This document shows, piece by piece, positions 1 to 48,139 of a stretch of 48,139 nucleotides of DNA. The notes beneath the pieces are model-generated. The model made no database searches. It was not told the DNA's origin and saw only the letters and a program-made list of their open reading frames with translations. The DNA comes from Alphaproteobacteria bacterium (lineage in GTDB: Bacteria; Pseudomonadota; Alphaproteobacteria; Reyranellales; Reyranellaceae). The first letter of the stretch is position 1; every line of letters starts with the position of its first letter. The translations under genes were made by a program, and so were the position numbers. The stretch spans positions 1 through 48,139 of the forward strand of contig CANJHI010000021.1 in assembly GCA_947474005.1 (NCBI GenBank), written 5' to 3'.

Positions 1-774
1 GTGGTGAGCGAACTGACCGATGCCGAATCGCGCGCCGCCTACGCCCAGCGCCAATGGGCGCGGCAAGAGGAGCTGGCCGTGAAGGGCATCCTCTCCGCCA
101 GCAAGCGCGACGAATCGCAGAACGACTCGCGCACCGCGGCCGATCGCGTGTCGGCGGTGCGCGAAAAACTGCGCCGCGTGCTGACGGCGCTCAACGGCGA
201 TCCCGAACTGCCGGCCGACGACCATCCGCTGGTGCGCGAGAAGAGCGCTGCCCGCGAGCGCGCGGCACTCGACCTCGCGCGCACGACGATTCACGCGCCG
301 GTCGACGGCGTGGTCGTGAACCTTCGCGTGCAGCGCGGCGAGCAGGTCAAGGCCGCGACGCCGCTGTTCGCCGTGGTGGCGGGCAGCCGGCCGTGGATCG
401 AGGCGAATTTCAAGGAAACCGAACTGACGCACGTGCGCGTGGGCCAGAAGGCGCGCGTCGTGCTCGACACCTATCCCGACGCGACCTGGGAGGCCGTCGT
501 CGAGAGCGTGAGCCCGGCGACCGGCGCGGAGTTCGCGATCCTGCCGCCGCAGAATGCCAGCGGCAACTGGGTCAAGGTGGTCCAGCGCCTGCCGGTCAAG
601 CTCCGCCTGCTGCCGCATGTCGGCGAGCCGCCGTTGCGCGCCGGCATGACGGCGACGGTGAGCATCGACACCGGCCGTCAACGAAGTGTCGGCGACGTCA
701 CCCAGATCTTCGGGGGCCGCCCGGCGCAGGCCGGCGAGCCGGCGGCGCAACAACCCGAGAAGCAGAGTCCCTAG
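1..774 (+). CDS. HlyD/EmrA-family efflux membrane-fusion protein, 5'-truncated by window edge
   Basis: This is the C-terminal part of a periplasmic adaptor that links an inner-membrane multidrug pump to an outer-membrane channel. Residues 1-95 read as a charged helical hairpin. A lipoyl/barrel half follows at 97-126 (IHAPVDGVVVNLRVQRGEQV), then the EmrA-type stretch around 130-222 (PWIEANFKETEL, SPATGAEFAILPPQNASGNW). EmrA proteins usually have about 350-390 residues and start with a cytoplasmic tail and one membrane span. Both are absent here, so the true start lies upstream of the window and the GTG at position 1 is not the real start. The stop codon overlaps the stop of the convergent isomerase gene by four bases (CTAG). 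The pump partner is not visible. Confidence 0.85.
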   Translation: MVSELTDAESRAAYAQRQWARQEELAVKGILSASKRDESQNDSRTAADRVSAVREKLRRVLTALNGDPELPADDHPLVREKSAARERAALDLARTTIHAPVDGVVVNLRVQRGEQVKAATPLFAVVAGSRPWIEANFKETELTHVRVGQKARVVLDTYPDATWEAVVESVSPATGAEFAILPPQNASGNWVKVVQRLPVKLRLLPHVGEPPLRAGMTATVSIDTGRQRSVGDVTQIFGGRPAQAGEPAAQQPEKQSP

Positions 775-1424
775 GGTCGCTTCGCGAGGCCCTTCTGCTG
801 CATGCGCCACTTGAGCTGATCGAAGCGATCCTGGCCGAAGAAGGGCTCGCCGTTGAAGACCATCAACGGCACCCCGTAGTGCCCGCCCTCGCGCTGGGCT
901 TCCTGGCTGGCCGTGATGATAGCATCGAGTCTTTCAGACTCTGCGGCGACCGCGGTGTCCATTTCGGCCAGATCGAGCCCGGCGCGTTCGGCAGCACGCG
1001 CAAGGTGGTCGCCCTCGTGCCAGTTCTTGATCTTGCCACCCCAGATCACGCCGCTCACCTCGTTCAGGAAAGCGAGCCCCTTGCCGCGCTCGGTCGCGGC
1101 CTGCCCGAGCCGCGTCAGGCGATGGATATGAGGTTGCTCCTTGGGATAGGTACGCGTCCTGGGATCCATCAGCACCGGATCTGGCGAGGCCCACGCGAAA
1201 GGCAGACCGACGTATTCGGCGCTGCGGAACACGTCGCGCAGGAAATAGGTGAACCACAAGGGATCGCTGCTGGAGAAGAAGCCGGGCTGACGGACCGCGA
1301 TCGGATAGACCACGCGGACGTTGGCCACGACGTCGTATTCCTTCTCCAGCAGCACGAGGCGCGGGGTCACCAGATACGAATAGGGCGAGCGGAAAGACCA
1401 GTAGAGGTCGTAGTGGAGCGTCAT
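771..1424 (-). CDS. DsbA-fold 2-hydroxychromene-2-carboxylate isomerase-like protein
   Basis: 217 residues with a thioredoxin/GST-kappa-like fold of the HCCA isomerase type. The N-terminus has the family signature WSFRSPYSYL at residues 9-18, with Ser13 and Ser16 where a glutathione-reactive serine normally sits. The C-terminus has the typical GVPLMVFNGEPFFGQDR motif. Family members carry out glutathione-dependent isomerisations in aromatic degradation, but the substrate here cannot be told. The ATG at 1424 was chosen because the signature begins there; upstream in-frame codons extend into the preceding gene. It is the last gene of a minus-strand run, 10 bp after the reductase gene, which suggests co-transcription with the ferredoxin and thiol dioxygenase. 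Confidence 0.8.
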   Translation of the reverse strand: MTLHYDLYWSFRSPYSYLVTPRLVLLEKEYDVVANVRVVYPIAVRQPGFFSSSDPLWFTYFLRDVFRSAEYVGLPFAWASPDPVLMDPRTRTYPKEQPHIHRLTRLGQAATERGKGLAFLNEVSGVIWGGKIKNWHEGDHLARAAERAGLDLAEMDTAVAAESERLDAIITASQEAQREGGHYGVPLMVFNGEPFFGQDRFDQLKWRMQQKGLAKRP

Positions 1425-1434
1425 GGGTGGAGGG

Positions 1435-2421
1435 TCACGGCGTGTAGAGGCCCTTCGAGGCGGCCAGGCTGACGCAGATCGATTCGATCGCATCGAGCGT
1501 CGGCGTATCGACGCCGGCGCTACGCGCGAAGGCCAGCGGCGCACGAACGATGGATTCGACTTCCATCGGCCGACCGAGTTCGTAGTCCTGAAGGATCGAC
1601 GGGCGGTGGTTTGGATAGACCCGCGTCGGGCCATAGCGCTGCTCGGGACTGTCGTCGAGGACGACGCCATGGGCCGCCGCCACGGCCAGCGCCTCGGCAT
1701 GGGCGCGGCGGCAGAGGCGGTTGATCTCCGGCGTCTTCTGGATCGTGTTGGGCTGGCCCAGCATGAGGCAGACCGTCGATCCGGTGAGATTGGCCATCAG
1801 CTTGTGCCAGATGTCGTATCGGATATCGCGCGTCGCCGGCGAAGCGATGCCGGCCGCCACAAGTGTCGCGCGGAGCGCATCGATGCGCGGGCTCGGGCGA
1901 TCGTCGGTCTCCGAGACCCACAGCGTGTTGCGCTCGGGGGAGATGTTGTGGACCACGCCGGGCTCGATGACATGGTTCGACGAGGTGACGACGGCGCCGA
2001 CCGCGCGGTCCAAGCCGACCGCCTTGGCGAGCGCGCCGCCGGGATCGAGCCGCGACAGATCGGGCGCCGGCGGCCGTCCGGCCGCAAGGCCGTGGCCGTA
2101 CCACCACGGAATGCCGTTCTGCACGAAGGCGACCGATGTGTCAGAGCGCAACAACGGGCCGACGTTCTCCGCCAGCACCGCCAGGCCCGACGATTTCATC
2201 GTGACCAGCACCGCATCCTGGGGGCCGAGGTCGGCCGGCCGGTCGCTGGCGTGGACCGGGACCACGATACGGCGATCGCCGGTCAGCAAGGTGAGGCCGC
2301 GGGCGCGGATGGCGTCGAGATGCGCCCCGCGGACCACCACCGACACCTCGTTGCCGGCCTCCGCCAGGCGCGCAGCGAAGTTGCCGCCAATCGAGCCCGC
2401 TCCGAAAACACAGATCCGCAT
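1435..2421 (-). CDS. 2-dehydropantoate 2-reductase family (PanE/ApbA-like) oxidoreductase
   Basis: 328 residues. A Rossmann NADPH-binding motif GAGSIGG lies at residues 7-13, Lys76 (TMKSSGL) is where the ketopantoate reductase family has its first catalytic lysine, and QNG at 101-103 is also characteristic. The C-terminal helical domain contains WHKLMANLTG. The family reduces 2-oxo acids such as ketopantoate, but many paralogues sit in catabolic operons. Here it lies between a ferredoxin and an HCCA-isomerase-like gene rather than with panB/panC, so a catabolic 2-ketoacid reductase is more likely than pantothenate synthesis. The panE symbol is withheld for that reason. Confidence 0.8.
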   Translation of the reverse strand: MRICVFGAGSIGGNFAARLAEAGNEVSVVVRGAHLDAIRARGLTLLTGDRRIVVPVHASDRPADLGPQDAVLVTMKSSGLAVLAENVGPLLRSDTSVAFVQNGIPWWYGHGLAAGRPPAPDLSRLDPGGALAKAVGLDRAVGAVVTSSNHVIEPGVVHNISPERNTLWVSETDDRPSPRIDALRATLVAAGIASPATRDIRYDIWHKLMANLTGSTVCLMLGQPNTIQKTPEINRLCRRAHAEALAVAAAHGVVLDDSPEQRYGPTRVYPNHRPSILQDYELGRPMEVESIVRAPLAFARSAGVDTPTLDAIESICVSLAASKGLYTP

Positions 2422-2430
2422 CGCTTCGTC

Positions 2431-2745
2431 CTACCGTTCGGCCCGGCTCAGCCAAGTGACGGTGAGGTCGCTGCGGGGACGGGCGCGGCAGGCGAGTGTC
2501 TGGCCCGCCTTGATCTGCTGCGGGCTGAGCGAGGCATCGCCGCGCGGCATCAAAGTAACCTTGCCCGCGTCCAGGTGGCAGGTGCAGGTGCCGCAGTTAC
2601 CGGTGGCGCAGGCAAAGGGAAAGTCGATGCCGGCGGCGAGAGCTGCTTCCAGCACAGTCTGGTTGGCCGCGCAGTCGATAGTCTGCTGGGTGTTGGCGAT
2701 CGTCAGGCGATGCGACTTTGGAGTGCGGGCCATGCGGGGGCTCAC
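2431..2745 (-). CDS. plant/vertebrate-type 2Fe-2S ferredoxin
   Basis: A small ferredoxin of 104 residues. The four cluster cysteines are C46, C51, C54 and C86, in the pattern C-x4-C-x2-C-x31-C (FACATGNCGTCTC, then TLACRAR). Such proteins pass single electrons to oxygenases or hydroxylases in the cytoplasm. The GTG start at 2745 overlaps the TGA stop of the thiol dioxygenase gene by four bases, which implies translational coupling. An ATG at 2733 (MARTPK) is the alternative start and would shorten it by four residues. No ferredoxin reductase or terminal oxygenase of the Rieske type is adjacent, so its electron partner is unknown. Confidence 0.85.
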   Translation of the reverse strand: MSPRMARTPKSHRLTIANTQQTIDCAANQTVLEAALAAGIDFPFACATGNCGTCTCHLDAGKVTLMPRGDASLSPQQIKAGQTLACRARPRSDLTVTWLSRAER

Positions 2746-3326
2746 GCCATCGCCGCGTGGCGACGCGACGGCGTCGACCGGACCGAATTGAACTGCGGGA
2801 CGTACCAGGACACCGACGGAAAGCGTACCAGGGCATAGCCGTAGAGCGCCAGGCCGATCGCCGGTGCGTCACCCACCACCACGGTGCTGTGGATGTCGTG
2901 GTCGGCCATCGCCATGCCGCCGCCCGGCTCGACCATCACCTCACCCACCTGCTCCACGGTAGCGTAGCCGGGCCTAGCGAGGCTGTCGGTGCGGCGGAAG
3001 AATTTGTGGCATTCGCGACCGGAGACGGCGGCGTTGATGCACCAGATACCGTGATCGTGCGGGGCGGCTTCCTTGCCCGGCAGGCTGATCGTCAGATAAA
3101 GCCCGTGGCCGTCGTTGTCCTCGACCAGCAGCGGATGGTTGCGGCCCTCCGCCACCGGCATGGCGAAATCGGCGAGCGGAAACAGCTCCGCCTTTGCTGC
3201 CAACGCCACCAGCTTCAGCTTGAGCGCATGCAGGGCCGAGGGCGTGATGCCTTCCTTGGCTGTGATGGCATGGACGTCAGCCATCAGCTTCGCGGCGGCG
3301 CGGTTTCGCTTGTCGGAGACGGTCAT
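2742..3326 (-). CDS. cysteine dioxygenase-like cupin thiol dioxygenase
   Basis: 194 residues with a cupin core. The iron-binding HxH is H90/H92 (PHDHGIW), followed by GRE at 103-105 and the third histidine H146 (DHDIHSTVV), as in bacterial cysteine or 3-mercaptopropionate dioxygenases. These oxidise a thiol to a sulfinic acid with O2 and Fe(II) in the cytoplasm. The start at 3326 (MTVSDKRNR) gives the usual family length; a longer reading frame upstream crosses the divergent promoter region. It heads the minus-strand operon with the ferredoxin, reductase and isomerase, and it diverges from a TauD dioxygenase. An organosulfur substrate is plausible, but which thiol cannot be read from the sequence. 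Confidence 0.78.
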   Translation of the reverse strand: MTVSDKRNRAAAKLMADVHAITAKEGITPSALHALKLKLVALAAKAELFPLADFAMPVAEGRNHPLLVEDNDGHGLYLTISLPGKEAAPHDHGIWCINAAVSGRECHKFFRRTDSLARPGYATVEQVGEVMVEPGGGMAMADHDIHSTVVVGDAPAIGLALYGYALVRFPSVSWYVPQFNSVRSTPSRRHAAMA

Positions 3327-3450
3327 GAAGGAGGTTCCCCTTGTTGCGAGAATGGTACGGGCTAGGCCTCCCAGGCGGCAAGGGGTAGACTTCCGGCAGA
3401 GGCGCACAAGCGTCCAGGATCGACGCCAAGGATCGATGGAGGAACCCGAC

Positions 3451-4314
3451 ATGGCACGCACTCTCAGCATCGAACCCCTGGCAGGCACGTCGTTCGGCGC
3501 CGTGGTGACGGGTGTGAAAGTGGCCGCGCTCGACGACGCCACCTGGCGCGAGCTCCATACGGCTTGGCTGAAGCACGCGCTCCTCATCTTCCCCGACCAG
3601 CACCTGAAGCGCGACGAACAGATCGCCTTCGCCAAGCGCTTCGGGCCGCTCGAGTTCGAGATGGCCGCGATCAGCAACGTCAAATCCGATGGCTCACTGC
3701 GTATCGAGGCCGACAACGACGACGTGATGAAGATCCTGAAAGGCAATATGGGCTGGCATTGCGACAGCACTTATATGCCGGTGCAGGCCAAGGGCGCGGT
3801 GTTCAGCGCCGAAGTGGTGCCGAGCATCGGCGGCCGCACTGGCTTTGCCGACATGCGCGCGGCCTGGGATGCGCTCGACGAGGCGCTCAAGGCCAGGATC
3901 GAGACGCTCACCGCCCATCACTCCCTGCATCACAGCCAGTCCAAGCTCGGCCATCAGACCAAGAAGCGCGACGGCGAATACAGCGGCTACGGCCTGCACG
4001 ACGGGCCGGTGCCGCTCAGGCAACTGGTGAAGGTCCATCCCGAGACCGGCCGCAAGTCGCTGCTGATCGGCCGCCACGCCCACAACATTCCGGGCCTGGA
4101 CAAGGCAGAGTCAGAGCGGCTGCTGCAGGAGTTGGTTGATTTCGCCTGCCAGCCGCCGCGCATCTACCATCACGACTGGACGGCCGGCGACGCGGTGGTG
4201 TGGGACAACCGCTGCCTGCTCCACCAGGCGACGCCCTGGGATATGACGCAACCGCGCGTGATGTGGCACAGCCGGATCGCCGGCAATCCGGCGAGCGAAG
4301 CCGCGCTCAACTAG
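3451..4314 (+). CDS. TauD/TfdA-family 2-oxoglutarate-dependent dioxygenase
   Basis: 287 residues. The Fe(II) facial triad is H103-x-D105 (GWHCDSTY) and H259 (CLLHQATPWD), with R270 or R275 as the 2-oxoglutarate-binding arginine. WDNR at 251-254 is typical of the family. Relatives hydroxylate taurine, 2,4-D-type aryloxy acids or sulfate esters. The start at 3451 has a GGAGG-like ribosome site (gatggaggaacccgac); an upstream ATG at 3436 in the same frame has none. It is the first gene of a plus-strand trio, 31 bp before an exported lactonase-like gene. The neighbouring thiol dioxygenase hints at organosulfur chemistry, but this is inference. Confidence 0.85.
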   Translation: MARTLSIEPLAGTSFGAVVTGVKVAALDDATWRELHTAWLKHALLIFPDQHLKRDEQIAFAKRFGPLEFEMAAISNVKSDGSLRIEADNDDVMKILKGNMGWHCDSTYMPVQAKGAVFSAEVVPSIGGRTGFADMRAAWDALDEALKARIETLTAHHSLHHSQSKLGHQTKKRDGEYSGYGLHDGPVPLRQLVKVHPETGRKSLLIGRHAHNIPGLDKAESERLLQELVDFACQPPRIYHHDWTAGDAVVWDNRCLLHQATPWDMTQPRVMWHSRIAGNPASEAALN

Positions 4315-4345
4315 ACGAACGAATGACTTTCCCTGGGAGGGGACC

Positions 4346-5464
4346 ATGGCAACAGGACATCGCGGCGGACTCAGGACTGCCTTGTCGATGGCGCTCGCCC
4401 TGATACTGGCCACCGTCGCCCTGCCGGCGAGCGCCGCGACCTTCGTATATGTCGGCTGCACCGACAGCAACGAGATCCAGGTTCTGCGGCTCGATCCCAA
4501 GACAGGCGATCTTGCCGAGGTCGAAAAGGTCACGATCCCCGGCATCGTCAAGACGGCGGGCTCGACCCCGATGGCGATCAGCCCTGACAAGAAATTCCTG
4601 TTCGCAGCGACCCGCGGCGAGCCGATGGTGGCAGCGAGCTTCAGGATCGATCCCGCGACCGGCAGGCTCAGCCACGTGGCCAATGGTCCGCTCGACGGCA
4701 GCATGGCCTACATCACGACCGACCGCACCGGCCGCTACCTGCTCGCGGCCTCCTACCCCCACAACAAGGTCACGGTGAACCCGATCGCGCCGGATGGCAC
4801 GGTGCAGAAGCCCTCGCAGATCGTGCCGACCGAACCCAACGCGCACGCCATCCAGCCCGACGCCAGCAACCGCTTCGTGCTGGCGACCAGCCTGGGCGGC
4901 AACCTCGTCCGGCAGTTCCGCTTCGATCCGGCGACCGGAACATTGACGCCCAACGATCCCCCGGCGGAGGCGGTGAAAGGCACCGCCAACCCGGGCCCGC
5001 GCCACTTCGCCTTCCACCCGACCAACGGGCGCGTCTATTTGCTGAACGAGCTCGAAGCCTCGCTCGCCGTCTTCACCTATGATCCCAAGACCGGCACGCT
5101 GAAGGAGCAGCAGACGATCAGCGCACTGCCGGCCAAGGCGCCGGAGAAGATCTGGGCGGCCGACATCCACCTGACGCCCGATGGCAAATTCCTCTACGCC
5201 ACCGAACGGGGCACCAGCACGATCGCAGGCTTCAAGATCGATCCGGCGAACGGATCGCTCTCGCTCATCGAGCATACGGTGACCGAACAGCAGCCGCGCG
5301 GCTTCGCCATCGATTCGACCGGCCGCTATCTCTACGCGGTGGGCCAGCTCTCCGATTCGATGACGAGCTACGCCATCGATCCCGCCACCGGCAAGCTCAC
5401 CAAGCTGAAGCAATACAAGGTGGGCAAGAACCCGAACTGGGTCGAGATCGTCGACCTGCCCTGA
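4346..5464 (+). CDS. exported lactonase-family seven-bladed beta-propeller (Pgl-like)
   Basis: 372 residues. A Sec signal peptide occupies about residues 1-30, with cleavage after PASA. The rest is a series of propeller blades with repeated phrases such as DPKTGDL, DPATGRL, DPATGTL and DPANGSL, as in the cycloisomerase/6-phosphogluconolactonase (COG2706) family. Cytoplasmic Pgl acts in the pentose phosphate pathway. The signal peptide here places this protein in the periplasm, so a lactone or other sugar-derived substrate outside the cytoplasm is more likely. The ribosome site is gggaggggacc directly before the ATG. It sits between the TauD and amidohydrolase genes with short gaps and is probably co-transcribed. 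Confidence 0.8.
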   Translation: MATGHRGGLRTALSMALALILATVALPASAATFVYVGCTDSNEIQVLRLDPKTGDLAEVEKVTIPGIVKTAGSTPMAISPDKKFLFAATRGEPMVAASFRIDPATGRLSHVANGPLDGSMAYITTDRTGRYLLAASYPHNKVTVNPIAPDGTVQKPSQIVPTEPNAHAIQPDASNRFVLATSLGGNLVRQFRFDPATGTLTPNDPPAEAVKGTANPGPRHFAFHPTNGRVYLLNELEASLAVFTYDPKTGTLKEQQTISALPAKAPEKIWAADIHLTPDGKFLYATERGTSTIAGFKIDPANGSLSLIEHTVTEQQPRGFAIDSTGRYLYAVGQLSDSMTSYAIDPATGKLTKLKQYKVGKNPNWVEIVDLP

Positions 5465-5485
5465 TCAAAGTCCCCGGAGGAGCCA

Positions 5486-6577
5486 ATGACCACGCGTCGA
5501 AATTTCCTCAAGGCGTCCACTGCCGCAGCTACCGGGATCGTCTTCTGCAGCTGCGGCCTGCTCGACGCCCGCGCGCAACAACCGGGACGCACCCTGCCCG
5601 TTGCCGTCAACGGCAAGCGGGTAAAAACCATCGACGTCCATGCCCATTGCCATTTCAGAGAGGCCGGCGCGCTGCTGGGCGCCGATGCTGCCGCAGCGCA
5701 GTTGCCACCAGTGCGGGGCGCGGCCGAGGCCTTCATCGAGATCGACCAGCGTCTGAAAGCCATGGACGGCCAGGCGGTCGACATGGAGGTGCTGTCGATC
5801 AATCCCTTCTGGTATGGCCGGGACCGTGATCTCGCCGCCCAGATCGTAAAAATCCAGAACGAGAAACTGGCCGAGCTCTGCGCCAGCAAGCCCGATCGCT
5901 TCGCAGCCTTCGCCTCGCTCACCCTGCAGGCACCCGACCTTGCCGTGCAGGAACTCGAGACCGCGATCAAGAAGCAGGGTCTGAAGGGCGCCGCGATAGG
6001 CGGAGTCGTCGCAGGTGTCGAATTCTCCGACCCCAAGTTCTATCCGGTGTGGGCCAAGGCCGAGGAGCTGGGCGCCGTGCTGTTCATTCATCCCCAGGGC
6101 ACGCCGGAACTCGGAAAGCGCCTCAGCGGCAACGGCTGGCTCGGCAACACCATCGGCAATCCGCTCGAGACCGCCATCGCGCTTTCGCATCTGATCTTCG
6201 AGGGTACGCTCGACCGCTTCCCTGGCCTGAAGGTGATCGCCGCCCACGGCGGCGGCTTTCTGCCGTCCTACGCCGATCGTTCGGATCATGCCTGCATGGT
6301 GGGCCCCGCCGGCTGCAATCCCAACATCGTGCTGAAGAAGAAGCCGACGGAATATCTGAAGCAGCTCTATTTCGATTCGCTGATCTTCGAGCCCGAGGCG
6401 CTGCGCCATCTCGCGGCCCAGGTCGGCTCGAGCCAGATCGTGCTCGGCAGCGACTATCCCTATCCCTGGGAGCTGCACCCGGTGGACCGCATCTTCGCCG
6501 CCACCTCGTTCAGCGACGACGAAAAAGCCGCCATCCTGGGCACCACGGCGGCCAAGCTGCTCAAGATCCCGACCTAG
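5486..6577 (+). CDS. Tat-exported amidohydrolase-2 family (ACMSD-like) metal hydrolase/decarboxylase
   Basis: 363 residues. The N-terminus is a twin-arginine signal (RRNFLKAS at 4-11) with likely cleavage after DARA30. The TIM-barrel metal motif DVHAHCH spans 50-56, and later landmarks are FIHPQGTPE, AAHGGGFLPSY and the metal or catalytic aspartate in LGSDYPYPWE. The family includes ACMSD and gamma-resorcylate decarboxylases. A Tat signal implies that it folds with its metal in the cytoplasm and works in the periplasm, as does the lactonase-like neighbour 21 bp upstream. A strong ribosome site (cggaggagcc) supports the start. The gene ends 1 bp before the end of the convergent membrane-protein gene. 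Confidence 0.82.
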   Translation: MTTRRNFLKASTAAATGIVFCSCGLLDARAQQPGRTLPVAVNGKRVKTIDVHAHCHFREAGALLGADAAAAQLPPVRGAAEAFIEIDQRLKAMDGQAVDMEVLSINPFWYGRDRDLAAQIVKIQNEKLAELCASKPDRFAAFASLTLQAPDLAVQELETAIKKQGLKGAAIGGVVAGVEFSDPKFYPVWAKAEELGAVLFIHPQGTPELGKRLSGNGWLGNTIGNPLETAIALSHLIFEGTLDRFPGLKVIAAHGGGFLPSYADRSDHACMVGPAGCNPNIVLKKKPTEYLKQLYFDSLIFEPEALRHLAAQVGSSQIVLGSDYPYPWELHPVDRIFAATSFSDDEKAAILGTTAAKLLKIPT

Positions 6578-6578
6578 A

Positions 6579-7349
6579 TCAGTGCGGCGGCATCGGAATG
6601 AAGAGCGGCGGCGCGCCGGCGCTGCCAGGTGGTCTCAGATAGACATAGAACGGCGTCCGGCGCTCGACGACGTCGTCGCCCGGCTGCGCCCTTTGGCTCA
6701 CCAGCAGGTCGTCCTGGATGCGGACATGCATGTAGCCCGGCATGAGCTGGGCCCAGTTGGCGACGTCGGGCGTGAACAGGACGTCGTAGGCATAGTCCTT
6801 GGCAACAGTGACGACACCGGCGCCGCCTGGATCGGCGGGCTTTGACGGCACCTGCTGCCAGACCATGCCGGACTGCACATAGACCGCCACGGGATTGATC
6901 ATGACGTAGAGCGGGCCATCCGGGCTGGTGTTCTGCAGCGAGAGCGTCATGCGGAACGATTTGCCGTCGGCCGTGGCAACGATGCGCCTGAGCTCGACAT
7001 AGAGCGACCGCATCGCCGTATTCTCGAGTTCCAGCCGCGCCTGGCGCTGCTGCTTCACGAGATGGGACTGGTAGCGGCCGACGCCGGCATCGATGGCGAA
7101 GGCCAGCATCACCATCACAACGACACCCAGCAGCACCGGCGAATGCCAGAGGCCGGAAGAACGCCCGAGCTTCGAGGTGACCTCGGCCGGTGCCGGCATT
7201 TCCTTGCGCGGCGCCTCGCGCAACTGGTCGATCAGCGCGCCTCGCATTTCGGCCCGTCGCTTCGCCAGCCTCAACCCGGACTGCGCGGCCGCAAGCTGCC
7301 GCCGGAGATCGCGGATCAGCTCGTCCTTGTCGAGAGGTTCACCACTCAT
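6579..7349 (-). CDS. single-span membrane protein of the propeller/ABC operon, function unknown
   Basis: 256 residues. Residues 1-55 form a charged, probably coiled cytoplasmic segment (DELIRDLRRQLAAAQ). One membrane span covers about 69-90, followed by a periplasmic domain that reads as beta-rich (TLSLQNTSPDGPLYVMINP, TPFYVYLRPPG). No family is recognised. Its ATG overlaps the TGA of the ATPase gene by four bases, so it is translationally coupled to an ABC transporter and is the last gene of the operon that starts with the copper-type propeller. A role as a membrane-anchored periplasmic partner of the permease, in delivery or assembly, is inference from position only. Confidence 0.7.
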   Translation of the reverse strand: MSGEPLDKDELIRDLRRQLAAAQSGLRLAKRRAEMRGALIDQLREAPRKEMPAPAEVTSKLGRSSGLWHSPVLLGVVVMVMLAFAIDAGVGRYQSHLVKQQRQARLELENTAMRSLYVELRRIVATADGKSFRMTLSLQNTSPDGPLYVMINPVAVYVQSGMVWQQVPSKPADPGGAGVVTVAKDYAYDVLFTPDVANWAQLMPGYMHVRIQDDLLVSQRAQPGDDVVERRTPFYVYLRPPGSAGAPPLFIPMPPH

Positions 7350-8014
7350 GTGACGATCGCACCGTTGGCGATATGGACGATCTGCCCGGCCTGTTCGGCC
7401 AGGGCAAGATTGTGCGTGACCAGAATAAGCGTGGTCCCGATCTCGCGATTGACAGCCAGCAGCTCGTCCATGATCTCGATCTCGGTCTGCTCGTCGAGAT
7501 CGGAGGTCGGCTCGTCAGCCAGCAGGAGCGCGGGATCGTTGATCAACGCGCGCGCGATCGCGGCACGACGCTGTTCACCGGCGGAAATCTCCGAAGGGTA
7601 GGCGTCGAGATACCCGCCCAGCCCCATGCGATCGAGCAGGCTAGAAGCCTTGGCGTAGGTCGCGGCAGTCGACTGCCGCCGGCCCAGCATCGCCGGCAGG
7701 GCGACATTGTCGATCAGGCGCAGTGTCGGCAGCAGGCTCGCGAACTGGAAGACGTAGCCGATCCTTTCATTGCGGAAGGCCGCCAGCGCAGTCTCCGACA
7801 GGCGCCACACGTCGGTGCCGCCCACTTCCACCGTGCCCGCCGAGGGACGGCTGAGGCCGCCCACCATCGCCATCAAAGTCGACTTGCCGGAGCCGGAGCG
7901 ACCGATGATGGCGACGAACCGGCCCGCCGCCACATCGAGATCGATGCCGGCGACGGCGGTCACGAGGCCGCGCTCGGTCTTGTAGCTCTTACTGACCTGG
8001 CGGCATGCGAGCAT
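7346..8014 (-). CDS. LolD/MacB-type ABC transporter ATP-binding protein
   Basis: 222 residues, the usual length of a LolD/FtsE-type ATPase. The Walker A motif is GRSGSGKST at 38-46, followed by a Q-loop (YVFQFASLLPTL), the signature ISAGEQRRAAIARAL (Ala replaces the first Gly of LSGGQ), Walker B LLLADEPTSDLD and the switch histidine in LVTHNL. ATPases of this class power mechanotransmission through FtsX-fold permeases rather than import or export across the inner membrane. It lies 3 bp after the permease gene and overlaps the following membrane-protein gene. In this context it probably energises handling or maturation of the periplasmic propeller protein. Confidence 0.88.
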   Translation of the reverse strand: MLACRQVSKSYKTERGLVTAVAGIDLDVAAGRFVAIIGRSGSGKSTLMAMVGGLSRPSAGTVEVGGTDVWRLSETALAAFRNERIGYVFQFASLLPTLRLIDNVALPAMLGRRQSTAATYAKASSLLDRMGLGGYLDAYPSEISAGEQRRAAIARALINDPALLLADEPTSDLDEQTEIEIMDELLAVNREIGTTLILVTHNLALAEQAGQIVHIANGAIVT

Positions 8015-8017
8015 CGC

Positions 8018-9217
8018 TCAGCCCTCGCCGCGCACGAGGTCGTAGGCGTCGCGGCGGCTCGCCCGCCATGCCGGATAGAGCGCGCCCACGGCACCGATGG
8101 CCGCGGCCAGCACGATCGCCCCTACGGCGAAGGCCACCGTATGCGGCAGGTCGAGCCAGACGAACGGCACGCCGATATTGTCGAGGTAGTAGACCAGCGA
8201 GCGCTCGTAGAGACGCATCACCAGCACGCCCAGGGTCACGCCCAGCACGCCGCCGACGCCGGTGGCGATCACCGCCTCGACGACCATGACACCGATAAGC
8301 TGCGCACCGCGCGCGCCGATCGCTTTCAAGAGACCGAGTTCGGCCCGCCGTTCGGTGACGATCGCCGAGAACAGCACGCTCACCATGACCGCCATGCTGG
8401 CGAACATCAGCACCATCAAGGCGAGAATGCCTTTTAGCAGCGCTGCCAACCCCTGGCGGATGCCGGACAGCGAGGAGTCGCCGGTCACGACCTTGGCACC
8501 CTTGACCGCCGACAGGATGGCGAAGCGCGCCTGCAGCGCCGTGGCGCCGGGCGCCAGCTCGACGAGGAAGCCGGTGACCTTGCCCGGCGCGAGGACGGCG
8601 GGCCGTTGAGGCATGCTGGCGGCCAGCGCCTCCAGTGTGGCGAATGACATGAAGACGCCGCGCTCGTGGGTGCCGACGCCGGTGCGGCCGAGCTTGCCGT
8701 AGACGAGGTGCGGCTTGCCGAAGATGAGGAGCTGCGAGCCCAGCGGCGCATCGCGGCCGGCACCCAGGATCACGTCGCCGGCCCGTAGTCCGCGGCCGAG
8801 CTTTTCCTTGAGCCAGGGCTGGATCGTGAAGTCGAGCGCCGGATCGATGCCGATCAGGTCGACCAGCTCATGATGGCTACCGATGCCGGAATGCTCGACC
8901 CGCGCGATCTTCTGCGGTGCTGCTCGTGCCACGCTGGCGAGGCGCGCCTTGGCCAGGACATCGGCGTCGAGCACCAGATCGGTGGGCTCGACCGTGAGGA
9001 GTGCCGCGGTGATGTTGGTGAGCGCGCCTTCGGGCACCACCATCATGTCGGCGCCCAAGCGCGTGAAACCCACGGCCATGCTGTCGTCGATGCTGCGCAT
9101 CAGGGTGGCGCCGGTAAAGACGACCCCGCTGCCGATCGCCACCGCGGCGATCAGCAAGAGGCTGCGCGCCTTGCGGCGTCCGAGGTTCTGCAGCGCCAGG
9201 TTGGCGAGCAGCCTCAA
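8018..9217 (-). CDS. FtsX/MacB-like ABC transporter permease
   Basis: 399 residues with the four-helix FtsX layout. The first span is at about 19-40 and is followed by a periplasmic domain of about 200 residues (MacB_PCD-like, with DMMVVPEGAL near its start). Three C-terminal spans follow (ALMVLMFASMAVMVSVL; VVEAVIATGVGGVLGVTLG; VGAIVLAAAIGAVGALYPAW), ending with the YPAWRASRRDAYDLVRGE tail typical of this class. Only one permease gene is present, so a homodimer is expected. It lies 11 bp downstream of the propeller gene and 3 bp upstream of the ATPase. Such permeases release lipoproteins or remodel periplasmic partners. Its tight coupling to an exported metalloprotein is unusual. Confidence 0.85.
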   Translation of the reverse strand: MRLLANLALQNLGRRKARSLLLIAAVAIGSGVVFTGATLMRSIDDSMAVGFTRLGADMMVVPEGALTNITAALLTVEPTDLVLDADVLAKARLASVARAAPQKIARVEHSGIGSHHELVDLIGIDPALDFTIQPWLKEKLGRGLRAGDVILGAGRDAPLGSQLLIFGKPHLVYGKLGRTGVGTHERGVFMSFATLEALAASMPQRPAVLAPGKVTGFLVELAPGATALQARFAILSAVKGAKVVTGDSSLSGIRQGLAALLKGILALMVLMFASMAVMVSVLFSAIVTERRAELGLLKAIGARGAQLIGVMVVEAVIATGVGGVLGVTLGVLVMRLYERSLVYYLDNIGVPFVWLDLPHTVAFAVGAIVLAAAIGAVGALYPAWRASRRDAYDLVRGEG

Positions 9218-9228
9218 AGCGTGCCCAC

Positions 9229-11058
9229 TCAGAGCGTACAGGAGCGCGTGTGCTTCATGTGCTCCAGCTTGGTCGGAATGATCACGCAGTCATGATGCCC
9301 GCCGTTGCTCGGCAGGATGCCGACCAGCGTGTCGGTCGAGGTGTCGACGATCGCGATGCCGCTCGACTGACGCTGGAAGCCGCTGAACGGCGTCAGCACA
9401 TACTTGCCGTCGTAGGTGATTGCCGGTGTCTGCAGGTCGGGACCGATGCCCTGGATCTCCTTCAGGATCGTCCAGGTCTTGGTGTCGACCACCATGAGCC
9501 CGCTGTAGGCGGGCGACGGATGCAGGATGGACAGGTAGAGCTTCGAACTGTCCATCGAGAAGACCATGTGGAACGGATTCGGATACTTGCCGCGCCACAG
9601 CGGATCCTCGACATGGGCGATCTTGCGCCACTTGGTCGGATCCGGATCCTCGCAGCTGAAGATCGAGCAGTTGTTTTCCCGGAGGTTGTTCATCATCACC
9701 AGGAACTTGCCGTCGGGCGAGAAGCCGATCTCGTGGCCCGGCGAATGGATCTTGTCGAAGACGACCTTCCACGTGTCCTTGTCGATCTGCTCGACTGCAT
9801 ATTGGGCCTGCGAGTCCTTGTTGAACTGCAGGAAAGCCGCCGGATCGAAATTCTTCTCAGGGTCGAGGATGCAGATGCCGCCGCACAGACGCACGACGGT
9901 GGCGGCCCAGCGGCCCTCGGGATGCCAGATCGTGCCGTCGGCACCGGTGAGCGTGAGCGGCGCGTCGCCCGGCAGCGAGCCCTCCTCGACGAACAGCTCG
10001 CCCATGGGCACCATTTCCCAGTCGATCTTGTTGCCCTTGGTGCCGCGGTAGTCGTAGAGGCCGGTCGTGGTGTCGGGATAGATCTTCTTGATGGTGAGCG
10101 TGCCGCCCTTGATCCAGGCATCGCGCAGGTCCGGCACGTTGGGCGCCCAGTCGAACTTGAGCGCCGCCTTCACTTTCGAGGTCGTACGGTCGAAGCAGGC
10201 GGCGATGTCCTTCTGGCCGTCGGTGACGAAGTAGGATTGCGCGTCCTTCGGGTTGACCGTGACGTGGACGCCGAGCCCGAGGCCAGTGGTCTCAGAGACG
10301 TTCTCGACCATCTGCATCTGCGTGCCGTCGAAGCGGACGCGATAGATGTTTGTGCCGGGCGCCGGTTCCGTGATGGCGGTGGGGATGCCGTAGATCAGCG
10401 AGTTCTTGACGCCCTGCGTCGAGTTGACGAATTCGAAGCCGTGATACGGATCGGAACTCGGGAAGGCGCAGAGGTGATGGCTGATCGGACTGAAATCGCC
10501 GTAGTTCCAGTACCAGATCGAGGCCAGCACGCGATTTGAATTGAGATCGAGCGCGTAGGTGCCGCCACCGAGCTTGGTCGGCAGCAAGGCGATCCACTGG
10601 CCAAGGCTGCGTCCCTTGATGTCGGCTCTCGAATCGACGATCTCGCGGGTAATGTGTGATTGTTGCGGGCCCGCACCGCTGGCCTGAAAGATGCCGGTGT
10701 CCGACGAGCCGCCGCCCAGCGCGTTGTAGCCAAGGACGGCCGCTTCGGCGACGCCCGCGGTGCCGACGGCGACGTTCAGCATCGTGCGCCGACTCATCCG
10801 GGTCTTGCGCGCCGGGACCGCGGCCTCAGCGGCCTTGGCTTTGAGGGTCGCCTCTTCATGCTTGGCGACCAGGTACGTCTTGAATTCCTCGCGGTCCTTC
10901 TCCAGCACTTCGGCGTTGCGCCTGAGGAACTCCTCGATCGAGCCCTTGCTCGCAGGAAGGTTCGGCGCCGCTTCGGCGGCGATCGGAGTGATGATCGGCG
11001 TTGCGTTCACATTGGGGGAAGTTCTCGTGGCAGGCGTTTCTCTGGTGGGTTCAACCAT
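9229..11058 (-). CDS. exported NosZ N-domain/thiocyanate-dehydrogenase-like copper beta-propeller
   Basis: 609 residues from the ATG at 11058, chosen because GAGGGAG lies 8 bp upstream; a GTG at 11067 would add three residues. Residues 1-87 are a hydrophilic, helical extension. A twin-arginine motif SRRTMLNVAVG follows at 89-99, so a Tat signal is likely. The remainder reads as a beta-propeller. My hand alignment to the propeller domain of nitrous oxide reductase places histidines at six of the seven CuZ ligand positions: H194, H195 (ISHHLCAF), H265 (GVHVTVNP), H442 (PGHEIGFSPDGK), H497 (NPFHMVFS) and H589 (GGHHDCVI). The seventh position appears to be D541 (IGPDLQ). There is no C-terminal CuA cupredoxin domain, as in thiocyanate dehydrogenase. 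The substrate is unknown. It heads an operon with an ABC transporter. Confidence 0.6.
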   Translation of the reverse strand: MVEPTRETPATRTSPNVNATPIITPIAAEAAPNLPASKGSIEEFLRRNAEVLEKDREEFKTYLVAKHEEATLKAKAAEAAVPARKTRMSRRTMLNVAVGTAGVAEAAVLGYNALGGGSSDTGIFQASGAGPQQSHITREIVDSRADIKGRSLGQWIALLPTKLGGGTYALDLNSNRVLASIWYWNYGDFSPISHHLCAFPSSDPYHGFEFVNSTQGVKNSLIYGIPTAITEPAPGTNIYRVRFDGTQMQMVENVSETTGLGLGVHVTVNPKDAQSYFVTDGQKDIAACFDRTTSKVKAALKFDWAPNVPDLRDAWIKGGTLTIKKIYPDTTTGLYDYRGTKGNKIDWEMVPMGELFVEEGSLPGDAPLTLTGADGTIWHPEGRWAATVVRLCGGICILDPEKNFDPAAFLQFNKDSQAQYAVEQIDKDTWKVVFDKIHSPGHEIGFSPDGKFLVMMNNLRENNCSIFSCEDPDPTKWRKIAHVEDPLWRGKYPNPFHMVFSMDSSKLYLSILHPSPAYSGLMVVDTKTWTILKEIQGIGPDLQTPAITYDGKYVLTPFSGFQRQSSGIAIVDTSTDTLVGILPSNGGHHDCVIIPTKLEHMKHTRSCTL

Positions 11059-11178
11059 ATACCGCACTCCCTCGTTACTGAACTTTGCGGATACTAGACG
11101 CAGGCCTTCGTGAAGGACATTCTGAAATTTGAAGAACTGGAGGCTGATTTTCGATCACAGCGCGAGTAGTCTCTGCCG

Positions 11179-11823
11179 ATGGACTACGCCGTCATCATCA
11201 GCGCCATCGTGCTCGGCCTTTCCGTCCTGGCGACGGCAGCGAAATTCCTCGACTGGTTCATCCATACCGATCCGCAGACGATGGTGCGAGTCAGCCGCTG
11301 GATGCTGTTGCTTCTGGTCATGGCCTGCATTCCACTTGTCGTCTGGATGATCGTTGACGGCCGATGGTCGGCGGCCATGCTGATCGGAGCCGGCATGCTG
11401 GCCGTTCCGACCTTCCTGAAATGGCGAGCACTCCTTGCGCCGTTGCGCGGCGTGCTCGGCCGATTCAGGTCCAAGGTGCCGCCCTTCGACATGAAGGAAT
11501 GGCCTGCCGACATGGCGGGCGACCCTGAGACCGTGCGGCGCGCCGCCGCCATCCTCGAAGCCTATGTGAACCGGCCGGCGCCGCAGGATTTCAGGCTCGC
11601 CTCCCGGCACGACGGCGCCGTCATGTCCAGGGCGGAAGCGCTCGACGTGTTGGGCCTCGGCGAGAATGCTGACGAGGCGGCGATCCATGCCGCGCACGAG
11701 CGCCTTGCACGGCTGGTCCATCCCGACCATGCGGGTGCGACCTATCTTGCAAGAAAGGTCGACCAGGCGCGGGACACGCTGCTGCCTCCTCCGCGCGAGT
11801 GGCGCCGCCTGTCGAACGGCTAA
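11179..11823 (+). CDS. membrane-anchored J-domain (DnaJ/TIM14-like) protein
   Basis: 214 residues. Three hydrophobic segments lie at about 5-25, 41-59 and 63-80, followed by a linker and a C-terminal J-domain at about 150-202. The J-domain contains the diagnostic HPD tripeptide at 181-183 (ARLVHPDHAG), preceded by ALDVLGLGENADEAAI. J-domains stimulate the ATPase of Hsp70 (DnaK), and a membrane J-protein recruits Hsp70 to the inner membrane, as TIM14/Pam18 does in mitochondria. The gene diverges from the copper-type propeller gene with 120 bp between them. Whether it helps export or folding of that protein is inference. It is 24 bp upstream of a metallo-beta-lactamase-fold gene. Confidence 0.8.
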   Translation: MDYAVIISAIVLGLSVLATAAKFLDWFIHTDPQTMVRVSRWMLLLLVMACIPLVVWMIVDGRWSAAMLIGAGMLAVPTFLKWRALLAPLRGVLGRFRSKVPPFDMKEWPADMAGDPETVRRAAAILEAYVNRPAPQDFRLASRHDGAVMSRAEALDVLGLGENADEAAIHAAHERLARLVHPDHAGATYLARKVDQARDTLLPPPREWRRLSNG

Positions 11824-11847
11824 TTCCGCTTACCCGAAAGGCCTTCC

Positions 11848-12660
11848 ATGCAAGTCACCATCCTCGGCAGCGGCTCACCCATGGTTGCCGCCGATCGGGC
11901 CGGCCCTTCCACACTGGTGCGCATCGGCAAGACCGACCTGCTGTTCGATTGCGGCCGTGCCGTGCTGATGCGCGGCGTCGCCGTCGGCATGACGGCGCGC
12001 GAGCTTGCGGCGGTGTTCGTCACCCATATGCACAGCGATCACACCACCGACTACAACGACGTCATCACGACGCGCTGGATCACCAACACCGACCCACGGC
12101 CACTGACGGCGATCGGGCCGGTGGGGTTCAAGAAGTTCACCGACGCGACGCTGGCGATGCTCGAAAACGACATCCACTACCGCATGGCGCATCACCCCGA
12201 CCTGCCGCACCGGCCCGAAGTGAATGTCTCCGAGGGTCTCGCCTGGGAAGCCGACGGCATCCGCGTCGTGGCGGCGCCGACCGACCACAGCCCGGTGCAC
12301 CCGACGGTCGGCTTTCGCATCGAGGCCGAAGGCAAGGTGGTGGTGATCGCCGGCGACACCGTGCCCTGCCCTGGCCTCACGACCCTGTGCAAGGGCGCCG
12401 ACGTCTACGTCCAGACGGTGATCCGCCGCCAGATGATCGAGAAGGTGCCGATCCAGCGCTTTCGCGACGTGATCGACTATCACTCCGACATCGCCCAGGC
12501 GGCGCAGACCGCCCGCGACGCCGGCGTGCGCACGCTGGTGCTCAACCATCCGATGCCAGCGCCGCGACCCGGCACCGAGCCGGAGTGGATCGCCGAGGCC
12601 AAGGCCCACTTCGATGGCGAAGTCCTGCTGGCCACCGATCTCCTGCAAGTCGAGGCCTGA
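11848..12660 (+). CDS. ribonuclease Z-like metallo-beta-lactamase-fold hydrolase
   Basis: 270 residues. The fold signature is TILGSGSP at 4-11 and the zinc motif THMHSDH at 59-65. Further metal positions are suggested by DHSPVHPTVGF, VIAGDT (the bridging aspartate) and LNHPMP. The nearest groups are ribonuclease Z/ElaC-like and arylsulfatase-like MBL hydrolases. It lacks an obvious long exosite arm, so tRNA 3' processing cannot be claimed. It is probably cytoplasmic, as no signal peptide is seen. The ribosome site before 11848 is weak (cgaaaggccttcc). It may be co-transcribed with the J-domain gene. Confidence 0.8.
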   Translation: MQVTILGSGSPMVAADRAGPSTLVRIGKTDLLFDCGRAVLMRGVAVGMTARELAAVFVTHMHSDHTTDYNDVITTRWITNTDPRPLTAIGPVGFKKFTDATLAMLENDIHYRMAHHPDLPHRPEVNVSEGLAWEADGIRVVAAPTDHSPVHPTVGFRIEAEGKVVVIAGDTVPCPGLTTLCKGADVYVQTVIRRQMIEKVPIQRFRDVIDYHSDIAQAAQTARDAGVRTLVLNHPMPAPRPGTEPEWIAEAKAHFDGEVLLATDLLQVEA

Positions 12661-12695
12661 CGGTCAAGAAGCTGACGGTCGGGAGGCTGAGAGTC
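12657..12695 (+). repeat. three degenerate 15-bp tandem units
   Basis: CTGACGGTC occurs at 12657 and 12672 and again as CTGAGAGTC at 12687, an exact 15-bp period that starts on the last codons of the MBL gene. It lies between two convergent genes. No T-run follows, so it is not an evident terminator. Confidence 0.5.
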
Positions 12696-12696
12696 G

Positions 12697-13029
12697 TCAG
12701 GGCGCGTTCCGCGCCGCCCGCGCCTCGTCGTAGGCCTGCTGGGCGCCATCGGCAGCACGAACAGCACTATCGCGCTTTGCCGCGGCTGCCCCGTCGAGCC
12801 TGACGAGCAACGCGACGGATGCAATCAGGAATCCGCCGGCGGCATAGTAGCCCCAGGCCTCGAGGTGCAACCGGACCAGGAGGACGACGAATGGAATCGG
12901 GAAGAAGACCAGGGCAAGCCTGATCCAGGTCTCGCGGTCGTAGGTCCGAACCGCCGCATCGGCCTTCACCTTCAACGCGGAGGCCTCGTGGTGCAGCGTC
13001 TCGAGATCGGGGGCCAGGTCGGTCTCCAC
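12697..13029 (-). CDS. small two-span membrane protein, function unknown
   Basis: 110 residues. An acidic N-terminus (METDLAPDLETLHHEA) is followed by two hydrophobic segments at roughly 35-52 and 60-78 (VFFPIPFVVLLVRL; YYAAGGFLIASVALLV) and an Ala/Arg-rich helical tail. I recognise no family. It stands alone between the convergent MBL gene and the divergent ABC importer operon. The in-frame start with codon use like its neighbours supports a real gene, but its length leaves room for doubt. Confidence 0.55.
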   Translation of the reverse strand: METDLAPDLETLHHEASALKVKADAAVRTYDRETWIRLALVFFPIPFVVLLVRLHLEAWGYYAAGGFLIASVALLVRLDGAAAAKRDSAVRAADGAQQAYDEARAARNAP

Positions 13030-13172
13030 CGGAGGATGCGGGTGCCGACGTTACAGGATATCGCGCGATACAGGCGATACAGATTTCTGCTGGCGCGACC
13101 TGAGGGCCCCTCCAAGCGTACTCACGACATCCGTTCTCAAATCCGGGACTTCCAACCGGCTGCGGAAAAGCC

Positions 13173-13225
13173 CATCATTTGCATTCGCAAGGCGGTGCGA
13201 TCACGAGTGCCGCCGGCAAATGATG
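13173..13225 (+). promoter_or_regulatory. leader inverted repeat upstream of the ABC importer operon
   Basis: A perfect 10-bp inverted repeat, CATCATTTGC at 13173-13182 and GCAAATGATG at 13216-13225, encloses a second shorter stem (GGCGG at 13191-13195, CCGCC at 13210-13214). It ends five bases before the GGAGG ribosome site of the first permease gene. It could be a repressor operator or an mRNA hairpin that affects initiation. No regulator gene is adjacent. Confidence 0.5.
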
Positions 13226-13242
13226 GATGGGGAGGAAACCGG

Positions 13243-14136
13243 GTGACGCCAGCGCGACGACCGATGTTCGGCGAACAGCAGCGTTTCATGCTGTTGCTGA
13301 TCGCGCCGGCGGCGCTACTGCTCGGGCTGTTCCAGGTCGTGCCGATCGTGATCGGCGCCAACGCGAGCTTCCGCGACTGGGCACTCTACAATCCCAAGAA
13401 GACCTGGGTTGGCCTCGATCACTACAAGGCCGTGATCACCGATCCGGCGTTTCTCGAGGTCGTGCTGCCCAACACCTTCATCTTCATGGTGGCGAGCGTG
13501 ATCGGCGCCCTGACCCTGGGGCTCGGCCTTGCTTTACTGCTCAATCGGCCCTTCCGCGGCCAGAAGATCGTGCAGACCGTGCTGATGGTGCCATTGATGG
13601 TGGCGCCGGTGATCGCGGCCATCATGATGCGCTGGATGTTCAACGACCAGTTCGGGATCGTGAACGCGGTCCTCGAGGGGTTGGGGCTGGAAGGCCAGCC
13701 GTGGCTGGTCGAGCGCTGGAGCGCCTTCGGCATCATCGTGCTGACCGACGTCTGGCTGTGGACACCGTGGTTCACCTTGCTGCTGCTGGCCGGCCTCCAG
13801 AGCCTGCCCAAGGAGCCGTTCGAGGCCGCCGCCATCGACGGCACCTCGGCGTGGCGCGTGTTCAGCCACCTGACGCTGCCGATGCTGCAGCCCGTTATCG
13901 TGGTCTGCGTGGTGATCCGCGCCATCGATGCCTTCCGCACCTTCGACATCGTCTGGACGCTGACCGGCGGCGGCCCCGGCCGCTCGACCGAGCTGTTCAG
14001 CCTTTACGCCTATGTTCTCGCTTTTCTCAATCTCGACCTCGGCCGCGGTTCAGCGGCGGCGATCGTGGGCGGCCTCATCATCCTGGTGGTCGGCATCGGG
14101 CTCTATCGCCTGGTCGATCGCGTGACGAAGACCTGA
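13243..14136 (+). CDS. carbohydrate-type ABC importer permease 1 (MalF/UgpA-like)
   Basis: 297 residues from the GTG at 13243, which has a clear ggggaggaaac ribosome site; the longer reading frame upstream would cross the leader repeat. Six hydrophobic segments are visible, beginning with MLLLIAPAALLLGLF. The cytoplasmic EAA loop reads EAAAIDGTSAWRVFSHLTLPML, the contact site for the ATPase. Family members import sugars, polyols or glycerol phosphates. It is the first gene of a four-gene importer operon and lies 4 bp before the second permease. The substrate is not evident. Confidence 0.88.
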   Translation: MTPARRPMFGEQQRFMLLLIAPAALLLGLFQVVPIVIGANASFRDWALYNPKKTWVGLDHYKAVITDPAFLEVVLPNTFIFMVASVIGALTLGLGLALLLNRPFRGQKIVQTVLMVPLMVAPVIAAIMMRWMFNDQFGIVNAVLEGLGLEGQPWLVERWSAFGIIVLTDVWLWTPWFTLLLLAGLQSLPKEPFEAAAIDGTSAWRVFSHLTLPMLQPVIVVCVVIRAIDAFRTFDIVWTLTGGGPGRSTELFSLYAYVLAFLNLDLGRGSAAAIVGGLIILVVGIGLYRLVDRVTKT

Positions 14137-14140
14137 TCCG

Positions 14141-14977
14141 ATGGCCATGGTCCGCACGCCCCTGATGTTCGCCCGCCTGCCTATTGGCGGCCGCCGCCTG
14201 CTGTTCGGGCTGGCGATCACCGGCATCTGCCTCGCCGTCGCCTTCCCGGTGCTGTGGCTGATCCTGACGTCGCTGCGCCCCGAATCGGGCGTCTACTACG
14301 TCCACCGCGGCACCGAGTTCACCCTCGCGAGCTACGCCGAAGTGTTGCTCGACGAGCGGCTGATCCAGGCCTTCGTCAATTCGGCGCTGATCTCGACCCT
14401 GGCCACCATCTTCTCGCTGCTGGTCACGGTATCGAGCGGCTACATGCTGTCGCGTTTCCGTGGACCGGCGGCGCAGACATGGTTCGGCACCATCTACGTC
14501 TTCCGCTGCGTGCCCTACATCTCCTGGGTGCTGCCGCTCTACTTCGTGGCCCAGAGCTGGGGAATCTACGATACCTATATCGGTCTGCTGCTGCCACACA
14601 TCGCCGTGCACATCTGCTTCTTCTCCTGGCTGATGAAGGGCTTCTTCGACGGTATCGACCCGTCGATGGAACATGCCGCACTTATCGACGGCTGCACGCG
14701 CTGGGGTGCCTTCATCCGCGTCGCCCTGCCCTCGGCGATCCCGGCGATTTCCGCCTTGGCCGTCCTGTGCTGGCTGTTCACCTGGAACGAATTCCTGTTC
14801 GCCCTGATCCTGACCGGCAACAAAGTGCCGGTGATCACGGTGGTGATGGCGCAGTTCGTCACCGAAATGGGCTTGCGCTGGAACCTGATGGCCGCCACGG
14901 CCGTCATGGCGCTGGTGCCGGCCTTCCTGCTGGCGCTGTTCGGCCAGAAATACGTGATCCGCGGCCTCAGAATCTAA
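14141..14977 (+). CDS. carbohydrate-type ABC importer permease 2 (MalG/UgpE-like)
   Basis: 278 residues. The first span (LLFGLAITGICLAVAFPVLW) is followed by the MalG-type periplasmic start (SLRPESGVYY), four more spans and the EAA loop EHAALIDGCTRWGAFIRVALP. It ends with the family C-terminus KYVIRGLRI. It would form the heterodimeric membrane channel with the preceding permease. An internal ATG at 14147 (two codons downstream) could also serve as the start. The binding-protein gene begins 41 bp downstream. Confidence 0.88.
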   Translation: MAMVRTPLMFARLPIGGRRLLFGLAITGICLAVAFPVLWLILTSLRPESGVYYVHRGTEFTLASYAEVLLDERLIQAFVNSALISTLATIFSLLVTVSSGYMLSRFRGPAAQTWFGTIYVFRCVPYISWVLPLYFVAQSWGIYDTYIGLLLPHIAVHICFFSWLMKGFFDGIDPSMEHAALIDGCTRWGAFIRVALPSAIPAISALAVLCWLFTWNEFLFALILTGNKVPVITVVMAQFVTEMGLRWNLMAATAVMALVPAFLLALFGQKYVIRGLRI

Positions 14978-15018
14978 TGAGGGCCGGATCTGAATTCAGA
15001 AACGACGGAGGGAACGAC

Positions 15019-16314
15019 ATGAGCATCAGACGAAGGACATTGGCCGCGGTGGCGGCAGCCGCCAGCCTGCTTGTCGCAGGCGGTGTCAACGCCCAGGCGA
15101 TCAAGGAGCTGCGCATCGGCTACCAGCCGAGCCCGATCCAGGATGCTTCGATCGCCATGTTCGAGACCTGGGGCGCCAAGAACGGCATCAAGATCGTGAA
15201 GGTGCCGAACTCCTACGGCGTCTACGTCGAGAAGATGACGGCATCGCTCACCTCGAACTCCGACCAGTACGACGTCATCTGGCACAACGACGACTGGGGC
15301 CAACTCTGGGCGCATCTGCTCGAGCCGACCGACGACATCCCGGGCCTGCAGTTCGCCGAGAAGTGGGGTATGGACAAGATCGTGTTCGGCAACGCACAGG
15401 GCCAGAACACCGTCGTGCCGATGGGCCAGACGTTCAGCGTGTTCTTCTATCGCAACGACCTGGTGCAGCCCAACGAAGTGCCCAAGACGCTGGCCGACGT
15501 CGTCAACATGAGCAAGAAGCTGCAGGCCGCCAACAAGGCGAAATGGGGCTATGTCGGCGCCATGTCGATGAACAACAGCTGGTTCAGCTGGTTCTGGTCG
15601 ATGTGGGGCAACAACTGCGACGTGCTGATGCCGTTCTACGAGCGCGACAACGCGAAGCTGGCGGCCGCCGGCTGGAAGTCGGGCCTCGACCAGCCCTGCA
15701 TGAAGGAGACGGCCGAGTACTGGTGGGATGCGATCAACACCCACAAGATCTCGCCGCGCGGCATGCCGGCCTACGACCGCAACGAAGCCAACGCCATCTT
15801 CATGTCGGGTGACGCCGCCTTCACCGTGGCCGATTCTCTGTGGTGGGGCACGTTCAACGATCCGGCCAAGTCGAAGGTCGTGGGCAAGGTCTCGGCCGCG
15901 CGCTTTCCGCTCGGCCCCAACCGCCAGAAGAACTTCGCCTGGGACGACATCTGGGGCTGGGCGATTCCAAAGTCGATCGCGCCCGAGCGCAAGGCGCTGG
16001 CCAAGCAGATGCTCGCCGCCATGATGGTCGACGAGGAAGGCCAGATGAAACTGTGGAAGGCGACCGGCGCGCCGCCGCCCAACACGCAGTTCTGGCCCAA
16101 GATCGCGGCCCAGGATCCGTTCATGGCGCTCCTGAAGGAGGCCGTGCTCGACTCGCCCGACAAGGTGCGCGGCGCCTACTACTTCCCGCAGTGGCCGGCC
16201 GTGCATAAGGCGTTCAACGACGCCGTCACCAAGGCCATCACCGGCAAGCGCGAGGACATCGCCAAGGTGCTGGCCGAGGGCGCGCCGCTGGTCAGCAAGG
16301 CGGCAACGCCCTAG
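15019..16314 (+). CDS. ABC importer extracellular solute-binding protein (family 1 type)
   Basis: 431 residues. The signal peptide covers residues 1 to about 27 (MSIRRRTLAAVAAAASLLVA, cleavage near GVNAQA). The mature part has the two-lobe features of family-1 solute-binding proteins: QYDVIWHNDDWGQL, VPMGQTFSVFFYRNDL and FMSGDAAFTVADSLWW. It is rich in Trp, which often stacks on sugar rings in these proteins. The start at 15019 has the ribosome site cggaggg; a much longer frame upstream is only the shadow of the permease gene. It delivers the substrate to the two permeases encoded upstream. The substrate is unknown. Confidence 0.88.
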   Translation: MSIRRRTLAAVAAAASLLVAGGVNAQAIKELRIGYQPSPIQDASIAMFETWGAKNGIKIVKVPNSYGVYVEKMTASLTSNSDQYDVIWHNDDWGQLWAHLLEPTDDIPGLQFAEKWGMDKIVFGNAQGQNTVVPMGQTFSVFFYRNDLVQPNEVPKTLADVVNMSKKLQAANKAKWGYVGAMSMNNSWFSWFWSMWGNNCDVLMPFYERDNAKLAAAGWKSGLDQPCMKETAEYWWDAINTHKISPRGMPAYDRNEANAIFMSGDAAFTVADSLWWGTFNDPAKSKVVGKVSAARFPLGPNRQKNFAWDDIWGWAIPKSIAPERKALAKQMLAAMMVDEEGQMKLWKATGAPPPNTQFWPKIAAQDPFMALLKEAVLDSPDKVRGAYYFPQWPAVHKAFNDAVTKAITGKREDIAKVLAEGAPLVSKAATP

Positions 16315-16332
16315 CGGTCCGAAGACAACGAT

Positions 16333-16367
16333 CCCCGCCGCGCATCGGTGCGGCGGGGCCTTTTTTT
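16333..16367 (+). terminator. intrinsic terminator inside the ABC importer operon
   Basis: A perfect 9-bp stem, CCCCGCCGC (16333-16341) with GCGGCGGGG (16350-16358), has an 8-base loop and is followed two bases later by seven T residues. It lies between the binding-protein gene and the ATPase gene. Partial read-through would lower ATPase expression relative to the binding protein. Confidence 0.85.
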
Positions 16368-16394
16368 GAGAAGCGTCACGAGGTCGGCGGGAAC

Positions 16395-17492
16395 ATGGCA
16401 GCGATCGTTCTAGACAAGCTCAACAAGCACTATGGCTCGCTGCACCATGCCGTGAAGGACGTCGATCTCACCATCGCCGACAAGGAATTCGTGGCGCTGG
16501 TCGGACCGTCGGGCTGCGGCAAGTCGACGACGCTCCGCATGATCGCAGGTCTGGAGGACATCAGTAGCGGCGAGATCCGCATCGGCGATCGGGTGGTCAA
16601 CCATCTGCCGCCGCGCGACCGCGACATCGCCATGGTGTTCCAGAATTACGCGCTCTATCAGCACATGAGCGTCTACGACAATCTGGCATTCGGGCTCCGC
16701 AACAAGAAGATGCCCGAGAGCGAGATCAAGGCCGCGATCGATCGCGCCACCGAGATGCTGGGCCTGCACGAACTGCTGAAGCGCAAGCCGCGCCAGCTCT
16801 CGGGCGGCCAGCAGCAGCGGGTCGCACTCGGCCGCTGCATCGTGCGCAACCCACTGGTCTTCCTGTTCGACGAGCCGCTCTCGAACCTCGACGCCAAGCT
16901 GCGCGCCCAGATGCGGATCGAGATCAAGCGGCTGCATGCCCAGCTGCCCACCACCTCGGTGTTCGTGACCCACGATCAGGTCGAAGCCATGACCTTGGGC
17001 GACCGCGTGGTGGTGATGAAGGACGGCCGAGTCCAGCAGGCCGGCACGCCGCTCTCCGTCTACGGTCACCCGGTCAACAAATTCGTCGCGGGCTTCATCG
17101 GCGCACCGGCGATGAACTTCCTGGAAGTCACGATCGCCAAGGAAGGCGACACGGTGGTGGCGCAGTCGCCGGCGGTGAAGCTCGCGGTGTCTGAGGCGAG
17201 CAGCCGGGCGCTGGAAGCCTACAAGGGACGGCGCGTGATCATGGGCCTCCGGCCGGAGCATCTGGCGCTGGGCGATGGTGTGGTGAGCCGCAGCTTCGCG
17301 GCCACGGTCGAGGTGGTGGAGCAGCTGGGCTCGGAAATCCTGCTGGAGACGCGGGTGGGCGATGCGCGCGTCACCGCGGCCAGGGTGCCGCCCGAAACGG
17401 CCGTCGCCGCCGGCGATCAGGTGCGGCTCTCGGTCCAGCCGGGCCGGCTCCATTTCTTCGACCCCGAGACCGAGAACGTCATTACGGCGTAG
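16395..17492 (+). CDS. ABC importer ATPase (MalK/UgpC family)
   Basis: 365 residues. Walker A GPSGCGKST is at 37-45, the Q-loop is VFQNYALYQHMSVYDNLAFGL, the signature is LSGGQQQRVALGRCI, Walker B is FLFDEPLSNLDAKLR and the switch histidine is in FVTHDQVEAMTLGD. The C-terminal TOBE region (LRPEHLALGDG) is the regulatory extension typical of MalK/UgpC. It drives the two permeases upstream. A terminator separates it from the binding-protein gene, so it may be transcribed by read-through or from its own weak promoter. The gene ends 7 bp before the convergent dehydrogenase gene. Confidence 0.9.
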   Translation: MAAIVLDKLNKHYGSLHHAVKDVDLTIADKEFVALVGPSGCGKSTTLRMIAGLEDISSGEIRIGDRVVNHLPPRDRDIAMVFQNYALYQHMSVYDNLAFGLRNKKMPESEIKAAIDRATEMLGLHELLKRKPRQLSGGQQQRVALGRCIVRNPLVFLFDEPLSNLDAKLRAQMRIEIKRLHAQLPTTSVFVTHDQVEAMTLGDRVVVMKDGRVQQAGTPLSVYGHPVNKFVAGFIGAPAMNFLEVTIAKEGDTVVAQSPAVKLAVSEASSRALEAYKGRRVIMGLRPEHLALGDGVVSRSFAATVEVVEQLGSEILLETRVGDARVTAARVPPETAVAAGDQVRLSVQPGRLHFFDPETENVITA

Positions 17493-17499
17493 CCGCGCC

Positions 17500-18405
17500 T
17501 CAGGGGCCGGCTGCCGCCAGATCGATGGCACGGCGATACATGGTCATCGCCGCCTCCGGCGTGTTGTAGCCGGCGTGCGCCGTCAGCGTGACATTATCGA
17601 GCTTCAGGAGCGGGTCGTCGGGCGCGGTCGGCTCCTTGGCGAAGACGTCAGTCGCGTAGTGGCCGATTCGGCCGGAGCGCAAGAGATCGAACAAGGCCGG
17701 CTCATCGACGACGCCGGCCCGCGCCGTATTGACGACGATGACGCCGGGCTTGGTCTTCTCGAGCCGGGCGCGACCGAGGAAGCCACGCGTCGCATCGTTC
17801 AGTCCGAGATGCAGGCTCACGATGTCGGCCTTCGCCAGCAACTCGTCGACCGAAACCATCGGCACCGGCGCGTCGGCCAGGGCCGAGCGGTTGTAGGCGA
17901 TGACTTTCAGGCCGACGCCCTGGGCGATACGTGCCATCTCGCGGCCGATGCCGCCCAGACCGACGATCCCCAGGGTCTTGCCGCGAAGTTCCATGCCCTG
18001 CATCGGCCGCCAGCCACCCGCGCGGACGATGTTATGCATGGTGGCGATATGGCGCGCGGCCGCGAAGACCAGCCCCATGGCATGCTCGGCGACCGTCGTG
18101 TCGCCGTAGCCCGCGATGGTCGAGACCTTGATGCCGAGGCGCTCGGCGGCCGCGAGATCGACGAAGCTTGCCGCCCCCGTTCCCAGGAAGACGATGTGCT
18201 TCAGCCCGGTGCAGTGCTTCAGCGTGGCCTCGTTGAAGTAGGACGCGTCGTTGATCACCGTGTCGTAGCCCTCGACCTTGCCCGGCACGTCACCCTCGGC
18301 GACCGGCCCCATATTGACCACAACAGGAATGTCGTCCGGTCGGTGCACCTTTTTCCAGACGAGATCGATATCCGGCGTCGAGTCGATAAAAAGCGTCCTT
18401 GGCAT
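17500..18405 (-). CDS. NAD-dependent D-2-hydroxyacid dehydrogenase
   Basis: 301 residues. The NAD-binding Rossmann motif GLGGIG is at 149-154. The catalytic residues are R229 (NTARAG), E258 (KEPTAP) and H277 (TAHAGYNT). The N-terminal half is the flavodoxin-like catalytic domain. It interconverts 2-oxo acids and D-2-hydroxyacids; phosphoglycerate, glyoxylate and hydroxypyruvate are common family substrates, and none can be assigned here. The start at 18405 is preceded by GGGGGA and gives a normal length; an upstream ATG at 18438 is possible. It converges with the ABC ATPase and diverges from the 2OG oxygenase. Confidence 0.88.
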   Translation of the reverse strand: MPRTLFIDSTPDIDLVWKKVHRPDDIPVVVNMGPVAEGDVPGKVEGYDTVINDASYFNEATLKHCTGLKHIVFLGTGAASFVDLAAAERLGIKVSTIAGYGDTTVAEHAMGLVFAAARHIATMHNIVRAGGWRPMQGMELRGKTLGIVGLGGIGREMARIAQGVGLKVIAYNRSALADAPVPMVSVDELLAKADIVSLHLGLNDATRGFLGRARLEKTKPGVIVVNTARAGVVDEPALFDLLRSGRIGHYATDVFAKEPTAPDDPLLKLDNVTLTAHAGYNTPEAAMTMYRRAIDLAAAGP

Positions 18406-18540
18406 TCGCACAATCCCCCAGTCGAACCGCGCGATCATAGCCGATATCGCCACGCGTCCGTCGAGCGGGATCGGAATCGACCGGTTCGTGCTTGCCCGGT
18501 AGTGCTTGCCTAGGCGGGCGAAGGCGCCGAAAGCTGGTCC

Positions 18541-19152
18541 ATGTCGGAGCCGTCTTTCCTCGCCGGGCGATTTCCGCCCCATCGTGTCCTGACCGGCTGG
18601 CTGGGAGAGGCCCAGGCGGCCTCCTTGTTGGCCTACACCCTCGCCGCCGAGGCACGCTTCGCGCCGACCAGGCTCAACGATCACGGAGCAGGCCGCTTCG
18701 ATGCGGTGGTCCGGCAGTCCGCCGTGCTGAAGGATCTCGGCACCTTCGCCGGCCCGTTGCGCCGCAAGGCGCTGGCGCTGCAGGCCGGTCTCGAGACGGC
18801 TTTCGAGATGTTGCATACGCCGGCCAACAGCACGCAGATGGAGATGGTGGCGCACGGCGACGGCGCCTTCTATCGGCCGCATACCGACACCTACACCGGC
18901 GACGAATACACGCCCGGCGGCCGCCGTCGGCTGACGATGGTCTACTATCTCCACCGCCGGCCGTGCCGCTTCACCGGCGGACGATTACGGCTGTTCGATC
19001 TGGGCGGAGAGCAGTCGATCCGGATCGAGCCGATACACGACAGCCTGCTCGTCTTCCCCTCATCCGCCCGCCATGAGGTGGAGACGATCTCCTGTCCCGA
19101 CGGCGAATTCGCCGACGGCCGCTTCGCGGTGAATATCTGGCTGTGCGGCTAG
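18541..19152 (+). CDS. 2OG-Fe(II) oxygenase (prolyl-4-hydroxylase-like)
   Basis: 203 residues. The iron triad is H114-x-D116 (YRPHTDTY) and H178 (SARHEVETI), and R194 (DGRFAVNIW) is the 2-oxoglutarate ligand, in the spacing of the 2OG-FeII_Oxy_3 family. The segment LTMVYYLHRRPCRFTGGRLRL carries the double-stranded beta-helix strands. Relatives hydroxylate protein prolines or small molecules; the substrate is unknown. It converges tail to tail with the Bug protein gene at a 2-bp gap, so it is probably a single-gene unit. Confidence 0.82.
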   Translation: MSEPSFLAGRFPPHRVLTGWLGEAQAASLLAYTLAAEARFAPTRLNDHGAGRFDAVVRQSAVLKDLGTFAGPLRRKALALQAGLETAFEMLHTPANSTQMEMVAHGDGAFYRPHTDTYTGDEYTPGGRRRLTMVYYLHRRPCRFTGGRLRLFDLGGEQSIRIEPIHDSLLVFPSSARHEVETISCPDGEFADGRFAVNIWLCG

Positions 19153-19154
19153 CC

Positions 19155-20132
19155 CTATTCCGCCCTGATGCCCGCGGCCTTGATGACCTTGCCCCACTTC
19201 TCGGTAGCCTCCGCGAGGATCTTCCCGAATTCCGCCGGCGTGCCACCCACCGGTGTGCCGCCCAGGTCGACGATCCGGCTCTTGACCTTGGGATCGACGA
19301 GGGCGGCATTGAGCTGCTTGTTCAGCAGATCAATGATCTCGACCGGGGTGCCCCTGGGCACGCCGATGCCGGCAAAGCCGCTGGCCTCATAACCGGGCAC
19401 GAAGTCCGCAATCGGCGGAACGTCCGGCAGCACTTCGAGGCGAGCCGTGGTCGTCACCGCGAGCGCGCGCAGCTTGCCGGCCTTGATCTGCTGGATCGAC
19501 TCCGAGATGGGCGCGAAAATCACCTGCACGTGACCGGCGATCAGATCAACGACCGCCGGCGCGCCGCCCTTGTACGGGACGTGGACCAGGTTCAGCCCGG
19601 TCATCATCTTGAAGAGTTCGCAGGCGATGTTCTGCGGCGTGCCCTGCCCGGCCGAACCGTAGTTGATCTTGCCCGGGTTGGCCTTGGCATACGCCATGAA
19701 CTCGGGGAGTGTGTTGGCGGGCACCGACGGGTTCACCACCACGACATAGGCGAGCCGCGCCGAGTAGATGACCGGCGCGATGTCCTTCATGAAGTCGAAA
19801 GGCAAATGGCTGTAGAGCGCGGCATTGATCGCGTTTGGCGTCACGACCTGCAGCAGCGTGTAGCCATCGGGCGCCGCCTTGGCGACCGTGTCGGTTCCGA
19901 TGTTGCCGCTGGCGCCGGGCTTGTTCTCGACGATGAATTGCTGGCCGAGACGATCGGTCAGCCATTCGCCCATCAGGCGCCCCTGGATGTCGGTCGCCCC
20001 ACCGGCGGGAAAGCCGACGACGATGCGTGCCGGCCGCGACGGATAGGCTTGTGCCCGGGCAACGCCGGACTGGACCGGCAACGCAGCGGCACCCGCAGCC
20101 AGATGCACGAATGCACGGCGGGGAAATTTCAT
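19155..20132 (-). CDS. Bug-family (TctC-like) periplasmic substrate-binding protein
   Basis: 325 residues. The N-terminus MKFPRRAFVHLAAGAAAL is a signal peptide with a twin-arginine character, cleaved near GVARAQA. The mature protein has the Bug hallmarks YPSRPARIVVGFPAGGATD, ENKPGASGN and YGSAGQGTPQN. These proteins bind carboxylated compounds for tripartite tricarboxylate transporters. No tctA/tctB genes are nearby, so this is one of the many orphan Bug proteins. The start at 20132 has the ribosome site gggaggga. Upstream lies a long gene-free region with repeated TGTGACA half-sites. Confidence 0.88.
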   Translation of the reverse strand: MKFPRRAFVHLAAGAAALPVQSGVARAQAYPSRPARIVVGFPAGGATDIQGRLMGEWLTDRLGQQFIVENKPGASGNIGTDTVAKAAPDGYTLLQVVTPNAINAALYSHLPFDFMKDIAPVIYSARLAYVVVVNPSVPANTLPEFMAYAKANPGKINYGSAGQGTPQNIACELFKMMTGLNLVHVPYKGGAPAVVDLIAGHVQVIFAPISESIQQIKAGKLRALAVTTTARLEVLPDVPPIADFVPGYEASGFAGIGVPRGTPVEIIDLLNKQLNAALVDPKVKSRIVDLGGTPVGGTPAEFGKILAEATEKWGKVIKAAGIRAE

Positions 20133-20262
20133 GATGCTCCCTCCCACAGTTTTTTCTTGCGTTATACGCTGGTACGCAACTCAACTGGACGCCTTGCAGG
20201 AACAGGCTACACCGGTCTTGTGAGGAGGCGGAAGGGCCAATGCCTCAAGCGCACCGTGGGAG

Positions 20263-20334
20263 GTGTCACATCCCAGAGTGTCACACCAAGTTGAGACAAA
20301 TGTTGTGACACAGGCCAATCGCCCACCTGTGACA
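20263..20334. promoter_or_regulatory. cluster of four TGTGAC-type half-sites
   Basis: GTGTCACA occurs at 20263-20270 and 20278-20285 (15 bp apart), and its complement TGTGACAC at 20304-20311 and TGTGACA at 20328-20334. The two inner copies form an 8-bp inverted repeat. The array lies about 130-200 bp upstream of the Bug gene start. It resembles a multi-site operator (CRP/FNR-like half-sites), but the protein that might bind is not identifiable. Confidence 0.5.
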
Positions 20335-20516
20335 TCGTCGGGAATCTGACCCTGTGGCCCCACCTCGGGCAGCCACAGATGACCGTCAAAACTTAGTCCT
20401 CGGGCGCGTTTTTCGCGCTTCGGTCCACCCCACTGCCGGACGGATCGTCGGCGGGGGCAGCCTTTGCTTATCTACTCACGGCTCAGTACCCGGTCAGGGC
20501 AAGGCCGCGGGACCTC

Positions 20517-20657
20517 CCCTGGTCCTCCAGGGAACTATACCCGGCGGGCGCGCCGGGCGGGGCATGGCCAAAGGTTCAAGCGCCGACCCGAGGGGCGGCG
20601 GTCTCAGCTAAACGTCAGAAGCTGGATATTGGGGCACGGTCGACCGGGAAATCCCGG
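20517..20657. other. hairpin-rich intergenic segment, candidate structured RNA
   Basis: Three strong short hairpins stand in a row: CCCTGG/CCAGGG (20517-20532), CCCGGCG/CGCCGGG (20540-20557) and CCGGGA/TCCCGG (20644-20657). None has a downstream T-run, so they are not simple terminators. A small RNA or a leader is possible. Neither strand nor family can be assigned. Confidence 0.35.
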
Positions 20658-20824
20658 ACAGGCCTCGTGCATGGCATCAGAAATATAGCACAGAACCTGC
20701 TGAACCTGTCAAATTTCCTTCGAACTTTTTCAACTGCTGGCATTTTGCCTGCAGACGCCGACGCGGACGTCTATTCCTTGTGGCCGGCAGAGGCTATGGA
20801 AACGGCCGATCTGAGGAGGATGTC

Positions 20825-21478
20825 ATGACAAGGATCCGGGTGGCAGGGTTCAGCGTGTCGCTCGATGGCTTCGCGGCCGGAACGGACCAGAGCCTGGACC
20901 ACCCCTTGGGCAAGCGAGGGCCGGAACTGTTCCAATGGTTTTTCCCCACGCGCACGTTCCGCGGCATGCACGGCGACAGCGGGGGCGAAAGCGGCGGCGA
21001 TACCGGCCCCGACGACAACTTCGCGCGGCGCGCAATGGCCGGCTTCGGTGCCTTCATCCTGGGACGGAACATGTTCAGTCCCCTTCGTGGCGCGTGGCCA
21101 GACGATCAATGGAAAGGCTGGTGGGGCAGCAACCCGCCCTATCACGCGCCGACCTTCGTGCTCACGCACCATCCGCGCGCGTCGATCGAGATGGAGGGCG
21201 GCACGACCTTGCACTTCGTCACCGATGGCATCGAGGCCGCCTTGCGGCGCGCCCGCGAAGCCGCGGGCCAGAAGGACATCAAGATCGGCGGTGGTGTCGA
21301 CACCGTGAGGCAATATATCCGCGCCGGCCATGTCGACGAGATTCACCTGGCGGTCTCGCCCGTGGTGCTCGGTCAGGGCGAAGCGCTGTTCGCAGGCATC
21401 GATCTTCCCGCCCTTGGCTATCGCGTTGCCGAACGCGTGCAGACCGTACGTGCCACCCACGTCGTGCTGGCACGGTGA
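20825..21478 (+). CDS. dihydrofolate reductase/RibD C-terminal family protein
   Basis: 217 residues with the RibD-C/DHFR-like fold often annotated as dihydrofolate reductase family protein. Landmarks are the first strand RVAGFSVSLDGFAAG, FGAFILGRNMFSP (Rossmann-like turn), IKIGGGVDTVRQYI (NADPH-binding GGG) and DEIHLAVSPVVLGQG. It probably reduces a pterin-like or other small substrate with NADPH, but it is not the housekeeping folA. The start at 20825 follows the ribosome site ctgaggagg; an earlier in-frame ATG at 20780 has none. Its TGA overlaps the GTG of the DUF4424 gene. Confidence 0.83.
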   Translation: MTRIRVAGFSVSLDGFAAGTDQSLDHPLGKRGPELFQWFFPTRTFRGMHGDSGGESGGDTGPDDNFARRAMAGFGAFILGRNMFSPLRGAWPDDQWKGWWGSNPPYHAPTFVLTHHPRASIEMEGGTTLHFVTDGIEAALRRAREAAGQKDIKIGGGVDTVRQYIRAGHVDEIHLAVSPVVLGQGEALFAGIDLPALGYRVAERVQTVRATHVVLAR

Positions 21479-22554
21479 ACGTGAGGCACCCCTCCTTTCA
21501 ATATGTAAGTGTCCTCACCCTGGCACTGTCCCTCGCCACCACCAGTCCGGCCGCAGCCAACGACTCCTCCTCCGAACTTGCGGCCGGCGGGATCGTGCTG
21601 GTGAAGGCCGACGCCATCACCATGCAGCGCGAGGACCTGACGCTGTCGCCATCGGAGGTGAAAGTGCGCTACGAGATGCGCAACGACACCGGCCAGCCGG
21701 TGACCCTGCGCGTCGCCTTCCCGATGCCCGAGGTGCCGAGCGACGGGCCGGCCGGCATGACCACTTCGACCGGCGGCCACAACGTGGCGCTCCGGCCGCC
21801 GACCGATCCAAACTTCATGCGCTTCCGGGTCTCGGCGAACGGGCGCGAGATCAAGCCCGAGGTCGAGATCCGCGCGCTCCTGCCGGGTGGGCGCGACATC
21901 GCCGCGGCGCTGCGCGAGATCGGCGGCCTGCCGCTGCTGCTGCAGCCCGGCCTCTTCCCCTCACCCGAGGACAAGCCGCTGGACGTCGCGACACGCCAGA
22001 AGCTCGCGGCGCTGGGCGCGATCGAGAAGCTCGACGGCGGCGACGGCTTCCGCCTGCCCTGGGCCGTGCGCATCACCTTCCACTGGATGCAGACCTTCGC
22101 GCCGGGCGTGACCGTAGTCGAGCACAGCTACCGGCCGGTGCTCGGCAGCCGCTTCATCGTGATCGAGGGCAACGGCCGGATCGACGGATCGGGCGGCGAG
22201 AATCCGGTGCGCGCCTTCTGCATCGACGCCGCGACCGACCAGGCGATCCGCGCCGCCGACAAGCGGCTGAAGGACGCGAAGCGGCCGGCCGGCACGGAGG
22301 CCTCGCTCCTGATGGGCTATACGCTGGGCTACATCCTCCAGACGGCGCGCAACTGGCGCGGCCCCATCGGCACCTTTCATCTGACGCTGCAGGGCGGGCC
22401 GATCGTCACCGGCGACAAGACGGTGGGCGAGGTGCGCATCACGACGCTCTGCACGGACCTCCCGCTCCGCCGCACCGGCCCGCAGCACTTCGAGGCCACG
22501 GTGCGCGACTATGTGCCGAAGGAGGATCTGCGCGTTCTCTACATCTCCGAGTAG
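21475..22554 (+). CDS. exported DUF4424 family protein
   Basis: 359 residues. The signal peptide spans about 1-31 (MNVRHPSFQYVSVLTLALSL, cleavage near PAAAND). The mature part starts with DSSSELAAGGIVLVKADAI and MQREDLTLSPSEVKVRYEM, which match the DUF4424 pattern of a periplasmic beta-rich protein of unknown role. The GTG at 21475 overlaps the TGA of the reductase gene (GTGA); a second GTG at 21481 is equally possible. Nothing in the sequence indicates a catalytic function. Confidence 0.75.
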   Translation: MNVRHPSFQYVSVLTLALSLATTSPAAANDSSSELAAGGIVLVKADAITMQREDLTLSPSEVKVRYEMRNDTGQPVTLRVAFPMPEVPSDGPAGMTTSTGGHNVALRPPTDPNFMRFRVSANGREIKPEVEIRALLPGGRDIAAALREIGGLPLLLQPGLFPSPEDKPLDVATRQKLAALGAIEKLDGGDGFRLPWAVRITFHWMQTFAPGVTVVEHSYRPVLGSRFIVIEGNGRIDGSGGENPVRAFCIDAATDQAIRAADKRLKDAKRPAGTEASLLMGYTLGYILQTARNWRGPIGTFHLTLQGGPIVTGDKTVGEVRITTLCTDLPLRRTGPQHFEATVRDYVPKEDLRVLYISE

Positions 22555-22578
22555 CGAACGCGCCGGGCCGGCATCAGC

Positions 22579-23292
22579 CTATTCGTACCGCTGCGGCCGA
22601 GGATTCTGCGCATCCCTCGCCCGAGTGACGGTCGCCTTGGCCGGCGGCCCCTTGAGAAGGCACAGCGGCAGCTCGCCGGCCTGGGTGCCGCGGCCCATGC
22701 CGGGCGGCCACCGGGTCAGCCCCCAGCAATCCGCTTCGCCCGAATCGAACCAACGAACCTCGCCGCTGCCCGCCATCTGCATGAACGCCATGATCGGCCC
22801 GTAAATCGTGCCGTGCGCGACCGCGTGCTGGGCGATCAAGTCGTTGCAATAGAGCGATGGGCTGCCGCCGACGGCGGTCCGGCAGGAATGCAGGCCGAGC
22901 CGGCCGCCATCGTCCACGATCCGATGCAGGCCCGCGAGAAAAACGATCTGCGCACAGGCCGACGCGCAGGAGGCGCCCGATCGCACGACGGTGGCGACCC
23001 TGTCGTCATCCATGAACGCGGCGATCGCGAAAGCTTCGCCGACAACACCGCCCATGCTGTCGAGAACCACCGTCTTGTGGCCGAACGAATCGCGGTCCAC
23101 CGACTGCAGCGCGACGCGAAACCGCTCGGCATCGCCTTCCACGATCAGTCCACGGGCGACCACGATCCGCACACCGTCCTTGCCTGAAGGCGTCGCGAAT
23201 TCCATCGCCGACGCCGGCCCGCCCGCCATCCCCAAACCCAGCAGGGCGCCGAGCAATCGGGAAGCCAGCCGGAGCTTCCAGGTCACGCTCAT
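22579..23292 (-). CDS. periplasmic ClpP/crotonase-fold-like protein (COG3904 type)
   Basis: 237 residues with a signal peptide at about 1-29 (RLLGALLGLGMAGGPASA). The core resembles ClpP/SppA-like proteins: VVLDSMGGVVGEAFAIAAFM at 76-94 corresponds to the oxyanion-loop glycines, and CASACAQIVFLAG at 109-121 places Ser111 where the nucleophile sits. GLHSC (133-137) could supply the histidine. It may be a periplasmic peptidase, though many COG3904 members are uncharacterised. The start at ATG 23292 was preferred over GTG 23307; neither has a clear ribosome site. Upstream is 360 bp without a gene. Confidence 0.7.
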   Translation of the reverse strand: MSVTWKLRLASRLLGALLGLGMAGGPASAMEFATPSGKDGVRIVVARGLIVEGDAERFRVALQSVDRDSFGHKTVVLDSMGGVVGEAFAIAAFMDDDRVATVVRSGASCASACAQIVFLAGLHRIVDDGGRLGLHSCRTAVGGSPSLYCNDLIAQHAVAHGTIYGPIMAFMQMAGSGEVRWFDSGEADCWGLTRWPPGMGRGTQAGELPLCLLKGPPAKATVTRARDAQNPRPQRYE

Positions 23293-23654
23293 CGTCGAAC
23301 GCACCACGGCGAACGGCAGGTATTGCCGCCACCGGCGAAAAGAACACGATGGGCCATGGCCGATCCCCTTGTATCCAAATTGGAACCGCCATTACATCCG
23401 GCGAGACAGCTGCATACGGCACGGCCGACAGCTCGAATGTTTGGCGAACAGACGAACAATGAACTCGACCGACGGGGGTTCCGAGGATTGCCTGTTTTCC
23501 GGCAAGGATCACGGGATCGTGCGCGACACAGTCGCGATTCACGACCATTTCGTCGCTACCGGCCACCAGAAGCGCAGGCCACTGCAAATTGTGTCTGGCA
23601 GGAGCCCTTCATTCTCTTCCGGAGCGCTTCGGAATCTCGCGGTCTGGAAGAGCA
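23293..23654. other. gene-free gap, nothing recognised
   Basis: About 360 bp between the ClpP-like gene (start) and the pdeM gene (stop), both on the minus strand. Short open frames cross it but none has the codon pattern of its neighbours. No hairpin with a T-run or repeat was noticed. It must contain the promoter of the ClpP-like gene. Confidence 0.5.
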
Positions 23655-24353
23655 TCACCCGAACGTTGACGCATCCGGCCGGAGTTGCCGCCACGACAGC
23701 CGCCGCACGGCGTCGCGGCCGACCACAAGCGCGTCGTAGTCGTCGGGGAAGAGTTGGGCGATGGCGGGATCGAGCGCGTTGAGGCCACCGGCGTAGGTGC
23801 CGAACGCCGGCAAAATGAGACGATGGCCATCGGTCAGGAAGCACCGGCGGCGAAAGCCACGCCCGCGCACCGTCAGGGCGGCGACGGGATGGAAGTGGCC
23901 GGAGATCTCGCCGCGCACTGGGCCGAAGTGCGCCTCGTGTCGGAACACCAGCGGGCCGTCGGCGATTTCCTCCGCGACCTCGCCCCAACCCGCCGGCGGT
24001 GGCGCGGGATCGTGGTTGCCGGCGATCCAGACGAAGCGCGTGCGCCGGGTCAGGCGCTCGATCTCGCCGCGCTCGTCGTCGGGCAGGCGCGCCACGGCCT
24101 CGCGGTCGTGGAAGGAATCGCCCAGGCACACCACCGTCTCGGGCTGCAAGGCGTCGATCAGGTGGGCGAGCGCAGCTAGTGTCTGGCGCGTGTCGTAGCG
24201 CGGCAGCAGCTTGCGTGCGGCGACGGCGTAGGACGAGCCCTTCTCCAGATGCAGGTCGGCAACGGCCAGCAGGCGGCGCGACGGCCAGTAGAGCGCGCCC
24301 TGTGGCAGCGCTTCCATCCGCTCGCCGCCACACTCGAAGTCGAAGGGAGTCAC
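23655..24353 (-). CDS. pdeM: metallophosphoesterase PdeM (ligase-associated DNA damage response endonuclease)
   Basis: 232 residues from the GTG at 24353 (VTPFDFECGG). The calcineurin-like metal motifs are DLH (33-35), GDSFHD (78-83), GNHD (112-115) and GHFHP. This set and the FECGGERMEALPQGALYW start match PdeM, a DNA endonuclease usually linked to ligase-associated helicase and exonuclease genes. Those partners are not in this window. The start is uncertain: a longer frame reaches 24446 but would overlap the divergent EipB gene. It diverges from eipB with about 100 bp between starts. Confidence 0.8.
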   Translation of the reverse strand: MTPFDFECGGERMEALPQGALYWPSRRLLAVADLHLEKGSSYAVAARKLLPRYDTRQTLAALAHLIDALQPETVVCLGDSFHDREAVARLPDDERGEIERLTRRTRFVWIAGNHDPAPPPAGWGEVAEEIADGPLVFRHEAHFGPVRGEISGHFHPVAALTVRGRGFRRRCFLTDGHRLILPAFGTYAGGLNALDPAIAQLFPDDYDALVVGRDAVRRLSWRQLRPDASTFG

Positions 24354-24455
24354 GGGTGACTCACCCAGAGCTTCGACCAAAATCCCGCCACTGTTTGCCG
24401 CCAAGTCATGGCGCGCACGATTGACCGCCCCTGGCCTCGTGCGCAAGGTGCCGCC

Positions 24456-25256
24456 ATGCGTCCGTTTGTGAGTTTCGTCTCCACGCTTGCACTGCTGTCA
24501 CCCGCTCTCCTGTGGTCCGGCGAGGCCGCGGCCGAGATCATGCCGCATCGCGCCGAATATGTGCTGCGCCTGGGCCCGGCCGCCAATGCGCCGCGTATTG
24601 GCACGGCCGTGCATGATCTCACCCAGGATTGCGCCGGCTGGCACCTCAAGCGCGACATCAGGACCGAGATCGCGCTCACCGCCTCGTGGAAGATGAGCCT
24701 GGCCTCCAAGCTCGACAGCAAGGAGACGCGCAACGCCTTTCGCTACGGCATCGTGCAGACCCAGAACGGCAACCCGCGCGAGATCAAGGGCCGGGTCCAG
24801 CGCCAGGCGGGCGAGCTGCGCGCCGAAGTGGTCGCGGCCGGCAACCCGCCCAACCAGTTCGCGCTGCCGCCGCCCACGTTGCTGCCGACGGCGGCCATTG
24901 CCCACCTGGTCGACCGGCTGAACGCCGGCGCCGCGTCGTTCCCCGCCATGATGTTCGACGCCGAGGTGATCGGCGATGCCTTCCTGATCGAGGTCACGGA
25001 GCAGGACAAGGCGGCGGTGCGCAGCGCCCGCCCTGCCGACAGACCGGTGGCCTTGCCCAAGGGCAAATCCTGGCCGGTGTTCATGAACTTTACCCGCGGC
25101 CGGCAGCAGGACCAGAAGCCGCTGTTTTCGGTCAGTGCCCTGGTGTTCGACAACGGCGTGCTCGACCGGCTGACGGTCGACACCGGCCTGCTGTCGGTCA
25201 CCGCCGACCTCGCGAGCCTGGAAATGCACAAAGTGCCGGTGTGTCCTAGGTCTTAA
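24456..25256 (+). CDS. eipB: cell-envelope integrity protein EipB (DUF1849)
   Basis: 266 residues with a signal peptide at about 1-26 (MRPFVSFVSTLALLSPALLW, cleavage near GEAAAE). The mature N-terminus IMPHRAEYVLRL, the strand WKMSLASKLDSKETRN and the near-terminal EMHKVPVC follow the EipB/DUF1849 pattern. Cys59 (QDCAGW) and Cys263 (PVCPRS) are placed to form the long-range disulfide known in Brucella EipB. EipB is a periplasmic beta-spiral protein required for envelope integrity in alphaproteobacteria. The ATG at 24456 was chosen because the signal peptide starts there; an upstream ATG at 24408 adds 16 charged residues. Confidence 0.82.
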   Translation: MRPFVSFVSTLALLSPALLWSGEAAAEIMPHRAEYVLRLGPAANAPRIGTAVHDLTQDCAGWHLKRDIRTEIALTASWKMSLASKLDSKETRNAFRYGIVQTQNGNPREIKGRVQRQAGELRAEVVAAGNPPNQFALPPPTLLPTAAIAHLVDRLNAGAASFPAMMFDAEVIGDAFLIEVTEQDKAAVRSARPADRPVALPKGKSWPVFMNFTRGRQQDQKPLFSVSALVFDNGVLDRLTVDTGLLSVTADLASLEMHKVPVCPRS

Positions 25257-25264
25257 GCTCAAAC

Positions 25265-25323
25265 GGACCGCGGGCCTCCAGGCCCGCATCATGAGGATGA
25301 GCGGGCCTGGAGGCCCGCGGTCC
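25265..25323. repeat. 23-bp perfect palindrome, copy 1 (upstream of photolyase gene)
   Basis: Two perfect 23-bp arms (25265-25287 and 25301-25323, each starting or ending with GGACCGCGGGCC) are separated by 13 bases. The arms match the element at 26794-26850 closely. It lies between the eipB stop and the photolyase start. It looks like a REP/BIME-type or small MITE-like element. As RNA it would form a very stable hairpin, but no T-run follows. Confidence 0.75.
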
Positions 25324-25373
25324 CATGAAATCGACCCAGTGATCCACCCCGTCCTCCCCACCGTATGCCGACC

Positions 25374-26780
25374 ATGTCGGCATCGATCGTCTGGTTTCGC
25401 AACGACCTCCGCCTGGCGGACAATCCCGCGCTCATCGCCGCGCTCGGCTCCGGCCGGCCCGTGGTGCCGGTCTATGTACTGGACGCGGAAACCGAGGGCG
25501 TGCGGGCTCCGGGGGCGGCCTCGCGCTGGTGGCTGCACCACAGCCTCGCGTCGCTCGACGCCTCGCTGCGCGCGCTGGGCTCGCGGCTGGTCCTGCGGCG
25601 CGGCCCTGCCGAGGCCGCGATCACCGAGCTGGCGGCGGCGTGCGACGCCCGGTCGGTCTACTGGAACCGCGTCTACGACCAGGGTACGCGCGAGCGCGAC
25701 GCGCGGCTGAAACAATCCTTCACCGCCCGCGGCGTGATCGCCGAGAGCCACAAGGCCAACCTGCTGGTCGAGCCGTGGGAAGTGGCGACCCAGGCCGGCC
25801 AGCCGTTCAAGGTCTTCACCTCGTTCTGGCGCGCCTGCCGCGCCCTCAAGTCGCCCACGGCGCCCCTGCCGGCACCCAAATTGCTGCCAGCGCCGCGCGC
25901 CTGGCCCGACAGCGACAAGCTCTCGGACTGGCGACTGCTGCCGACCGCGCCGGATTGGGCCGGCGGCATGCGCGCGAGCTGGACGCCGGGCGAAGCGGCG
26001 GCGGCGCGGCGGCTCACGGATTTCCTCGACGATGCGCTGGCCCGCTACCGCCAGGCGCGCGACCTGCCCGCAGTCGAGGGCACCTCGCGCCTGTCGCCGC
26101 ATCTTGCCTTCGGCGAGATCAGCCCGCGCCAGATCTGGCGGGCGGCCACCGGCCTCGGCCATTCCGCCGCGGTCGAGAAATTCCTGGCCGAGCTGGGCTG
26201 GCGCGAATTCGCCTACAATCTCCTGTTCCATTTCGGCGACCTGGCGCAGCGCAACTTCCGGCCCGAGTTCGACGTCTTTCCGTGGCAGGAAGCCGGCGAC
26301 GCGCTGGAAGCCTGGCGGCGCGGCCGCACCGGCTATCCGATCGTCGATGCCGGCATGCGCGAATTGTGGACGACCGGCTGGATGCACAATCGCGTGCGCA
26401 TGATCACGGCGTCGTTCCTCACCAAGGATCTGTTGATCGACTGGCGCGCGGGCGAGCGCTGGTTCTGGGACACGCTGGTCGACGCCGATCCGGCCAATAA
26501 CGCCACCGGCTGGCAATGGGTGGCGGGCTCCGGCGCCGATGCCGCCCCCTATTTCCGCATCTTCAATCCCGTGCTGCAGGGCGAGAAGTTCGATCCCAGC
26601 GGCGACTATGTGCGCCGCTGGATCCCCGAGCTCGCGAGCCTGCCGGCCGACACCATCCACCGGCCGTGGACCGCCAAGCAGCCGCTGCCGCCGGAGATCT
26701 ATCCCGCCCGCCTCGTCGACCACGCCGCCGCCCGCGAGCGCGCGCTCGAGGCTTTCCGCACGCTCAGGCGAAGCGCTTAG
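25374..26780 (+). CDS. phrB: deoxyribodipyrimidine photolyase (cryptochrome/photolyase family)
   Basis: 468 residues. The N-terminal antenna-binding domain begins MSASIVWFRNDLRLADNPAL. The C-terminal FAD-binding domain carries the class signatures TTGWMHNRVRM, WFWDTLVDADPANNATGWQW and GSGADAAPYFRIFNP at about 363-399. The enzyme uses blue light and reduced FAD to split cyclobutane pyrimidine dimers. ATG codons at 25365 and 25374 are both possible starts, and no ribosome site is evident for either. The gene is bracketed by two near-identical palindromes and precedes a lipid-modification operon that resembles a singlet-oxygen-induced set in Rhodobacter. Confidence 0.9.
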   Translation: MSASIVWFRNDLRLADNPALIAALGSGRPVVPVYVLDAETEGVRAPGAASRWWLHHSLASLDASLRALGSRLVLRRGPAEAAITELAAACDARSVYWNRVYDQGTRERDARLKQSFTARGVIAESHKANLLVEPWEVATQAGQPFKVFTSFWRACRALKSPTAPLPAPKLLPAPRAWPDSDKLSDWRLLPTAPDWAGGMRASWTPGEAAAARRLTDFLDDALARYRQARDLPAVEGTSRLSPHLAFGEISPRQIWRAATGLGHSAAVEKFLAELGWREFAYNLLFHFGDLAQRNFRPEFDVFPWQEAGDALEAWRRGRTGYPIVDAGMRELWTTGWMHNRVRMITASFLTKDLLIDWRAGERWFWDTLVDADPANNATGWQWVAGSGADAAPYFRIFNPVLQGEKFDPSGDYVRRWIPELASLPADTIHRPWTAKQPLPPEIYPARLVDHAAARERALEAFRTLRRSA

Positions 26781-26793
26781 CTCATATTCATAT

Positions 26794-26850
26794 GGACCGC
26801 GGGCCTCCGGCCTGCGTCATGATCATGAGCGGGCCGGAGGCCCGCGGTCC
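26794..26850. repeat. palindrome, copy 2 (downstream of photolyase gene)
   Basis: Arms of 22 bp (26794-26815 and 26829-26850) pair with one mismatch around a 13-base spacer (gtcatgatcatga). The sequence is nearly identical to the copy at 25265-25323. Together the two copies flank the photolyase gene. No T-run follows, so a simple intrinsic terminator is unlikely. Confidence 0.75.
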
Positions 26851-26923
26851 GGAAGAGCATGAACCATAAATCCACTCGGGCTCACCCGACGTATCACTGA
26901 GGAACGTCAGGGAGTTGTCGCGC

Positions 26924-28303
26924 ATGAAGATCGCCGTCGTTGGTGCCGGTGTTGCCGGGCTGGGTGCTGCCTGGCTGCTGAGCCGCAAGCACGAGGTTGT
27001 GATCTACGAGCGCGAGGATCGGTTCGGCGGGCATTCCTGCACGGTCGACGCGCCAGTCCCCGGCGGCACGCGCGCGGTCGACGTCGGCTTCATCGTGTTC
27101 AACGAGCGCAACTATCCCAACCTGGTCGCCCTGCTCGACCATCTGGGCGTGCCGACCGAGAACTCCGACATGTCGTTCGCCGTCAGCCTCGACGAGGGAC
27201 GGTTCGAATACGGCAGCTCGTTCACGGGCTACTTCGGCCAGCGGCGCAACGTCGTGCGGCCATCTTTCCTGCGCATGACCCACGACATCCTGCGCTTCAA
27301 CCGCCTCGCACCACGGCTGCTCGAGGAGTGCGAGAACCTCGACTTCACCATCGGCAATTTCATCGACGACGCGGGCTTCAGCCGAGCTTTCCGCGACCGC
27401 TACCTGGTGCCGATGGCGTCGTGCATCTGGTCGACGCCGATGGGCCGCATGCTCGACTATCCGGCGCAGAGCTTCGTACGCTTTTTCAACAACCACGGGC
27501 TTCTCACCATCGGCCCCCAGCTGCAGTGGCGCACGGTGAGTGGCGGCAGCCGATCCTATGTCGAGCGCATCGCCACGCCGCTGCGCGCGCGGGCGCGGCT
27601 GGCGACACCGGCACGCGCGATCCGCCGTGGGCCGCCCGGCGCCGGGTTGGGTGTAGAAGTGCGCGACGCTTCGGGCCACTGGGACCGCTTCGACAAGATC
27701 GTACTGGCCTGCCATGCCGACCAGGCGCTGGCGCTGCTGGAGGATGCCGACGCACCCGAACGCGACTTGCTCGGCTGCTTCGCCTACTCCTCGAACGAGG
27801 TCTGGCTGCACGGCGATTTGTCCCTGATGCCGAAGCGGCGCAGTGTCTGGTCGAGTTGGAACTACGTGGCTGACCGCAGCTCCGACGATATGAGGGCTGG
27901 GGAGCAGGCCGTGAGCGTGACCTACTGGATGAACCGGCTGCAAAACCTGCCGGACGAGACACCGCTGTTCGTCTCGGTCAATCCCGGCCGCACGCCGCTG
28001 CCGTCCGCGGCCTACGCGCGCTTCGCCTTCGACCATCCGATGTACGACGCCGCCGCGATCCGGGCGCAGCGCGGCCTGCATGCGATCCAGGGCGTGCGCG
28101 ACACCTATTTCTGCGGCAGCTACTGCGGCTACGGCTTCCACGAGGATGCGCTGTCGGCCGGCCTCGACGTCGCCGAACAGTTGGATGTTCGTCGCCCCTG
28201 GCCGCGACCCGACGAGCACCGCCGCATCGGCGACCCGCCGCGCGTCGTCGCCGACCGGCCGATGATCGAGCCGATCCCCCTGCCGGTCGCGGCGCGGACG
28301 TGA
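26924..28303 (+). CDS. FAD-dependent amine-oxidase-like oxidoreductase of the lipid cluster
   Basis: 459 residues. The dinucleotide-binding motif VGAGVAGLGAAW is at 6-17 and is followed by YEREDRFGGHS. The C-terminal FAD-contact segment is GSYCGYGFHEDALSAGLDVA. This subfamily (NAD/FAD-binding, COG2907) is nearly always next to DUF1365 and a cyclopropane-synthase homologue. In Rhodobacter sphaeroides the homologous genes belong to the RpoE/ChrR singlet-oxygen response and are connected with modified, including furan, fatty acids. The ATG at 26924 has a GGGAG site. Its TGA overlaps the GTG start proposed for the DUF1365 gene. The exact reaction is not assigned. Confidence 0.82.
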   Translation: MKIAVVGAGVAGLGAAWLLSRKHEVVIYEREDRFGGHSCTVDAPVPGGTRAVDVGFIVFNERNYPNLVALLDHLGVPTENSDMSFAVSLDEGRFEYGSSFTGYFGQRRNVVRPSFLRMTHDILRFNRLAPRLLEECENLDFTIGNFIDDAGFSRAFRDRYLVPMASCIWSTPMGRMLDYPAQSFVRFFNNHGLLTIGPQLQWRTVSGGSRSYVERIATPLRARARLATPARAIRRGPPGAGLGVEVRDASGHWDRFDKIVLACHADQALALLEDADAPERDLLGCFAYSSNEVWLHGDLSLMPKRRSVWSSWNYVADRSSDDMRAGEQAVSVTYWMNRLQNLPDETPLFVSVNPGRTPLPSAAYARFAFDHPMYDAAAIRAQRGLHAIQGVRDTYFCGSYCGYGFHEDALSAGLDVAEQLDVRRPWPRPDEHRRIGDPPRVVADRPMIEPIPLPVAART

Positions 28304-29184
28304 TTGCTCTCGCCCCCCTCCGCCCCCTTGCGGGGGCACCTCCCCCGATGACGGGGGAGGAGTTTGTTTCTCCTCCCCCGCTTGCGGGGGAGGTGGCCGA
28401 AGGCCGGAGGGGGGCGGCCTCAGCCGCACACACCCTCATCGCCGCCACCGTCGTGCACCGTCGGCTACGACCGCGTGAACACGCCTTTCGTTACCGCGTC
28501 GCCTATCTCTGTCTCGATCTCGGTGCGCTTGATGCGGCATCAGGGCGCTGGCTGAAACTCGACGGACCCGGCCTCGTCTCCTTCCGGCGCGCCGATCACG
28601 GCGGGCGCGACGGCGGCGACCTCCAGTCATGGCTGCGGGAAATCCTCGTGGAGCACGGCGTCGGCGCGGTCTGTGACGGCGAGGTTACGCTGATGACCAT
28701 GCCGCGCATGCTGGGCTACGTGTTCAATCCGGTGAGTTTCTGGTTCTGCCGCGACCGGGCGGGTGCGCTGCGGGCGGTGCTGTGCGCGGTCAACAACACC
28801 TTCGGCGAAAGCCATTGTTACCTCGTCCATCACGACGATCAGCGCCCCATCGAACCAGAGGCCTGGCTGGGCGGCCGCAAGGTCTTCCACGTCTCGCCGT
28901 TCCTGCCGGTCGAGGGAGATTACCGGTTCCGGTTCCGGCTGGACGGAAAAATCGCCCATGTCGACGTCAACTATCACGACGCCCAGGGGTTGATGCTGGC
29001 GACGTCGGTCGGCGGCCGGCGCGAGCCGCTGACGGACGGTGCCGTGCTGCGCCGCTTCCTGGGGAACCCGACCATGACCCTGGGCGTCGTGCTGAGAATC
29101 CACTGGCAGGCCTTGCAACTCTGGCGAAAGCGGGCGAGATTTTATCGCAAGCCCGTCCCGCCTTCGCAGCTCGTGAGCCGCTGA
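28300..29184 (+). CDS. DUF1365 family protein with repeat-derived N-terminus
   Basis: 294 residues if translation starts at the GTG at 28300 that overlaps the preceding stop (GTGA). The conserved DUF1365 part begins near residue 52 (VHRRLRPREHAFRYRVAYL) and continues with MPRMLGYVFNPVSFWFCRD, NNTFGESHCYLV and NPTMTLGVVLRIHWQAL. Residues of about 5-39 are encoded by a palindromic element (28311-28416) and are Pro/Gly-rich low-complexity. An alternative GTG start at 28453 would give a normal family N-terminus without the repeat. DUF1365 proteins accompany cyclopropane-synthase-like methyltransferases in lipid modification. No signal peptide is seen. Confidence 0.8.
   Translation: MIALAPLRPLAGAPPPMTGEEFVSPPPLAGEVAEGRRGAASAAHTLIAATVVHRRLRPREHAFRYRVAYLCLDLGALDAASGRWLKLDGPGLVSFRRADHGGRDGGDLQSWLREILVEHGVGAVCDGEVTLMTMPRMLGYVFNPVSFWFCRDRAGALRAVLCAVNNTFGESHCYLVHHDDQRPIEPEAWLGGRKVFHVSPFLPVEGDYRFRFRLDGKIAHVDVNYHDAQGLMLATSVGGRREPLTDGAVLRRFLGNPTMTLGVVLRIHWQALQLWRKRARFYRKPVPPSQLVSR
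28311..28416. repeat. palindromic element at the 5' end of the DUF1365 gene
   Basis: Perfect 12-bp outer arms (CGCCCCCCTCCG at 28311-28322 and its complement at 28405-28416) enclose three C-run/G-run hairpins. The architecture is the same as that of the element at 43864-43966. It lies directly after the preceding stop and reads through in the DUF1365 frame. Confidence 0.7.
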
Positions 29185-29188
29185 CCTC

Positions 29189-30361
29189 ATGTCATTCGCC
29201 GCCCGCTTCGTCCTCAAGTCTCTCGCCCGCCTCTCCGTTGGCCGGCTGACCGTACGGCTTCCGGACGGCACGACGTGCTACTTTGGCCCCGAGGGTGCGG
29301 AACGCCAGGCTGTGATCGAGATCAAGGACTGGCGCTTCTTCCGCCGCGTACTGCTCGACGGCGACATCGGCTTCGCCGAGTCCTACATGGATGGTCTCTG
29401 TGACTCGCCCGACCTGCCGGAGCTCCTGTCGCTGCTCACCGACAACGAAAGGTCCCTGGGGCGCGTCACGCGCACCAACGCCTTTCACAACCTCCTGCTG
29501 AAGCTGCTGCACCGGCGGCACGACAATTCGCGCGCAGGTTCCAAGCGCAACATCCATGCCCATTACGATCTCGGCAACGAGTTCTACGGCCTGTGGCTCG
29601 ATCCGACGATGACCTATTCGTCCGCGCTCTACGAGGGCGCGGAAGGCCAGGCGCTCGAGGCGGCGCAGACCGCCAAGTACGAGCGCATCCTGAACCAGCT
29701 CGGCGCCCGGCAGGGCGACAGCATCCTCGAGATCGGCTGCGGCTGGGGCGGCTTCGCGGAAACGGCGGCGCGGCGCGGCATGCGGGTGACCGGCGTCACC
29801 ATCTCGCGCGAGCAGCTCGAATACGCCCAGGCCCGCCTGCAGCGCGCCGGCCTCGCCGACCGCGTCGATCTGCAGTTCCGCGACTACCGGGACATCCAGG
29901 GCAAATACGACCATATCGTCTCGATCGAGATGATCGAGGCCGTGGGCGAGCGCTACTGGCCGGATTACTTTGCCGCCCTGAAACGCCATTCGGTCCCAGG
30001 GGGCTCGGCGATCGTCCAGGCGATCGTGATCGCCGACGACCTGTTCGAGGGCTATCGCCGTCATCCAGACTTCATACAGACCTATGTCTTTCCCGGCGGC
30101 ATGCTGCTGTCGCCGTCCAGTCTGCGCGAGCAATGCAGACGGGCCGGGCTCAAGGTCGCCGAGGCCTATAGTTTCGGACTGGACTATGCGCGCACCCTGG
30201 AGACCTGGCTCGGCCGTTTCGACCGGGTCGCCGACCAGGTGTCCAAGCTCGGATTCGACGAGCGTTTTCGCCGGATGTGGCGTTATTACCTCGCCTATTG
30301 TGCCGCAGGCTTCAAGACGCGCCGGACGGACGTATTGCAGGCACACTTCAAGCATATATAA
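29189..30361 (+). CDS. cyclopropane-fatty-acyl-phospholipid synthase family SAM methyltransferase
   Basis: 390 residues. Family landmarks are HAHYDLGNEFYGLWLDPTM, the SAM-binding ILEIGCGWGGFAETAARRG, VSIEMIEAVGERYWPDYF and TYVFPGGMLLSP. The enzyme transfers a methylene or methyl group from S-adenosylmethionine to a double bond of a membrane phospholipid acyl chain. Products in this subfamily may be cyclopropane, methylated or furan-precursor acyl chains. The gene starts 4 bp after the DUF1365 stop and is in one operon with the FAD oxidoreductase. The operon context favours a photooxidative-stress lipid enzyme over housekeeping cfa, so no symbol is given. Confidence 0.87.
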   Translation: MSFAARFVLKSLARLSVGRLTVRLPDGTTCYFGPEGAERQAVIEIKDWRFFRRVLLDGDIGFAESYMDGLCDSPDLPELLSLLTDNERSLGRVTRTNAFHNLLLKLLHRRHDNSRAGSKRNIHAHYDLGNEFYGLWLDPTMTYSSALYEGAEGQALEAAQTAKYERILNQLGARQGDSILEIGCGWGGFAETAARRGMRVTGVTISREQLEYAQARLQRAGLADRVDLQFRDYRDIQGKYDHIVSIEMIEAVGERYWPDYFAALKRHSVPGGSAIVQAIVIADDLFEGYRRHPDFIQTYVFPGGMLLSPSSLREQCRRAGLKVAEAYSFGLDYARTLETWLGRFDRVADQVSKLGFDERFRRMWRYYLAYCAAGFKTRRTDVLQAHFKHI

Positions 30362-30373
30362 CTGTCGGCAACG

Positions 30374-31783
30374 ATGGGGCGCGCCAAGCTGCCCCGAAGA
30401 CAGGAAGGCTTACGGGTGGACGCAGGATCGACCGGGCACGGCACCGCCGCGCCGGTAAAAGTGAAGTTCGACCGTCTGGTCGCCTACTCGACCCTGCAAC
30501 TGCCGCTCGCCATGGCGGCGCTGCCGGTCGTGCTGAACGTCAGCCACTTCTACGGCGAAGTGCTGAAACTCTCGTTCGGCATCATGGGCGCGATCTTCAT
30601 CTTTGCCCGCATCGTCGATGCCATCCAGGATCCGATCATCGGCGTGATCAGCGACCGCTTCACACGTCGCGGCAAGCGCGGCCGGCTCACCTTCGTCGCT
30701 TTGATGACCCCGCTCCTCGGCGCCGGCTTCTACATGCTCTTCGATCCGCCTGACTCGATCATCGGCGACCACAATCTGATGGCGTTCTGGCTGCTGGCCG
30801 CCCTGCTGCTGGTCCATCTCGGCTATTCCGGCGTGTCGATCAGCTACCATGCCCACGGCGCCGAACTGTCGGACGACTACAACGAGCGGACCAAGGTGAC
30901 GGTCGGCCGCGAGGTGTTCGGCTTGCTCGGCATGACGCTGGCCGTCGTGCTGCCGACCTATCTCACCGCCAAGCTGGGCGAGAGCCAGGGCTACGCGATG
31001 CTGGGGCTGCTCTTCCTGCCCATCCTGATCGTGCTGTCGGCGCCCACGATGATATGGGCCGGGCCGTCCGTTCATCCGCCGGTCACCCATGCCAATCGCA
31101 ACATCTTCGTCACCTTCTTCCAGCCGCTGAAGAACCGGCTGTTCCGCCGCCTCCTGCTGGTCTTCGTCGTCAATGGCGCGGCGCTGGGCGTCGCCGTGAC
31201 GGTGATGCTGTTCTACGTCGAGCATGTGCTGAAGGGCGGCAAGCTGCAGGCCGGCATCATCCTGCTCACCTATTTCATTTCCGGCGCCGCCAGCGTGCCG
31301 CTGTGGCTGCTGCTGTCGCGCCGCCTCAGCAAGGCCGCCGCCTGGTTCATCGGCATGGTGCTCACTGCCGTCGCCATGAGTCTCGCGATCTTCATCGGAC
31401 CCGGCGACTTCTACTGGTTCCTGATCATCTCCGTGATCACCGGGATGGGCATCGGCGCCGACTATGGCTTGCCGCCGTCGATCCTGGCCGACGTGATCAA
31501 CGCCCAGGAGGGCGGCGATTCCAAGGGCAAGACCGGCACCTACTTCGGCCTGTGGGCGCTCTCGACCAAGCTCGCGACCGCGCTCGGCGCGGCGGGCTCG
31601 CTGCCGGTGGCGGCCTGGCTGGGCTTCAATCCGGCCAAGGGCAGCTACGACACCACGGCGCTGATGATCGTCTACATCGTGCTGCCGGTGACGATCAAAA
31701 TCTGCGCCGCGCTGCTGCTGTGGTTCATCCGCATCGAGGCCGAACGCGGCTCGGTGCGGCAGGAGCTGACCGGCCGCGCGTAA
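30374..31783 (+). CDS. GPH-family (glycoside-pentoside-hexuronide:cation) MFS transporter
   Basis: 469 residues with about twelve membrane spans. The GPH signatures are RIVDAIQDPIIGVISDRFTRRGKRGR (helix 2-3 loop) and the mid-protein YYVE-like FYVEHVLKGG. The start at 30374 gives a hydrophilic N-terminus of about 35 residues; a later start cannot be excluded. In Rhodobacter-type clusters a GPH transporter also follows the cyclopropane-synthase homologue. Its substrate there may be a lipid precursor rather than a sugar, which is inference. It ends 3 bp before the convergent DUF1501 gene. Confidence 0.85.
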   Translation: MGRAKLPRRQEGLRVDAGSTGHGTAAPVKVKFDRLVAYSTLQLPLAMAALPVVLNVSHFYGEVLKLSFGIMGAIFIFARIVDAIQDPIIGVISDRFTRRGKRGRLTFVALMTPLLGAGFYMLFDPPDSIIGDHNLMAFWLLAALLLVHLGYSGVSISYHAHGAELSDDYNERTKVTVGREVFGLLGMTLAVVLPTYLTAKLGESQGYAMLGLLFLPILIVLSAPTMIWAGPSVHPPVTHANRNIFVTFFQPLKNRLFRRLLLVFVVNGAALGVAVTVMLFYVEHVLKGGKLQAGIILLTYFISGAASVPLWLLLSRRLSKAAAWFIGMVLTAVAMSLAIFIGPGDFYWFLIISVITGMGIGADYGLPPSILADVINAQEGGDSKGKTGTYFGLWALSTKLATALGAAGSLPVAAWLGFNPAKGSYDTTALMIVYIVLPVTIKICAALLLWFIRIEAERGSVRQELTGRA

Positions 31784-31786
31784 TCG

Positions 31787-32872
31787 CTACGCCGCGAGAA
31801 AGTCCAGTCGCTGTGGCTGGCGCAGGCCGAAGTCGCGCTGCAGGCCCCAGCAGCCTTGCGCCACCGACGCGAAGACGCTGCGGAAATCGACGGTGTGCTT
31901 GAGGTCGCCGTCCTGCAGATCGGCGAGCGACGGGTAGACACCGTAGAGGCCGCCCTTCACGCCGCCACCCAGGATGAACTGCGGCGCCGCCGAGCCGTGA
32001 TCGGTGCCGCCGCTGGCGTTGGGCCGCACGCGCCGGCCGAATTCCGAATAGGTCATCACCAGCACGTCGTCCCACCGGCCGGCGGCCATGAGGTTCTTGC
32101 GCAGAAGCGCGAGATTTGCCGCCAGCACGCCCAGCAGCCGCTCGTGCGGCGGCGTCTGATTGGCGTGGGTATCGAAGCCGCCCATCGCCACCTTGATGGC
32201 GAGCACCGGCACGCGTGCCGCGACAAGGCGCGTCGCGAGATCGAGCTGGCGGCCGAGACCGGTTTCCTGGCCGTAGGCGAAGGCCGGCTGCGGCGTCTCG
32301 TGCAGTCTGTCGCGCAAACCCACCGCGGCGGCATTGACCTCGTGGCGCACGGCCAGGAGATGACGCAGCGCCGGATTACCGTCGTCGGTCCTGTCGGGCA
32401 TGGTCTTCATCGCCTGCGCCTGGCGCAGGAAGTTCTCGGCGTCCTGCATCACGATCGTGCGCAGTGACGGGCCGGTCAGCGGCACCGAGTTGGTGTCGAC
32501 CACGATGCCGTCGACGCCGGCACCTTTGGGAACCACCACACCCTGGAAAGCCTGGGCAATCCAACCTTCGCTCAGCGTCTGGCTCGACGCCGACGCGGTG
32601 TCCCAGATCTCGATGGAACGGAAGTGCGAGCGGTTCTGGTAGGGATAGCCGACGCCTTGGAGGATCGCGAGATCTCCGGCTTTCCACGAGTCCATCAGCG
32701 GCTCGAGCTTGTCGTGCAGCCCGACGCGCTCGTCGAGCTGCAGCGTGCGCTCGCGCGGCAGCGCGATATCTCCGCGCAGTTCGCGATACTTCGGATCGGC
32801 GTACGGGATGACGGTGTTCAGCCCGTCATTGCCGCCCCTGAGTTCGACCAGGATGAGGATGCGTGATGCCAT
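31787..32872 (-). CDS. DUF1501 family protein lacking its own signal peptide
   Basis: 361 residues. It starts directly with ILILVELRGGNDGLNTVIPY, the core strand of DUF1501, and continues with LLEGVGYPYQ-like AILQGVGYPYQNRSHFRS, VKVAMGGFDTHANQ-like AIKVAMGGFDTHANQTPPH and MTYSEFGRRVRPNASGGTDHG. These belong to the alkaline-phosphatase/sulfatase-like fold. Most DUF1501 proteins carry a Tat signal. Here a strong ribosome site (tgaggaggcgatc) fixes the start at 32872 and leaves no room for one. The DUF1800 partner gene 10 bp upstream does have a Tat signal. Function is unknown. Confidence 0.85.
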   Translation of the reverse strand: MASRILILVELRGGNDGLNTVIPYADPKYRELRGDIALPRERTLQLDERVGLHDKLEPLMDSWKAGDLAILQGVGYPYQNRSHFRSIEIWDTASASSQTLSEGWIAQAFQGVVVPKGAGVDGIVVDTNSVPLTGPSLRTIVMQDAENFLRQAQAMKTMPDRTDDGNPALRHLLAVRHEVNAAAVGLRDRLHETPQPAFAYGQETGLGRQLDLATRLVAARVPVLAIKVAMGGFDTHANQTPPHERLLGVLAANLALLRKNLMAAGRWDDVLVMTYSEFGRRVRPNASGGTDHGSAAPQFILGGGVKGGLYGVYPSLADLQDGDLKHTVDFRSVFASVAQGCWGLQRDFGLRQPQRLDFLAA

Positions 32873-32882
32873 GATCGCCTCC

Positions 32883-34403
32883 TCACTTCAGCTGGTAGGC
32901 GGGATCGAGAAGTGCTGCGGCAACCACCGCGCCCGGCACGCCGCGGGTCTCGACCGCATCGATCGGGGCACGCGGCAGCAGCGTCAGCATGAGCGTCGTG
33001 GCGTCGACACCGATCAGGGTCGGACCGAGCCGGGCCTCGGAGCCGGAATTGCGCAGGCTGCGGCCTTCGACCGGCCGGGGCTCCATCATCTGCTGGGTAT
33101 CTTCCATGGCGGGCTGCCCCTGGCGGCGGTCCATGCGGCGCCCGCCCATGCCCTCCATCTGCGACACGGTCGTCGCTTCGACGATACGGCGCAGGATCTG
33201 CTGGCGCTGCAGCAGCGTGTAGGCGGTGATCCAGCTCTCGCCGCCGGCCCAGCCCTTGACGTTGGGCGGATTGAACAGGCTCTGGCCGAGGCCCCCCATC
33301 ATGCGGGCAAGCTGGGTCTTTTCCGGCACCGGCAGCCCCAGCACGCGCACGGTGCCGACGATCAGGTCGACCGGCGACTTGATCAGCGCGGCACGGTTGG
33401 CGGGATCGCGAAACGACGGCGACAGGAACAACGCCCGCATCAGCGGCTTGATCTCGTAGCCGCTCGCGCGGAACACCGCGGCCAGCCGGCCGATCTCGAC
33501 GCGATCGGGCTTCAGCGACACGAACTCACGCCACAGCTTCTCGACGATCGTCTCGGCCGTGCGCGGATGATTGAGCAGGATGGCGATGATTTCGTCGCCG
33601 CCGAAGCGGCCCGTCTGGCCGAGAAAGGTCTTCTCGCCGCCGTCGTGGGCCTGCTCGCGGAAGACGAACTGCCCGGTCGCCCGGTCGATCGACCCGCCGG
33701 TGAAGGCGCGCGCCGCGGCCTTGATGTCGCCTTCGGTATAATGCCCCTCGCCGAGCGTAAACAGCTCCAGCAGCTCGCGGGCAAAGTTCTCGTTGGGCTG
33801 GCGCGCCACGTTGCGCACGCCGTCGAGGTAGAGAAGCATCGCCGGATCGCGCGGCACCGCTTTCAGCAAGGCTGCGAAGTTGCCGAGCGCGCTCTGCCGG
33901 AACATCTCGTTCTGCTGGTACAGTGAGCCGGGATAGTAGGTCTTCGTCAGCGATGACGTGAAGTGGTTGTGCCAGAACAGCACCATGTGCTCGACCAGCG
34001 GCTGGTCGGTCGCGACCATCTCCTCGATCCACCAGTTGCGCAGCTGGCGGCTCTGTTCCTGCAAGGGCGGCTGGACCTGCACGGCCTTGCCGTCGCCGGT
34101 CGTCTTGGCCATCGCCTGCTGCTTCTGGCGGAGCGCTCCCAGCCCGTCATTGACCCACGCCGGCGCGACCGTCGCCGCCTTCGGCTGGAAGGCCGCCAAC
34201 AGCTTGTCGACGGCGCCAGCGTAATCGAGCGCCTCGAGGGCACGGATCTCGGCAGGTGTCGGCCCGAAGCCCGCCCGCGAGAGGAGATGCCGCGCCTCGT
34301 CGAAGCCCATCGACGAGGTCGCCCGTGCCGTGCGCGACAGGCCGCCGCTGACCGCGAGAGCCGCTGCACCGGTAACGAAGACGCGCCTGTCGAGATGCAC
34401 CAT
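32883..34403 (-). CDS. Tat-exported DUF1800 family protein
   Basis: 506 residues. The N-terminus MVHLDRRVFVTGAAALAVSG is a twin-arginine signal with cleavage near TARATSS. The body shows the DUF1800 landmarks ARHLLSRAGFGPTPAEI, MVLFWHNHFTSS, LYLDGVRNVARQPNENFARELLELFTLGEGHY and NPPNVKGWAGGESWI. The ribosome site gaggag lies 9 bp upstream. DUF1800/DUF1501 pairs are widespread and have been proposed to act as a periplasmic complex, but the activity is unknown. It lies in an operon with an ECF sigma factor, an anti-sigma factor and a Spy-like protein. Confidence 0.87.
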   Translation of the reverse strand: MVHLDRRVFVTGAAALAVSGGLSRTARATSSMGFDEARHLLSRAGFGPTPAEIRALEALDYAGAVDKLLAAFQPKAATVAPAWVNDGLGALRQKQQAMAKTTGDGKAVQVQPPLQEQSRQLRNWWIEEMVATDQPLVEHMVLFWHNHFTSSLTKTYYPGSLYQQNEMFRQSALGNFAALLKAVPRDPAMLLYLDGVRNVARQPNENFARELLELFTLGEGHYTEGDIKAAARAFTGGSIDRATGQFVFREQAHDGGEKTFLGQTGRFGGDEIIAILLNHPRTAETIVEKLWREFVSLKPDRVEIGRLAAVFRASGYEIKPLMRALFLSPSFRDPANRAALIKSPVDLIVGTVRVLGLPVPEKTQLARMMGGLGQSLFNPPNVKGWAGGESWITAYTLLQRQQILRRIVEATTVSQMEGMGGRRMDRRQGQPAMEDTQQMMEPRPVEGRSLRNSGSEARLGPTLIGVDATTLMLTLLPRAPIDAVETRGVPGAVVAAALLDPAYQLK

Positions 34404-34417
34404 TCGAGGTCACTCCT

Positions 34418-34948
34418 CTACTGCGGCGGTCGGCTCTGTCCGGGTACTGCCGGCCCTGCCGGAGCACGCGGCGGCGGCGGCGCGCCGGCGAAGCGCTCGG
34501 CCAGCAGCACGTGTAGCCGCTCGCGCTGGTCGGGGCGCAGCAGCGGCTCTAGTTCCGCCACCGCATGCAGGCTTTCCTTCCACTGGTCCGCCCGCAGGCG
34601 GGTGATCTGATCGATCAGCCCGTCGATCCGCATCATGTCCATCTGCGGACGCGCCAGTTCCGCCGCCGTCTGATCGCGCACTTTCTGGATTTCGCGGAAG
34701 CGCTCCCGCCGCGACGCGACATAGCGGTCCAACTGGCCGCGTATGGTCGCGCGCTGGGCGTCATCGACGCCGAGATCGATCATCAGCATCTCGACAGGGC
34801 TCGGTCGGGTGCCCGGCGGCGGCGGCGGCGGCATGTGCCGCTCGAAGGCCGGCGGCGAGATCCAGCTGCTGTAGACGAACCCCACCAGCACGAACGTGTT
34901 CAGCAGGAGGGACAGAGCGAGCACTGCCTGCATCAGGCGCGAGCCCAT
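34418..34948 (-). CDS. periplasmic Spy/CnrX-like (heavy-metal sensor-like) protein
   Basis: 176 residues. One N-terminal span (AVLALSLLLNTFVLVGFVY) anchors or exports the protein. A Pro-rich linker (MPPPPPPGTRPSP) precedes a helical region (DLGVDDAQRATIRGQLDRYVASRRERFREI) whose paired long helices and LRPDQRERL motif resemble the LTxxQ-type repeats of Spy/CpxP/CnrX proteins. It may be a periplasmic chaperone or stress sensor. The ATG at 34948 follows the anti-sigma stop by one base; a GTG at 34963 is the alternative. Its place between anti-sigma factor and DUF1800 suggests a role in the signal or quality control of that system. Confidence 0.65.
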   Translation of the reverse strand: MGSRLMQAVLALSLLLNTFVLVGFVYSSWISPPAFERHMPPPPPPGTRPSPVEMLMIDLGVDDAQRATIRGQLDRYVASRRERFREIQKVRDQTAAELARPQMDMMRIDGLIDQITRLRADQWKESLHAVAELEPLLRPDQRERLHVLLAERFAGAPPPPRAPAGPAVPGQSRPPQ

Positions 34949-34949
34949 G

Positions 34950-35480
34950 TCAGATCCCGTCACTGACGACGAAGAGGTCGCTCAGCTCACTCGATGTGGT
35001 GGCGGTGGAACGCGCCGTGCTTTGAGCGTCCGAACCATATCTCTGCTGGGCAAACGAATCGCCCAGGCCGCCGCCCATCACGAAGCCAGCGCCGGCTACC
35101 ACGATCACCATGGCGATCATCGCCGCGCGCTGCAGGGCGAAGAGCGGCCCGGACGGGAACAGGCGGCCCAACCATCCACCAGCGCGTCCGGTTTCGCGCT
35201 CTGCGTCGAAACCGATCAGCGCCTGGGCCCGCACGGCCAGCCGGGCCGGTGGCACCGGCAGCGGCTTGCCCAATATATCCGTGAGGTCGAGGGCGGCGCG
35301 CCGCAGCTCGGGGTCGGCGGCAACCGCCGCCTCGATCCGCGCGGTGGCGGCCTCGGAAAGGCGGCCTTCCAGCCAGGCGGCGAAATCGAGATCCGAGACT
35401 GCCGCGGGGGCGACAGCCCGCTCCGCAGCAAGGCTCCGCCACAACTCCTTGTCCGTCCGGGATTTGCGTTCAGTGCCCAT
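34950..35480 (-). CDS. membrane-spanning anti-sigma factor
   Basis: 176 residues. The cytoplasmic part contains DFAAWLEGRLSEAATARIEA (33-52), which reads like the helical sigma-binding domain of anti-sigma factors, though without an HxxxCxxC zinc motif. One membrane span lies at about 116-136 (AAMIAMVIVVAGAGFVMGGG) and a short periplasmic tail follows. It lies 65 bp after the ECF sigma gene. The ribosome site ggagaggg precedes the ATG at 35480. It most likely holds the sigma factor inactive at the membrane until an envelope signal arrives. The assignment rests on topology and context. Confidence 0.72.
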   Translation of the reverse strand: MGTERKSRTDKELWRSLAAERAVAPAAVSDLDFAAWLEGRLSEAATARIEAAVAADPELRRAALDLTDILGKPLPVPPARLAVRAQALIGFDAERETGRAGGWLGRLFPSGPLFALQRAAMIAMVIVVAGAGFVMGGGLGDSFAQQRYGSDAQSTARSTATTSSELSDLFVVSDGI

Positions 35481-35545
35481 TGCACCCTCTCCTGCCCTAA
35501 TTACGTCAGAAAGACCCGTTCCATCCCCAGTTTCAGGTTCCGATT

Positions 35546-36091
35546 TCAGGGCGGTTCGTCGCCGAAATGAGCCCGGAGACGCAGCAGGGCCTTGTGGTGG
35601 GTGCTGCGGACCGTCTGGGCGTCGATTTTCAGCAAGACTGCGACCTCGGCTACGTCGCGCTCCTCGTCGTACAGGCACTTCAGGATCAAGGTTTGACGTT
35701 CGGTCAGAAGCCCTTGGGGAATCTTGAGTTTTTCAACATGCTTGTCCTCGACCCCCAGGACCGCTTCGGGCACATCGTCGAGCGGTTCGGTGGCCTGGCG
35801 GCGGCGGCGTAAATGATCCACAGCGGCCGACCGCGCGACCACGGCCAGCCAGGTGGAAAGGCTCGCCCGCGCCGGATCGTAGGTCCTGAGCAGTCGGAAA
35901 TCGCTCGCGCAGAGGCGGACAAAGACGTCCTGGGCCGCGTCCATGACGTCGTCCTCGCCCAAACGATAGGACGCCATGGTGCGCCGCACGACGGCATTGA
36001 TGAGGGGCGCGGCCGCGCCGACAAAGGTATCCCAGGCGCGCTTGTTGCCCGTCACGAGCGTCTGCAGGTCGGTCTGGTTCAATTCCGTCAC
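35546..36091 (-). CDS. ECF-type RNA polymerase sigma factor
   Basis: 181 residues. Region 2 lies at about 25-95 (GEDDVMDAAQDVFVRLCASD, then FRLLRTYDPARASLSTWLAVVARSAAVDHLRRR). Region 4 is at about 125-175 (LLTERQTLILKCLYDEERDV and VAVLLKIDAQTVRSTHHKAL), with the HTH that reads the -35 element. Sigma factors of this size have no region 1 or 3. It is the first gene of a minus-strand operon with its anti-sigma factor, a Spy-like protein, DUF1800 and DUF1501, and these downstream genes are likely targets. It diverges from a gamma-glutamyltransferase gene. Confidence 0.88.
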   Translation of the reverse strand: MTELNQTDLQTLVTGNKRAWDTFVGAAAPLINAVVRRTMASYRLGEDDVMDAAQDVFVRLCASDFRLLRTYDPARASLSTWLAVVARSAAVDHLRRRRQATEPLDDVPEAVLGVEDKHVEKLKIPQGLLTERQTLILKCLYDEERDVAEVAVLLKIDAQTVRSTHHKALLRLRAHFGDEPP

Positions 36092-36184
36092 GGCCTGCGA
36101 TCTTTCCTGGCCAGTCCTTTTCGGCCCGTCCGCCCTGCAGTCTAACGGGGTTTGTGGCGAAATCAGGCCCCGCTACAGTCACCT

Positions 36185-36196
36185 CTCAAATTTGAG
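36185..36196. promoter_or_regulatory. 12-bp perfect palindrome over the ribosome site of the GGT gene
   Basis: CTCAAATTTGAG is a perfect palindrome, and its right end forms part of the GAGGAG ribosome site of the gamma-glutamyltransferase gene 9 bp downstream. It could be an operator or a small hairpin limiting initiation. Confidence 0.35.
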
Positions 36197-36204
36197 GAGT
36201 TTCG

Positions 36205-37761
36205 ATGAGCGAGTCGCTGACACGGCAACTTAAGATCACCAAACAGGCCGTGCGCGGCAAGGGCGTCGTCGTTGCCCAGAATTGCAGAGCCGCTGAGGTC
36301 GGCGCCGCCATCCTGCGCCAGGGCGGCAACGCCATCGATGCCGCCGTCGCCACCGGCATGGCGATCGGCGCGCTGGAGCCGTGGATGAGCGGCATCGGCG
36401 GCGTGGGCTTCATGACGATCTGGAGCGCCAAGGAAGGCCGCGCCTGGACGGTCGACTATGGTCCCATCTCGGCCAGGAAGCTCGACCCCGCCACCTACAA
36501 AATCGTGGGCCCCGGCCCCGCCAATCCCTTCGCCTGGCCCGACATCCTCGAGCAGAGGAACGAGGTCGGCTACCATTCGATCGCCGTGCCCGGCATGGTC
36601 GCGGGATTGGGCAAGGCGCTGGAGCGCTTCGGCACGATGAAGTGGAAAGACGTGCTGGCGCCCGGCGTGGCGCTCGCCGAACGCGGCATGGAACTCGACT
36701 GGTACATGCAGGTGATGATCGCCAACGGCGCGAAGCACCTCACCAAGTATCCCGCCTCCAAAGCCGCTTATCTGTGCGATGACGGCCGCGTGCCTGCCAA
36801 CGACTGGCAGGGCACGGTGCGCCACCTGAAGCTCGGCAATCTCGGCGAGACCATGCGGCGGCTGGCCGAGGGCGGGCCGCGCGAATACTACGAAGGCGCG
36901 CTGGCCCGCGATATCGCGGCCGATCTGCAGGCCGGCGGTTCGGCGATCTCCCTGGACGATCTCAAGAACTACGAAGCGCGTATCGTCGAGCCGCTGTCGT
37001 TCGAGCATCATGGCGTCACCATCAACGTTGCGGGCGGCCTCACCGCTGGCCCGACCCTGCGCCGGACCATCGAACTCGCGGGTGCCGCGACCAAGGGCAC
37101 GGGCGCGCCCGATGCGGCGTTCTTCGCCGCCATCGCCGAGGGCATGCACACCGCCTACGACGAACGCCTGAAGACCTTGGGTGACAAGCCCACCGACACC
37201 TGCACTACGCATTTTTGTGCGGCCGACTCCGAAGGCAACATGGTGGCGCTGACTCAGACGCTGATGAGCCTGTTCGGTTCCAACGTAATGCTGCCCAGGA
37301 CCGGCATCACCATGAACAACGGCATGCTGTGGTTCGATCCCGAACCCGACCGCCCTAACTCGATCGCGCCGGCCAAGCGGCCGCTCTGCAACATCTGTCC
37401 CGTCGTCGTGGTCAAGGACGGCAAGCCGTGGTTCTGCATCGGCGCCTCGGGCGGCCGGCGCATCGTGCCGGCGGTGGCGCAGCTCGCGCTGATGCAGATC
37501 GACCGTGGCCTCGACGTCGAAGCGGCCTTCCATCAGCCGCGCATCGACGTCTCCGGCGTCGGCCCCATCAGGGTCAACCGCGACCTGCCCGACGCGGTGA
37601 AGAAGGCGATCGCGGCCCGCCTGCCGATCGTCGAGGTCGGCAACCAGATCTCGCCGCTGGGCTTCGCCAACCCGTCGTGCATCGTACGCGATCCCGTGAC
37701 CGGCGAGCTCACCGGCATGAACGAGATCATGTCGCCGTGGGCAGGCGGCGCGGCCCAATAG
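36205..37761 (+). CDS. gamma-glutamyltransferase family protein
   Basis: 518 residues. The N-terminal half has KGVVVAQNCRAAEVGAAIL and GGNAIDAAVATGMAIGALEP. The autoprocessing site is TTHFCAADSEGNMVALTQT, with Thr334 as the predicted nucleophile created by self-cleavage. Further landmarks are SLFGSNVMLPRTGITMNNGM and PSCIVRD near the end. No signal peptide is visible, unlike E. coli Ggt, and the protein is somewhat shorter. It may therefore be a cytoplasmic GGT-like acylase or hydrolase. The gene starts 9 bp after a palindrome overlapping its GAGGAG ribosome site. Its 3' end overlaps the convergent HTH gene by 35 bp. Confidence 0.87.
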   Translation: MSESLTRQLKITKQAVRGKGVVVAQNCRAAEVGAAILRQGGNAIDAAVATGMAIGALEPWMSGIGGVGFMTIWSAKEGRAWTVDYGPISARKLDPATYKIVGPGPANPFAWPDILEQRNEVGYHSIAVPGMVAGLGKALERFGTMKWKDVLAPGVALAERGMELDWYMQVMIANGAKHLTKYPASKAAYLCDDGRVPANDWQGTVRHLKLGNLGETMRRLAEGGPREYYEGALARDIAADLQAGGSAISLDDLKNYEARIVEPLSFEHHGVTINVAGGLTAGPTLRRTIELAGAATKGTGAPDAAFFAAIAEGMHTAYDERLKTLGDKPTDTCTTHFCAADSEGNMVALTQTLMSLFGSNVMLPRTGITMNNGMLWFDPEPDRPNSIAPAKRPLCNICPVVVVKDGKPWFCIGASGGRRIVPAVAQLALMQIDRGLDVEAAFHQPRIDVSGVGPIRVNRDLPDAVKKAIAARLPIVEVGNQISPLGFANPSCIVRDPVTGELTGMNEIMSPWAGGAAQ

Positions 37762-38188
37762 GGCGCGCCGAAGAGGACGCCGGTCTGTCACTTTTGGACT
37801 GTCCAGAATTCTGTCCAGAAATCCCGGGTTTCTGTCCGGAAAAGCTGCGCCAATGCAGGCGCAGCAACGACATCAGGAGCTTGTCGTTGTAGGTGCGGAT
37901 CGCCCCGACAGGCCGCCCGCGATGGAGCACCGGACGCTCGGTGCCGACGACGGCGCGCCGGTGCGCCTCGGTGTAGGCCTCGTCGAGCGCACCGTCCAAA
38001 GCCACCTTCCAGCGGAAGGCAAAGTCCTCGTCGGACCGGCGCAGGCGGTAGAGCGTGTTGCGGCTCACGCCGATCGCCCGCGCGGCATCGCTCACCGAGC
38101 CGGTGCGGGCGAGATGGCGCAGGAAGAGGCCGAGTTTCCGCGGCGTCGGCGCGTCGCGGCGACGGCGCCGTTTGATCGAACGGGGCAT
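37727..38188 (-). CDS. phage terminase small-subunit-like HTH protein
   Basis: 153 residues. A basic start (MPRSIKRRRRRDAP) precedes a helix-turn-helix (FLRHLARTGSVSDAARAIGVSRNTLYRLRR) at about 22-51. FAFRWKVALDGALDEAYTEA and the NDKLLMSLLRLHW segment follow, a layout seen in small HTH proteins related to phage terminase small subunits. The C-terminal tail has repeated GQ steps (FSGQ, ISGQ, NSGQ) encoded by a palindrome-rich DNA stretch. It overlaps the end of the GGT gene. It may be a domesticated phage protein; no other phage gene is nearby. The ATG at 38188 is not preceded by a strong ribosome site. Confidence 0.65.
   Translation of the reverse strand: MPRSIKRRRRRDAPTPRKLGLFLRHLARTGSVSDAARAIGVSRNTLYRLRRSDEDFAFRWKVALDGALDEAYTEAHRRAVVGTERPVLHRGRPVGAIRTYNDKLLMSLLRLHWRSFSGQKPGISGQNSGQSKSDRPASSSARPIGPRRLPTAT
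37791..37843. repeat. cluster of nested palindromes and TGTCC repeats at a convergent 3' end
   Basis: CAGAATTCTG (37805-37814) is a perfect palindrome and CAGAAA-tcccgggt-TTCTG (37816-37834) is nearly one. TGTCCA occurs at 37800 and 37812 and TGTCCG at 37833. The stretch codes for the GQ-rich tail of the HTH protein and lies beyond the GGT stop. Confidence 0.5.
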
Positions 38189-38210
38189 GGGAACTCCTGG
38201 ATTTGGGCAT

Positions 38211-38255
38211 GAAAAAGCCCGCCGCGCCCCCTCTTCGTCAGGGGCCGGGCGGGCT
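38211..38255 (-). terminator. intrinsic terminator for minus-strand transcription
   Basis: A 15-bp stem with two mismatches (AGCCCGCC...GCCCC at 38216-38230 against 38241-38255, loop ctcttcgtca) is followed on the minus strand by a run of five T residues. It would end transcripts of the two small exported-protein genes at 38300-38903, just upstream of the HTH gene. Confidence 0.7.
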
Positions 38256-38299
38256 CTCAGTGGCGGGAACGCAGCCCTGCCAACATAGCTTTTTTCTTA

Positions 38300-38650
38300 T
38301 CATTTTCCTGCTGAACCTGCAACTTTACTTTCCCGGCCGGACGGCGGCTCGCAGATGAACACCGCGCTGCTCGACGAGAATCGTGCGTGGGCGGCCCGAA
38401 ACAGGATCATGCGCTCGAAACGGGCCGTCTTGTCGAATTTCGCGCAATAGCCTTCGGCCAGTGGACGCGCATCAGCTTCGCCGCTGGCATGTGTAATCGT
38501 GACGACATTCCCGTCGGAAACCACGCGACCGATATCCGACGGGCCGTAAGAATGCGTGTCAGGCGCACAACTCGCCTGAGCAAGTGCGATCACCACCGGG
38601 ATGATGAGCAGCCATCCCTCACGTCCGGGGCGGCAGGTCGAACTTGGCAT
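38300..38650 (-). CDS. small predicted lipoprotein, function unknown
   Basis: 116 residues. A hydrophobic stretch (WLLIIPVVIALAQASC) ends in a lipobox-like AQASC, with Cys28 as the possible lipidated residue, followed by APDTHSYGPSDIG. The remainder contains a short repeat-like THASGEADARPLAEGYCAKF. No family is recognised. It overlaps the preceding small exported-protein gene by 32 bp and is followed by a terminator at 38211-38255. The long arginine-containing N-terminus before the hydrophobic part makes the start uncertain. Confidence 0.55.
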   Translation of the reverse strand: MPSSTCRPGREGWLLIIPVVIALAQASCAPDTHSYGPSDIGRVVSDGNVVTITHASGEADARPLAEGYCAKFDKTARFERMILFRAAHARFSSSSAVFICEPPSGRESKVAGSAGK

Positions 38651-38903
38651 TCCTGAGCGCCTTCTCGAGTGCCGGAATGGTCGATGCCGTCTCTCCCGGC
38701 TTGCACCTGCCGACCGCGGCCTGGGCGTCGAGGCTCTGCGGCTGCGGGCCCCGCTTCGAACTCATGTTCAGGTACTGCTCGTACTTGTCGGAAAGGTCGG
38801 AGCAGTACTTGGCATCGCTCGACTGCGCTGAGGCCGCAAAGGGAAGCGAAAGCGCGAGCGCCGGAACCAGCCACTTCAGGGAAGCCTTCATCTCATTCTC
38901 CAT
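38619..38903 (-). CDS. small secreted protein with signal peptide, function unknown
   Basis: 94 residues. The signal peptide is MENEMKASLKWLVPALALSL with cleavage near FAASAQS. The mature part of about 67 residues has two cysteines (KYCSDLSDKYEQYL; VGRCKPGETA) that could form a disulfide in the periplasm, and ends with an amphipathic segment (TIPALEKALRNAKFDLP). The start may be ATG 38903 or ATG 38891. A hairpin sits directly upstream of the first ATG. It is probably co-transcribed with the overlapping lipoprotein gene. Confidence 0.6.
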   Translation of the reverse strand: MENEMKASLKWLVPALALSLPFAASAQSSDAKYCSDLSDKYEQYLNMSSKRGPQPQSLDAQAAVGRCKPGETASTIPALEKALRNAKFDLPPRT

Positions 38904-38919
38904 CGCTCATCATTGAGCG
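38904..38919 (-). promoter_or_regulatory. hairpin abutting the start codon of the small secreted protein gene
   Basis: CGCTCA and TGAGCG form a 6-bp stem with a four-base loop (TCAT) that ends directly at the ATG at 38903. In the mRNA it would cover the ribosome-binding region and may limit translation. Confidence 0.3.
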
Positions 38920-39094
38920 CGCCGACAGTCAGCCCCCAAAGTTGGGCAGTAACTTGTTGGCCAGGTTACAGGAGACTGACACGCCGCCATTGCACGCCTA
39001 AGTGCACAGCGCGTGATGTTGTGCAGGCGCTATGAACCGCACCTGCGAGTACAACCGAATGTGAACGACTGCGAGCGTCGAAAAGTTCTCCCGG

Positions 39095-39123
39095 CTTTCT
39101 TCGACGGGCGATTGCAATATAGT
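39095..39123 (+). promoter_or_regulatory. possible sigma-70-like promoter of the response regulator gene
   Basis: TATAGT at 39118-39123 is a good -10 element in an otherwise G+C-rich context. A weak -35 (CTTTCT) lies 17 bp upstream. The AGGAGG site follows at 39132-39137. The -35 is poor, so the call is tentative. Confidence 0.3.
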
Positions 39124-39148
39124 TGTTCGACAGGAGGCACCATCGCCG

Positions 39149-39844
39149 ATGCGTGTGTTGCTGGTCGAGGACAACGAGCAACTTGTCTCACTCCTGGCAA
39201 AGGCACTCGCCCAGGCGGGGCTCGATGTCGATTCGGTCCGTTCCGTCGAAGATGCCGATGTCTCCGTGAAAACGATGCGCTACGCCGCGATCGTCCTCGA
39301 TCTCGGTCTTCCCGACATGGATGGCATGGTTCTGCTCGATCGGATGCATCGGCGCCGCGATCAGACGCCGGTCCTGATCCTTTCCGCGCGTGACGCCTTG
39401 GGCGATCGGCTCAACGGATTGAGCAAGGGGGCCAGCGACTATCTCGTCAAGCCGTTTGCCACGGATGAGTTCGTGGCACGCGTCCAGGCGCTGTTGCGCC
39501 GGACGCCCGGCGCCGACGGCCACAGGCTCACCCTGGGCAACGTCGCCTTCGAGCCCGACAGTCGGCAACTCCATGTCGGCGACAAGTTGCTGGACGTACC
39601 GGCGCGCGAAGCAGAGGTCCTGGAGATCCTGCTCAAACGCCCTGGTCTCGTCGTCTCCTCTGAAGTGCTTCAGGGCCAGATTTTCGGTGTGCGCCACGGC
39701 AAATCTTCCAACGCCGTGGAGGTCTACATCCATCGACTGCGCCATATGCTGGAAGATGCCGGCGCCAACGTGCACATCCACACGATACGGGGCGCCGGCT
39801 ACCTGATGGCCGTCGAGAAGGACGGCGCGAAGGCTGACGTGTAA
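39149..39844 (+). CDS. OmpR/PhoB-family response regulator (orphan)
   Basis: 231 residues. The receiver domain (1 to about 118) has acidic pocket residues E7 and D8, the phospho-acceptor D51 (IVLDLGLPDMDG), S79 and K101 (YLVKPF). The C-terminal winged helix at about 125-225 has RQLHVGDKLLDVPAREAEVL, NAVEVYIHRLRHML and TIRGAGYLM, as in QseB/TctD-like regulators. AGGAGG lies 11 bp before the ATG. No histidine kinase gene follows; the next gene is a CoA transferase after 220 bp. Its kinase must be elsewhere, and its targets are unknown. Confidence 0.9.
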   Translation: MRVLLVEDNEQLVSLLAKALAQAGLDVDSVRSVEDADVSVKTMRYAAIVLDLGLPDMDGMVLLDRMHRRRDQTPVLILSARDALGDRLNGLSKGASDYLVKPFATDEFVARVQALLRRTPGADGHRLTLGNVAFEPDSRQLHVGDKLLDVPAREAEVLEILLKRPGLVVSSEVLQGQIFGVRHGKSSNAVEVYIHRLRHMLEDAGANVHIHTIRGAGYLMAVEKDGAKADV

Positions 39845-40067
39845 GGCGATCACGACTTCGCCCGGTCGGCCGAAGTAGAGGCGCATTTGTTCTGCGCCCC
39901 CAATGGCAACGGCAAGTGTCGCACAGCAGTGTTCAATCAGCCTACAAGGGTCGACTTGTTGCAAATCATGCCCTTACGATTGGGTTCGGCAGGCGGGACA
40001 TCCTACGCCGGATGTCGCACCTTACGCCTCGCCGCGAGTGGCATGATTGCTCCAAGGGAAACGTCGG

Positions 40068-41267
40068 ATGACTGATGGAATATTTTCTGGCCTGAAAGTT
40101 ATCGATTGCGCGAGCTGGATCGCCGGTCCGGCGGCGGCAACCATCCTCTCGGACTTCGGCGCCGAGGTGATCAAGATCGAGCCGCCGGGCGCCGGCGATC
40201 CCTGGCGAGCGTCGACGCCGGTGCCGGGCAAGACCACGGACTACTGGTGGCAGTTGACGGCCCGCAACAAGCGCAGCCTCGCCATCGACCTCAAGCACGC
40301 TGAGGGCCTTGCCGTTCTTCAACGCCTGATCGCCTCGACCGACGTCTTCATCACCAACTTCCCGCTGCCGGTGCGCGAGCGCCTGAAGATCGCCGCTGCC
40401 GATCTCCTGGCGATCAATCCCCGGCTCATCTACGGCTCGATCTCGGCCTATGGCGAGGCGGGCGAAGAGGCGGCCCGCACAGGCTTCGACGCGACTGCCT
40501 ACTGGGCCCGCTCGGGCCTGATGGACATGGTGCGGGCCACGACCGAGACCGAGCCGGTCCGATCCATGCCCGGCATGGGCGACCACCCGACCGCGACCGC
40601 CCTGTACGCCGCCATCGTGACGGCGCTGTATCGCCGCGAGAAAACGGGAAAGGGCGGAGTCGCGCAGACCTCGCTGCTGCAGAATGGCCTGTGGGCAAAC
40701 GGCTGCTACGTGCAGAACAGGCTGTTCGGCGAGCACGTCGGGCACCGGCCGCCGCGGACCGAGACGCCGAGCGCACTCGCTAATCACTATCGCTGCCGCG
40801 ACGGGCGGTGGTTCCTGATGGCGCTGCACAACGAGGCCCGCCAGCTCGCGAGCTTCCTGAAGGCGATCGAGGCCGAGCACCTCGCGCAAGATCCACGCTT
40901 TGCCGACACCCTGTCACGGCGCGCCAATGCGAGAGCCCTGTCCGCGATCCTCGAAGGCATCTTCGCCAGGCGTGACCTCGCCGAATGGCGGCCGATCCTC
41001 GAAAAGGCCGGCGTGACGTTCGGCGCCGTGTTCTCGGTCGACGAAGCAGGTGACGATCCGCAGTCGCGCGAGATCGGCGCCCTGGTTCCCTTCGCCGACG
41101 GCGCCGGCCTCACCGTGTCGAGCCCCTTCCACGTCGAGGGCGAAACCAAGGTCGCCCCGCTCCGCGCGCCCGCCGTCGGCCAGCATTCGGAGACGGTGCT
41201 ACGCGCCGCCGGCTACGCCGCCGACGAGATCGCCCGGCTGAAGGCACTCGGCGTCGTGCAACAGTAG
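40068..41267 (+). CDS. CaiB/BaiF family (class III) CoA transferase
   Basis: 399 residues. The N-terminus GLKVIDCASWIAGPAAATIL and DFGAEVIKIEPPGAGDPWR is typical. NKRSLAIDLK is at 68-77 and the catalytic aspartate is D141 (TGFDATAYW). The C-terminal half has AALYRREKTGKGG-like ALYRREKTGKGGVAQTSL and APLRAPAVGQHSE. The enzyme moves CoA between carboxylic acids; frequent substrates include oxalate, carnitine and succinyl donors, none of which can be inferred here. The start at 40068 follows caagggaaa. It stands 100 bp before a VOC protein gene in the same direction, which may share its pathway. Confidence 0.88.
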   Translation: MTDGIFSGLKVIDCASWIAGPAAATILSDFGAEVIKIEPPGAGDPWRASTPVPGKTTDYWWQLTARNKRSLAIDLKHAEGLAVLQRLIASTDVFITNFPLPVRERLKIAAADLLAINPRLIYGSISAYGEAGEEAARTGFDATAYWARSGLMDMVRATTETEPVRSMPGMGDHPTATALYAAIVTALYRREKTGKGGVAQTSLLQNGLWANGCYVQNRLFGEHVGHRPPRTETPSALANHYRCRDGRWFLMALHNEARQLASFLKAIEAEHLAQDPRFADTLSRRANARALSAILEGIFARRDLAEWRPILEKAGVTFGAVFSVDEAGDDPQSREIGALVPFADGAGLTVSSPFHVEGETKVAPLRAPAVGQHSETVLRAAGYAADEIARLKALGVVQQ

Positions 41268-41369
41268 GGACGGCCCCTCCCCTGCCACTCGTCTGGGCCG
41301 CCAGTCTAGGTTGCCGGCCCGATTTCCGTTACACTGCACGGCCGATTCCTGATGGAAGGGAGCAAGCCG

Positions 41370-41909
41370 ATGACAGCGCAGACCAAAGGCCGCATCCGTC
41401 ACATTGCACTCAGCGTAAAAGATCCCTGGGAGACCGCCGAATTTTATAAGCAGGCCGTCGGCCTGCAGGAAGTCATGGAACTCGACGGCCCGCTGGCCGA
41501 GGGCGTGTTCCTGAGCGACGGTGTGGTCAACCTCGCCATCCTTCACTTCAAGAACGAAGAGGCCTCGCAGGGCACAGGCACGGACTTTGTCGGTATCCAC
41601 CACATCGGCTTCTGGGTCGATGACGTGGTGGAACAGGGCAAGATCGCGCGCAACACCGGCGCCACCTGGATCATGGGCGACACCAACAACCCGAACGGCT
41701 ACGAGATCAAGCACACCGACCTCGACGGCATCATCTTCGACATCGCAGCCCACGGCTGGGTCGGTTCGCAGAAGAACCCGGGATCGGCAGACAACGTCGT
41801 GCAACGCAACCCGCAACGGCGTCTGGCCAAGTTCGACGAGCGCCGCGCGCGCGCCCAGGCGAAGATCGCAGCAATACGAGCGAAACAGGTCGCCGTGGCC
41901 GCTGAGTGA
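41370..41909 (+). CDS. VOC (glyoxalase/bleomycin-resistance fold) family protein
   Basis: 179 residues. Paired beta-alpha-beta-beta-beta modules start with RIRHIALSVKDPWETAEFYKQ (H11 as the first metal position) and FVGIHHIGFWVDDV. YEIKHTDLDGIIFDI supplies the last strand. These enzymes bind a divalent metal and act as lyases, dioxygenases or isomerases. The C-terminal 35 residues are a basic helix rich in Arg and Ala, which is not typical. The start at 41370 is supported by ggaagggag 8 bp upstream. Substrate unknown. Confidence 0.8.
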   Translation: MTAQTKGRIRHIALSVKDPWETAEFYKQAVGLQEVMELDGPLAEGVFLSDGVVNLAILHFKNEEASQGTGTDFVGIHHIGFWVDDVVEQGKIARNTGATWIMGDTNNPNGYEIKHTDLDGIIFDIAAHGWVGSQKNPGSADNVVQRNPQRRLAKFDERRARAQAKIAAIRAKQVAVAAE

Positions 41910-41963
41910 TTTGGTAGAGCACGTTCCACCAGAATAGACTCGGACTCATTGCTGGGAGCGCGA

Positions 41964-42839
41964 TCAATCCGTCTCGATCGGCAACGCCTCCGACTTCGCC
42001 CACTCGCCCATGGAGGCGTCGTAAAGCGTGATGTCGTCGTGGCCGAGCTGGTGCAGCAGGAACAGGTCGATGGTGGCCGAGATGCCGCCGCCGCAATAGC
42101 AGATCGTGCGCTTGTCCTTCGCCACCCCCTGGGCCGCGAATTTCGCCGCCGCGTCGGCGAGAGTGGTGAAGCCCTTGGTCGCAGGATCCACCAGCGTGGC
42201 CGCTGACACGTTGACGCTGCCGGGCACGCGACCGGGGCGGCCGTAGCGGCTGGGCTCCAGGCCGCGATGGAACTGCGGCCCCAGCGCGTTCACCGTCACG
42301 GTGCCGCCGCGGCCGATGGCGGCCTTCACCGCCGCGGCGTCGACGAACAGGCCGTCGCGCGGCGCCGCCACGAAGGCCGCCGGCGGATAGCCGCGCGGCG
42401 CGCCTGTTTCGAGCGGCCGGCCTTCGGCTTTCCATTTGTCGAGGCCGCCGTCGAGTACGGCCGCATCGTCGAAGCCCAGCGCGCGCAGCATCCACCAGAA
42501 GCGCGTCGCCCACATCATCGTGCCGATGCTGTAGAGCACCACGCGCGTGCCGGGCGCGACGCCGTGCCGGCCGAACGCCGCCACCAATCGTACGACCGAT
42601 GGCATCATGAAATGCAGATGCGTGGCGGTATCAGAGAACTCGCCCTGCAGGTCGAGAAGATCGGCGCCGGGAATGTGGCCTTCCTCGAACGTCGCGCGGC
42701 CAGGCACGGCGATGTAAGGCTCGGGCCCGCCGGCCGGCGCCGGGTTCAGGTAGGTCGTGCAGTCGAACACGCGCAGTGACGGATCACTGAGCGAAGCGGC
42801 GAGCGTGTCGGTATCGATCAGGGCGCGTGGGTCGCGCAT
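41964..42839 (-). CDS. two-domain rhodanese-type sulfurtransferase (SseA/TST-like)
   Basis: 291 residues with two rhodanese domains. In the N-terminal domain the catalytic position is not cysteine (VVLYSIGTMMW). In the C-terminal domain the active-site loop is YCGGGISAT with Cys249 as the persulfide-forming residue; Cys247 lies next to it. GRVPGSVNV and EEGHIPGADLLDL are conserved rhodanese phrases. It transfers sulfane sulfur from thiosulfate or 3-mercaptopyruvate to acceptors such as cyanide, giving thiocyanate. The CGGG loop differs from the CGSGVTA of E. coli SseA. The ribosome site ggaggac is 8 bp upstream. It diverges from an aldo/keto reductase gene. Confidence 0.87.
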   Translation of the reverse strand: MRDPRALIDTDTLAASLSDPSLRVFDCTTYLNPAPAGGPEPYIAVPGRATFEEGHIPGADLLDLQGEFSDTATHLHFMMPSVVRLVAAFGRHGVAPGTRVVLYSIGTMMWATRFWWMLRALGFDDAAVLDGGLDKWKAEGRPLETGAPRGYPPAAFVAAPRDGLFVDAAAVKAAIGRGGTVTVNALGPQFHRGLEPSRYGRPGRVPGSVNVSAATLVDPATKGFTTLADAAAKFAAQGVAKDKRTICYCGGGISATIDLFLLHQLGHDDITLYDASMGEWAKSEALPIETD

Positions 42840-42903
42840 TAGGATGTCCTCCGGGTTCGACTGGTGTCCACGATCTGCTATCAAGGATGAGCAGGAGAGC
42901 GTG

Positions 42904-43863
42904 ATGGAATATCGGTCCTTGGGAAAAACCGGCCTCAACGTCAGTGTCGCGGGGCTTGGTTGCGGCGGCAACAGCCGTCTGGGCCTTGGCCGTGGCGCCA
43001 GCTTCGACGACTGCGTGGCGGTCGTGCGCACGGCCGTCGACCTCGGCGTCAATTTCCTCGACACCGCCGAGGCCTATGGCACCGAGGAGATCGTAGGCGC
43101 CGCCGCCCGGTCCTATAACCGGGACAGGCTGGTGATCTCGACCAAGGCGATCTTCAGGGGAGCCGACGACACGGCCGAAACGGTGACGCGCCGGGTGGAC
43201 GCGGCGCTGCAACGGCTGGGCCTCGACTACGTCGACATCTTCCATTTCCACGCCGTCAATCCGGCGACCTATGAGCATCATCGCGATGTGCTAGCGCCCG
43301 CTCTCATCAAGCTCAAGGAGCAGGGCAAGGTGCGCCACATCGGCATCACCGAGACGGGGCCGCGCGATCCGGAACAGAAGATGCTCGCCCGGGCGATCGA
43401 GGAAGCGCCCTGGGAAGTCATCATGCTGGCCTACAGCCTCATGAACCAGGGCGCGCGTCTCAACATTTTTCCAACGACCCGACGTCGAGAGATTGGCACG
43501 CTCCTGATGTTCGTCGTCCGCAACATCTTCAGCAACGCCGCCTATCGCCGCGACGTCTCCGCCAAGCTGGTCGAACAGGGGCTTCTTGACGCGTCGGTCC
43601 TCTCCGACGGCGATCCGCTCGGATTTCTCGTTTCAGAAGGTGGTGCAGAGAGCATTACGGATGCGGCCTATCGCTACGCGCGCCACGAACAGGGCGCCGA
43701 TGTCATCCTGTTCGGCACCGGCAACAAGGATCACGTCAGGGCAAACATCGACTCGATCCTCCGCCCGCCCCTGCCGCCGCCGGTCATCGAGCGGCTCCAC
43801 GCCTCGTTCGGACACCTGACCGGCGTCGGGCTCGACCTGCCCGGGCCGGTCAAGGGCGCGTAA
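42904..43863 (+). CDS. aldo/keto reductase
   Basis: 319 residues with a TIM barrel. The catalytic tetrad is D53, Y58 (FLDTAEAYG), K81 (ISTKA) and H116 (DIFHFHAV). The NADPH-binding end is near GADVILFGTGNKDHV. It differs from classical AKRs in the C-terminal part, where the usual GxxNxxxL region is replaced by NPTRRREIGTL-like NIFPTTRRREIGTL and YRYARHEQG. It reduces aldehydes or ketones with NADPH in the cytoplasm; the substrate is unknown. The ribosome site is gcaggaga. The gene runs directly into a palindromic element at 43864. Confidence 0.85.
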   Translation: MEYRSLGKTGLNVSVAGLGCGGNSRLGLGRGASFDDCVAVVRTAVDLGVNFLDTAEAYGTEEIVGAAARSYNRDRLVISTKAIFRGADDTAETVTRRVDAALQRLGLDYVDIFHFHAVNPATYEHHRDVLAPALIKLKEQGKVRHIGITETGPRDPEQKMLARAIEEAPWEVIMLAYSLMNQGARLNIFPTTRRREIGTLLMFVVRNIFSNAAYRRDVSAKLVEQGLLDASVLSDGDPLGFLVSEGGAESITDAAYRYARHEQGADVILFGTGNKDHVRANIDSILRPPLPPPVIERLHASFGHLTGVGLDLPGPVKGA

Positions 43864-43966
43864 CCCCCTCACCTAGCCTCTCCCCCTAGCGGGGGAGAGG
43901 AATATGAAAGCAGCACTCTCTTCTCATGTCCCTCTCCCCCTTTGGGGGAGAGGTTAGGTGAGGGGG
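43864..43966. repeat. composite palindromic element between convergent genes
   Basis: Outer 12-bp arms CCCCCTCACCTA (43864-43875) and TAGGTGAGGGGG (43955-43966) enclose two identical 10-bp-stem hairpins, CCTCTCCCCC/GGGGGAGAGG at 43877-43900 and 43931-43953. It fills the whole gap between the aldo/keto reductase and D-aminoacylase-like genes and could act as a bidirectional transcript stabiliser or terminator. It has the same architecture as 28311-28416. Confidence 0.75.
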
Positions 43967-43967
43967 A

Positions 43968-45686
43968 TCAGCCGGTTGAGCGGACCAGCTTGCCGGGCCT
44001 GGCGCCGGTCTCCTGGCCCTTCTCGAAGATGGGCGTGCCGGAGCAGATCGTCATGTCGTAGCCGTCGACGTGCTGGACCAGGCGCCGGCCGCCGGCCGGC
44101 AGGTCGAAGATCATCTTGGGCGAATGGAGCGTGAGGCCCTCGAAGTCGATCACGTTCACATCGGCCTTCTTGCCCGGCTGGAGCCGGCCGCGGTCCTTGA
44201 AGCCGTAGAAATCTGCCGTGCTGCTCGTCATGCGCTGCACGACGCGCTCCAGCGGCATGCGCGGCCCGCGTGTGCGGTCGCGCACCCAGTGGGACAGCAT
44301 AGAAGTGTTGAGCGAGGCATCGCAGATCACGCCGCAATGTGCGCCGCCGTCGGACAGGCCGAGGATGGTGTGTGGGTGCTCGATCAGCTCCCGGACCACC
44401 TCGAGGTCGCCATGCACATAGTTGGTAACGGGGAAGTACACCATGCGGCTGCCGTCGCCGCCGACCAGGTAGTCGTAGCAATACTCGGCCGGCGTGACGC
44501 CGTCGCGCGCGGCCATGGCGGCGATGCTGCGCTCGGGCGGCGGCTCGTAGTCCGGCTGCTCGCCCAGGAGATACATGCGGTCCCAGCGCGTCGCGATCTG
44601 GCGCGACAGCGGCGGCAGCACTTCCAGCAGGCGGGGCGAGGCCTCCTGCGACAGCACGAGGCGGCGCGTCTCGGGATCGCGCAGCCTGGCCAGCATCTCG
44701 GCGGGCGGCAGCTTGGCCACCTCGGCGAAAGCCTCGCGCAGCGCGAAGGGATTGAGCGAGGTGCCGAGGCCGAGCGTCAGCCCGACCGGGCGTCCCGCGA
44801 CCTGGGCATAGACCGGCAGGTTGTCGGCTCGGGCGGCACTCACGCTGTCCATCAGGCGGCGCCAGCGCTCGGGATCGTAGCTGCGATCGGTCAGCAGGAA
44901 CCAGACGGGCCGGCCGCTGTCCTTCGCCACCTGGCGTATCCAGCGGAACTCGGACGCCTCGTCCTCGAAGTCGGAGAGCATGCCGAACGTGCCGCGGCCG
45001 GCACGGCCCATCGCCTTGCCGATGGCGATCAGTTCCTCATGCTCGGCATAGCGTCCGGGGACCAGTTCGCCGGCCAGCGTCTTGTGCTGATCGCTGCGGC
45101 TGGTGGTAAAGCCGACGGCGCCGGCATTAAGGGCCTCCTCGGTGAGCCGAGCCATGACCGCGATGTCCTCGGCCGTCGCCTGCTCGCGGGCGATGGCGCG
45201 GTCGCCCATGGCATAGACGCGCAACGGGTGATGGGCGATCTGGGCCGCGATATCGATCGTGCGCGGTAGCTTCGAGAGCGCATCGAGGTATTCGGGGAAG
45301 CTCTCCCAATCCCACTTGAGGCCTTCCGTCAGCACAATGCCGGGGATGTCCTCCACGCCTTCCATCATTTCGATCAGCGCCTGCTGGTGCTGTTGGCGGA
45401 CGGGCGCGAAGCCCACGCCGCAGTTGCCGAACACGATGGTCGTGGCGCCGTGCCAGGAGGAAGGCGCCAGGACGGGATCCCAGGTGGCCTGGCCGTCATA
45501 GTGCGTGTGCACGTCGACCCAGCCCGGCGTGACGAGACGCCCGTCGGCCTTGATCTCGCGCCGGCCGGGGCCTGCCTTGCCGCCGACCTGGACGATGCGG
45601 TCGCCCTCGATGGCGACGTCGCCAACATAAGCGGGCGCCCCCGTGCCGTCGACGATGGTGCCGCCCCGAATGACGATGTCGTGCAT
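43968..45686 (-). CDS. D-aminoacylase-like (N-acyl-D-amino-acid deacylase family) amidohydrolase
   Basis: 572 residues. It starts MHDIVIRGGTIVDGTGAP and has the metal motif DVHTHYDGQ with H60 and H62. Cys89 (FGNCGVGFAP) is the metal-bridging cysteine position known from D-aminoacylase. IAHHPLRVYAMGDRA and LSDGGAHCGV (catalytic aspartate) follow, and the C-terminus LQPGKKADVNVIDFEGL closes the small beta-domain. It hydrolyses N-acyl bonds of D-amino acids or related cyclic amides in the cytoplasm. It diverges from another amidohydrolase gene with 98 bp between starts. The specific substrate is not evident. Confidence 0.86.
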   Translation of the reverse strand: MHDIVIRGGTIVDGTGAPAYVGDVAIEGDRIVQVGGKAGPGRREIKADGRLVTPGWVDVHTHYDGQATWDPVLAPSSWHGATTIVFGNCGVGFAPVRQQHQQALIEMMEGVEDIPGIVLTEGLKWDWESFPEYLDALSKLPRTIDIAAQIAHHPLRVYAMGDRAIAREQATAEDIAVMARLTEEALNAGAVGFTTSRSDQHKTLAGELVPGRYAEHEELIAIGKAMGRAGRGTFGMLSDFEDEASEFRWIRQVAKDSGRPVWFLLTDRSYDPERWRRLMDSVSAARADNLPVYAQVAGRPVGLTLGLGTSLNPFALREAFAEVAKLPPAEMLARLRDPETRRLVLSQEASPRLLEVLPPLSRQIATRWDRMYLLGEQPDYEPPPERSIAAMAARDGVTPAEYCYDYLVGGDGSRMVYFPVTNYVHGDLEVVRELIEHPHTILGLSDGGAHCGVICDASLNTSMLSHWVRDRTRGPRMPLERVVQRMTSSTADFYGFKDRGRLQPGKKADVNVIDFEGLTLHSPKMIFDLPAGGRRLVQHVDGYDMTICSGTPIFEKGQETGARPGKLVRSTG

Positions 45687-45784
45687 TGTCCGCCCTTCCG
45701 CTCTGAGATGGGATCACAAGCTTTCCATACATCGACAGGCGCGGGAAGCCGGAAGTCCGGTAGACTTGTCATAGGAGGTTCCCG

Positions 45785-46630
45785 ATGCCGATCATCGATT
45801 CTCAAGTCCACGCCTATGAGGCGAACACGCCGAAGCGGCCCTGGGCCACCCAGCCCAACTGGCCCGACCACGTCACGGGCGACGAGATGGTTGCGGCGAT
45901 GGACAAGGTCGGCGTCGACGGCGCGATCTTCATCTCCGCCTTCTCCCAATACCGGTACGACGCCAGCTACGCGGTGGAGGTGGCGCGGGCCCATCCCAAA
46001 CGGATGGCCATCGTCAAGCCGGTCGACCCGGACGATCCAGCGGTGGCCGACGTCATCGCCGACTGGAAGAAGACACAGGGCACCGTCGGCATCCGCATCA
46101 TGCTGACGAAGGAAAACGGGCGCGGGCCGGACCATCCCGGCCTCGGACGCATCGCTCGCGCCGCCGTCCAATACGACTTTCCGGTCAATGTCCTGTGCTG
46201 GGACAATGTGGACGCAGGCATCGCGCTGGTCGATCGCTACCCTGAGACCCGCTTCATCATCGATCACCTGGCCATCCTGCAGCCGCGCGTGCCGCCCGCG
46301 CCGCCGCAGCCTTGGGCCGATCTGCCGAAGGTGCTGGAATTGGCCAAGCGCCCGAACGCCGTCATCAAGGTCAGCGGCGCCTGCACGCTGTCGCGCGAGC
46401 CCTACCCTTTCAATGACATCTGGGACCCGCTTGCCCGCGTGTTCGACGCCTGGGGTTTCGAGCGCTGCCTGTGGGGCACGGATTGGACGCGCGCGTTCGC
46501 CGTCGTCAACTATGAGCAGGCGGTAAAACCCTTCCTCGAGACCAAGCGCCTGAGCGACAGCGAACGCGCCATGCTGATGGGCGGCGCCTGCGCCAAGGCC
46601 TATTGCTGGTCACCTGCACCAAAAAAGTAA
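45785..46630 (+). CDS. amidohydrolase-2 family (COG3618-like) protein
   Basis: 281 residues. The short TIM-barrel family begins MPIIDSQVHAYE; only H9 of the usual HxH pair is present, since Gln7 replaces the first histidine. Other positions are FIIDHLAILQP (His) and WGTDWTRAF (catalytic Asp). Members hydrolyse lactones such as fuconolactone or 2-pyrone-4,6-dicarboxylate. The variant motif weakens any metal assignment. AGGAGG lies in front of the ATG. It is 18 bp upstream of the carboxymuconolactone-decarboxylase gene, so both probably act on the same ring-cleavage-type product. Confidence 0.82.
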   Translation: MPIIDSQVHAYEANTPKRPWATQPNWPDHVTGDEMVAAMDKVGVDGAIFISAFSQYRYDASYAVEVARAHPKRMAIVKPVDPDDPAVADVIADWKKTQGTVGIRIMLTKENGRGPDHPGLGRIARAAVQYDFPVNVLCWDNVDAGIALVDRYPETRFIIDHLAILQPRVPPAPPQPWADLPKVLELAKRPNAVIKVSGACTLSREPYPFNDIWDPLARVFDAWGFERCLWGTDWTRAFAVVNYEQAVKPFLETKRLSDSERAMLMGGACAKAYCWSPAPKK

Positions 46631-46648
46631 CTAAACGGAGGAACACCA

Positions 46649-47212
46649 ATGTCCGAGACCCCGACTTTCGGCCGCTTCACCGAGATCGCCTACGATAAGA
46701 TGAATCCGGAGCAGCAGGCTGCGTACAAACACATGATGGCGTCGCGCGGCGGCCTGCCGGGCCCCAACAAGATTCTGGTGCACAACCCGAAGCTCGCGAA
46801 CGTCATCGGCCCATACGGTGCTTATCACCAGACTGGCGGCGGCAATTCGATCTCCGAGCGCGAACGCGAGATCGCGGTCTGCATCATCACCAGCCACTGG
46901 CGCTCGGCCTATCCGACATCTGCGCACGAACGCATCGGCAAGAAGGCCGGGCTGCCCGCCGCCAAGGTAGATGCGATGATCGGTGGCCTGCCGACCAGTT
47001 TCGACGACGAGCGCGAGCAGGTCGTCTACGAGATCGCGATGGTGCTAACGCAAGGCCGCTGGGTGCCGCGTGGCCTGTACGACCGCGCCGTCAAAGCGTT
47101 GGGTCACAACGGCATTACCGACGTCATTACCTTGATGGGCCACTACAGCACCGTCGCCATGACGCTCGCTTTCTACGACGTCCCTGACGGGGCGACGGGC
47201 ATGGCACGCTGA
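46649..47212 (+). CDS. carboxymuconolactone decarboxylase (AhpD-like) family protein
   Basis: 187 residues, all-helical. The family core is ISEREREIAVCIITSHWRSAYPTSAHERIGKKAGL, with the conserved His in SAHE but without the CxxC of AhpD, which fits the decarboxylase or non-redox branch. FDDEREQVVYEIAMVL and DVITLMGHYSTVAMTLAFYDV complete the pattern. Such enzymes act on lactone acids from aromatic breakdown, or have unknown small substrates. The ribosome site acggaggaa supports the start. It forms a two-gene operon with the amidohydrolase. Confidence 0.83.
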   Translation: MSETPTFGRFTEIAYDKMNPEQQAAYKHMMASRGGLPGPNKILVHNPKLANVIGPYGAYHQTGGGNSISEREREIAVCIITSHWRSAYPTSAHERIGKKAGLPAAKVDAMIGGLPTSFDDEREQVVYEIAMVLTQGRWVPRGLYDRAVKALGHNGITDVITLMGHYSTVAMTLAFYDVPDGATGMAR

Positions 47213-47249
47213 GCTGCCTAGAGCGCTCGCCCTCAGCGTACCGGCGTCT

Positions 47250-48035
47250 CTAGGGACGGCCGATCTCGATCAGCGCGCGGCCCATCGGCTCTCTGGGTAC
47301 TTGAAGCCAGCCGTGGTGCATCGGATTGCCCAACTCGACGATCATGAGAATGGCTCCCGTGACCGCGAGGGCCGAGAGGAAGAAACTCGTGACCACCGTG
47401 ACATTGACGGGTGCAAACAGCCCGAAGCTGACGAAAATGAGAGAGAGCCAGAAGATCATCACGAAGAGGAATTGGACGGGAACCGTGGTGCCGGGCCTCT
47501 CCCACAGCAACCATCGTTCCGCGTAAATATTGGCGATGATGACCTGAGCCTGTGAGATCAGTGCGGTATGTCGCCGATCGGCGGGCGACAGCGACACGAC
47601 CGCGTCGAGAAGCACATCCAGCAGATCGGAGGTATCTCGATTGGCAGCGGCAGGCACTCCCGATACGGGAAACAATTCCTCGTTCTTCCTGGTCGCATAG
47701 GCCCGCAAATCGCCGCGCGCCTCATTCGCTTCCGGCCCGTAGATCCGCAGGATGTGATCCAGATGAATGAGGTCGGAGCCGAGTTTCTTCACGATCCCCG
47801 CATTGACGGAGAAGGAACTGTTCGCCGATGACAACATCAGGGCCAGCACCAGGGACGTCAGCGACGCAACAACGGCGGCCGTCAACTTGACCACGGTTGC
47901 CGACTCGTTGCTCAGGTGATGGTTCGGCAGAGCCCGCGCTGTGAAGATGCCGATCAGCGCACCGCCGAACATCGCCACAAAGGAAATTGCATCACTGCTG
48001 TCCGGCAATTTTGCCGAGGGTGTAGGGTATCGCAC
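47250..48035 (-). CDS. DUF4239 (bestrophin-like) membrane protein
   Basis: 261 residues. Hydrophobic spans occur at about 18-36 (FVAMFGGALIGIFTA), 48-68 (VVKLTAAVVASLTSLVLALM), 187-210 (FLFVMIFWLSLIFVSFGLF) and 214-235 (VTVVTSFFLSALAVTGAILM). The soluble middle part contains LIHLDHILRIYGPEA and DRRHTALISQAQVIIANI, as in DUF4239 proteins. These are bestrophin-like and of unknown function. The GTG at 48035 has no ribosome site; the start could be the ATG near 47972 (MFGGALIG). Upstream to the window end (48036-48139) I see no gene. Confidence 0.75.
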   Translation of the reverse strand: MRYPTPSAKLPDSSDAISFVAMFGGALIGIFTARALPNHHLSNESATVVKLTAAVVASLTSLVLALMLSSANSSFSVNAGIVKKLGSDLIHLDHILRIYGPEANEARGDLRAYATRKNEELFPVSGVPAAANRDTSDLLDVLLDAVVSLSPADRRHTALISQAQVIIANIYAERWLLWERPGTTVPVQFLFVMIFWLSLIFVSFGLFAPVNVTVVTSFFLSALAVTGAILMIVELGNPMHHGWLQVPREPMGRALIEIGRP

Positions 48036-48139
48036 TGATAAAGAAGGAGAAAACGGATTTTAGGGGTGTCACCGACTTGAATGCCGATTTGAGAAACTGG
48101 GTTTTTTCGGCCTCGGGGTTTCTCAATGTTCACCGGCAA

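Follow-up and report, generated by a model that had tools for sequence, protein, structure and literature searches.

A four-gene operon on the minus strand (positions 6579-11058) of a 48,139-nucleotide stretch of DNA from a Reyranella-like bacterium, referred to here as the window, raises the question of which reaction its propeller protein may catalyse, and of what the ABC system encoded beside it may do for that protein. The operon encodes, in this order, a propeller of 609 residues (9229-11058, with its ATG at 11058), an FtsX/MacB-type permease of 399 residues (8018-9217), a LolD-like ABC ATPase of 222 residues (7346-8014) and a single-span membrane protein, SSM (6579-7349), with gaps of 11 bp and 3 bp followed by a 4-bp overlap; order and spacing are as given in the first-pass annotation. 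That annotation had also noted that no nos, cytochrome or thiocyanate-metabolism genes are adjacent, and a Pfam scan of 36 of the 44 predicted genes of the window likewise found none of these families. Of copper-type genes the window showed just one, an HlyD/CusB-like fragment at 1-774 that lies about 6 kb from the operon.

Identity of the propeller

Judged by its sequence, the propeller is homologous to thiocyanate dehydrogenase (TcDH, EC 1.8.2.7), an enzyme with three copper ions that oxidises thiocyanate to cyanate and sulfur: it matches the Thioalkalivibrio paradoxus structure (PDB 5f75) over residues 70-608, spanning the mature protein (E = 7.5e-148; 48% identity in 456 columns), and its best PDB matches are 8yu5 and 8q9x (E about 1e-155), the latter of which we take to be the Pelomicrobium TcDH. 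Nine PDB sequences match at E below 1e-100, four named thiocyanate dehydrogenase and five Tat-signal protein. Of the 13 cavity residues given for TcDH in the Fig. 4 legend of PMC6504805, 12 are kept, the single exchange being His482 to Gln543; a deposited structure carries the same single exchange. Unlike the T. paradoxus enzyme, the propeller also has Leu-His in place of Trp452-Trp453, which puts His513 where Trp453 stands, and its N terminus is about 60 residues longer. The twin-arginine motif is shared by the two proteins (SRRTML near residue 90 of the propeller, behind the long extension); at E 0.1 none of the Tat models hit the propeller.

The first-pass annotation had proposed a propeller resembling either nitrous oxide reductase (NosZ) or TcDH, with a CuZ-like set of histidines. 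The clustered histidines are real and the resemblance to TcDH holds, but the set is that of TcDH with Gln for His482, and the propeller bears no detectable sequence relation to NosZ. NosZ with NosDFY likewise combines a copper propeller in the periplasm with an ABC partner, and kinship with NosZ or lactonase-type NosZ draws on the general likeness of copper propellers; it is highly improbable, since neither model matches the propeller at E 0.1 and the 36 window genes scanned, out of 44, include no nos gene. NosD has no counterpart in the operon, and the NosDFY permease is of another class than FtsX/MacB. Near the operon, only a lactonase gene (4346-5464) touches the lactonase-type NosZ model, at 56.9 bits, far below the cut-off of 700.

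Two types of TcDH-like propeller

Position 482 varies: among 342 aligned rows Gln occurs in 262, His in 76 and a gap in four, with the remaining 12 cavity residues intact in 335. His or Gln at 482, together with other near-fixed differences, separates two core types, and a loose twin-arginine pattern is present in 224 of the 262 Gln-type and 51 of the 76 His-type rows. Most Gln-type proteins have His at the place of Trp453, which is itself not diagnostic of every His-type, as five distant His-type proteins have Ala there. The distribution of His and Gln needs one change on an unrooted tree (84 rows) and two once the tree (67 rows) takes the five distant His-type proteins as its root; a single Gln clade was not rejected (p-AU 0.0995, 41 rows).

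Propellers were found in six of 369 Gammaproteobacteria genomes, namely the Gln-type seed (G805) and the five distant His-type, and the two matches in a phylum-wide search of 398 genomes were the own genome and G608, of Gln-type. A plasmid search for His-type loci returned only two Methylocella tundrae records, nearer to the type described here, and none was found in the viral contigs searched. No description of the Gln-type split was found in literature searches.

The ABC system and SSM

The permease was annotated as FtsX/MacB-like and the ATPase as LolD-like, and Pfam bears this out: both the C-terminal FtsX domain (PF02687, E 3.9e-14, 53.2 bits, gathering score 25.5) and the periplasmic MacB_PCD domain (PF12704, E 5.6e-9, 37 bits, gathering score 27) are present in the permease, and the ATPase matches ABC_tran (PF00005, E 3.4e-30). 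A simple hydropathy scan places one N-terminal and three C-terminal spans around the MacB_PCD-like domain. Systems of the FtsX/MacB class are known for moving periplasmic partners rather than ions. The ABC genes share these domains with LolCDE, MacB and FtsEX, but fall below the curated cut-offs for LolC/E, MacB, LolD and FtsE, those of LolCDE lipoprotein release among them (223 bits against 307.75 for TIGR02211, LolD; 29.3 against 362.45 for LolCE); and they accompany, in contrast to those systems, a propeller and SSM.

SSM consists of an N-terminal part, the single span that had been annotated (residues 72-90 by the same kind of scan) and a C-terminal domain of about 160 residues ending in IPMPPH. 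The MPPH tail and a YxH motif are invariant in 34 aligned rows. Family models gave no match to SSM at E 0.1, and identity with a known copper chaperone was set aside for want of any PDB or Pfam match of worth. In 14 loci SSM is fused to the ATPase in one open reading frame, and in 40 of the 44 unfused loci the two genes overlap by 4 bp; the fusion puts the SSM tail across the membrane from the ATPase. Neither the fusion nor the SSM domain with its MPPH tail was found described in literature searches.

A candidate fifth partner is encoded at 11179-11823 on the plus strand. It is a membrane protein whose C-terminal domain is J-like, though it matches DnaJ only weakly (E 0.017); neighbourhood clustering, full of antisense frames, served as a lead to it and no more. 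Its gene adjoins the propeller gene divergently in the own genome and in 39 loci of the Reyranella group, is co-directional with it in six of seven Rhizobiales loci, and is absent from beside the propeller in the remaining groups compared.

Linkage across genomes

The permease, ATPase and SSM genes stand beside a Gln-type propeller in 57 of 68 fetched loci, a sample drawn with query-derived patterns that favours close kin, from Alphaproteobacteria, Melainabacteria/Obscuribacterales and one Planctomycete. The gene set is thus not a product of chance. Two further loci (L015, L027) show FtsX and then the contig end, four break off within the propeller or shortly behind it (L047, L066, and L003 and L055, which both still show the start of FtsX), and L068 has FtsX-LolD-SSM but of the propeller only a stub. 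The other four, Gln-type loci assigned to Methylococcaceae (two of them presumably so), have no FtsX, LolD or SSM neighbours in the 10 kb downstream (2.2 kb in L064), and a search of their genomes for SSM gave no match. FtsX-LolD-SSM is therefore not needed everywhere. Among 65 Reyranella congeners, propeller and SSM occur together in 39, only one of the two in 3 and 2, and neither in 21; of 385 genomes of the class, SSM occurs in three, the same three that have the propeller, all of one genus.

The His-type neighbourhoods covered were those of the five distant proteins (L083-L087), all outside the core His-type to which the Thioalkalivibrio loci belong. These five, likely kin of the Thiohalobacter/Guyparkeria-type TcDH, are propellers of the same family, the two measured being 35-36% identical to the query, and have the other 12 cavity residues in common with it, but lack FtsX-LolD-SSM in the stretches read and SSM in their genomes. 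Upstream of L083 lie an RND pump, a GAF histidine kinase and a sigma54 activator, the arrangement described at Thiohalobacter and Guyparkeria TcDH loci in PMC6504805. The first-pass annotation had linked propeller and transporter, and had held that homologues apart from this transporter would speak against it; the link recurs, with SSM, in the 57 loci, and fails in the four Methylococcaceae loci and the five distant His-type homologues.

Such a pairing is not new: in Thioalkalivibrio, as PMC5328954 and PMC5744179 describe it, ABC-transporter genes and a gene for a protein with a single N-terminal span come after TcDH, and the genes are thiocyanate-induced. The span pattern of the permease matches that published for the thiocyanate-induced Thioalkalivibrio permease. 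The two differ in that the operon has one permease and one ATPase where Thioalkalivibrio has two pairs, and scanning 36 of the window's 44 genes turned up no copCD, fccAB, tatA or sigma54 regulator. Putative copper uptake has been proposed for the Thioalkalivibrio genes, and a transporter for copper uptake, or for export of sulfur or another product, is a possible but rather doubtful role for the ABC part here: the permease, with its one and three spans, belongs to the FtsX/MacB class, and PMC5744179 itself reports no copper-transport features or metal-binding domains.

Substrate and host metabolism

The propeller may be an ordinary TcDH that tolerates Gln at 482 and serves the use or detoxification of thiocyanate, a reading that we consider somewhat unlikely. 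It agrees with the 12 retained cavity residues, with the JGI name thiocyanate desulfurase on 16 of 120 listed proteins and with the names of two host metagenome-assembled genomes, which point to thiocyanate-reactor samples (L024, SCN18; L032, SCNpilot). Of the 42 Reyranella that have the propeller gene, 35 also have cyanase, but its co-occurrence in the genus (p 0.07, kinship ignored) is not taken as support, and only two of 16 other Gln-type genomes have it. Also against an ordinary TcDH, soxB is rarer with the propeller gene (4 of 42 Reyranella) than without it (15 of 23), and soxB and cyanase, the two thiocyanate/sulfur markers sought, were not found in the own genome (G000, 93.8% complete). 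The soxB model scores under its cut-off in six of 14 controls. The cyanase search gave no match in E. coli, although K-12 presumably has cynS, so cyanase absences are soft; Thioalkalivibrio hosts of TcDH are themselves described as without cyanase in PMC6504805. Those proteins tied to thiocyanate that were typed (T. paradoxus, 8q9x and a Thiohalobacter/Guyparkeria-like locus) are all His-type; PMC8061750 also ties the Afipia and THI201 proteins to thiocyanate.

Alternatively, and equally tentatively, the Gln-type may oxidise another small substrate in a cavity rewired by loss of His482 and, in most, gain of His at the place of Trp453. The near-fixed differences between the core types point this way, as do the hosts (Reyranella, methanotrophs, Obscuribacterales), few of which have cyanase. 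The unchanged 12 cavity residues speak against it, and Trp453 is not common to all His-types.

Proposed function

The reading that we prefer, with about even confidence for and against, is that the operon encodes a Gln-type periplasmic copper oxidoreductase of the TcDH family together with a dedicated FtsX-LolD-SSM complex that probably assembles its copper site; the substrate would be thiocyanate or another small compound like it. In favour stand the TcDH homology over residues 151-608, the retained cavity residues, the linkage and co-occurrence of the genes, the overlap and fusion of ATPase and SSM, and the permease span pattern known from Thioalkalivibrio. The enzyme would probably be exported folded via Tat. 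ATP hydrolysis at LolD would move the periplasmic parts of an FtsX dimer and SSM, which would act on the enzyme at the membrane, most likely by bringing copper into the propeller cavity or arranging it there; SSM, with its invariant C-terminal Met-Pro-Pro-His and its invariant Tyr-x-His, may donate copper from the membrane or serve there for docking. The enzyme would then take electrons from thiocyanate, a like pseudohalide or a C-S compound and pass them to a soluble cytochrome c. Several observations weigh against this reading: the Methylococcaceae propellers do without FtsX-LolD-SSM, His, Met and Cys are all missing from the conserved columns of the FtsX family, none of the known copper chaperones matches SSM, and the one copper-type gene of the window is the distant HlyD/CusB-like fragment. 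A bolder version, less likely than any single reading above except NosZ kinship, would set the Gln-type apart as a copper oxidoreductase of its own, whose cavity is rewired and whose substrate is not thiocyanate. FtsX-LolD, joined by a new membrane domain that donates copper, would then mature it and would be a second ATP-driven machine for assembling copper propellers, one that evolved independently and differs from NosDFY.

In this query-biased sample Gln-type proteins outnumber His-type ones and many carry the JGI name thiocyanate desulfurase, so that thiocyanate oxidation may be overcounted in metagenomes. With a deposited structure carrying the same single exchange, the change from His to Gln that nature has made in a tri-copper cavity is a ready experiment on the role of that residue. 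Starting from the remark on copper uptake made for Thioalkalivibrio, the close linkage to FtsX, LolD and SSM, including the fusion, makes it testable whether an FtsX-type ABC machine builds a copper site.

A thiocyanate dehydrogenase homologue encoded with an ABC system

By its sequence, the 609-residue propeller protein is a homologue of thiocyanate dehydrogenase (TcDH): it matches Thioalkalivibrio paradoxus TcDH (PDB 5f75) with E = 7.5e-148 and 48% identity (456 columns). Nine PDB sequences have E <1e-100; four of them bear the name thiocyanate dehydrogenase, and the other five are labelled simply Tat-signal protein. Twelve of the 13 active-site residues given in a figure legend of PMC6504805 are kept (Lys162, His194, His195, Gln215, His265, Glu348, Asp374, His442, His497, His589, Asp590 and Arg605), and the sole exchange is that of TcDH His482 for Gln543. 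PDB entries 8yu5 and 8q9x differ over 455 aligned residues solely by Gln versus His at the place of residue 482, so this exchange has already been studied by someone. The protein is probably the Pelomicrobium enzyme, and the variant H447Q, a term that did not turn up in the papers searched.

The four-gene operon proposed in the first-pass annotation (6579-11058) was borne out, with all genes on the minus strand and spacings of 11, 3 and -4 bp: the propeller gene (11058-9229), a permease (9217-8018) with FtsX and MacB_PCD domains and one N-terminal and three C-terminal hydrophobic spans, an ATPase (8014-7346) with an ABC ATPase domain, and a single-span membrane protein (SSM; 7349-6579) with no domain match and one hydrophobic span (residues 72-90). 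The contig (C21) belongs to a 5.68-Mb genome of 93.8% completeness, and among proteins with a named source the nearest, at 91-94% identity, come from MAGs of Reyranella and Rhodospirillaceae. Flanking the propeller gene at 11179-11823 (plus strand) is a membrane protein gene whose product has a J-like C-terminal domain (HPD), divergent from the propeller gene in 39 Reyranella-group loci as well as here, and co-directional in six of seven Rhizobiales loci; HPD is replaced by DPD in loci L044, L046 and L066. This protein is a possible fifth partner in Alphaproteobacteria.

In Thioalkalivibrio, according to PMC5328954 and PMC5744179, two permease/ATPase pairs and a protein with a single N-terminal span come after TcDH, the whole set being induced on thiocyanate; copper uptake was proposed there, and no copper-transport features were found. 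The permease described has one helix at its N terminus and three towards its C terminus, as in the window, and the one-span protein is a candidate SSM homologue. A TcDH propeller paired with an ABC system of this sort is therefore already known. The assignment of the permease to the FtsX/MacB class, its spread over several phyla, the ATPase-SSM fusion and the Gln-type division (below) were not found in the open-licence papers searched.

Conservation of the operon

Among 68 fetched loci, a sample favouring close kin of the query, a full-scoring FtsX was found in 59, and FtsX, ATPase and SSM together, directly after the propeller gene, in 57. The linkage to the ABC genes and SSM raised for survey in the first-pass annotation held in these 57 loci and failed in four Methylococcaceae loci, where the three genes are missing from the neighbouring sequence (10 kb covered in three loci, 2.2 kb in the fourth) and the SSM was not found in the genomes; the other incomplete loci are at contig ends. 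The ATPase and SSM overlap by 4 bp in 40 of 44 unfused loci and are one ORF in 14 of the 57 (Melainabacteria/Obscuribacterales, further MAGs that carry a cyanobacterium name, one Planctomycete, and two MAGs without classification). Genome G608, an Alphaproteobacterium of another family, has a Gln-type propeller, FtsX and a single ATPase/SSM ORF. Because the SSM domain is fused behind a cytoplasmic ATPase with a single span in between, it is predicted to be periplasmic. Invariant residues in 34 aligned SSM sequences, one from the window and the others from 33 of 58 loci, include Tyr206, His208 and the C-terminal Met253-Pro-Pro-His256, a Met/His tail that may suit Cu(I). No relatives of the SSM were found in Pfam, NCBIfam or PDB.

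Of 65 Reyranella genomes, 42 possess the propeller, 41 the SSM and 39 both; the three with only the propeller are 71-75% complete, and the two with only the SSM are 60 and 95% complete. Among 385 Alphaproteobacteria, propeller and SSM occur in the same three genomes, all of the Reyranella group. In a check of 19 genomes, of which 13 host loci that enter the counts above, the SSM was present in 14 of 14 with Gln-type propellers and in none of five with distant His-type propellers.

The propeller gene is split into two ORFs, by sequencing error or decay, in a Rhodospirillales MAG (L045, 3954-5649) and in Methylotetracoccus oryzae (L060, 9959-11608). One Methylocella tundrae operon (L074) lies on a 304-kb plasmid (NZ_LR536451.1), where the four products are labelled hypothetical protein, ABC permease, ABC ATPase and hypothetical protein; the propeller copy of a second M. 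tundrae locus (L038) is Gln-type.

Gln-type and His-type propellers

By alignment, the exchange at position 482 marks a family division. The alignment has 342 rows: the query, 5f75, 272 proteins from databases, 67 ORFs from the loci (among them the genome's own copy and close kin), and one further locus from an Alphaproteobacterium of another family. Position 482 holds Gln in 262 rows and His in 76, with a gap in the other four; the remaining 12 residues are intact in 259 of the 262 Gln rows and in every one of the 76 His rows. When column 482 is left out, a tree of 84 rows from this alignment requires one change between types. Near-fixed differences are Trp453 in the His type versus His (224 of 262) or Tyr in the Gln type, Trp452 versus Leu, Gln382 versus Glu, Thr503 versus Gln or Leu, and Ile/Val542 versus His or Asn. 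Five distant Gammaproteobacterial homologues, of which two were measured at 35-39% identity to 5f75, are His-type with 13 of 13 active-site residues; they have Ala453, which shows that some His-types lack Trp453. With these five as outgroup two changes are needed, yet the data do not reject one Gln clade. In one of the five (L083), genes for an RND pump, a GAF histidine kinase and a sigma54 activator lie upstream, like the gene set reported in PMC6504805 for the thiocyanate oxidisers Thiohalobacter and Guyparkeria. TcDH both typed here and tied to thiocyanate oxidation is His-type, in a set that leaves out the Afipia protein and strain THI201 mentioned in PMC8061750.

Possible function and metabolic setting

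The best-supported picture is of a copper enzyme that would be exported by Tat, together with a supporting ABC machine of the MacB/FtsX class that would use ATP hydrolysis to move periplasmic domains. NosDFY is an ABC-based assembly system. By analogy with it, and since the SSM tracks the enzyme so closely, the preferred role of SSM and FtsX is assembly of the propeller's copper site, a reading with about an even chance of being right. The Methylococcaceae loci indicate that some Gln-type enzymes manage without the machine.

The earlier observation that no nos, cytochrome or thiocyanate genes are adjacent was upheld, none being detected with Pfam among 36 of the 44 window genes. A lactonase-like seven-bladed propeller (4346-5464, plus strand; PF10282, 3.1e-85) matches a lactonase-type nitrous-oxide reductase model weakly, far below cut-off. 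At 25365-30361 (plus strand), genes for a photolyase, an amine oxidase, a DUF1365 protein and a cyclopropane synthase-like protein follow one another, a set known from light-stress regulons. At 31787-36091 (minus strand), DUF1501 and DUF1800 proteins are encoded alongside a Metal_resist protein and a factor of the sigma-70 family.

Neither cyanase nor soxB, the sulfur marker sought, was found in the host genome. Relatedness ignored, soxB is rarer in congeners with the propeller (4 of 42) than in those without (15 of 23; 3 of 42 versus 14 of 23 above the model cut-off), and cyanase is somewhat commoner (35 of 42 versus 14 of 23; p 0.07); cyanase is present in two of 16 other Gln-type genomes. 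This pattern speaks against energy-yielding thiocyanate oxidation via Sox, and does not count against thiocyanate as a nitrogen source or its detoxification; thiocyanate and another small compound are about equally likely as the substrate.
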